Shown piece by piece: positions 1 to 43,720 of a DNA stretch of 43,720 bases (positions within the stretch are counted from its first letter, which is position 1; every line of letters begins with the position of its first letter). Where the stretch lies: the NCBI GenBank assembly GCA_029834535.1, contig JAQMWT010000499.1, positions 1-43,720 on the forward strand, read 5' to 3'. Below the pieces are notes generated by a model. That model had not been told where the DNA came from and did no database searches. It saw only the letters and a program-made list of their open reading frames with translations. The position numbers were made by a program, and so were the translations under genes. This DNA comes from Chrysophaeum taylorii (lineage: Eukaryota; Sar; Pelagophyceae; Pelagomonadales; Pelagomonadaceae).

Positions 1-2042
1 TTCGTTCAGTTACGTATTGCTAACTGCGGATGGTTCGCTGCCCTATTCCCCAGCCCCTTTTATCTGCATTCACTGAAAACTGTGGCTGCCTTTGGCACTT
101 TAACCGCCACAATATGCACTTACGTACCTGGCTTATGACCAGTTTTATTGATGCAACTCGCCGAGTTTGGCGCTACTATTACGTCTCGGCTATACCCGGA
201 GGAATAGCATTTGGTCTCTGAGTTTCTTAGGTCTTTACGTACCGACCCTACTATCCATCCAGCTGGAATCTGCCCCTACTACTCCTACCGACGCTGTTTC
301 CTTATCCCGAAAGTTACGCACACGCAAACCGCAACGTCGCTAAACGCAATTCACCAGCCATTGTTGGGTCCTGACGAATATAAGGTCAGAAGCGGACGTT
401 TCCATTGACGAATATAAACTAAGTGCCTCCACGGTTTGTCGCCTGAAAACAGGCACGCCTACCTCAAGGCCATCGTAAGGAACTCCAACGACATTATCCG
501 CTTTGGCTGCTTCAAACGCTTTCCTTACCCGACGGTGCGTCTCTCGTCCTATTGACAGCAAGATGGTGCTGAAGATTAAAACAGACTCTGCAGGCAAATA
601 CGTTAAGCACAAGGCTCGCCTCGTACTACGTGGCTTCCTAGCATGTGGCTGGCGCCGATTTCTTTGGTACCTTCAGCCCCATGGCCACATGACCGCAATC
701 CGGGTACTATGACATTGCAGCATACAACGGTGGCCTGTCTACCCCATGCAGACGTCCCGAACGCCTTCGTTCAGTCTGAAATCGATAATGTCTGTCATTC
801 AATTACCAGACGGCATCGCAAAGCATCGACCCCGATGACGCTAAGTACAAGGGCCGACGTCTGCCGAAACTGCTGAAGTCATATGGACTTCGGCAATCAC
901 CATCCTTTGGAACAAAGGTGGTGACGGCGGCTTCATGACGCGGTTACAAACGCCTGCATTCGGACTCTTGCCTATATGGAAGTATCCGCACATGCTGAGT
1001 TCGTCGTATGCAGTCTGTAGACGACATTGTTATTGATGCAATGACGACCCTCTTCGTACAAATTACAGGATGCCCTCCACGGTGGCGCTGTAGAACAGTT
1101 GTTCTATCACCGCCTAGGCATGCGTGTGTGTCGCACATCTGACGGCACCATTTTACTGGATGTGCAAGCCAAGCTGGATGACTTTAGCTGATCACCAGTG
1201 TTGCAACCGACCCTTAAATATCCTATGTCATCGCCCTTCAGTGCAGATGGCACTCCCAGCACTGAAACAGGGTCGTGCATCAACTGCGCTTTGCCACCCT
1301 CCTTGGCAAGCTGGTGTTCATGCAAGTTGCTGGGTGACTTCTCAAGCCGGGCAGATGTTGCGTGGTATGCATGCACCACAGCATGTTCACGTCCAAATGC
1401 TAGAGCGTTTCGCTACCTCAGAAGCCAGAAAACCGCTCACTTCGCCTCTGGTTTCACCCTAAAGGTAGTAGCCATTGAAGCTCACCGCACTGTGCCGCTA
1501 ATCAATTGATCTATCCACTGTGGTTGACTACCAACCACAGGATGTCTACTGGACAGGTTTGACCCTGGTTGCCATGGTTGACGCCGACAATGCCCCTTCC
1601 TTAGCACAGGAAGATAGGGTTGCCACCGGACGTCTTCTATCTTTTGCTTACGCGTTGGTTGGAAAAGCAAACTTCAACCGATGTTCCTGCTCAACTCACG
1701 AAGCTGAGTTGATTGCACTCAATGTTTGTGCTGATGAAGCTGTTTGGCTACGCAAGCCGCTGTTGGAACTCTCCTTTTCGTCAACCCCACCTTGCGTCAA
1801 CAATGCTAATGGTGAGAACACGCTGACCCTGTGACTTCGATGACAATGACAACCCAGGCTGAAGATATGCGCTTCATCAGAGCCTACAACTTGTCCGACA
1901 ATGCTGCCGCTGTTCACACCAGAACCCAGATGGTTCCTCTCGATCAAGGCACGTCGACTAGATGGTTAAGATTCGTGAGTACAATGGCTTCATAAAATAC
2001 AGTCCGAGTTCCGGCAAGCTGAACGTGGCGGATGGCTTCTAA
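1..2042 (+). pseudogene. Decayed Ty1/copia pol (RT and RNase H)
   Basis: Pieces of a copia polyprotein appear in order but in shifting frames. Near 560-700 is the RT entry region (a KARLVLRGF block, then GADFFGTFSPMA in another frame), followed at about 745-790 by DVPNAFVQSEID, the copia RT block around its first catalytic Asp. From about 1300 to 1500 is the connection region, and 1520-1834 encodes the RNase H block with VDADNAP, THEAELIAL and EAVWLRKPLLEL. Frameshifts and stops occur throughout, so no active protein is possible. The left end is cut by the window; LTRs were not found. The copia assignment is secure from the RNase H block; the first 500 bases are too degraded to place. Confidence 0.8.
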
Positions 2043-4344
2043 AACAACATGCTGAGTTTATACTTTTCGTTCTCTACTCGGTATGCATCATGCATCTCAC
2101 GACAATCCTGGGATTGAAGATACCTATCTAGTGACCGCAACGTCGTTAAACTATCTTTGCCACCTTTGCATGTCCACATTTTTTGTACACGAGCAGTGGG
2201 TTAATGTCATCGACACTCCATGGCCGTGGCATCTCTCCAAAATGGGCAACAGCCAAATCCACTGTCACTCCCTGCATATACACGGCTGCTACTGTGCAGC
2301 ACACCAGCGATGGCTCAACATGGATTTTGCCCTGATTGAACGAGGTTTCTGTTCTCAGAGCTCCGCTACTCCGCGCCTTTCTCTCTTCTGTTATGCGAGC
2401 GGAAAATAGCGGCACTCAACTCGATATTGAATCTGTGGCTCTTTACTGTTTGTGGAACTTACGACGCTCATATCCATGCGCCTACCCATTACTACATTTT
2501 GGGAAGCTGCTCCTGCTATTACTTCTATTGGCTGCTACAGAGGCCCCAAACGTGAACGTTTCATCCTGTCATCCTACATTTCTTCCTTCTACCACACATA
2601 ATTCGAAGTCACAAGCACCCAGTGAACTCCCCACTGAAGTGCTGAGTCACCTTAACACAAATGACCACAAAAATAATGGTCATATTCCCATTTCAACTAT
2701 CACCACTAACATTTGTTGTGCTTGTCACAACACCGATCAGGCGCCCATACCACCTAGCGTATGTGCGCGTAATGCTACTTCCTTCCAACCCTCCTGTAAC
2801 GGGTGCTCAGCTGGTCATATACGCGCAACCATCATACGCACGTATCATTTGCCAAAGGAGCTACGTCTCTTGACCAGCAATCTAACACAACATTCGTCAC
2901 TTGCTCATTTAGTCTTATCAGTAACCGATGCAGCCACAGACTCCACTACTCAATTACCATTGGCACTGGATCTTCGGCTTATTACTCAGATGCACCTGGA
3001 GCATCTTAACTTTCTTGTAACGCTCGAGCGAACACAAGCTCGTAAGACTCAGGCTATGTTCAAGCCCATCAAATACCACCATGTGATTCATACTGTTATC
3101 CGATCGCGTGCACAACATCTTAACAACGACGCATCATCTTCTGATGATACAGAACCGCTATCACTCCGGAATGTAATGTTCGGCCACACTTATGTTCAGG
3201 CACAACACTAAGGCTTCCTGCACCCCTTTTTTTTAACGTTGACCGAAACGGCGTTAAACTACTCACACTCAACGCTAGACGCTATTCTGGAGATATCTTC
3301 GCCACCGTCACCTACGCCTTCTGCTTCGCTTGCTGATTCCGAGTTCTTGTGCCAACAAGTCGACCAACTCCAGGAAACACCTCCCTGGAGAACCAGCTCT
3401 TCCCTCCTACAGCCAACACCCACGTGTTACTTATACACTGTACAAGATCACAGCGCTGTTGTCTCGCTTAATACTCACCGCTCATGATCAACATGCTACC
3501 AACTACTCCTCCCCGGACGATCACCTCCTTCATCTACGTGACAAGTTGCTCTCATGCTTCAGAGCATTCCGTCCGCTCTCATGTGAATCTGAAGACTCTT
3601 CTATCTTCGTTCTTCGTTCGCCAAGTCCAACCTTTTTTTTTTTTGAAAACCAACTGGACACCTTTCAACTAGACTCTCTATCGCCATCCATACTGAATGC
3701 TCCACTTGCACTCACCCTTCTCTTGGCACCATATCGTTCAGCTATTGGTGTTCACCACCTTACAGCAGAAGCTGACGATGATTAATAATCCTAACTCACT
3801 TTCTGTAGTATCTGTGTTTCTTAATGTTCTGCTCAAAAGGGTCAAATCGACTCTCAGCTCCACCAAGTCCAAGTCCTAAGACCCTTATACACTCTTGATG
3901 CTTCGTATGTGGCCTCTGTGGCCATCAAGACTGTATTCCTTCCTTTTTTCTTTTTCTCTTCATCATCATCTTTCTCAAGAGATGCTCTACAGTCGCACCT
4001 TGCGCTTAAGACATCTCGAGGGGGTGCAGAAAAATCTACTGCCTCTTACCCTTATCCGTCCGTTGAGAACGTGATTTATTCCTTGCCCTTCTTCTTCTTT
4101 TCTACACAATCAAATAATCCTCTGATTTGTGCCGACGCTCATCATCATGGTCTAGCGCGTCCCGGGGTATGTAGCACTATACACTTTACCTTTCTCGTGT
4201 AGTTCTAGATGCCGCCTGTCGTGTTCTGAGGATATAGGGAACATACCTTATACTTTTCATTCCCCGAATTAACTACTTCCAGACGTTCACGATGAGACGG
4301 GATGGTTTCCCAGGTGACTTACCACTGCTTGCTAAATGCTCTGA
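2043..4344 (+). other. Unrecognised decayed coding-like region
   Basis: I do not recognise a family here. A long open stretch runs at 2336-3211 (291 codons, Ser/Thr/His/Leu-rich, with a poly-Leu run near residue 58). It continues in the same frame at 3239-3487 and then one frame over at 3330-3785, which looks like one old reading frame broken by small indels. It follows the copia RNase H on the same strand, so it could be a 3' accessory frame of that element or part of a neighbouring one. From 3800 to 4344 there are only pyrimidine-rich, A/T-rich stretches. No LTR end or polypurine tract could be fixed. Confidence 0.3.
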
Positions 4345-5395
4345 AAGAGGGAGTAAGGAATGCCAGTGTTGTGCACATTGTAGTGTAGCGCTCTGGACAG
4401 GTGACCCAGGCCGCCGGCCCATCCGGCCTATCCAGGCTATCCACGGTATCCAGGGTGGCCGGGCGACCAAGGCCGGCGTCTCATCCGGCCTATCCAGGCT
4501 ATCCAGGGTGGCCAGGTGACCCAGGCCGCCTACCCAGGCTATGGGGTAGGGTCGGCGGCCCAGATAGCCTATCCAGCACATCCAGTGTGTCCAGTAGAGA
4601 TAGAAAATTCCCATATAGTGTTAGCCTTACCACCACACACTAAGAAACCAGAAATCGCTTTGTTATCAACACCGTGCTGTCCTTCGTCGTTGGAGACAGG
4701 ACACGGGGCAGCCTACCACTTCTCATCTCTACCGACGGGCAACACCGTAGAAATTACTGTTCTCTATCCAGGGTGTCCGGCTTATCCAGGGCGCCCAACC
4801 TGTTTAGGGTGTCCAGTGTATCCAGCGTGTCCTTGGATTCCAGGGCGTCCAGGGTGTCTAGCCAACCCAGGGTGTAAACGGCCGATCCAGGGTTTCCAGG
4901 GTATTCAGGATTTTGAGGGCATCAGTAGTGTGCCCAGAATAGGCCTCTTATACGGCCACGGCCCAAGCCCCAACATGATCTGTTATTCCATGCCAAACAG
5001 GGTTGGCGTGCTATCAGCCAGTCTAAACAGGGTTGACGTGCTATCCAGGGGCGGGGGTCTACTCCGCCTTGGCTCATTTTATGATATGTGCCAGATAGGA
5101 TTAACCCAGGCCTAATTTGCATACGAGATCCGGGTTACTGTCGACAAACTTCTGTCTTGAGTTTGCAGGCTCGGTTCGGCGGTCAGCGACATGCGCCTGA
5201 ATTGGGTCAGCTAGATCAGAAAGTGAAGCGTTATCGAGTATGCACTTCCACGAAGTCTCTAGATTGCCTCTTAGCTTGTTCGAGATCGACGCAAAGAGGA
5301 GTGCGAAGTCCATGCAATAATCGTTGGTAGAAACTGACACAGCGGAACTTTGCACGGCATGCGAAAAGTCGATCAACCTGAATTTGCGACCACAA
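4345..5395 (-). repeat. Left inverted arm of the REase/kinase element
   Basis: This stretch is the reverse complement of 8058-9112, with only scattered substitutions and short indels. Identity begins at a GAAAGAGGGAGTAAGG block near 4345 and ends inside the kinase coding part near 5395. The outer two thirds is built of degenerate ~9-10 bp units of the type TATCCAGGG / TGTCCAGGG, and the inner third encodes the C-terminal part of the kinase on the minus strand. Either this is a long (~1 kb) terminal inverted repeat, or it is the 3' part of a second, opposite copy of the same element. Confidence 0.85.
5101..5395 (-). pseudogene. Truncated kinase C-terminus (second copy)
   Basis: On the minus strand this encodes about 95 residues nearly identical to the end of the kinase at 8060-8340, starting at the GRKFRLIDFSHAVQ segment that carries the DFG-like Asp. 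Everything upstream of that point (glycine loop, catalytic loop) is missing, because the sequence switches near 5395 to an unrelated LTR-like piece. The copy differs by a few substitutions and has an earlier stop than the full copy. It has no start and cannot make a kinase. Confidence 0.85.
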
Positions 5396-5893
5396 CAGTG
5401 TACCAAAGAATTAAAAGGGAAATAATTGATATCGGAAAATTTCTTAAGTATAAGATAGGATTTGGAGAAAAAACCCCCTTCTCTGAACGTAGGACTGCAG
5501 AACTCGAAGATAAAATAAAGCAAGATTTTAAGAGAAATCCTACGACTTCCACCACCTGTGGTGTAAGGAGAATTTTAGGGGCTACCTGGCGTGCCTTCAA
5601 ATCCTGGCTCGCCGCTCGCGCCCGTGCCCTTGGTGGAGTCACTGGACGAGGATGGCCGTTCTCCCGAAACACAGCCACAAACAACTTCTGTGCCTGGTCC
5701 TCACAACTTGAGGATCGGCTGTTGCTTTATGATCAAGGTATAATCGAAACACAGAAATTAGGGTGACACATGTCACGGAAAAGGAAGATGATGTCATAAA
5801 GAAAACTGACATCATCACAACGGAGTAGGGTGCCTCTTATAAGGGGGGCCCTAGAAGAGGGGTAAGCCTTAGGAGGCGGGAGTTGCCGCCACA
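5396..5893 (-). repeat. Solo-LTR-like piece in reverse orientation
   Basis: Read on the minus strand from 5893, the sequence opens with TGTGGCGGCAACTCC and soon after has CTAAGGCTTACCCC. Both match the start of the gypsy-1 3' LTR (34570 onward) exactly, with a diverged spacer between. Similarity fades after about 60 bases, so this is a related, not identical, LTR family. The inner end is less certain; a CCACAAC motif occurs next to both ends and could be a target duplication. It separates the truncated kinase copy from the upstream region of the full gene. No coding potential recognised. Confidence 0.5.
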
Positions 5894-5912
5894 ACGGTGA
5901 CCAAACATATAT

Positions 5913-6277
5913 AACTAACTAACTAACTTCAGACTTCTCCCGAGCATGGGAGCCGGGCCGGACCGACAGGAGCCAGTCCGGAATCACGGGCCTGTAGACG
6001 ATGAGCGCCGAAAGGTCGGTCGGCGGAGAGTGACCATCAAGCTTGTCGCCATGCGACGAGGAGACCGCGATGTGACTAACAACCAACTCGTCGATAACCT
6101 TCCGTCTTCGCCCCCAGCCATACCCCGTCCCACTGCGAACGTTCCGGCTGCCAACCGGCCCGCCCGGGAGGCGAATAGGTGCCAACCTACGCCGGGAGGG
6201 CGGATGCACTCGCAAGGTTCAGGTTTCACGAGGCACCGTCCCCCATCACAACCGCAGTCGGCTATCAGGGTAAGGGT
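5913..6277 (-). mobile_element. SINE-like element, near full length, with 9-bp TSD
   Basis: About 365 bp, sense on the minus strand. It is flanked by a perfect 9-bp direct repeat AACATATAT (5904-5912 and 6278-6286). Its 3' end is a GTTAGTTAGTTA tail and its 5' end begins CTTACCCTGAT. The last ~70 bases and the first part resemble the ends of the LINE at 15401-18860, so it is probably mobilised by that LINE. It sits just upstream of the REase-like gene and is a later insertion into that element. Confidence 0.9.
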
Positions 6278-6345
6278 AACATATATGGTGGTTGGAAACT
6301 TGACTTCCCCTAAAAACAATACGGCTTTTGGAAGGAAAGAACGCG

Positions 6346-7505
6346 ATGGAGGCAGATGACGCTGACTTTGTCAAGGCGTGCCGTAGTGATATCACACGCC
6401 TCACCCGCGAGGTAGTACATTGCGACCCGACCGAGAAGGTGACGAAGCGTTCGAAGATCGTCGACTGTGGGAGGCCATCGTTTCCGTGACGACGGATCCT
6501 GATGACGAGGCGGGCGAGGCTAAAGCGAAGGAGCAGCTGTACGACGCCCACTGCGCGCGATTGGAACTGGCGGGGATCACGGGCTTACAGCGCGAGGGGT
6601 CGCAGCGGTTCGTCAATCGATACGAGGAGCGCGAACGGGCGGCGCGCGAGGAGCACGGAGCGAAACGGCCCCGTGTAGCAGATGGGGTCAGCTTTGAGAT
6701 AATGGATATTATTCGAGGAATTAAAGAAGGCCAGCAATCAATTAAAGAATCAATTAAAGAAGGCCAGCAATCAATTAAAGAATCAATTAAAGAAGGCCAG
6801 CAATCAATTAAAGAAGGCCAGCAATCAATTAAAGAAGGCCAGCAATCAATTAAAGCACGAATTGACGCTAAGGACAACTCTACGGATACGACAACCGCGA
6901 GCAAAGGTGACGAGGAGCTGAGGAGGTTCCAATTAAGTCGCGCAATTGAACCGTACAAGCCCGAAGAAGGAGAACCTCTCCTTGCTGAACGCATCTCGCC
7001 GGAGGCGAGCGAAGCAGACGTCATGTTGGTGCTTTTCCCGACACTCCGGAATGCCGTGCAAGATAAGCAGCTGGTGCTTGGTGACAGTCAGGACGTCAAA
7101 TGGCTGCAACAAGCCAACCAAGATACTCGTTACGATTTGAAACCCGACGGCTTCGTTATCAACAAGATACTATTTGAGCCGCGCATACACGCCAAACGCG
7201 AGTTCGAAGGTAAGCCTGCCCTCGATCCACCGGTGTACGGGTGTGTTCGATCTTTGATTGAGGGCAAGAGGGGCTGCAATGCAACTAGCAGTCAAGCCAT
7301 TGGTGAGGCAAAGATGTATGCCTCGAACATGTCGTATCATGCAAAGAAGAATAACCGGCATTCCCAAGACGTGAAACTCATCCACGTTCTCATTCTCGAC
7401 AGTATAAATTTCCGTGCAACGGTTTGGGATGAGGATCGACTTCTGCGCTGTGTCGAGGGGAACTCACCAGCCATGGTTCAAAGAGTTTCGTGGCCCGATT
7501 TCTGA
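6346..7505 (+). pseudogene. PD-(D/E)XK restriction-endonuclease-like protein with heptad stalk
   Basis: A 361-codon open frame from 6420 to 7505. A plausible original start is the ATG at 6346, in another frame, which would need a single-base shift near 6415. Counting from 6420: residues 1-95 form a charged, probably helical region; 101-146 a run of IKEGQQS heptads, likely a coiled coil; 200-340 a nuclease-like domain with KPDGF (241-245) and EGK (281-283), then QAIGEA (292-297). This is the pattern of PD-(D/E)XK nucleases. The kinase-like frame follows immediately, offset by one frame. Such REase-kinase architectures are known among Crinkler/RHS-type effectors and the transposons proposed as their source. 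No signal peptide or LxLFLAK-type header is seen. Function as transposition enzyme or effector is inference. Confidence 0.7.
6715..6860 (+). repeat. In-frame 21-bp tandem repeats coding for heptads
   Basis: Five units of a 21-bp sequence beginning ATTAAAGAAGGCCAGCAATC encode IKEGQQS, with two 12-bp IKES spacers. The units are virtually identical at the DNA level, so the array expanded recently. Because the unit is seven codons with Ile at a fixed position, copy-number changes preserve both frame and heptad register. Confidence 0.95.
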
Positions 7506-8365
7506 TGGGGCCTAGTCTCTCTGGCAAGTTGTACGCCATGGTGTCTCCAGATTGTCAGCCTGCCATGGATCCGCTAGAAATACTTGCGACGTCGGCACTG
7601 GAACAAAATGAACTTCGGGATTATGTTCTCCACAAGGAGCGTCCAGTTCTCGGCCGCGGCATGACTGGCATCGTCCTTCAGATGACCCGCCAAGGTAGCG
7701 CTCACGAGCCGATCGCGGTGAAATTGATTCGAGCCGATTCTTCGAGGTTTGCAAATAACGAAATGAAAATCATACTATTTCTCCAAAAAGAAGCGGGCTT
7801 CGTCTCCTTCGTCTCGCGTTTCGAATGGAAACCTCCTGGTGCACATGGACAAGCGTGTGCCATACTCACTTTCCCCGTTGGCAGACCACTTCGCCGAGAT
7901 CGACAATCACATAAACCGACCGTTCCCTTGACTGACGGAAAATATAGCCCGCTGGGCATTGGTCATATCATGTTAATCCTAGAGTCGATCGACGACCTCC
8001 ACACCGCAGGCATCGTCCATTTTGATGCTCGAATCGAAAATATTATCGTTGTTGGTCGCAAATTCAGGTTGATCGACTTTTCGCATGCCGTGCAAAGTTC
8101 CGCTGAGTCAGTTTCTACCAACGATTATTGCATGGACTTCGCACTCCTCTTTGCGTCGATCTCGAACAAGCTAAGAGGCAATCTGGAGACTTCGTGGAAG
8201 TGCATACTCGATAACGCTTCACTTTCTGATCTAGCTGACCCAATTCAGGCGCATGTCGCTGACCGCCGAACCGAGCCTGCAAACTCAAGACAGAAGTTTT
8301 TCGACAGTAACCCGGATCTCGTATGCAAATTAGGCCTGGTTAATCCTATCTGGCACATATCATAA
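7490..8365 (+). CDS. Protein kinase-like domain of the REase/kinase element
   Basis: Open for 291 codons; the GTG at 7490 is only the first possible start, and the domain is probably the C-terminal half of a fusion with the upstream REase-like frame, which ends at 7505 in another frame (overlap 16 bp). Kinase hallmarks are in order: glycine loop GRGMTGIV (55-62), AVKL with Lys78, an acidic residue in NEMKII (Glu91), catalytic loop HFDARIENI (177-185, Asp179 and Asn184), and DFS in place of DFG (Asp196). All key polar residues are kept, so the fold may be active despite the frame break. The last ~95 residues are duplicated in reverse at 5101-5395. Confidence 0.75.
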   Translation: MARFLMGPSLSGKLYAMVSPDCQPAMDPLEILATSALEQNELRDYVLHKERPVLGRGMTGIVLQMTRQGSAHEPIAVKLIRADSSRFANNEMKIILFLQKEAGFVSFVSRFEWKPPGAHGQACAILTFPVGRPLRRDRQSHKPTVPLTDGKYSPLGIGHIMLILESIDDLHTAGIVHFDARIENIIVVGRKFRLIDFSHAVQSSAESVSTNDYCMDFALLFASISNKLRGNLETSWKCILDNASLSDLADPIQAHVADRRTEPANSRQKFFDSNPDLVCKLGLVNPIWHIS

Positions 8366-9112
8366 AATGAGCCAAGGCGGAGTAGACCCCCGCCCCTGGA
8401 TAGCACGTCAACCCTGTTTAGACTGGCTGATAGCACGCCAGCCCTGTTTGGCATGGAATAACAGATCATGTTGGGGCTTGGGCCGTGGGCCGTATAAGAG
8501 GCCTATTCTGGGCACATTACTGATGCCCTCAAAATCCTGAATAAATACCCTGGAAACCCTGGATCGGCCGTTTACACCCTGGGTCGGCTAGACACCCTGG
8601 ACGCCCTGGAAACCAAGGACACGCTGGATACACTGGACGCCCTAAACTGGTTGGGCGCCCTTGATAAGCCGGACACCCTGGATAGAAAACAGTAATTTCT
8701 ACGGTGTTGCCCTTCGGTACAGATGAGAAGTGGTAGGCTGCCCCGTGTCCTGTCTCTAACGACAAAGGACAGCACGGTGTTGATAACACAGCGATTTCTG
8801 GTTTCTTAGTGTGTGGTGGTAAGGCTAACCCTTGATGGGAATTTTCTATCTGTACTGGACACACTGGATGTGCTGGATAGGCTATCTGGGCCGCCGACTC
8901 TACCCCATAGCCTGGGTAGGCCGGATGGACCGGCGGCCTAGGTCGCCTGGCCACCCTGGATAGGCCGGATGAGGCGCCGGCCTTGGTCGCCCGGCCACCC
9001 TGGATACCGTGGATAGCCTGGATAGGCCGGATGGGCCGGCGGCCTGGGTCACCCGTCCAGAGCGCTACACTACAATGTGTACGGCACTGGCATTCCTTAC
9101 TCCCTCTTTTCC
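8058..9112 (+). repeat. Right inverted arm of the REase/kinase element
   Basis: Reverse complement of 4345-5395. It starts inside the kinase reading frame, covers its stop at 8365 and then about 700 bp of non-coding DNA made of degenerate ACNCTGGA-type 9-10 bp units (about 8540-8700 and 8860-9050). The outer 55 bases (CCAGAGCGCTACACTACAAT onward) resemble the beginning of the LTR at 9129. Confidence 0.85.
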
Positions 9113-9314
9113 ACTTCTTCTACTTGAGGGTCCAGAGAGCTACACTATTTATTATGTGTACGACACTGGAACATTTCACTCCTTTTACACCTATCTCCGC
9201 AAGAGGATTTTCTCTCCGTAATACGGCCTTCCCTCCTTCCTTCCTTACCCCTTCCGCCCTTATATCTCTGATTATGAAGAATTAGATCTGCAGTTCACTT
9301 CCAACAAGGAGTAG

Positions 9315-10365
9315 ACAAGTGCAGGCCAGTAAGTTCACCTAGTCCCAATCTCTAACCCCAGTAAGTTCACCTGGTCCCAGTAAGTTCACCTGGTCAGTAA
9401 GTTCACCTAGTCCAAATCTCTAACCCCAGTAAGTTCGGCGTAAACCCACTCGTGCTCACGCACACTCCTTTGAGCTCGTCGCTCTCACCCCCGCCAATCC
9501 AAGCTGCTTTGATCCGCTCGCGCCGCCAACCCTTGAGTTTACTCTAAAACCCCCAGTAAGCTCACCTGGTCCCAGTAAGTTCACCTGGTCACTATAATCA
9601 CCTAGTCCCAATCTCAAACCCCAGTAAGTTCACCTGGTCCCAGTAAGCTAACCTACAGTGCGCGTGTAGACGCCGGGAGGGGGCTTATTGGTATTGCGCA
9701 GCACGTGTGGGGTAGGGTGGAGTCGTCGACTCAGAAGAGCATATTCTCGGGGTTGCCGATCGACAGAGAGCCACGTAGAGCTGGACGTGACAGAAGACGG
9801 GCTTGTGGGCAAGAGGACGCGGACCTCGCGGGGCGTCTGGTCCTGGCTCTTGTTGATCGTTTGGCGTAGGCGGGCCTTAAGGGGTACAGGTTGGAGGAGC
9901 CTCGGTGACACGACACGATCGATCATGTATCTGGTACCGTTGCAGTGGCCGTGCGACGGGTCGAGGTTGCGAAGACTTTAAGCTCGCGATCAAAGCCAGC
10001 ATGCCGTTGGTTGTAAGGGAGTTCAAAACTCGACTGTAAAGAGCGAGGCGTCGTCTTGCGACCCAACCTAGTCGGCCGAAAAGAACTCCGACGCGTCGTC
10101 TCCGGGAAAAAAAGGCCGCGGTCATGCGCGCGTTGTCAGCATCGACAACATCGTTTCGACGGGGGGTGAGAATGGTGCGCCTTAAAGTCTAATAATAAAG
10201 AGCCGCCGCGGGTCGTGGAAATAGTCTGCGAGGTCGCCGTAGACGGCTTGGAGGATCACTGTCTGGCTCGGGGGCCAACCTGATCCTTACCCTAAATCGA
10301 GGCACAAACAGACAAACAGACAAACAGACAGACAGACAAACAGACAAACATCTGTCGATTAGTAG
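9315..10365 (-). mobile_element. Non-autonomous Helitron, both ends present
   Basis: Sense on the minus strand, about 1.05 kb. The 5' end is ACTACTAATCGACAG followed by a TTTGTCTG microsatellite; the 3' end is GGCCTGCACTTGT. The middle encodes a decayed C-terminal part of a Pif1-type Helitron helicase (HDP...LFQRAILTP and, in another frame, TINKSQGQT). The 3' third is an array of repeats like CAGGTGAACTTACTGGGAC. Three related copies lie on the plus strand at about 25473, 26940 and 35360. Rep and the helicase N-terminus are absent, so it depends on another element. Confidence 0.75.
9320..9655 (-). repeat. Helitron 3' subterminal repeat array
   Basis: About eight spaced copies of a ~20-bp unit, on the plus strand read as CCCAGTAAGTTCACCTGGT, some with CTAGT and followed by CCAATCTCTAACCC. 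The same array in the opposite direction follows the helicase fragment in the other three Helitron copies (26105-26454, 27565-27923, 35996-36030). Its fixed position next to the 3' end suggests a structural role in the element. Confidence 0.85.
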
Positions 10366-10649
10366 TTAGGACCACCAGGTGCGTACCGTCGGGTACGGGG
10401 TTTTCGGTTTAATTAACAGAGACTTCGTTTAACGTTATCAGTGTAAACGCTTCTATGGGACTTAATGTCCTTAAGGAGTCGGGGCCTAAATCCCTACCTT
10501 GTGTAATAGCATGTGACAAGCGGAATGGTCTGTACACCCCTAAGACTGCACGCAGTCTCTACCATGAACCCGGAGAGGGTCAAATCTCTCCAGAACTGAT
10601 CTAGGTTGGTTATCCCTCTGCCATAATAGAAGCATGTTCAGACACTAAA

Positions 10650-11040
10650 TTGTCTGAGGTTAAAAAACCAGCACAAGTCGAACCTACGCCAGACGAACCT
10701 AATGACAATATACCGGAAACTTTGCGTCAGATAAGAGAAGAAATACAATCTCCATCTTTGCATATCGCCAAGAGTGATCAGCAATCTATAGAGCGAGATC
10801 AACGACCTTCTGATGCCTTGAAAACCATAACTCAACTCAAAAATGCTAACGAAACTCTTAATGCGCAAGTGACCGAGAACATCAAGCATGTGTCGCTCTT
10901 AGACAATATACTGTCCAGCTATCAAATTCACCAGGATACTACATTGTCCACCCTTGCTGTCTTGGCTCATATAATAGCTCGATCACATGTCTCGTATATT
11001 GGACAGTTTCCTCCAAATACTTTTGAGGATGCACAGCAAA
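10650..11040 (+). pseudogene. N-terminal Gag-like fragment in the short LTR element
   Basis: The ATG-less open frame begins just after the left LTR and reads about 130 residues to the start of the right LTR; its formal end at 11339 lies within LTR and solo-LTR sequence. The protein is polar and helical with likely coiled-coil parts (residues 20-90). It has no zinc knuckle, protease or RT, so only a gag start survived. A copia relation is suggested by the gag at 12806-14490 downstream, but the two do not overlap and no homology could be shown. Confidence 0.45.
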
Positions 11041-11114
11041 ACATAATTCCAGAGAGCTACACTATTATGTGTGCGACACTGGAACATTTCACACCTATCT
11101 CTACACGAGGGTTT

Positions 11115-11768
11115 GTGGTGGAAACTCAGCTCACCCGCCCCTCTTCGCCTAACCGTCGGTCACAACGTGACCGCTCAACGGTCCTGAACCACGGGTGGTT
11201 CCACCACACGTCCAACCAAGCGCTCACACTCCGCTCACGCCATGCTGTCGAACATTCGAAAGAGGGTAATTTCAAGGAATCAGCAAGAATCGATAGATTC
11301 CAATGGGAGATCCAGCAAGATATGCTAGATCGGCAATAGCAACACAGGTCCTCGATACAGGAGTATCCTTGGAGAAGCAGGTGTGGGTGTCAAGCATGAC
11401 ACCGCCAAATTCAAGGTAACAGGCAGGTAACAGGCACATAAGTGGGGGGGGGGGTGGTTATTACCTAACTAACTAACTAACTTCAGACCTCTCCCGAGCA
11501 TGGGAGCCAGGCCGGACCGACAGGTGCCAGTCCGGAATCACGGGCCTGTAGACGAGGAGCGCCGAAAGGTCGGTCGGCGGAGAGTGACCATCAAGCTTGT
11601 CGCCATGCGACGAGGAGACCGCGATGTGACTGACAACCAACTCGTCGATAACCTTCCGTCTTCGCCCCCCGGCCATACCCCGCCCCACTGCGAACGTTCC
11701 GGCTGCCAACCGGCCCGCTCGGGAGGCGAATAGGTGCCAACCTAAGCCGGGGGGTTATTACCGCCACA
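11115..11768 (+). repeat. Solo LTR with 5-bp TSD, containing a SINE
   Basis: The element starts GTGGTGGAAACTC (TGTGGTGG if one base earlier) and ends TTACCGCCACA. These are near-inverted ends like those of gypsy-1 LTRs. GGTTT occurs immediately on both sides (11110-11114 and 11769-11773), and the related left LTR lacks the insertion at this point. Without the SINE it is about 357 bp. No internal region or second LTR is present, as expected after LTR-LTR recombination. Confidence 0.7.
11466..11752 (-). mobile_element. SINE-like element, 5'-truncated, 10-bp TSD
   Basis: Minus-strand copy of the LINE-related SINE family with the GTTAG tail. A perfect 10-bp duplication GGTTATTACC (11456-11465 and 11753-11762) flanks it. 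Compared with the full copy at 32117-32483 it lacks the first ~80 bases of its 5' end, the signature of incomplete target-primed reverse transcription. It lies inside the solo LTR, so it is younger. Confidence 0.92.
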
Positions 11769-12105
11769 GGTTTTCTCTCCGTAATACGGCTTTCCCTCGC
11801 TCCTTCTTCCCTTACCCCTTCCGCCCCTTTTCTTTCACGACTATGAAGAACCCAGTCGGAAGCTCTTTTCCAACATGGAGTAGGCCTCCAGGTGCGTACC
11901 GTCGGGTGCGGGGTTTTCTGTTTAATTAACAGAGACATCGTTCCCCGTTGTCAGTGTAAACGCTTCTATGGGACCTAATGTCCTTAAGGAGTTAGGGCCT
12001 AAATCCCTACCTTGTGTAGTAGCATGTGACAAGCGGAACGGTCTGTACACGCCTAAGACTGCACGCAGTCTCTACCATGTACCCGGAGAGGGTCAAATCT
12101 CTCCA

Positions 12106-12600
12106 GGTTATGGGCCCAGATGCGTAGGTGTGTCAGCCCAACTTTGTTGTACGTCTAAATCGAATGATCAATTTACGCCTGATCACAAGTACAATGCGAC
12201 AATCTGTTTGGCGGTGGTCTACTGTACATATTTGTTGTGTGACGGTATGTGCCAGCAAGTTAAATTCGTTTGTGACCGAGTTGGGTCGGTCACTGGTCAT
12301 ATGTACTCGCATAACCAATAAAATTAAAGTTTGTCCTATACAAGCCGCGGAAACTTGTACGGGTTTTTCCTTCCATTCCCCAACAAAAGACTGACTGCTC
12401 GAGAACTAATCCATTCTTCAGTCTCAAGTCACCCTGTTTTAAATAGCATGTTGATTTGTTTGGTCTTGTCAATAAGCCCACGTTTAAAATAGCGTACTGT
12501 ACATAGAACCCGCACTTGAGAGACCCTTCATTCTTATGTGTGGAATCTGTCTATCAATCCTCTAACCTATCCCTTAATAGGTCACAATCATGTCAAAACA
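12106..12600. other. A/T-rich region without recognisable gene
   Basis: Follows the right LTR. Only short chance frames occur. AATAAA is seen at 12318 followed by mixed sequence. It could be a leader or LTR part of the copia-like gag element that begins downstream of the LINE fragment, but no repeat partner was found. Confidence 0.4.
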
Positions 12601-12806
12601 CTAACTAACTAACTTCGGACCTCTCCCGGGCATGGGAGCCAGGCTGGGCCGGCAGTAGCCGGTCCAGGATCACAGAGCAAAAATCACACAGTTGGGGTAG
12701 AGGCGAGGGATGAAAGTGCGTGGATGGCGGACCACCACTGCGCGCGGTCTTGTGCGAGGTCGTGGCACGAGTTGAAGGGGATGTCGCATTTCCGGAGTGC
12801 CTAGCG
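12601..12806 (-). mobile_element. 5'-truncated LINE fragment (3' end only)
   Basis: Nearly identical to the 3' end of the LINE at 15401-15605, including the GTTAGTTAG tail, the 3' untranslated part and the last ~40 codons of the ORF. Similarity stops at about 12806. No exact target duplication could be found; short CAAAA-type matches near both ends are not convincing. It precedes the copia-like gag frame. Confidence 0.85.
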
Positions 12807-14490
12807 ACAAAAAAACAATATCTACCACTGATATCTACAAACAAGAACAAATCCTCGTTGATAAGATTAACGCAGGATTGCGTTTCCAAGATAATTCAAC
12901 TAAGGTGAGCTTGCAAATTGAAACGCTTCGCAGGCATATGACGAGTCCATATGTGGACGCGTTATTCTGCTTTGATTCATATGAAGCTTACACCCGGAAT
13001 GCTCCGGAATACAATCAAATCCTTGAACAAGAAGTTGATATCATCTTCGCTCAATGGGAAGCTGAATAAGTTAACGATTTAAACTTACCTGATGAAGATG
13101 CCCTGCCCGAACATTTAAAGACTTGGCACGTCAACTCTTCTCATCAACTAACGGTTGATGCCCGTAATAGCCTTGAACGACTTTACTACCAAGAGTCGTA
13201 CAACCTTGTCCGTCCTGAATTAAATGAGGATGTTAAAAATGTCCTTATTTTATTAGATACCCGATTTCCTATATCAATTGTGTATGATTCATCTTTAACT
13301 AACATATCCTTAACAGGTCTCTCTATGCCAATTGGATCAAATACTGCGAAACTTGTGCTGTTTTTTTGTGCATATTCTTTAACCTCGAGTCCCAGGATAA
13401 GCCCGCTCTCGCTATGTGGCCTCAACTAATAAAAATTTATGCAATCCCGGCACATCCCAATAAGTTACGTGCTGTAATGCTTTTAGCCTATCATTACTAT
13501 GAGACAGTGTCTTGTACAGATGTAACTGAGCTTAAATCTCAGTTTAATCGAATTTCTCTAAATGTTAATTGGTATGCCCATGTATTTGTCGAGCAACTCC
13601 TTTCCTTTCAATCTCAGGCAAAGCAATTAAATAATGATGAAGCATCAATCCAGTTTAATAACTCCATAACCACTCTTAAAGGTCACGAGGAGATCTACCG
13701 TCTATATGCTAATCCATCGGATCACGAGCGCTATGCTCAATCTTTATTGGAATGGTGTAAACTCTACGAGACACGCTCTAGTAACAACTTAAGTCACAAT
13801 CCTGAATTGTTAAAGCTAGTTGACCCCAACGACGTTCGTCCACTATTGGAATTCTTGTTAAATATATATAATGAGACAAAGTTTTCCTCTAACCGACGCT
13901 TGGATAAACCCGCTTCTTGGATCCCTTACATCCCTGGTACTACCGCTACCAAGCCACCTAAGGTATTATTGATGGACACTATTCCTCAATCCCACGATTC
14001 TCTAAACAACGCTTACTCGTTGTTAGCTACTGTAGCTGGACAGTCTGGCTTCAATGCTCGTAAGCTTCGTAATGCAAGAGACAAAGCATCGACAATCTCG
14101 CCCCGTGACACGTCGTACTATCGTCCACCTTCAAATTATAACGTCAAAGGTACCAGCTTCGATCGTCCTGTCTACTCATCTTCCTCTAACCTTAATGCAC
14201 GCTCTAATACGTCTCTTATGGACCGGGCTACTTATCAAGTTGATCGTCTTCGCCACCTGTCTGGTAAATTGCAGGAAGCGAATCCCAGTCCTTCCACCGA
14301 CTCTAAAATGGTACAGGAGGAAATGAAAAGCTTATTGAGTACCCTCTGGACAACCGCTTCTCAAGCTTCGACACAGTCCTTAGATCCTGATGAAGCCACC
14401 CAAGTTCATCTCTATTTATCTCGAGTTGATATTATGTCCAATACCATATCGAACCTCTTGGAAGCCGATAAGGAATCTTTTGTTTCGTAA
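12806..14490 (+). pseudogene. Copia-like Gag polyprotein
   Basis: Continuous coding sense from 12806 to the TAA at 14488-14490, with two lesions: an in-frame TAA at 13067-13069 and a frame change in the T7 run at about 13361-13367. The product is a polar, helix-rich protein of about 560 residues without a CCHC knuckle. Homology is not obvious at the residue level; the Gag call rests on the protease-like frame that follows in the same frame after a single stop. The first residues are cut by the LINE fragment junction. Confidence 0.5.
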
Positions 14491-15183
14491 GAAAAGTATC
14501 AAACTGAAACATCTGCTCCTGAAGCGTCCCCCAGTGATGCGGAGCAGAGGGGGCCTGCTGATACAGAGAAAATGTTCCACACTTTCCTGGCAATTAAAGA
14601 TGAGGAAATCTATAACATCCCTCGGCCACTACTGCAGCACATAAATGCTAAAGCTCAGAATGCTATTGTTCGTCGTCAAGCTCGGGAAACTTCTTCGCAC
14701 TCTGAGCTCCCCAGTAATTTAATCAATGAAGATGGTACAGATCCCCCTGTGTTGCTACCAAAACTAAATACTGGTTTTACACTCGTCGTTGTGCCTTCCG
14801 AACAAACGCAAAGTTTCATGACACAGTACGTGTTTGGTCAAAGCTCAACACATGCCTGTTATGCAACAATGCTTAAATTGTACAACGAGTACAATTTGCC
14901 GCTAATGACTACGCCAGGATATGCTGACACATGTGCTTCTCAACATGTAATTAACTTTGAACGTTACGCTGATCCTATTCACATCGCAAAGCTACCCGAG
15001 TCCTTATCACATGCTATCGAGACTGCTACGGATACCCAGAGAATCACACATGCTATGATTATAAGGACCGCCATTCCCGCTTTCCGAAAGCATCTAAATG
15101 TGGGATATGTGAAGCTAGACGTTGCACTTTTTCTACCCAACCAAACGACCATAACGATCCCGATCTGCACATCATCAGTATGA
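14491..15183 (+). pseudogene. Copia-like aspartic protease frame
   Basis: In the same frame as the preceding gag, separated only by the TAA at 14488-14490. It contains YADTCASQHVINF (around 14920-14960), which fits the copia protease pattern D[ST]GA[ST].H, with Cys in place of Gly. The frame ends at 15183, and coding sense seems to continue in another frame to about 15395. A ~20-bp direct duplication CCAGAGTAAAATTGATGA lies at 15251-15291. Integrase and RT of this element are not present here; the LINE follows directly at 15401. Confidence 0.5.
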
Positions 15184-15400
15184 CTCAATGGGGAGAAGAT
15201 AAACTTGGTATACACCTTCATGGAGTCGAATTTAAAGGACAATCATCTATCCAGAGTAAAATTGATGATTCCAGAGTAAAATTGATGATAATGTCAAGAT
15301 TACTTTGTTTAGACTCAGTAACCTGTTCCCAACTCTACCAATTTACACGCTACAACAAGCAAAAGCGCGTAAAATGGAACTTCGCTCACTACAGTTCAGA

Positions 15401-18400
15401 CTAACTAACTAACTTCGGACCTCGCCCGGGCATGGGAGCCAGGCTGGGCCGGTAGTAGCCGGTCCAGGATCACAGAGCAAAAAATCACACAGTTGGGGTA
15501 GAAGCTTGGGATGAAAGTGCATGGATGGCGGACCGCCACTGCGCGCGGTCTTGTGCGAGGTCGTGCCACGAGTTGAAGGGGATGTCGCATTTCGGGAGTG
15601 CCTTGGCGAACGACCTCCCGTACGTCATCTGCGGAGCCCCCGGTGGGCGCTTGGAGCGGACCCAAGACGAGAGCATCTTGCGAGGGAGTCGGGAGAAGGG
15701 CATGCGGGCGACGTGACCGGCCCAGCGGAGCTGGCGGCGCGTGACGTAGACGTCGATGGACTCGAGGCCGAGGCGCCGCCGCAGGATCTCCGTTGAGATG
15801 TGGTGGGACCAGGTGTGTTTCCGGGTCACACGACACATGACGCGGGCGCACTGCGCGTGGAAACACCGCAGCCGGCGGAACAGGACCTCGGTGAGGCACC
15901 ACGATTCCGCACCGTGAAGGAGGATGGCCAGGACGAGCGAGACATAGACGAGGCGCTTGGCGCGAGCAGAGACGGACTTCGAGGCGAAGATGCAGTCCCG
16001 CAAGGCACCGAAGGCCTGAGACGCCTTCTTGATCCGCGCGTCGACGTCTGAGTCGTCGCGGCAGTCGCGCGAGAGGACCGAGCCGAGGTACTTAAACTGG
16101 TCGACGACCGGTATGAAGCGGCCGCGCCCGAGCTCGATGTCCGAGAGGTTCGTGTCGTCGAACGACTTTGGGTCGCCGTACAGGTGTGCCGGGCGAGCGA
16201 CGAACAGCATCTCCGTTTTGGACGCCGCTTTCGTGTGTCGGTTGCCGCAATGCACCTCCATGCCCCAGGCGTCGCAGTGTTCGATGAGGCGCGGTGTCTC
16301 GCTGGCGGCGATGTGGCGGTCCCAGAAGAGAAAGGCAACGTCGTCGGCGTACGCCGATTCATCGAAGGGAAACTCGTCGCCGCGAGCGGACCAACTCCGG
16401 TTCGTCATCTGAAAGTCTTTCCGCGTACGGTAGACACATGGGGTGCGGCCATGGCGTCGTCGAAACGACGTCGTCAGTGCCGCCATGAACAGCACGAACA
16501 GGACGGGGCCCAGGACGTCGCCCTGCTTGACGCCGATGATCGAGTCAACCGAGGCGACGACACCGCTGACCGAGAAGTGGACCTGGATTCGGTGGAGGCC
16601 CTTGATGACTGCGACGAGCTTCGGCGGGACGCCGAACTTCAGGAGCACCTCCCAGAGAAGCTCTCGCGGGACGCGGTCGAACGCCTTAACGAAATCGATG
16701 AACAGTACCCACGAGTCCTGACCGTGCTCACGCCGCTTCTTCAGCGCTAGCTTGAGCGAGAAGGTGGCGTCGGACGTACCGCGCTCGGGTCGAAAGCCAC
16801 ATTGAGACTCGTGATCGAGGGCCTCGCAGATGACGTTGAGTCGCGCACGGACGATGTTCGAAACGATCTTCTGCGCGACCTCGAGCATCATGATCCCGCG
16901 GTAGTTGCCCGGCAGGGAGAGGTCCCCCTTCTTGGGGAGAATCCCGAGGAGGCCTACGTCCCACTCGGCCGGCTGGACTTCAGACTCCCAGAACTCGAGG
17001 ACTACACGCTCCAACAGCGGGAGCGTGCGAGCGTCGGTGGCGAGCGCCTTCCAGACCTCCGCGCGCAGGCCCGATTCGCCGGGCGCGGTGCAGTTCAGCT
17101 GACCAACGGCCCGTTTTATCGCCTCCTGCGTCGGTGGTTCCCCGAGTTCCGGACGGATCGGCAACTGGTCAACGTCGTTGATCACGGTGGGGTCGTAGCG
17201 AGGTTGTCGACTGTAGAGCTGCTTGAAGTGCGCCTTTAACACGTCGGCGTTCTCCTGTGGCGACGAGCACCTGCTACCGTCGGCCTTCGTCATCTGCACC
17301 TGCCTCGCCAATGTGGTCTTCGTGAGACCGCGCCGGAGCCGTTCGACCGTATTCCAGTATTTCGAGGTGCCGCCGAGCGACTCGCTTCCCGCGTTGAGTC
17401 CGGCACACAGACGAGTAATCCATCGCTCTTTCGCCCGTGCTACGGGCTTCGCGAGCCGCGACTTGATCGCCCGAAGGTCGTCGAGGATCGTGGACGCCGA
17501 GCGAAGACGGCGCCGGGCACCGAGCGAGAGCACAAACGCGTGGAGGGAGTTGGGTCGCTCGATCAGAGGCTGGAGCTCTTCCGCCGCGTCCTCAAACCAT
17601 CCGGGTCGGAGGCGTCGGGTCTTCGGCAGTAAGGCGTCAGAGGCCGAGGCCGCCGCCCGCGCAAGGCGGGAGTACGGCGAGGACGGCGAGCCCTGGTCGG
17701 CGTCGGCCTGGTCGGCGTCGGGTATCTCGTCCGTGGCGTCGGTCGGTGCGTCGTCGGTCGCGTTGTCATGTGACCCACGGCCCAAGCCGAAGATGTCGAG
17801 CACTCTCGAGCACCACCGGCGCCGGAATCCGAAGCGCGTGCTTTCTGAGCGCAGGGGAGCGTAGTCAAGGCGCGCCAAAGAGGGCCGTGTGCCAGGAGGC
17901 CGTGCGAGGCGGACTTTGACGCGCAGGATGCACTTGAGAGCGCGGTGGTCCGAGTCCACGAGGCTGCTGGTCAAACCCACATCAGCGAACCGGTGCACGT
18001 CGCGCCGCCGTGAGATCATGTGATCGAGCTGGTACGTTTTCCAGGAGCGCGGGTGCAGCCACGACGCGTAGGCGCGCTTGCGGAAGAACGTGCCGACCGA
18101 CGCCAGACGCCGTGTTGCGAGGAACGTGTGGAGACGGCGGCCAGCGTTGTTGACGTAAGGCGCCCCGTAGGGCCCACAGGGGCCGTCGACGACGTACTTG
18201 GAGCGCACGCCGAGAGCCGCGTTCCCGTCCATCCCCAGGACGAGGATGTCGTCCGGCCGTCGCGCTTGAAGCGCAAGGTCAATGTCGTCGAAGAACGCGT
18301 CCCATTTCTCGTCAGGCGCGGTTCCGACTGGAGCGTAAGCGCTCATGACAAAGAGGCCGAGGTCTCGATCGTCATCGTCCTGGACATCGAGTCGCAGCGC

Positions 18401-18860
18401 AATAACTCGCGCAGATGCGCGGATAACGGTGCTGCCGCTCGCGTGCCACGCCTGTTGCGCCGCAGGGGACAGCACCACGGCCACACCCTGGCTGCCGCGG
18501 GAAGACTGCTCGGAGGCTGCCAAACCGGAACAAACAGCGACGTAGCCGTGTCGCTCGAGCGACTCGTTGCCGGTGAGCCACGTCTCCTGCAACGTGGCCG
18601 CGAAGATGTCCGCCGCCGTAAAGATGCGAACAACTCTTCCTTCTTCTCGTCGCGTCGCAGACCGCGAACGTTTTGGTCCACGAATAATCGACCCGTCCGT
18701 CGCTTTCTACCCAACCGAGCGAACCCCATCCCAGCGCAGACTTTCCGGGTGCTAACCGGCCAGCCCGGGAGGCGGGCAGGCACCGTCTCACTCCGGGACG
18801 GCCGGGGCCGCCGCAGGGAGCAAGCGTATTAGGCGCCGTCCTCCATCGCAACCAAAAGGT
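15401..18860 (-). mobile_element. APE-type LINE, nearly complete
   Basis: About 3.46 kb on the minus strand. The 3' end is a short GTTAGTTAG tail at 15401; the 5' region near 18832-18852 has GTTGCGATGGAGGACGG, shared with the SINE family. One long ORF covers endonuclease and RT. The 5' leader is about 150 bp and the 3' UTR about 80 bp. No target duplication was found between CACTACAGTTCAG on the left and the right flank, so one end may be altered. Ends and single-ORF layout resemble ingi/Vingi-like and other APE LINEs; the clade cannot be settled by eye. Confidence 0.9.
15485..18592 (-). CDS. LINE ORF: APE endonuclease and reverse transcriptase
   Basis: 1035 codons from the ATG at 18592. The N-terminus is an APE-type endonuclease: QETW (2-5), GMDGNA (120-125), LDHM (189-192), SDH (214-216). 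A linker at 270-305 is rich in Asp/Ala. RT follows with FIDFVKAFD (631-639), GVKQGDVLGP (687-696) and YADD (748-751), so the catalytic Asp residues are kept. The C-terminus has the RQLRWAGHVARM motif seen after RT in many LINEs; no RNase H. The usual endonuclease start with NVRGL is found just upstream (about 18650-18670) in another frame, so the true start lies upstream and a one-base shift near 18620 separates it. This copy is therefore probably inactive. Confidence 0.92.
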   Translation of the reverse strand: MQETWLTGNESLERHGYVAVCSGLAASEQSSRGSQGVAVVLSPAAQQAWHASGSTVIRASARVIALRLDVQDDDDRDLGLFVMSAYAPVGTAPDEKWDAFFDDIDLALQARRPDDILVLGMDGNAALGVRSKYVVDGPCGPYGAPYVNNAGRRLHTFLATRRLASVGTFFRKRAYASWLHPRSWKTYQLDHMISRRRDVHRFADVGLTSSLVDSDHRALKCILRVKVRLARPPGTRPSLARLDYAPLRSESTRFGFRRRWCSRVLDIFGLGRGSHDNATDDAPTDATDEIPDADQADADQGSPSSPYSRLARAAASASDALLPKTRRLRPGWFEDAAEELQPLIERPNSLHAFVLSLGARRRLRSASTILDDLRAIKSRLAKPVARAKERWITRLCAGLNAGSESLGGTSKYWNTVERLRRGLTKTTLARQVQMTKADGSRCSSPQENADVLKAHFKQLYSRQPRYDPTVINDVDQLPIRPELGEPPTQEAIKRAVGQLNCTAPGESGLRAEVWKALATDARTLPLLERVVLEFWESEVQPAEWDVGLLGILPKKGDLSLPGNYRGIMMLEVAQKIVSNIVRARLNVICEALDHESQCGFRPERGTSDATFSLKLALKKRREHGQDSWVLFIDFVKAFDRVPRELLWEVLLKFGVPPKLVAVIKGLHRIQVHFSVSGVVASVDSIIGVKQGDVLGPVLFVLFMAALTTSFRRRHGRTPCVYRTRKDFQMTNRSWSARGDEFPFDESAYADDVAFLFWDRHIAASETPRLIEHCDAWGMEVHCGNRHTKAASKTEMLFVARPAHLYGDPKSFDDTNLSDIELGRGRFIPVVDQFKYLGSVLSRDCRDDSDVDARIKKASQAFGALRDCIFASKSVSARAKRLVYVSLVLAILLHGAESWCLTEVLFRRLRCFHAQCARVMCRVTRKHTWSHHISTEILRRRLGLESIDVYVTRRQLRWAGHVARMPFSRLPRKMLSSWVRSKRPPGAPQMTYGRSFAKALPKCDIPFNSWHDLAQDRAQWRSAIHALSSQASTPTV

Positions 18861-20105
18861 TAACGATCGCGAAGGAAATTATGTGCTTTTAATGAACAAC
18901 ACGAAATGCTCAAACTATACTCCACCCTCATGGAACGAGTAATTTATGTCCCATGGCTCAAAACCATTTTGGAGTCAATGCATTCGCAGCTGCCTTATAT
19001 ACGCGAGCATTTCCCACCTCCAGTATGACGCAAGGTTACAACACGTTTGCTCCATACAGTAACTTCATCTACTAGCCCACGAATACCTACAGTAACTTTA
19101 CTTTGCTCTGGGATGTCCACTCCTGCATTCTTGGCTTGCGCTTCTTATGACTTGCAAATCAACATCAACGTTAAAGTTCTTGTTGAGAGCGACGACAATA
19201 TCACGCACATGCTACGAAGACGTTTTGGTAATTCCATCGAAGTTCCCCCATCCCTACCTAGGTTTTAGACATATCTCCATCAAGCATCGGACGTTGAACG
19301 TGCACGATATTACACTGACATAGTGGAATTGACATCACCATGCACAAATCGCAACATAATCGACGGGAGATCCATTTCCACCTTCGAACGCGATATGGAT
19401 GATTCCTTGTTTCCAAGTGCTCTAAGTGTACTTGAGCTTTTAACGCCGTTTGTTCTTTTCATGGAAATGACACCACCACACTCCGCATCGTACGAAGACC
19501 ATATACGAGTTGCTACTCTCATCTTCTCAACGACGCACTACACGGTGGACATATGTGACCGATTTCCTTGCTATCTATGTGGAGATTATCAAGCCAGAGA
19601 ATGATGAATCCTCGTTGCACGCAAATATAACACCGGCCCTCACGATCTGCTTTCATGGCCTAATAAACCAGTCACCTCCTTTCTGGATATCGCAGACCAT
19701 GCTAACTCCATCAGTCGCAAGTTAATAGTCGACGAACCTTGGACACAAGTCTTCCCTGACTTACCATTTGTGTCCACACCTAAACCCTATAACATTTTTT
19801 AGTCGTACCGGATCCGTACGCTTAAATGTGACTGAGCTCGAAACCTTAACTATGCTGTTCCCTCGTCTGCACTCTAATAAAACAGTCGAACATCCCAGTC
19901 AATATGAAATGGAAGGCATTTCTAATTTTCGAATGGGATTCTTGACTAATTCAAGAAAACCACTAGCTTCCATGAGATCCCCTATTGAACTCAAAGCTTT
20001 TGTGCGCCTCTATAATATCATGGGACGATTATTCCCTAAATCCATCACATTACCTGCGCCCTTTCGTATTACACTATTGAATCTAACCATCCATCTCACA
20101 GGTTA
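18861..20105 (+). other. Unrecognised decayed coding-like region
   Basis: Fragmentary plus-strand frames at 19047-19268, 19323-19604 and 19768-20106 give protein-like compositions without a family I can name. The last, about 112 residues with helical character, may be gag. They could be the continuation of the copia-like element interrupted by the LINE, but no domain confirms it. Stops and frame changes are frequent. Confidence 0.3.
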
Positions 20106-20428
20106 ACTAACTAACTAACTTCAGACCTCTCCCGAGCATGGGAGCCAGGCCGGACCGACAGGAGCCAGCCCGGAATCACGGGCCTGTAGACGAGGAGCGC
20201 CGAAAGGTCGGTCGGCGGAGAGTGACCATCAAGCTTGTCGCCATGCGACGAGGAGACCGCGATGTGACTGACAACCAACTCGTCGATAACCTTCCGTCTG
20301 CGCCCCCCGGCCATACCCCGTCCCACTGCGAACGTTCCGGCTGCCAACCGGCCCGCCCGGGAGGCGAATAGGTGCCAACCTACGCCGGGAGGGCGGATGC
20401 CCTCGCAAGGCTCAGGATTCATGAGGCA
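20106..20428 (-). mobile_element. SINE-like element at a junction of two retroelements
   Basis: Minus-strand copy with GTTAGTTAGTTA tail, about 323 bp, lacking roughly the first 40 bases of the full-length form. Unlike the other copies it has no target duplication: the left flank (CATCTCACAGGTTA) and the right flank (TGCTTTGCGCTCCC) do not match. This suggests that recombination or deletion joined two loci here. Confidence 0.85.
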
Positions 20429-21770
20429 TGCTTTGCGCTCCCAACAGCGTTCTCGCCCTCGCCCACCTTTCCGTTCCCGGCCTTCGCCTCCATTTTCCCG
20501 TGGTTCTTTCCATCGCAAGCGCCCACGCCCTACTGGCCTTTGTCACTTTTGTGATATTCCTGGCCATCACCAGGAGGCTTGTCGTAAGCGCCAGCGCTAT
20601 ATGCTCTCCCAAGCCGCAGCCCGCCCTCGCCCTCGTCCCCAATACCCACCTCGATCCAATCCCCAATACCCACCTCGACCCCATCCACAATTCTACCAAA
20701 ACTATCTTTCCGCCCCCATCCCACTCTTGCCCCCATCTCAACCCTCCCCGCCGCTTCTTGCGTTGCCACCCTCCACCACACCCTCTGTCCCACCTTCCAC
20801 CGCCATTTCCCCTCCTGACCCATCTCCTTCTACACCCACCTATCCGTCTTTCAATTTCCATCTTCTTTCCATCTCCCCCTCCATTCACCAAGTCCTTTCC
20901 TCCACCAATGCCCTTACCGCTCTGCTCACCGCCCGTGAGCGCGACTACCTGCACAGCAACAACCTTCGCCTCGTCGTCTACGATACCGGGGCCAACGTCA
21001 ATCTCTTCAATTCCCCTGCTGGTTTCACTGACCTCGACAACACTCAACAGCACTCAATCACTTCTGCTATCGGCACTGGCTCTGTTTCTGGTTCTGGCAC
21101 TGCCCGCTTAACGTTCCATTCAATTGGCCCTCTTGACAATCGTGGTCTTCCTTCTCCTGCACCCACTTTTTCCGCCCCTCATGGCATCCATGTCGCGTTC
21201 CCGCATACCCTCATCTCTCCCGGCCTTGGTGACAAACGGATTCTGTCGGATCATGCCCTTGAGCAAGCTGGTTACGATTGCCACACAATTCAGGATGTTG
21301 GCCCTACTCATCCGCAACGCATTTTACGTCACCGACAAACGCATCACGTTAATCCCCTGCTTCGTCGCTGTGGTCTTCTTTTGATCGTTTGTTGGATCGG
21401 CAATACGACCGCTGCGCCCAACGCGGACTTCGTTTCTCCGTTTGTGGCATTTTCTTCTTGCCCTCGCGTACATGACCCTTGTGCGTTTCCCGTTGTGTCT
21501 CAACGCACCCAACTTACCTTCGACCTTTGGCATGCTCGTCTTGGTCACTATAGTCCCTCTTATATCCGACGTTTATCTTCTCTCGCTGTTGGCGCACCGC
21601 TTTTCCCCAGCTCCGCGTCGCTTTCTTTTTGTCCTGCTTGTGCTCTCGGTAAAATGCATGCTGCGCATGTTGGCCAACGTAAAGCACATGCCTCCACTTC
21701 CACCTCGCTTCCTGCCACCGAGCCTTTGTCCCGCCAATCAGTGTGCGCGTTTTTCACACAATCCTGGTAA
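20429..21770 (+). pseudogene. Copia Gag C-terminus, protease and pre-integrase domain
   Basis: One open frame; its first ATG (20397) lies inside the SINE, so the original gag start is lost. In order: a basic Arg/Pro region, CCHC knuckle CHFCDIPGHHQEAC (about 20540-20582), a Pro/Ser-rich linker, protease active site VYDTGANVNLF (about 20978-21010), and the GAG_pre-integrase zinc motif LWHARLGH...CPACALGK (about 21526-21655). The frame ends shortly after, where the integrase core should begin. It then joins to RNase H in another frame: a large internal deletion removed the integrase core and RT. Confidence 0.85.
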
Positions 21771-22320
21771 ACCCCACTGGCACGCTTTATCTCACACTCT
21801 GCGTTATCTCAACGGTTCTCAGGATCTTGCCCTTATTCTTGGTCGCGATTCTACCCTTCGTCTCTGTGGTTATTCCGACTCCAGCTGGGCCGACGACCCT
21901 GATGACCGCCACTCCACTACTGGCTTTTGTTTTCTCCTTGCTGGCTCTATGATAGCCTACTGCTCCCGCTCGCAGTACCTCCTCGCCCGCTCCTCTTTTG
22001 AAGCTGAATTGCTCGCTCTTTACGCCGCTACTGCTGAGCTCTCTTGGCTTCTCAAACTTTTTGATGACTTTGATCTCCCTCGTCACACGGTACCAATGTA
22101 TGTCGATAATCGCACCACCGTCACCCAAGTTCGTCTCCAATGTCTCACGCAGCGCACCCGTCATATTGATATTCGCTTTTACAGCACCGCCGAATATCAT
22201 CGCAACCACATCATTGATCTCCAACACATTACACGCCTTGACAACCTTAGTGATATCTTCACCCGCAGTACGGAAGCTCCTTCCTTCCTCCGGCTTCGTG
22301 CTCGTTACCTCACCTCGTGA
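21740..22320 (+). pseudogene. Copia RNase H with RT connection fragment
   Basis: The frame at 21442-22320 becomes meaningful from about 21740: HNPGKPHWHALSHTLRYL is the copia block just before RNase H. It is followed by CGYSDSSWADDPDDRHSTTG, SSFEAELLALYAATAELSWL and DIFTRS near the end, the standard copia RNase H signature. It ends with a TGA at 22318-22320, the usual end of a copia pol. The preceding integrase and RT are missing. Confidence 0.88.
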
Positions 22321-22390
22321 CTTCGCCCTGATATCTCCTGTGTCTTTCTGCCACAATGTCTCTCCTGACGTCTTCCTTCAAGCTTCTCCT

Positions 22391-22490
22391 CTGTGAGCGC
22401 CTCACTTACCCCTTTTTCATTTTCTTTCTTTTCCAGCACCTGTGTGAGGACCTCACTTACCCCTTTTTCCTTTTCTTTCTTTTCCAGCAC
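22391..22490 (+). repeat. 50-bp tandem duplication, pyrimidine-rich
   Basis: Two adjacent units (22391-22439 and 22440-22490), each containing CCTCACTTACCCCTTTTT and ending TTTCTTTCTTTTCCAGCAC. They lie just 3' of the copia RNase H, where the 3' LTR would begin. The ends look like splice acceptors, but no exon evidence exists. Confidence 0.8.
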
Positions 22491-22499
22491 CCGTAGAGG

Positions 22500-23160
22500 A
22501 AGCTATGACACTTACGCCTGCACCACGTATCCATATCCCTACGTCATTCCCTTATCGCTCGTCTAACGCCCCATTCCAGTTGTCACACGTCTGATGAGCG
22601 AAGTCGAGCCGCACTACTGGATGTGGAGGATAATGTTGATGATGAGGAGGAAAACGCGGAACAGAAGGAGAAGCACAAGAAAAAGCCGATGTTGATGCTG
22701 ACGTCGAACACGCCCGGCGATTCTGGATGATAAACCAGAGAAACGTGTTGCTCGGCGCGGACGAAACGGACAAAGTTGCCCTACTGCACATGAAGAAGAA
22801 TTTCGTTGCGGCGGCCCGGATCAAGCATAGCGATCTCGCCGAGACCAAGTTCAAAAACGCCGGAAGCACCATCCCCGGAGACTCTGCGGAGATGGGGTCT
22901 GATGAGGAAGAACAAGACGAAGATACCGAGGTCGTTCACGTCGCCTAAGACACGAAATAGAGAACACCATCCACTGTCACTCCTCCTTCGCCCGGAAACG
23001 CGAATAAAACTAAGAGCACCCGACCTACGCAATAGCGGGTGGGGGGCACGGAACTGACGGGGCGCGGCCCAGGGTAACAAAAAAAGGCGCAGGTTCAAAG
23101 GCACCGTCATCCATCGCAACGGTTAACGGTGCGGTAAGCGATCAATGTTACGTTACGGAG
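22500..23160 (+). other. Region with one small acidic unknown frame
   Basis: A plus-strand frame ending at 22948 reads back to about 22690. It is Lys/Asp/Glu-rich and ends in a poly-acidic tail (DEEEQDEDTEVV); no family recognised. At 23100-23120 the minus strand carries GTTGCGATGGATGACGG, close to the 5' motif of the LINE and SINE, suggesting a relic 5' end of another LINE copy; its extent is unclear. The Helitron 5' end begins at 23170. Confidence 0.35.
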
Positions 23161-23169
23161 GAAATCCTT

Positions 23170-23207
23170 ACTACTAATCGACAGATGTTTGTCTGTTTGT
23201 CTGTTTG
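23170..23207 (+). mobile_element. Helitron 5' end with TTTGTCTG microsatellite
   Basis: ACTACTAATCGACAGATG followed by TTTGTCTG units matches the 5' end of the complete Helitron at 9315-10365 (its minus strand). Here the microsatellite is interrupted after about three units by the 3' tail of the RLE retroelement; the Helitron body resumes at about 25473. Confidence 0.8.
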
Positions 23208-25200
23208 TTTGTCTTTAAATGTCGACTGCTAAGAGGGGGGTGTGTGTGGGGAGTTTGTTTGTCTTTAAAAGTCGACTGCTAAGAGGGGTGTGTGTGTGGG
23301 GGGCATGAAGGATGTGGGTGGTTTTGTCGGGTAGGAAGGATGTGTCTGACGGGCGGGGATAAGTATGCGGGACCTAGTCGGGTTCATCGCCGAGTCGTGG
23401 GGCAGGCGAAGAGAGGACGGGCCCCGCCCGTAGGTCGTACGCGTGCTGCCGCCGGACGTATGTGCGACGAAGGGTGGCGTCCTGCTGGGATCGGGCGGCA
23501 TGGGTGGGGTTCCCCGAGGCGGCGACGTGGGTGAGGGCGGTGAGGGCACAGCGAGCCCGGCCTAATGCGTTGGCGATCCCCCACTCACGGTAGATGCGGC
23601 GAGTTTGGGCCGCCTTTGCCTCTGTGAAGTTGGCGCAGCCGCTTGCCACCCAGGTTCGCGCAACGATGCGCTCTGCGCATGTTTGGGCGAGAGCGTGGCA
23701 CGCCGCGCTGGCCTCACCGAAGGCACCAAAGACGAGGCCGGCGACGGTGCCGTAGCTACGTAGCCGCTGTTCGACAGGGCCCAAGAAGCCAGGCGGTGGT
23801 GCTGTACCCGGCTGGGGGATGATGGCGTCGATACCGCGGGCGTGAGCGAGGTATTCGGAGTGGACTTGCGCTGCGCGCCGATCGACAGGCGACGGGTGGG
23901 AGGGATGGAGGGCGTTGGCGGTGTATAACGAACCCCAAGCGAGGGTTTTGATGTCGTAGAGTTGCTCCTTGTTGTCGAGCGTGGTGAGGATGTCTGGGAC
24001 GACGTGGCGACGGGCGAGATTGCCTCGGTACCGGCCGTAGAGGCGCGTTGGTAGGGGCGACGACGTCAGCAAAGATGCCGAAAACCTCGGACAGGGCTGG
24101 GATACCGGCCTCTCTGACGCTGCAGTGGACGCAGTCGAGCTGGCCGTCATGCCAGGTGGTCCGCGCTCCTCCGCGGTTGACAAGGTCGGCCTCCGTGAGA
24201 AGCAACTTGCCTTGAACGTCGAGAACGACGTCAGTGCCCAGAATGCGAGTGCCCACGAGGCCCAAACAAGCTGGAGCGGGGTAGCTAAAGTACTGGGCAC
24301 ACATCTCAGCCCAGCAGCGGTTGGGGATTTGAAGGCCAGAGCTGGGTCACGAGCTGATGAACGTGGTCGAGAAGCGATCCCAAGAGGACGCCGCCACTCG
24401 AAGTGCTTCGGTGATGGGAAGGGTGGCCGCAAGGCGCTGGAGTGCAGTGGCCCGAGCTGTCTCGCGCTGGGAGGTTAGAGCACGCTGGAGTTGGGGTATG
24501 AGCACGGGTGTCGAGATGGTGGGGTCGACGAGGACGCCCATGGAGACGAATTCGTGGGAGAGAGGACCGTCGACGAGATAAACGTTGGCGGGGTCGGAAC
24601 CAGTGCCGCCGTGGGAAACCAGCGTGGTACGGAGATCAGCCCGAAGTCCGTCCCACGCAGTCTCGAGTGCTCGCCCCAGGCGGCAACCGGATGCGAGGAG
24701 GTGGTGCCAACGGTGCAACTCGTTACCTGTGCGAAAAGAAGTGGCACCCAGGACCGAGGCGAGGCGGGGGAGGTAGCCAGGGACCTCCACGGCACCCGTA
24801 GGATCGCGAAGGTCGACGAGGTGTGGGAGGGCCTGGGCCGCCGTGCCAACAAAGGCGGCGGGGCTGAGGTCGGCGCAGGAGCGAATGCCGCCACCCCCAC
24901 TTCGAGCAGGAAGACGGAGGCGTTGGAGGACGATGCCGGTGGAGTCAAAAACTTGACGCGGATCTGCGCCAAGTGCTGTGGCGACGAAGCTGAGGACGGC
25001 AACGTCGAAGCGGCGGAGCGCGCTGAAGGCATTGGTGGGGTAGCAGTGTTGCGCGATGTAGTCCATGCGCGGGGCGATGCAGTAGCGGCCCAACGAGTAC
25101 ATGCAGTGGAGGGAGACGTTCTGGAGCTTGGTGCGAATACGGCTCATGTAGCTCACCCGAGCGTCAACCTCGGCGTTGCAAGGTAGCTTCGACATAGGCA
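23208..25200 (-). mobile_element. RLE-type non-LTR retroelement, 5'-truncated
   Basis: Minus-strand element lying inside a Helitron. Its 3' end, read on the plus strand, is TTTGTCTTTAAATGTCGACT followed by a G/T-rich tract (GCTAAGAGGGGGGTGTGTG). A second tail copy is stacked at 23258. The ORF covers the end of RT and an RLE-like endonuclease. The RT palm is missing, so the copy is 5'-truncated near 25195. The final ~270 bases before the Helitron resumes (25200-25472) are unrecognised. Confidence 0.7.
23374..25195 (-). pseudogene. RT C-terminal part and R2-like endonuclease
   Basis: Read downward from 25195. The first frame (to 24347, 282 codons) resembles the segment after RT in R2-like and other protist LINEs: IRTKLQNVSLHCMYSLGRY, then LPARSGGGGIRS. 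A second frame (about 24304-24060) has the HDGQLDCVHC segment where a zinc knuckle is expected. A third frame (about 24040-23374) contains VPDILTTLDNKEQLYDIKTL, which fits R/K-PD-X12-D of R2-type RLE and also PD-(D/E)XK. Two frameshifts separate the parts, so the copy is dead. Family placement is from motifs only. Confidence 0.65.
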
Positions 25201-25472
25201 GGGTCGGATAAGAAAGTTCGTACGAGCCGTTAACTATGTTCCAGTTTGTACTAAAACATACTCAACGGATCGCTGAGCTATGTTCATTTGTACTCAAGCA
25301 GTATGTGCCGCCACGCCGCGAGATCGTCGCGATGGAACTAGTCCCCGTAGTGAAGTCGGCATCCTTTCGTCCCCTCACGCAAAAAAAGGGAGGAAAAGCC
25401 CACGCGTTGTAGGACCCGTCGTTGCGGCGCGGGCTAGTCTCGTTTTCTTATCCAACCCTAACATAGGCATCT
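25200..25472. other. Spacer between RLE element and Helitron body
   Basis: No gene, repeat or motif recognised. It could be 5' untranslated sequence of the RLE element or filler acquired at its 5' junction. Confidence 0.4.
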
Positions 25473-26454
25473 CCCCCGATTTAGGGTAAGGATCAGGTAG
25501 GTCCGCGAGCCAGACAGTGATCCTCCAAGCCGTCTACGGCGACCTCGCAGACTATTTCCACGACCCGCGGCGGCTCTTTCAGCGCGCCATTCTCACGCCC
25601 CGTCGAAACGATGTTGTCGATGCTGACAACGCGCGCATGACCGCGGCCTTTTTTCCCCGGAGACGAGGCGTCGGAGTTCTTTTCGGCAGACTAGGTTGGG
25701 TCGGAAGACGACGCCTCGCTCTTTACAGTCGAGTTTTCAACTCCCTGACAACCAACGGCATGCTGACTTTGAGCGCGAGCTTAAGGTCTTCGCAACCTCG
25801 ACCCGTCCCACGGCCACTGCAACGGTACCAGATACATTATTGATCGTGTCGTTGTCACCGAGGCTCCTCCAACCTATATCCCTTAAGGCCCGCCTACGCC
25901 AAACGATCAACAAGAGCCAGGGCCAGACGCCCCGCAAGGTCGGCGTCCTCTTGCCCAAGCCCGTCTTCTGTCACGTCCAGCGCTACGTGGCTCTCTGTCG
26001 ATCGGCAGCCCCGAGAATATGCTCTTCTGAGTCGACGACTCCACCCTACCCCACACGTGCTGCGCAATACCGACAAGCCCCCTCTCGGCGTCTACACGCG
26101 CACTGTAGGTGAACTTACCGGGACAAGATGAACTTACTGGGGTTAGAGATTGGGACTATGTGAATATAGTGACCAGGTGAACTTACTGAGACCAGGTGAA
26201 CTTACTGGGTTTTTTAGAGTAAACTCAAGGATTGGCGGCGCGTGCGGATCAAAGCAGCTTGGATTGGCGGGAGTGAGAGCGACGAGCTCAAAGAAGTGGG
26301 TGTGAGCACGAGTGGGTTTACGCCGAACTTACTGGGGTTAGAGATTTGGACTAGGTGAACTTACTGACCAGGTGAACTTGCTGGGACCAGGTGACCAGGT
26401 GACCTTACTGGGGTTAGAGATTGGGACTAGGTGGACTTACTGGCCTGCACTTGT
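25473..26454 (+). mobile_element. Helitron body with helicase C-terminal fragment
   Basis: Starts at CCCGATTTAGGGTAAGGATC, the sequence directly after the microsatellite in the complete Helitron, and ends GGCCTGCACTTGT. The coding remnant begins with YGDLADYFHDPRRLFQRAIL (about 25535-25595). In another frame (25880-26030) it has [20 protein letters not shown] and YVALCRS, the C-terminal signature of Pif1/Helitron helicases. Frameshifts and a stop break it. The subterminal repeat array lies at 26105-26454. Together with 23170-23207 it forms one Helitron split by the RLE element. Confidence 0.78.
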
Positions 26455-26945
26455 CGACTGCTAAGAGGGGGGCGTGTGTGGGGAGTTGTTTGTTTGTTTG
26501 TCTTTAAATGTCGACTGCTAAGAGGGGGGTGTGTGTGGGGAGTATGAAGGATGTGGGTGGGTTTGTGGGGTATGAGGGATGTGCCTGACGGGCGGAGATT
26601 GTTTGTCTTTAAATGTCGACTGCTAAGAGGGGGGTGTGTGTGGGGAGCATGAAGGATGTGGGTGGGTTTGTGGGGTATGAGGGATGTGCCTGACGGGCGG
26701 AGATAAGTACGCGGGACCTAGTCGGGGTCATCGCGGAGGCGTGGGGCAGGCGAAGAGAGGACGGGCCCCGCCCGTCGGTCGTACGCATGCTGCCGCCGGA
26801 CGTATGTGCGACGAAGGGTGACGTCCACGGAGACGTTAACGGAGATTGTTAGTCTTTAAATGTCGACTGCTAAGAGGGGGGTGTGTGTGGGGAGCATGAA
26901 GGATGTGGGTGGGTTTGTGGGGTATGAGGGATGTGAGATTGTTTG
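26455..26945 (-). repeat. Stack of RLE retroelement 3' tails
   Basis: Four 5'-truncated tails in the same orientation start at about 26453, 26497, 26602 and 26850, each with TCTTTAAATGTCGACTGCTA followed by a G/T-rich tract. Three continue with GCATGAAGGATGTGGGTGG-like sequence. The third extends to about 26830 and includes the last ~40 codons of the RLE ORF (matching 23374-23490). Each unit begins after a TTTGTC-type sequence, consistent with repeated insertion at the same target. Confidence 0.75.
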
Positions 26946-27923
26946 TCCCTCGATGTATGGTAAGGATCATGTAGGCCCGCGAGCCAGCCATTGATCCTCG
27001 AAGCCATCTACGGCGACCTCGTAGACTATTTCCACGACCCGCGGCGGCTCTTTCAGCGCACCATTCTCACGCCCCGTCGAAACGATGTTGTCGATGCTGA
27101 CAACGCGCGCATGACCGCGGCCTTTTTTTCCCGGAGACGAGGCGTCGGAGTTCTTTTCGGCAGACTAGGTTGGGTCGGAAGACGACGCCTCGCTCTTTAC
27201 AGTCGAGTCGCAACGGCATGCTGACTTTGATCGCAAGCTTAAAGTCTTCGCAACCTCGACCCGTCGCACGGCCACTGCAACGGTACCAGATACATGATTG
27301 ATCGTGTCGTTGTCACCGAGGCTCCTCCAACCTGTATCCCTTAAGGCCCGCCTACGCCAAACGATCAACAAGAGCCAGGGCCAGACGCCCCGCGAGGTCG
27401 GCGTCCTCTTGCCCAAGCCCGTCTTCTGCCACGTCCAGCTTTACGTGGCTCTCTGTCGATCGGCAAGCCCGAGGATATCCTCTTCTTGGTCGACGACTCC
27501 ACCCTACTCCACACGTGCTGCGCAATACCGATAAGCCCCCTCCTAGCGTCTACACGCACACTATAGGTTAACTTACTGGGACCAGTTGAACTTACTGGGG
27601 TCAGAGATTGGGACTAGGTGAACTTAGTGACCAGGTGAACTTACTGAGACCAAGTGTGAACTTACTGGGGCTTTTAGAGTAAACTCAAAGCTTAGCGGCG
27701 TCTGCGGATCAAAGCAGCTTAGATTGGCGGGGGTGAGAGCGACGAGCTCGAAGGAGAGTGGGGCGAGTGGGTACGGGTTTACGCCGAACTTACTGGGGTT
27801 AGAGATTGCGTTTACGCCGAATCTACTGGGGTTGGAGATTGGGACTAGGTGAACTTAACGGGAACAGGTGAGCTTGCTGGGGTTAGAGATTGGGACTAGG
27901 TGAACTTACTGGCCTGCACTTGT
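26946..27923 (+). mobile_element. Helitron copy 3, missing its 5' tip
   Basis: Begins GTTTGTCCCTCGATG (remnant of the microsatellite) and is collinear with the other copies: HDPRRLFQRTILTP (about 27030), [20 protein letters not shown] (about 27358-27417), the subterminal array from 27565, and the end GGCCTGCACTTGT at 27923. Roughly 18 bp near 27205 are deleted relative to copy 2. The helicase frame is broken in several places. Confidence 0.78.
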
Positions 27924-27942
27924 AATACCAGTCAGGAAGAGC
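27924..27942 (-). pseudogene. Short RLE-RT remnant cut off by gypsy-1
   Basis: Nineteen bases between the Helitron end and gypsy-1. The last five (AGAGC) are the gypsy target duplication. Taken with 34898 onward on the minus strand, the reading frame of the RT fragment continues through the insertion site, so this is the other side of the same fragment. Confidence 0.6.
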
Positions 27943-28278
27943 TATGGCGGCAACTCCTGACCGCTAAGGCTTACCCCCCCTTTCTGGAGGCTTGATACCC
28001 GTTCAACGGGACACCTTTCCCGATCTTCTTAGTGACATCATACCTCTCTCTTGTGAGAAGCATTCTTGCTGTATTCTTGTAGTTTCCTTGCTATCATATT
28101 TCAAATTTCCATCTCTCCATCTTGTTGAGAGGCTTGGTGAGCGTGAGCAAGGTGCGTGGCGAGCATACCCGACCCCGAGTCCGTGTTTTCCTTGTTCAGT
28201 GAGGTCTAGGACGAGTCGGTAAGTACCCCCTTTGTCACCCGGGGGGGGTCGGGAAGGTTTTTTTTCTGTGCCGCCATA
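27943..28278 (+). repeat. 5' LTR of gypsy-1
   Basis: 336 bp, starts TATGGCGGCAACTCC and ends TGTGCCGCCATA, so its ends are inverted (TATGGCGGCA / TGCCGCCATA) rather than TG..CA. It is about 93-95 percent identical by eye to the 3' LTR, differing by an extra ATTTCAA-containing block and a longer G run. Confidence 0.93.
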
Positions 28279-28709
28279 CGTGGTGGAGTACACGAGATCG
28301 TGCGACTACATCGGTCGCCGACGAGCGAGTGCTGCCGTGCGTGTTGTATTACGTGGTCCGGATTTGTACGCGCGCCCTGAGCAAGCACACGGAGTTCCAT
28401 TGGACCGGTTTGCGCTGAGAATATACGCGAACGTTGTTTGTGTTCGTACGATCCGAGTGACGACGAACACGCGTGCGAGTTGGAAATCGCAGCGCATTCT
28501 CCCGGGAATTGATTTTGGTATAGCTGGACGGTGGAAGCTGTTTGGCGAGTGGGATCGCTACCCACGGGCATTTTTGAATTGCCAGCGGATTGGAATTCCA
28601 TGAGTGCTGTTTTTACAGCGACAGATAGCGTTGTTGGAATCAACGTGAATTACTTCGAGTGATCGGATCCGGACGTGCTTCGAGATTATTGATCGATATT
28701 TGATACAGT
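28279..28709 (+). promoter_or_regulatory. gypsy-1 leader
   Basis: About 430 bp between LTR and the first ATG. TGGTGGAG starts two bases after the LTR and is the position of a tRNA primer site, but I cannot name the tRNA. No other signal seen. Confidence 0.4.
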
Positions 28710-30218
28710 ATGGAGATAAACCCAGACGTGCGTGTTGAAGAATCTCCTCCAGTTCTTCCCGCCGCCCCTGAGATAGGCCGCGAGGAAGGTGAATTAAGAG
28801 AGGCCGAGGCAGTCGACGTTGCTGACGTGCCCCCTGATGTGCCTCCGGATACTGCCAATTTTTCGCCGTTGAGTCCAACGACTCCGGACAGTGGCGAGCG
28901 TGTTACTATTGAGCGCGGATCTGCAACCCGAAGTCGACTTCGTGAAGACCTCGAGCGGAGACGTCGCGAAAATGAACGATTAGCTGAGCGTCAAGCCAAG
29001 CAAGATGCGGATAAGCCGCCTGGGAATATCCGCCGATCTTACGAGATCCTTTTTTGTGGGGCAAGAGAACGTGCCCGCACTGTGTGTTCTTCTGGACCAC
29101 CCATGATGAAGATGAACACGGAAGTCGCGTAGTTTGCAACCGCGATCCGGATCGTTACTACTGTGCGATGTGGAAGCGAATTCGCAAGCAGAAGAAGCAG
29201 CCCATATCGTGGTCCGATTGGGCGAAGCGTGATGATGCATCTCATGCGAACGCCACGCACGGATCGGAGCCTTCTAATGAAATTCAAACGGCCCTCACCG
29301 ATCTTGGAACCGCAATGGCGACCATGGTGAGCGAGGTCAGAAGCATCAAGGATACTACGTCGTTTTCTACAGCGAGACGGACGATCACCTTCTAGACGAT
29401 CGTCGCGCCGACATCGAAGCCAGAGCCCTGATCGAAAAGCCCATACTGCTCAAGACAGCCCGAGTCCTTGCCGTCACCGGAGCTCTAGTCGCAATTCGCG
29501 CCGGCGCCGACGTCATCGACATTGCGATGACGAGCATGACGGAGGCAGATATCAGGATAGTTCGGGACATTCGAGCGCAACTTTCGCGTTCCAATCTTTA
29601 TGTGACGCGCCGCCAATGTCGGGGGTTGTCTTTTACCCGACGGCGCGCCCTACCCGAGTCTCCGATGATGTTGCCGATGTCGCTGTGACGAGCAGCCATC
29701 GTTTGCAACGGGAGCAACATACCACCAACGCTCGGATCGTTCGGTGGCCTTCTACATCGTATGTGGAAGCAATGTCAGATGCTACTTGGGATTCTCCGCA
29801 CTACTGGGAAGACTCCGATTCGGAGACCGACGAACCCATGACGCAGGTTCCAGTGTCCCCCCATTCGTCAATGTGCATGTCTCGCAGGGCAGTTCACGAT
29901 GATGACGTTAAACCTTTTGAGTTGACGTCGGGGGCGACGTCTTCTTTTCCTACGGGACCCCCGAGACCGTTTAAGCCCCGATACCGTTCCAGCCGTTTTA
30001 GCCGATGTTCTAGCCGATACCGTTTTAGTCGCAGCAGAGCAGACCACAGCGGCGCCGATGGAGGAGAAGTTGACGGGAATGTCCGATTTGATGGACGAGA
30101 AACGACGATTACCAGAAGCTCCTATGCTTTCGCTTCCAACAGATGCGCCGGGGACGGCTCGTGCTTTTTCTGCTGCCCCCCCCCGACAATCAACAGTGGA
30201 CGTTCCGCCGGATCCTGA
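28710..30218 (+). pseudogene. gypsy-1 Gag-like frame
   Basis: Starts at the ATG at 28710. The first ~110 codons are acidic and Pro-rich, then helical and Arg/Glu-rich. A T-run near 29050 shifts the frame; 29054-29395 encodes a Cys/His cluster CPHC...H...C...C followed by a basic segment. Coding sense then returns to the first frame near 29397 with an Arg/Ser-rich tract (29397-29560) and an acidic end to 30218. It overlaps the RT frame by 160 bp in another phase. No capsid or standard CCHC knuckle is recognised, so Gag is inferred from position. Confidence 0.5.
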
Positions 30219-32034
30219 ACCTGAACAGGAGCCGAAAGTAAGGAGCGAGCCGAATGTGCGCGTCAAAGGTGAAAAGACCAATAAGAGCCACCCTGAGGTG
30301 AGGTTCAAATACGAAGAAAATTTCGATGTGCCATGGAAGGATGCGCCGCGCGATGCGGACGGTGTACCGTTACCGCAGATTCCCGAGCACGTCAAGGACA
30401 ATGATGCGACGAAAGTCGTAATTCCGACGAAGGAAGAAGTTGAGAAGGTTGTTCGAGATCTGGGAATTCCCGACAACCCGCATTTGGATGATGATGCGAA
30501 GATGATGTTGAGCCATTGCGTGCAATACGCGTGGGCTTTCTTTGATCCGATTATCAGACCCGTGGACTCGCCACCGGTTTCTCTACGCTTTAAAGACGCA
30601 AACCCACGACCGATCAAGATGACGCCTTATAGGTTGACGCCAGCAAAGCTCGAGTGTCTCAGAAAGCAGATCAATGAGTGGTGTCGCGATGGAGTGATCC
30701 GACCGGCGAACTCTCCGAGGGGATTTCCTGTACTGATGCTGCCTAAGAAGGGAGCCGAGGCCGGGACGTCGAATGCTTTTCGTGCTGCCGTTGACTTGCG
30801 TCAGCTCAATGATCAGCTGGTCAATGACAGTTGGCCGAATATTCGCCAAGATTATGCTTTGGCTTTTCTTGCCATGCGCCGTTGGCGGACGTGCATTGAT
30901 ATTCGATGGGGTTATCATGACTTTCGTTTGGACGCCGCTGCTCAGGACGCTCTTACGATGTTTAGTCCATTTGGAGCCCATAGTTTCTTGCGCTTGCCTC
31001 TAGGAGTAAAAACAGCAGGAGGTCTCTTTTGTAAGCAGATGGCTCGCGATTTGTCCACATGGATGTATAAGGACTTGGTCGCGTTTGTCGACGATATTAT
31101 GATGGGATCGGGTGAACTCCATCGACATTTGCAAGTTTTGATTGAAGTGTTGTGCCATTTAGCACAGTGAGGATATAGTGGACGAACTTCGAAGTTCCAC
31201 CTCCTCAAGGATGAAATCGAGTTTTTGGGACATATTTCGACTCCGGAAGGCTTGAAGCCGAATCCCAAGACGTTAGAAGCGTTGCAGCAAATGCCGATTC
31301 CCGGTACGTTGCCCAATACGTCCCCGAAGACCCAGATTCGATCTTTCATTGGTATGAGCAACTATTGCCGCCGATATGTGAAGAATTATTCGAAGATTGT
31401 GGAGCCACTTAGGCGATTGGGTCTTGAAGGCGTTAAGTTTGAATGGACGCCTGAGTGCCAAAAGGCATAGGACACGATCATCGAAGCTTTGGTGGATTCT
31501 CGTGGAGTTTATCATCCTGACTACGATCTTCCCTTTCAAATCCGCTCGGATGCTTCCAAGGATGGTCTGGGTGCGTATCTTTTTCAGCTCGTGGAAATCA
31601 AGGACGAAACCGGCAAGGTGACACGAGAGGAACGAGTAATTGAGTATTGGAGCCGAGCTGTGCCGAAAGAGATGCGGAACTATGAGCCTCGCCGGCTAGA
31701 GCTACTGGCATTTGTTCTTTCTCTTGAGCATTTCCGCTCTTATATTGAAGGTCACAAGACGATCCTTGAAACAGATCATCGCAACTTGGCGTTTTTACGA
31801 AAGGCGAAGCACTCGTCTGGGCAGTTGGCTCGATGGGCGATGCGGCTCGCCAATTTTGATCCTGAATTGGGCTACAAGCCAGCGAAGTCGCCGGGAATGA
31901 GCATCCCTGACTGTCTCTCTCGCAATCCTATAGATCATGTCATCGAGACGGACGAGTTTGGTGAGCCCTTGAACCACGCGTATCTAGTGTGCCAAGAACT
32001 CCCTCGTTCTGTTGATGATGAAGGAGTACCTTAA
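30058..32034 (+). pseudogene. gypsy-1 reverse transcriptase and RNase H
   Basis: A single frame with two in-frame stops. RT: DGVIRPANSPRGFPVLMLPK (about 30690-30750), DLRQLN, FLRLPLGVKTAGGLFCKQM, and FVDD (about 31084-31095) as the active site. Connection: GHISTPEGLKPNPK, then RSFIGMSNYCRRYV. RNase H: RSDASKDGLGAYLF (about 31540-31581), EYWSRAV, RLELLAFV, ETDHRNL and CLSRNP. The stops are TGA at 31168-31170 and TAG at 31468-31470. At the second, gypsy-2 has TGG (Trp). No retropepsin precedes the RT. Confidence 0.93.
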
Positions 32035-32116
32035 CCTGCGTGCCATGTCATTCTGTCGTTTGTTACGACTGAGTTGCCTGTGGAGGACGAGAAAGAAGAC
32101 CTTGATGATCCGATGC

Positions 32117-32483
32117 CTTACCCTGATCGCCGACCGCATGGTTGCGATGGAGGACGGTGCCTCATGAATCCTGAGCCTTGCGAGGGCATCCGCCCTCCCG
32201 GCGTAGGTTGGCACCTATTCGCCTCTCGGGCGGGCCGGTTGGAAGCCGGAACGTTCGCAGTGGGACGGGGTATGGCCGGGGGGCGAAGACGGAGGGTTAT
32301 CGACGAGTTGGTTGTCAGTCACATCGCGGTCTCCTCGTCGCATGGCGACAAGCTTCATGATCACTCTCCGCCGACCCACCTTTCGACGCCCCTCGTCTAC
32401 AGGCCCGTGATTCCGGACTGGCTCCTGTCGGTCCGGCCTGGCTCCCATGCTCGGGAGAGGGCTGAAGTTAGTTAAGTTAGTTA
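32117..32483 (+). mobile_element. Full-length SINE-like element, 13-bp TSD
   Basis: 367 bp, sense on the plus strand. Perfect 13-bp duplication GATGATCCGATGC (32104-32116 and 32484-32496). It starts CTTACCCTGATCGCC, carries GTTGCGATGGAGGACGG at 32141, and ends in a GTTAG-type tail (GTTAGTTAAGTTAGTTA). This is the best reference copy of the family. It interrupts the spacer between RNase H and integrase of gypsy-1. Confidence 0.95.
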
Positions 32484-32499
32484 GATGATCCGATGCAAC

Positions 32500-33217
32500 T
32501 GGTCACGTCCCATGCTACGAAACAACTTCAGAAGCAACTTCTGCAGACCCAGCCTAGTATTTTCCGTGATGCCGATGATTACCAAGAGTACATCGACAAG
32601 ATTCCGGATAATTTGACTTTCGAAGAGATAGCCATTCTCTTCGTCGGTACGGAGCCAATTATCGCTATCAAGTGGTGAAAGGAGTTCTCTACCGTGCCGC
32701 ACCCGACTTGCACCCGATGATAGTCGCACCCCGAACTTTACGGACGCGCATCATCCGATTGTACCATGACGCACCTCTCAATGGTGGTCATATGGGTCGT
32801 CAAAGTACAGTCCAGTCGATACTTGGACGTTTTTGGTGGCCCCATATGTCTAATGAGGTGGGTGCTTACATTGCTGGTTGCATAGTGTGCAAGAAAGCTC
32901 GTACGCCTGAACCAAAGAGAGCAGGTCTGCTTCAGCAACCGGTGTATGATGGTGATTGTGTCGTCCTTCGTATGGATTTGTTTGGACCTTTGCCCAGTGC
33001 TGGTCCCGAGACATATCTCATTGTCTTTTTTGATCCATTTTCTCATTTCTTGATTATTGGCGTACTACACCGTAAGACTGCTGAGTCAATCCTCGAGTCA
33101 TTTGTCGCGAATATATTACTCAAAGGTTTATACCTCAGAGGATTGGTACTGACAATGGGAAAGAGTTCGTCAGCAAGTTGATGGGAGAGTTTTGTCATCT
33201 TTTCAATGTTCGGTATA
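32500..33217 (+). pseudogene. gypsy-1 integrase, N-terminal and core part
   Basis: Frame changes at about 32660 and 33140. The zinc motif is visible as YHDAP, GGHMG and CIVCKK (about 32760-32905), followed by MDLFGPLP (first catalytic Asp, about 32970) and FFDPFSHF. The second catalytic Asp (TDNGKEF, about 33150-33170) is in another frame. The SINE at 33218 interrupts the domain shortly after. Confidence 0.88.
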
Positions 33218-33478
33218 ACTAACTAACTAACTTCAGACCTCTCCCGAGCATGGGAGCCAGGCCGGACCGACAGGAGCCAGTCCGGAATCACGGGCCTGTA
33301 GACGAGGGGCGCCGAAAGGTGGGTCGGCGGAGAGTGATCATCAAAACTTGTCGCCATGCGACGAGGAGACCGCGATGTGACTGACAACCAACTCGTCGAT
33401 AACCTTCCGTCTGCGCCCCGCGGCCATACCCCGTCCCACTGCGAACGTTCCGGCTGCCAACCGGCCCGCCCGGGAGGC
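33218..33478 (-). mobile_element. SINE-like element, 5'-truncated, inside integrase
   Basis: 261 bp on the minus strand with the GTTAG tail at 33218. ATA occurs on both sides (33215-33217 and 33479-33481). Removing the insert plus one ATA restores the integrase reading frame across the site, which supports exact boundaries. It lacks about 105 bases of the 5' end. Confidence 0.9.
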
Positions 33479-33481
33479 ATA

Positions 33482-34539
33482 GTACCACGATTCCGTATCA
33501 TGCTCAGGCTAATCCTGCGGAAAGGGTCAACCGCTTTATCAAGGCGTTCGTCCGTGCGTACCTTCAAAACCGCAAGATCACGGAATGGCCCGAATTCGCG
33601 GAGTACATTGCTTTCTGTTACAATCGTAAATTTATTCCGGGGACTCAGATCTCACCTTTCATGCTTCGTCTTAACCGGCAGCCTATATTGCCAACCGATC
33701 ACACGATCATGGATCTTGATGTCCGCCGCCTGCCGAAAACTCGCTCCGATGTTGTGGCAGAGACTCGCGAGATGCTGAAGTTCTATACCGCTACGGTGAA
33801 CGAAGCTCGTGAGAAGGCTCTTCGTAAACAACGTCTCGCCTATAATGCGGACCATGTTGATGTGGAGTATGAAGAAGGTTCACATGTTCTGCTCTACATC
33901 CCTTTTCTTCAGAACAAGCTTCGACCGGAATGGCGCGGTCCATTCGTTATTTTGGAACGCTTGTCCCCGGTCACTTACAGGGTTGAGTCTCTTGATTCTC
34001 CTCCCGAACGCCGTTGTGTTCATGTTAGCCAGATCACCCCTGTGATGGTTTCTCCAGTGGTCGATCGAGCTGTGCCCAAGCCCAAGGAGACCTTTCGGGA
34101 TGATTACAAGCATGGTAAGTTCGTTATCTTTCGGATTCCGGATAATAAACGGTCCGATTGGCGAAAGAAGATTTATGTCGCTGAAGTTTATGAACCCCAT
34201 GATTTTGTGAATGATCGAGTCGCTCTGCATTTCTATGCTGATCTCGGTCCCCATGACGAGGTTTCTTATTACAAGCCTACTTCACATCTCTCTACTCGCA
34301 AGCTTAAGCCGGAATACAAGGACGTGGACGGTCGCAGTTTCACCGACAAGACCAAGGTCAACAACAGTACCACTCCTTGTGTAACCGACTTCGCCCCGCA
34401 TGAGATCGATGTGTTGATTCCTAAGTTCACTTTGCGTGGTGGACGCGTTCCTGAACCTGTCGTTGAACGTGCCTATAAAAAGATTCGTTCTCGAGATGCT
34501 CATTCAGCCAAGGCTCGTGCTTCTCGCCGGACTCGCTGA
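33482..34539 (+). pseudogene. gypsy-1 integrase C-terminus and extension
   Basis: In frame from 33482: STTIPYHAQANPAERVNRF has the third catalytic residue (Glu), then the C-terminal GPY/F-like module EEGSHVLLYIPF...WRGPFVILERLSPVTYRV (about 33870-33990). A ~150-residue extension follows, with GKFVIFRIPDNKRSDWRKK and YVAEVYEPHDF...LHFYADLG, ending in a basic tail at 34539. The extension sits where chromodomains occur in chromoviruses; it is not a recognisable chromodomain and could be a chromo- or Tudor-like fold (inference). This is one intact frame of 292 codons from 33661. Confidence 0.85.
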
Positions 34540-34569
34540 GGGCAGCTCGTGTTCTCACCAGGGGAGTCC

Positions 34570-34892
34570 TGTGGCGGCAACTCCTGACCGCTAAGGCTTA
34601 CCCCCCCCCTCTCTCGAGGCTTGCTACCCGTTCAACGGGACACCTTTCCCGATCTTCTTAGTGACATCATACCTCTCTCTTGTGAGAAGCATTCTTGCTG
34701 TATTCTTGTAGTTTCCTTGCTATCATTACCATCTCCCCATCTTGTTGAGAGGCTTGGTGAGCGTGAGCAAGGTGTGTGGCGAGCATACCCGACCCCGAGT
34801 CCGTGTTTTCCTCGTTCAGTGAGGTCTAGGACGAGTCGGTGAGTACCCCCTTTGTCACCCGGGTGTCGGAAAGGTTTTTCTGTGCCGCCATA
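34570..34892 (+). repeat. 3' LTR of gypsy-1
   Basis: 323 bp, starts TGTGGCGGCAACTCC and ends TGTGCCGCCATA. A short purine tract (ACCAGGGGAG) just upstream at about 34557-34566 is the likely polypurine primer. The target duplication AGAGC follows. Confidence 0.93.
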
Positions 34893-34897
34893 AGAGC

Positions 34898-35204
34898 GCC
34901 ACGAACGAACAACGCGTCTCAAGGTTGTCGATTTTGTCCATCGCCGAGCGTGCCTTGACGTTGCTCGGGAAGGGCTGGGCGAAAACGGAGAGGAATTCAT
35001 TGCGGCACTGGTCGGGGCCCACACCAGCCTTCGGCCGGAGCGTGCGGTAAGTTCCACGTAGGGCGACCGAGAGTGTGGCGAGCCCTTGCGGGTGGTTGGG
35101 GAAAGTGTGAAGGTCCTCCTTGCGAGCAGGGTGTTTGGTCACGAGTTGGCGCATGACGTCTGGGTGGTATGGGCCGGCGATGCCCAGGCTGGTGAGAATA
35201 CGTT
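34898..35204 (-). pseudogene. RT N-terminal fragment of a non-LTR retroelement
   Basis: On the minus strand this reads continuously for about 100 codons: HPDVMRQLVTKHP, then LRPKAGVGPDQCRNEFLSVF and a basic segment. The AGVGPDQ...EFL pattern is the region just before RT motif 1 in R2-like and related LINEs. It is probably the same family as 23374-25195, but the pieces do not overlap. gypsy-1 inserted in it, and RLE tails are stacked at its upstream end. Confidence 0.55.
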
Positions 35205-35360
35205 GTTTGTCTTTAAATGTCGACTGCTAAGAGGGGGGTGTGTGTGGGGGCCATGAAGGATGTGGGGGTGTTTGTGGGGTAGGAGGGATGTCTGTTTGTC
35301 TTTAAATGTCGACTGCTAAGAGGGGTGTGTGTGTGGGGTGGGGGGTGGGGGGGGTCGACT
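35205..35360 (-). repeat. Two stacked RLE retroelement 3' tails
   Basis: Tails start at about 35206 and 35294, each TTTGTCTTTAAATGTCGACT followed by a G/T-rich tract. A third partial one is seen as GTCGACTGTTTGTC at 35354-35367, directly followed by the Helitron body. Confidence 0.75.
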
Positions 35361-36153
35361 GTTTGTCCCCCGATTCAGGGTAAGGATCGGGCAGGCCCGC
35401 GAGCCAGCCATTGATCCTCCAAGCCGTATACGGCGACCTCGCAGACTATTTCCACGACCCGCGTCGGCTCTTTCAGTGCGCCATTCTCACGCCCCGTCGA
35501 AACGATGTTGTCGATGCTGACAACGCGCGCATGACCGCGGCCTTTCCCGGAGACGAGGCGTCGGAGTTCTTTTCGGCTGACTAGGCTGGGTCGGAAGACG
35601 CCTCGCTCTTTACAGTAGAGTTTTCAACTCCCTGACAACCAACGGCATGCTGACTTTGAGCGCGAGCTTAAGGTCTTCGCAACCTCGACCCGTCGCACGG
35701 CCACTGCAACGTTACCAGATACATGATCGATCGTGTCGTTTTCACCGAGGCTCCTCCAACCTGTATCCCTTAAGACCCGCCTACGCCAAACGATCAACAA
35801 GAGCCAGGGCCAGACGCTCCGCGAGGTCGGCGTCCTCTTGCCCAAGCCCGTCTTCTGCCACGTCAAGCTCTACGTGGCTCCCTGTCGATCGGCAACCCCG
35901 AGGATATCCTCTTCTGGGTCGACGACTCCACCCTACCCCACACGTGCTGCGCAATACCGATAAGCCCCCTCCCGACGTCTACACGCGCACTGTAGGTGGA
36001 CTTACTGGGACCAGGTGAACTTACTGGTGTTTTTGGAGTAAACTCAAAGGTTAGCGGCGTGTGCGGATCAAAGCACCTTAGATTGGCGGGGGTGAGAGCG
36101 ACGAGCTCAAAGGAGAGTGCGGTGAGTGGATGTGAGCACGAGTGGGCGTGGCA
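35361..36153 (+). mobile_element. Helitron copy 4, 3'-truncated
   Basis: Begins GTTTGTCCCCCGATTCAGGG and matches the other copies through [32 protein letters not shown] (about 35793-35852) and the first subterminal repeats (35996-36030). It stops at about 36153, where gypsy-2 starts. This copy retains the GDEASEFFSAD segment in frame, which copies 1-3 have lost by indels. Confidence 0.75.
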
Positions 36154-36154
36154 G

Positions 36155-36367
36155 TAATGCCCATTTCCCCCACTTGCCTGCCTCCCACCTGACTTACCCT
36201 GATTGTTGCCCTGGTATTGACCTTGCATTTATGGGGGGGAGTCATCTTGACACCTTCGCCTGCGCTTCCACTGGACCCAATGTACCGGGCATTTGTATTG
36301 CTTTCTTGCTGTCTTCTTGATATTACCCTCTTTTGATTGTTCGATTTCGTGATGGCGTGAGGTATTA
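36155..36367 (+). repeat. Possible 5' LTR of gypsy-2
   Basis: The element seems to begin where the Helitron is cut. TAATGCC at 36155 and GGTATTA ending at 36367 form near-inverted ends that start with TA and end with TA, as in the gypsy-1 5' LTR. The length of ~213 bp is short. The 3' LTR lies outside the window, so this is only a proposal. Confidence 0.35.
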
Positions 36368-36952
36368 CGCTGAGATCGGGCGTGTGGTGGTTTCACCCGT
36401 GGTTCGGGTAGGGAGAAAGGGTTGTTGAGGCCCCCGGTCCGGCCAGGAGGGGCGGGTATCTGAGAAAACCACTACAGTGGTCTCAGAAACGGGAATCGAT
36501 AGTCTAACTCCCGGACTATCGATCTCCTGTTTCTCGGCGGCGAGTCGGTTCGTAACGGTCGAGTGAGTGCGAAGCCGACGCATTTGTGGGTGAAGATCCA
36601 GAGGATCACGGGTACCTCCGCGGGGTTCATTTTACGTGATTCGGATCGAACGGGGAGCGGAGTCACTACGACTCATTTTGCATACTTTTGCATATCGATC
36701 GTCATACTGTAAGGCAGTATCGCAAGACCTAACTAGCTCGTGCGAGGCAGACCACCTCCCTGACGGCGAGCGACTACACCGGGAAGGCCGTCCATAGTCT
36801 TCTCGCGCAAGGCAATAGCTTTCGTAAGACCAGCGCACCGGTACAGCGCGCAGTATTCAGACGGCTGCCGGCAATTGTCGTCTGACGAAAAGAATACAAA
36901 ACGTGAGTTGTGAACATCCGGGACAAACATATTATCCGGGCAAACCGCGATC
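36368..36952 (+). promoter_or_regulatory. gypsy-2 leader with tandem hairpins
   Basis: About 585 bp before the gag ATG. Two inverted repeats lie side by side: TGAGA...ACCAC / GTGGT...TCTCA at 36461-36485, and ATCGATAGTC / GACTATCGAT at 36495-36523 (10-bp perfect stem, 9-base loop) extended outward by AGAAAC / GTTTCT (36485-36490 and 36529-36534). In retroelements such leader hairpins often serve RNA dimerisation or packaging; here that is inference. Confidence 0.55.
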
Positions 36953-39900
36953 ATGGCAGAGAGGCCAATGACAGAACGATCGCAGTGGTTTCGGGACGCA
37001 CTGGGGCGTCTGCAACGATTCAGTGCAGGGACTCCGTTTGCGTCTATTGGAAGAACACCGTTCAGTACGCCCTTTCAACGACAGGAAGCCGAGGAAAGCG
37101 GCATCGGAAGAGAGGCCAGATCATATGATAGCCTCGACAGCCCCCCGAGCGTGGTCATCCTTCCGGATCCACGCGGCGGCGAAGGGGGAGATACGGTTGC
37201 GTCAGACGCAACTTCAAGACAAGGGGAGCCGACGTTCCCGTACGCACAACCCTACGAACGTGCGATGAATACTACGGAGTCATCTCGAGCGGAACCCGAA
37301 CCGTTTACGGCGATGCGTGGACCAGAGGAGAGTGCACCTCCTAGGCCACCATCTGTGAATACGAGAGCGACAGATTTTCGCGGGGATGTCGACCCCGAGG
37401 TTCTGCAGACCATGAACGAACGATTCGAGATGTACCAGTCGCAGATGGAGCAAATTATACGTGAACTTGAGAACACCCGCCGCGACGCTCAACAACAACG
37501 CTCAGAAGTGGAGCGACAGCGGATCGACAACGATCGACTTCGGCGAATGATGGAGGAATCCATGCGGGCGCATGCTCGAGAGGCACGGCCAACCTCTCCG
37601 AATGCTACGCGTGTTACGCCCGACGACGATGATGATGCTGTATCGGCACTGACTGACGATCAGCCACCGCGAAGTCGACCGGAGCCTACCCCGCACCATC
37701 ATACTGACCCCGGTTCGGCGCGCCCTCGTGACGAAGAAGAGATACTTCGTGTCAAGAAGGGAGCTGCTGGTATGACACGTATCACATTCTCGAATCTCAC
37801 GGGGCAAATTACCAAGGACCGTGATGAGGTGGACGCGTGGTGGATGCAATTGCGGCGTATGATGGAGGGAAAGATTGATAATCCCTCAATAGCGATGAAC
37901 GTGATTGGAGGCGAGTATCAACTCGCCCCTATGGAAGCTTATCGCAAGTGGGAAGTTGAACGACCGCAGATGTGGAAACAATATAAGGATGGGACCATCA
38001 CGATGAAAGAGTTGCGCCAGCATGACGAGGACTGTTTGGATGCTATGCAGGAAGCGACAAAGCTCCCTTGTCCACCTCGGGCTACGGTTGAGGAGCTTGA
38101 ACGTGCATGGTTCGATTTGCGGCAGGTTAATTTATCATTGAATAAGTATATCGCGCGATGGGTGCAGAAATTCGGCCAGTGGAGAGCAATGTCAGGTCGT
38201 GATACTGATCCGGCTGCGTTCCGTTCGCATTTTATTGCTGGTCTCAATTCTGGGCGCTTGCGGACGAGCGTCGAACTTGCTCAGGCCTCACCGCATATGA
38301 ATGCGTCTACGCTCACCCTCAACGATGTCGTTCAATTGACCAACCAAATTCCTAAGATTCTGGAAGCCAACCCTACTGCCAACATCGAAGATGCGATTAA
38401 GAAAGAGAAAGTAAAGGAGCACGCACCACGAATGAGGAGAGAGCAGCAGCAGCAGAGGCAGCAGTTGCAGCCAGTCCAACGGGTTGGTTATGTTACTGAC
38501 TCGGGAGTTGGAACCCGGCTACCACAGGGGATAGATAACCATACGCGTCAAGCAATTGCGACGTGCCTCAGTTGCGGCCGGCATGGTAATTTTTATCACG
38601 ACAACGGTGTATGTCCTGTGCCGGACAATCCCTCGAGGAGGAGGCGTGCTGCTCAGACGTTGACGGCCGTGGGTTTTCCAGCAACGCCAGAGGGACAGGA
38701 GCAATACCGACGGACGCTTTTAGCTGCAGCAGGACAGGCTTCAGTGACTCAGCTGGCGCCGCGCGTTGTGCAACAGCCGCAGGTGGTCTACACAGCAGCA
38801 CAGGTCCCAGGTGCAGGTCAACAGCAGCGTTTGGTTGCAGGCTCTCAACAACAGGTAGTCCGAAGGCAGCCCGCAGTGCAGCGGACCGCTCAGACCTCGG
38901 TGCGCCTGGAGGATCTGACTACGGCTCTCAACACGATGAACTTGATTCGTCAGGCACAGCAGACGCCTCCGCCGGGCAGAGGGCGACAATCTAAGAGAGC
39001 GAACCCTAGCCAGCAAAATGAGGGTGTCGCCGCTCAGTGGCTTGAAGTGCTTGGCGAAGATCAGGATGACACTAAGCGAGCGGACTACTGCACTGTGCAG
39101 TATTCTGAGCTCATGGAGGGAAACGTATATGACGATGACGAGGTTGGGGGCGATGATGATAGCTTCTCTGCAGAAGGCTATTCCCCTGGTGACCCCATGG
39201 AACTTCCTTCCTTTTTGGTCATCACTGAAGATGCATGGGTGGAGGAGCAGGAGCAAAGGACCGAAGTGACTGGAATTGCATCTAGAGTTCTTTCGGAAGA
39301 CGGAGATAATCGCGACGAATTGGGGTATACGATTGTTCGTGTGGGACAAGATACCTTGGTTGCCATGGATATAGTGCCACCGAGGGACAACTGTGCCGAG
39401 CGTTATGCTGCTCACCCTTCCATCTCTTCGGATTTCGAGAATTTCTGCCCTCAGACTGCGTTGAATACCACCCAGGATCCCGACCATCGTGAAAATAAAG
39501 CCGTAAGGTACGATGGTGCGAGATCCGCCTCTTTGACGTATGTGCCTGTGGCTATCTCTTCGCAATATGGTTCGAAATATTCCATCATCGCTGCCGGCTT
39601 GGATGGCATGGCTGATTCCCCCTACATCGATCACCGCTTGTATCGCAAACTTGATCGTGACGGCAAAATCATCTATCGTCAGCCACTCCCTACGATTCGC
39701 ACTCTAAATGGGTCAGGAGGTTCGGGAGCTGCTATTCGAGAATGGGTCATCCTCCGGATCTCATTGGTGCCGACGACATCCATGCTGCTCATGTTCTTCG
39801 TTGGTCAAACGAATGGGCAGTTACTATTAGGAGCACGAGAGTTACGACTCTTGGGTACGATTTTGGATTATGCGACAGAGAGAGCTATTTTTCGGCGTTC

Positions 39901-40741
39901 TGAAGTGACCATTGGAGTTCTCGAGAATCGAACTTCCGCCTCGCCACAAGACCAGCATGGAATTGTGCTTTACAATGATGCATTCGATGCGACTCCGCAA
40001 GTAGTGCAGATGTTCCCGACAGCTAAGCTTGCTGTGCAATACGGAAACATCCAAACTTGGACGCCAGTTGGTAAACCATGGAGTTATGACAGTCTATGGC
40101 GTTCTATTTGTATCAGAGCGAATCACCAGCACATTCCTTCCGGTGATCAGACTGCTGGAAAAGCTGAAGACCAACTTGAATGCCCTGCATACGAGGAAGA
40201 TATCATCCCTCATTTCGCGTACGTGACGAGTACTCGATTTCTTCTTCCAAGCCAACCGTACTTCTTGGAGATGGAGTGCGATGTGCCGCTGGAAGAGAGT
40301 CATGTATTCCGACCTTATCGGACACTCCTTCAAGATCGCCGCCTTGCACCTGGTTCCTATTCATCGTATTGTGCTGATGAGCCCAACGAAGTTCATGTGG
40401 CTGTGGAGCACATTGGTGACGAACCCATTGGTATCGACCCCGAAGTCCCGGTGGTCGAAGGCGAGATCATGCCGCATGAAGGATGTGTCAACATGCAGCT
40501 AGAAGCCATTGATGACGTGTGTCATGCCACTCATACGGCTGCTGTTGACGACGACGAAGTCGAGGAGGATGTCTTGAGTGACAGACCTCCTCCTCAGCCA
40601 TCTCCAGATGAAGAAGTGAAAAAAACACCAGAAATGGAGATGGAGGCGACTGTTAAGGAGCTGCTATCTAAGCACGCCTCCTTGGTTTGGATACCCATCA
40701 CCGACACCTTTGTCGTCGTCTATTTTGCTGGCGCTGGATGA
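36953..40741 (+). CDS. gypsy-2 Gag, protease and start of methyltransferase
   Basis: 1262 codons from the ATG at 36953. Residues 1-150 are disordered and Ser/Pro-rich; 154-212 a coiled coil; about 275-490 a helical capsid-like domain; 493-510 a Gln-rich linker; 538-554 a Cys/His knuckle C-X2-C-X7-H-X4-C (CLSCGRHGNFYHDNGVC), wider than the usual CCHC. At 880-980 is a retropepsin-like domain with GLDGMADSPYID (active-site Asp884) and the later LLLGARELRLLGTILDY block. Residues 1250-1262 (TDTFVVVYFAGAG) are motif I of a C5-cytosine methyltransferase. The TGA at 40739-40741 ends the frame in that motif; coding continues in the same frame. Long and otherwise intact. Confidence 0.88.
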   Translation: MAERPMTERSQWFRDALGRLQRFSAGTPFASIGRTPFSTPFQRQEAEESGIGREARSYDSLDSPPSVVILPDPRGGEGGDTVASDATSRQGEPTFPYAQPYERAMNTTESSRAEPEPFTAMRGPEESAPPRPPSVNTRATDFRGDVDPEVLQTMNERFEMYQSQMEQIIRELENTRRDAQQQRSEVERQRIDNDRLRRMMEESMRAHAREARPTSPNATRVTPDDDDDAVSALTDDQPPRSRPEPTPHHHTDPGSARPRDEEEILRVKKGAAGMTRITFSNLTGQITKDRDEVDAWWMQLRRMMEGKIDNPSIAMNVIGGEYQLAPMEAYRKWEVERPQMWKQYKDGTITMKELRQHDEDCLDAMQEATKLPCPPRATVEELERAWFDLRQVNLSLNKYIARWVQKFGQWRAMSGRDTDPAAFRSHFIAGLNSGRLRTSVELAQASPHMNASTLTLNDVVQLTNQIPKILEANPTANIEDAIKKEKVKEHAPRMRREQQQQRQQLQPVQRVGYVTDSGVGTRLPQGIDNHTRQAIATCLSCGRHGNFYHDNGVCPVPDNPSRRRRAAQTLTAVGFPATPEGQEQYRRTLLAAAGQASVTQLAPRVVQQPQVVYTAAQVPGAGQQQRLVAGSQQQVVRRQPAVQRTAQTSVRLEDLTTALNTMNLIRQAQQTPPPGRGRQSKRANPSQQNEGVAAQWLEVLGEDQDDTKRADYCTVQYSELMEGNVYDDDEVGGDDDSFSAEGYSPGDPMELPSFLVITEDAWVEEQEQRTEVTGIASRVLSEDGDNRDELGYTIVRVGQDTLVAMDIVPPRDNCAERYAAHPSISSDFENFCPQTALNTTQDPDHRENKAVRYDGARSASLTYVPVAISSQYGSKYSIIAAGLDGMADSPYIDHRLYRKLDRDGKIIYRQPLPTIRTLNGSGGSGAAIREWVILRISLVPTTSMLLMFFVGQTNGQLLLGARELRLLGTILDYATERAIFRRSEVTIGVLENRTSASPQDQHGIVLYNDAFDATPQVVQMFPTAKLAVQYGNIQTWTPVGKPWSYDSLWRSICIRANHQHIPSGDQTAGKAEDQLECPAYEEDIIPHFAYVTSTRFLLPSQPYFLEMECDVPLEESHVFRPYRTLLQDRRLAPGSYSSYCADEPNEVHVAVEHIGDEPIGIDPEVPVVEGEIMPHEGCVNMQLEAIDDVCHATHTAAVDDDEVEEDVLSDRPPPQPSPDEEVKKTPEMEMEATVKELLSKHASLVWIPITDTFVVVYFAGAG

Positions 40742-41986
40742 TCAACGTTGGGTATCCGGCGATGCAATGAGCTATATGGCAGTTCATTTCGCATTGTTCT
40801 GGCTTTGGATGCTTGTCCTCAAGCCCGAGCCACCTTTGAACTCAATTTTCCCAAGATTCCCTATGTTTTGCATGAGTTGGGGAAATCTCATCGTCGTACA
40901 TACGACTTGGTGTTGTCGTATTTACATTCAGATTTTTGGAAGCACTCTTATTTTCACGCCAGTCCGCCGTGTATCTATGGATCGACTGCCAATTTGCACT
41001 ACAGGGACGCACGCAAGGGCGCTACTATTACTTCTTGGGTCCTGCGTCATTTCCGCAACGCACCTTATGTGATTGGACGATGGACACTCGACCAGGAACC
41101 ATCAGTGATCCCTCTTGTGCATCACCAATTTTATGTGCCGCGTATTGTTGATTTCTATAGTATCACGCCAGAGCTGCTGTGCTCGCGCACGCGCCTACTT
41201 GCTTGCAATGTTCGCTTGGAACTGCCGTTATTATCGCGTGTACCACCGAATTTACGGGACCGTTTTGGCCCAGCATTGGGATTTACAGGTGGTCACCCGC
41301 TCATTATAGTGAACAGCTTCTCATCTACGCGCCCGGCTATCGGCCCTGCCTTCACGGTGACGCACAATAAGCTCCGCTTAGGACCTCATTTCTCGAACAC
41401 CCGTCCACTCACGTTGCAGATGCACCAGGAAATTATGACCGTTCCTGCTACGTGGCAATGGGGTGCGACAGTTTCCGAGACAGTAGCTATGAAGATGCTT
41501 GGCAGTATGGTGCCACCCGCGACTATGACGCGGATTGCGCTAGCAGTGCACAATTCGTTTGAACCTTCACTTCGAAATTTGGGTAAGTTGCGGAATATTG
41601 CGACGACTACGCTAGCCCAACCTGATCACCGTATTCTACGGTTTTCACCTTTTGCTGTAGAGTCGCGCATTCCAACGCTCGACCCTGTCACTCGAAGTGT
41701 ATCATGGATTGCGCCCGATGAACTCTACTCTTCTGCGAGTCCTGCACCATCCGCTGCTGCCACCACCACCCCGCCACCTCCTTTACTTACATCGCCTGGG
41801 ACGGCTTCATCTTTTGCAGGGGGCACCGTCGCCACTGCTGTTATGCAGAGCAACCAAGTTGATAACCAGCCCTCCGCAACTGCTGAAGAAGAAGGCACCG
41901 CGAAAGAGCGACCAGCGTATTTCAATACGTACGACGCTCCGTGGGCGGACACGCCTCACGACGAACATGGTCAACTTCACCGGTGA
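40742..41986 (+). CDS. gypsy-2 C5-cytosine DNA methyltransferase-like domain
   Basis: Same frame as the preceding polyprotein, after one TGA. With residue 1 at 40748: motif I continues as STLGIRRC and then LALDACPQARATFELNF (19-34, acidic residue for SAM). Motif IV is HASPPCIYGSTAN (70-82) with the catalytic Cys75 at 40970-40972. A weak ENV-like place is DQEPS (115-119). Motif VIII is SRTRLLACN (146-154). A short target-recognition region has RPAIGPAFTVT. Motif IX is RPLT (219-222) and motif X GSMVPP (252-257) with a helix IALAV. Residues 325-400 are a Ser/Thr/Pro-rich linker, then PWADTPHDEHG, homologous to the segment before RT in gypsy-1. Retrotransposon-borne DNMTs are known from dinoflagellates and charophytes. 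Confidence 0.82.
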   Translation, partial: STLGIRRCNELYGSSFRIVLALDACPQARATFELNFPKIPYVLHELGKSHRRTYDLVLSYLHSDFWKHSYFHASPPCIYGSTANLHYRDARKGATITSWVLRHFRNAPYVIGRWTLDQEPSVIPLVHHQFYVPRIVDFYSITPELLCSRTRLLACNVRLELPLLSRVPPNLRDRFGPALGFTGGHPLIIVNSFSSTRPAIGPAFTVTHNKLRLGPHFSNTRPLTLQMHQEIMTVPATWQWGATVSETVAMKMLGSMVPPATMTRIALAVHNSFEPSLRNLGKLRNIATTTLAQPDHRILRFSPFAVESRIPTLDPVTRSVSWIAPDELYSSASPAPSAAATTTPPPPLLTSPGTASSFAGGTVATAVMQSNQVDNQPSATAEEEGTAKERPAYFNTYDAPWADTPHDEHGQLHR

Positions 41987-42980
41987 TGCCTCTCATTTAG
42001 CGGATCAGGAGAGCATGCAGGTCATCCCTCCGACCGTCGCGCAGGTCGAAGAGGTGATGACTGAGTTGGTATTACAGAGCATCCTGCTTAGATGATGACG
42101 AGAAGCTGATGATTAAGCATTTAATCTCGTATTCGTGGGCATTTTTCGATGATGTGATGAGAACCTGTTGATTCACCTGAAGTGACGCTCCGGTTCAAAG
42201 AAGAGAACCCGACTCCGTCAAACTCTCGCCATATCGGTTGTCGAAAGAAAAATGATGTTTGCGGATGCAGATTGAAGCATGGACCCGAGACGGAGTTATT
42301 CGTCCCGCGAATTCTCCATGGGGTTTCCCTATTTTGATGTTGCCTAAGAAAGGTGCTGAGCCTGGCACTTCCAATGCCATAGCAGCTGTCGACCTACGGC
42401 GCCCCAATGCATTGCTCAAGGATGATAGCTGGCCGAGTGTGTGCATGGCTGACGCGTTGATGTTCCTCATTGACAGTTCTGTCGTTCCAGTTTGATATTC
42501 GTTGGGGCTATCACAACGATTGTCGCTGGATGCCACAGATGGATCACCACTAGTCCTCTGGGAGCGTACAGCTACATGCGTCTACCTTTGGGAGTCAAAC
42601 CAGCCGGAAGTTTGTTTTGCAAGCAGTTAACACTGACTTGTCGCAATGGCTTATCGTGATCTCGTGGCATATATCGACGATATCTCGCCGGTCACGCAGA
42701 TACGCCATCATTGCGTGCGTTTTGTGCAAGTTATTCCATCTCGTCTTGAAGGGCAGTGCCAAGATCAAGAAGATTCATTCGGCAGAAGTCATTTAGTTTT
42801 TGGGTCATTTATCTACCCCGAACGGACTTCTTCCATCACCAAGATCTTTAGAAGCCATCAGACACATGCCAATCCCTGGCACTTTGTCGGATGCTGACCC
42901 TAAGAAGCAAGTGCGATCTTTCCTTGGAATGGGGAGCTTTTGCCGGCGTTATGTATGGAATTTTGCGAAAGTTGAAGAGC
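41987..42980 (+). pseudogene. gypsy-2 reverse transcriptase, decayed
   Basis: Follows the methyltransferase in a shifted frame (VIPPTVAQVEEVMTEL at about 42019-42066). RT pieces are close to gypsy-1: DGVIRPANSPWGFPILMLPK (about 42286-42345), AAVDLRRPN, YIDDIS (about 42670, in place of FVDDIM), and GHLSTPNGLLPSPR in another frame (about 42803). At least five frameshifts or stops occur. Confidence 0.88.
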
Positions 42981-43720
42981 CATGAAGACAACTGACGTTG
43001 CCGGACGTGAAATTCAAGTGGACGAAAGAGTGTCAGGAAGCTTGGGATACCATCATCGAGGCTATTGTCACGTCGAAGGGCGTCTACCATCCTGATTACT
43101 CGTTGCTTTTTTACATTCGAACCGATGCTTCCGCGCATGGGTTGGGTGCTTACCTATTTCAAAAAGTACCAGTCGTTGACGACGATGGAAGAGAAGGAAT
43201 CGAAGAGAGAGTTATCGAGTACTGGAGTCGAACCGTGCCTAAGTCGATGAGGAAGTATGATCCTCGGCGCTTGAACCCTCGCAGCGCCTCTGCTCTCAAA
43301 AATTTCCGATTTTATATCGAAGGTCATCAGACAAAGTTAGAGACGGATCATCGTAACTTAACGTTTCTGCGGATTCGAATCACGTCTGACAGATAGCACA
43401 TGGGCTATGCGGCTTGCTGCGTTCGACCGGGAGCTCGGATACAAACCTGGAAGCTCCCCTGGCATGCGTATTCCGGATTGTCTGTCGCGCAAACCTATCG
43501 ACAAATTGATCGGATATGTAAAGCTTTTTCGATTTTCCAAGAAATCCCCACCGATGTCCCTGGCACAGCTCGCTTCACCTTCTCTTCGGTGACGATGCCC
43601 ATGCTGACGGACAGCGGACCCACCGCAGCTATGGTGGCAGTTAGTACGCGACAGAACGTACAACCGCTTCAATTCTCGTACGAATCTGAGCCAGTTGACT
43701 CCGTCGAACGTCTCCCTTTT
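42981..43720 (+). pseudogene. gypsy-2 RNase H, running off the window
   Basis: Frame at 42998-43396 with KFKWTKECQEAWDTIIEAI, RTDASAHGLGAYLF (about 43117-43158), EYWSRTV and ETDHRNLTFLR. It breaks at about 43390 and continues in another frame (RELGYKPGSSPGMRIPDCLS, about 43428-43487). After 43500 a spacer toward the integrase follows. Integrase and 3' LTR are beyond the window. Confidence 0.9.

Follow-up and report, generated by a model that had tools for sequence, protein, structure and literature searches.

Retrotransposons that carry a cytosine DNA methyltransferase (DNMT) have been published before, one of them a gypsy element (PMC5890265), and the DNMT-bearing gypsy described here is therefore not the first of its kind. 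As far as that account goes, KnitGypsy-Dnmt3 of the charophyte Klebsormidium nitens is a gypsy with a cytosine DNMT in its Pol polyprotein, several copies and a Ka/Ks below 0.2, whereas SymbioDIRS-Dnmt3 and SymbioLINE-Dnmt of Symbiodinium are present in hundreds of copies under purifying selection (PMC5890265). In SymbioDIRS-Dnmt3 the DNMT lies in the Pol frame together with the reverse transcriptase (RT), and the copia elements of Symbiodinium, where the same source describes them, are without any DNMT (PMC5890265).

The window analyzed here is a stretch of 43,720 nucleotides from Chrysophaeum taylorii (contig JAQMWT010000499.1), which ends in a Ty3/gypsy element with a C5-cytosine DNMT-like domain. 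The element's family resembles KnitGypsy-Dnmt3 in being a gypsy with several copies whose Pol polyprotein includes a cytosine DNMT domain; however, the repeats of KnitGypsy-Dnmt3 are described as DIRS-type and its DNMT as Dnmt3-related (PMC5890265), whereas the LTRs here are direct. Compared with the several copies of KnitGypsy-Dnmt3, matching stretches here number 136 for the window family and 138 for a second, more distant gypsy family, and the same genome harbors a DNMT-bearing copia family. The described Symbiodinium carriers are DIRS (tyrosine recombinase) and LINE elements, in contrast to the LTR gypsy and copia carriers found here (PMC5890265). With a DNMT in its coding frame, multiple copies and purifying selection, the gypsy family belongs to the DNMT-bearing retrotransposons in the wide sense.

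The window element and its DNMT domain

Judged by its relatives, the window element is a Ty3/gypsy retrotransposon. It starts at about position 36148 and is truncated by the contig end, so that only the 5′ LTR is present; the 3′ LTR would lie past the end, as would the integrase (Table 1). Gag is assigned by position; no Pfam family exceeded its cut-off in the Gag parts of the window, L033 or L056 (Retrotrans_gag reached 10.6 bits in the window, with a cut-off of 24.1). The Cys/His motif that follows is presumably of the zinc-knuckle type, and the next domain is one that we take to be retropepsin-like: its catalytic-type Asp is present, but in place of the canonical D(T/S)G the window, L033 and L056 all have DGM, and none of the three gave a Pfam protease match. 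With motif I of the DNMT interrupted by a TGA, and with an RT split over two frames with stops, this element is not coding-competent; it is a dead copy.

Table 1. Positions of the features of the gypsy element in the window
Feature	Position	Strand	Remarks
5′ LTR stretch	36148..36427	+	91.6% identity over 286 aligned positions with the L029 5′ LTR region
Open frame: Gag (by position), zinc-knuckle-like motif, retropepsin-like domain, start of DNMT motif I	36953..40741	+	Terminal TGA
Zinc-knuckle-like Cys/His motif, CLSCGRHGNFYHDNGVC	38564..38614	+	
Retropepsin-like domain, DGM replacing the usual DTG/DSG, then LLLGARELRLLG	39446..40030	+	73.8% identity with the same part of L033 pol
C5-cytosine DNMT-like domain	40685..41662	+	Interrupted by TGA 40739-40741; 80.4% identity with L033 over 325 aa
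DNMT motif I, FAGAG	40724..40738	+	TGA 40739-40741 immediately 3′
DNMT motif IV, ASPPC	40958..40972	+	Catalytic-type Cys
Motif-VI-like LDQEPS	41087..41104	+	LEQEPS in most other copies; usually ENV
DNMT motif VIII-like, CSRTRLL	41180..41200	+	
DNMT motif IX, RPLTLQMHQEIMTVP	41399..41446	+	
DNMT motif X, GSMVPP	41495..41527	+	
RT, two frames with stops	42100..43015	+	tblastn with L033 RT, E 2e-57 and 7e-55
RNase H domain	42998..43396	+	PF17919, E 1.5e-18; PF17917, E 3.3e-14

The original prediction had placed DNMT motifs I, IV, VIII, IX and X in this order, and all of them lie where they were expected, together with an additional motif-VI-like LDQEPS. A significant match to PF00145 had been set beforehand as the test, and it was obtained: the window piece 40748-41986 scored 23.1 bits (E 5.9e-5), just above the curated Pfam cut-off of 22 bits, with the match falling at motifs IX-X in the part 3′ of the stop. 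The domain begins at about 40685, slightly earlier than the predicted 40700. The frame proposed to be common to Gag, protease and DNMT holds up to motif I, where the TGA cuts it; likewise, the DNMT does lie between the retropepsin-like domain and RT, but in this copy both DNMT and RT are broken. A single-sequence fold of the window piece (pLDDT 31.6) gave no usable model.

Gypsy copies and selection on the domain

The search for intact-frame copies that the original prediction had called for revealed multicopy relatives, of which the natural copies L010, L033 and L056 have a single open frame spanning the protease-like part, DNMT and RT. The best other copies of the window family are 98% identical, and the distant family carries the same DNMT at the same place with 41% DNMT identity and includes one 3067-aa frame extending to integrase. 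Among the matches listed, a DNMT place lies 0–2.6 kb upstream of the RT place in 105 of 149 RT places. Paired direct LTRs were found in L029, L031, L033 and L035 (91–97% identical and 8.9–9.4 kb apart, the L033 pair being only 177 nt). The Pol order of L033 and L056 is RVT_1, RNase H, H2C2 and rve, the last scoring 43.4 in L056, above the cut-off of 32.6, and 29.4 in L033, below it; in the PDB, L033 pol matches the Ty3 polyprotein best (E 2.6e-65).

PF00145 scores are higher in natural relatives that lack the stop than in the window copy, at 39.2 bits for L031 (E 7.6e-10) and 35.6 bits for L033 (E 9e-9), with two matched stretches each. The L056 domain alone scored 26.5 bits, and the whole L056 polyprotein 18.9, below the cut-off of 22. 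The Pfam matches fall on the ends of the domain, and its middle part is divergent; the NCBIfam dcm model scored only 14.0 bits on L033, far below its cut-off.

Among 20 copies examined, PPC and RxRL were present in all 20 and motif I in 18; two copies, including that in the window, have a stop in motif I. The first Glu of the motif-VI-like EQE was kept in 18 copies and is Asp in the window copy. In spite of their divergence, both gypsy families have the motif I glycines, the PPC Cys, RxR and the first Glu of EQE in common. Between subfamilies A and B, dN/dS was 0.070 for the DNMT, 0.037 for RT, 0.127 for the protease-like part and 0.25 and 0.38 for two spacers, at a dS of about 1.4, which is close to saturation; dS was only 0.54 in the second spacer, and the ratio of this spacer is thus not directly comparable. 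Differences at codon positions 1, 2 and 3 numbered 42, 16 and 133. These comparisons support strong purifying selection on the DNMT between the two subfamilies. The DNMT appears to have been acquired before the gypsy families in this genome split, and it is old within the gypsy lineage.

Motif VI of C5-cytosine methyltransferases is usually ENV, and motif X usually contains GN. The gypsy families have EQE instead of ENV, and their motif X reads GSMVP or ASVVP without the usual GN. Because the PF00145 score exceeds the Pfam cut-off, we read these departures as variations within the family, although they lower the odds of ordinary catalysis.

Relatives of the domain and a DNMT-bearing copia family

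A profile of the gypsy DNMT matched 12 reference DNMTs with a probability of 94.6% (E 7e-8), compared with at most 1.0% in four reversed or column-shuffled controls. The three-subfamily profile A3 had a single PDB match up to E 10, a chain named cytosine-specific methyltransferase, at an E of 0.055 that is not significant alone; it is made up of a stretch at motif I and a colinear one at motifs IX-X, neither significant by itself. No DNMT3 chain was among the PDB matches of A3 up to E 10, a possible difference from KnitGypsy-Dnmt3. Within the limits of that E value, these matches give some support to the proposal that the gypsy DNMT was captured independently of that in charophytes. The narrower profile A1 had no PDB match up to E 10. 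In a large protein set, 7999 candidates were scored with the window piece, 1220 with the L033 DNMT region and 7994 with profile A3, and no relative emerged at E<=1e-3; none of six pattern matches in viral contigs was confirmed. As these searches depend on shared short words and are limited in length, absence from them is weak evidence. In a phage collection, the best tblastn match of the gypsy DNMT was weak, an annotated methyltransferase of Aphanizomenon phage CL131 (E 5e-3; 32% identity over 29% of the query). The best match of the copia DNMT was an annotated methyltransferase of Caudoviricetes sp. vir335 (E 8e-7; 25% identity over 65% of the query). Such phage and archaeal-virus C5 methyltransferases are free-standing enzymes, unlike the retroelement domains.

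The Ty1/copia family of the same genome comprises 150 stretches, with a DNMT placed after the protease-like part. Its copia-type RT (RVT_2) scored 133.2 bits in L038, 97.9 in L039 and 72 in L040; integrase is represented by a sub-threshold rve match in L038 only (17.2 bits, cut-off 32.6), and no LTR pairs were found in eight stretches of about 9.9 kb, perhaps too short for both ends. Unlike the gypsy families, the copia DNMT has ENV as motif VI; the NCBIfam dcm model gave no match on L038 up to E 0.1. The shared placement behind a protease-like part in one genome could point to one capture that later moved between element classes. Nevertheless, we consider this improbable: the profile-profile probability between the gypsy and copia DNMTs is 0.4%, and in a tree of 17 rows, of low resolution and with long branches, the copia DNMT is placed next to that of a virus (support 88/97), away from the gypsy DNMT. 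The copia DNMT looks like a second capture, unrelated in appearance to that of gypsy.

The host also has a DNMT5-type gene (E 2.8e-129 with PDB 7r76), whose frame encodes an SNF2 domain as well. Elsewhere among the host genes, a chlorophyll-binding protein frame adjoins L001; its best PDB matches are among VCP, PCP and FCP-type antennae, which points to an algal host whose plastid is of the red type. Perkinsus as the host is not supported, as a spliced-leader pattern had no match in the genome; a universal 18S pattern had none either.

Possible roles of the DNMT

We favor, with moderate confidence, the reading that the window copy is a dead member of a Ty3/gypsy family with many copies and the order LTR-Gag-PR-DNMT-RT-RNase H-integrase, whose DNMT is a selected C5-cytosine methyltransferase, acting most likely on the element's own cDNA. 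The DNMT would be produced as part of the polyprotein, remain near RT and methylate the new cDNA of the element, or its integration site; a host DNMT5-type enzyme could maintain the marks so set. The anatomy, copy number, motif conservation, purifying selection between two subfamilies and the host DNMT5-type gene are established. We infer that the domain is catalytically active, that its substrate is DNA and not RNA, that it acts on the element's own cDNA and that the element benefits.

Selection indicates a use but not which substrate, and an active methyltransferase could instead be directed at host chromatin, rival elements or RNA, such as its own genomic RNA or the tRNA primer. A tested LINE-type retroelement DNMT is described as showing no DNA methylation in yeast, with methylation of RNA suggested as its role instead (PMC5890265). 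The element also lacks a CpG footprint: the CpG o/e of 1.05 shows no depletion, and CpG sites have no clear excess of C>T singletons (14/147 versus 26/383, a count that includes L028, which alone contributes 120 of 310 singletons), which together leave no trace of dense methylation. The position beside RT in one polyprotein favors access to cDNA, however, and we regard another target as unlikely, though a serious contender. We give somewhat less credence to a DNMT fold that has lost methyl transfer and was kept in Pol to bind nucleic acid or for a structural role. EQE or a variant at the ENV site and the altered motif X in the aligned gypsy copies would fit such a loss, but PPC in all 20 copies examined and the motif residues common to families 41% identical argue against it. 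That the resemblance arose by chance, or that the domain is a decaying passenger, is hardly credible and already largely contradicted: the window copy taken alone is weakly matched and broken, yet the DNMT dN/dS is 0.07, the domain occupies the same site in two families, and the Pfam, profile and PDB matches all indicate cytosine methyltransferases.

A broader reading, which we advance only tentatively and think unlikely, is that in this one genome Ty3/gypsy and Ty1/copia elements each captured prokaryote-like cytosine methyltransferases and placed them at an identical position after the protease, and that these elements, with their hundreds of copies, would supply de novo methylation that the host DNMT5-type enzyme only maintains.

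Cytosine methylation normally silences transposons, a rule that DNMT-carrying elements reverse. A DNMT inside the polyprotein might let an element mark its own new copies; although the window copy is broken, the domain survives intact in sister copies. To the one known gypsy case, the family described here adds an old domain, many copies and an apparent second capture in a copia family of the same genome. Because the host has a DNMT5-type gene, where de novo methylation comes from can be tested directly. If convergence in both element class and insertion point were confirmed, it would argue for a real advantage of the DNMT in the life cycle of LTR retrotransposons.

Anatomy and identity of the gypsy methyltransferase domain

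Contig C499, which is the window in full (assembly of 70.8 Mb in 697 contigs), harbors a Ty3/gypsy element whose parts are listed in the table, together with related loci fetched from the same genome (L numbers; contigs are given as C numbers). The original prediction of a DNA methyltransferase (DNMT)-like domain at 40700-41750, in the retrotransposon frame with Gag and protease, was borne out for the LTR element and the common frame, but a TGA interrupts that frame. The window copy is dead because this TGA falls in DNMT motif I and RT is spread over two stop-containing frames. Gag was assigned by position, the Pfam gag match (10.6 bits) being under the cut-off. In both gypsy families (window 39596-39631; pol of L033 and L056), the retropepsin-like active site has DGM in place of DTG or DSG, with the next Ala-Asp retained.

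Coordinates of the elements and methyltransferase genes in the window and in fetched loci
Feature	Position	Remarks
5' LTR stretch	36148-36427	start of the LTR retrotransposon, truncated by contig end at 43720
Open frame with Gag, zinc-knuckle-like motif and retropepsin-like domain	36953-40741	closes with TGA
TGA stop	40739-40741	immediately 3' of FAGAG, DNMT motif I
Remaining DNMT after stop	40748-41986	frame unchanged from 36953-40741
RT	42100-43015	two frames, interrupted by stops
RNase H	42998-43396	
Copia DNMT element	L038:3097-8949 (C96)	further loci L037, L039-L044, L003-L008
Host DNMT5-type gene	L002:1006-3537 and L057:1-3825 (C621)	
Free-standing C5 methyltransferase frame	L001:1498-2577 (C634)	PF00145 69.6 bits

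No individual line of sequence evidence is decisive, but in combination the lines leave little doubt that the gypsy domain is of the cytosine methyltransferase type. In the PF00145 search proposed with the original prediction, the window piece alone passed the cut-off of 22 bits (23.1 bits, E 5.9e-5; motifs IX-X only), and relatives without the stop scored higher (L031, 39.2 bits, E 7.6e-10; L033, 35.6 bits, E 9e-9). The domain of L056, representing a deeper gypsy family, reached 26.5 bits (E 5.3e-6) by itself, and the entire L056 polyprotein 18.9, under the cut-off. A profile of 15 gypsy copies matched 12 reference DNMTs (dcm, nine phage or virus enzymes and two genes from the same genome) with a probability of 94.6% (E 7e-8) across motifs I-IV, compared with at most 1.0% for four reversed or shuffled control profiles. 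Searched against all PDB sequences, this narrow profile gave no match up to E 10; a profile from seven sequences of three subfamilies matched a single chain, named cytosine-specific methyltransferase (E 0.055), in two colinear stretches at the domain ends, neither significant by itself.

Conservation and age of the domain within gypsy elements

At least 136 stretches in the genome match the window domain, some elements contributing two, and the best apart from the window itself shows 98% identity. The original prediction had proposed to look for copies with an intact frame; 15 of the 20 loci examined, window copy included, have no stop within the 326-codon stretch. PPC and RxRL are retained in all 20 copies and motif I in 18, the other two (the window and L026) having a stop at the identical codon, by shared descent or recurrence. 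In the motif-VI-like EQE, the first Glu is present in 18 out of 20 copies and is replaced by Asp in the window copy.

The window copy and its close relatives (subfamily A) are ~81% identical in the DNMT to subfamily B (L032, L033). A-B dN/dS was 0.070 for the DNMT (13 A loci, after excluding from the 20 five with a stop and two whose match started only at query residue 2 or 14), compared with 0.037 for RT (five copies covering it), 0.127 for the retropepsin-like part (eight), and 0.25 and 0.38 for the spacers (nine and 11). These ratios are rough because dS is near saturation (~1.4) and lower, just 0.54, in the second spacer; the third-position excess between one A copy and B (42, 16, and 133 differences at codon positions 1, 2, and 3) stands.

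RT searches of the genome revealed a sister gypsy family at ~64-66% RT identity. Its member L056 has a 3067-aa open frame extending to integrase, in which a DNMT domain follows the retropepsin-like part and precedes RT. The L056 and L033 domains are 41% identical and have in common motif I, ASPPC, EQE, RxRLL, and the VP of motif X. At least 138 stretches match the L056-family DNMT, none less than 900 bases from the A and B places listed, and a DNMT place lies within 2.6 kb upstream in at least 105 of the 149 RT places listed. The simplest reading of these sequences is that the domain was already in the element before the gypsy families diverged.

On C5, C388, C486, and further contigs, many L056-family RT places have nearly equal scores in comparison with the L033 RT, as would follow a recent transposition burst. 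The window holds a second gypsy element (~27974-34863), which is related to the L056 family and has LTR-like direct repeats separated by 6.6 kb. No match to L056 residues 747-1780, a span that takes in the retropepsin-like part and DNMT, was found in this element. Elsewhere in the window, a 1035-aa frame (15485-18592, minus strand) looks like a non-LTR retrotransposon and contains an RT motif of YADDVAFLF type. Repeats of ~290 nt in both orientations, with ACTAACTAACTAACT close to the start (5912-6200, 11466-11754, 20104-20392, 33214-33478, and others), may be solo LTRs or belong to a small repeat family.

A second methyltransferase in a copia family

PF00145 matches elsewhere in the genome revealed another DNMT element, of Ty1/copia type. 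Three of the eight fetched loci were scanned: PF00145 and RVT_2 (Ty1/copia RT) share a single frame in L038 and L039, and RVT_2 lies in a downstream frame in L040. The L038 frame encodes, in order, a retropepsin-like LIDGGASFCFT, the DNMT (PCQ, ENV), integrase (rve 17.2 bits, under the cut-off of 32.6), and RT; the eight fetched stretches showed no LTR pair. Of 14 loci tested, at 12 distinct places including the query itself, all matched the copia DNMT, as did at least 150 stretches of the genome. The copia DNMT profile matched the reference DNMTs with 97.1% probability and E 6e-11, against 0.2% at most for four controls, and gave three PDB matches up to E 10, all named cytosine-specific methyltransferase (E 0.025-0.027). 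Against the gypsy DNMT its probability was 0.4%, and a 17-row tree, with long branches and low resolution, did not group the two. Two separate captures are the simplest, though not proven, reading of the sequences.

DNMT-bearing retrotransposons, gypsy included, are already known: a 2018 paper (PMC5890265) described DNMTs carried by LINE, DIRS, and gypsy elements. According to that paper, Symbiodinium copia elements are without any DNMT. Our literature search, covering few subscription papers or preprints, returned neither a copia-borne DNMT nor the present family among the matches listed.

Host methyltransferases and predicted action on element cDNA

The host DNMT5-type gene has a 2086-aa frame with a methyltransferase domain and an SNF2 domain (51.6 bits). 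The former matches PDB 7r76 (E 2.8e-129), named DNA repair protein Rad8 by its depositors and presumably Cryptococcus DNMT5. The free-standing C5 methyltransferase frame adjoins a chlorophyll-binding protein frame on the opposite strand. According to PMC9998398, CG methylation is maintained by DNMT5 in Cryptococcus and a diatom, and most stramenopiles other than diatoms lack DNMT3.

The CpG observed/expected ratio of the window is 1.05, and the five element loci measured gave values of 1.02-1.05. Among 20 copies, C>T singletons account for 14 out of 147 at CpG versus 26 out of 383 at other C, one copy having supplied 120 of the 310 singletons. Both data sets speak against a strong methylation effect; sparse, transient or non-CpG methylation may be compatible with them.

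Encoded within Pol, the DNMT would be made as part of it and should therefore be present where RT makes cDNA; its most likely action is predicted to be methylation of element cDNA. Such marks could be preserved by a DNMT5-type maintenance enzyme. Benefits proposed in PMC5890265 are that the element may escape recognition as foreign DNA, be shielded from editing or degradation, or set the chromatin at its new site.
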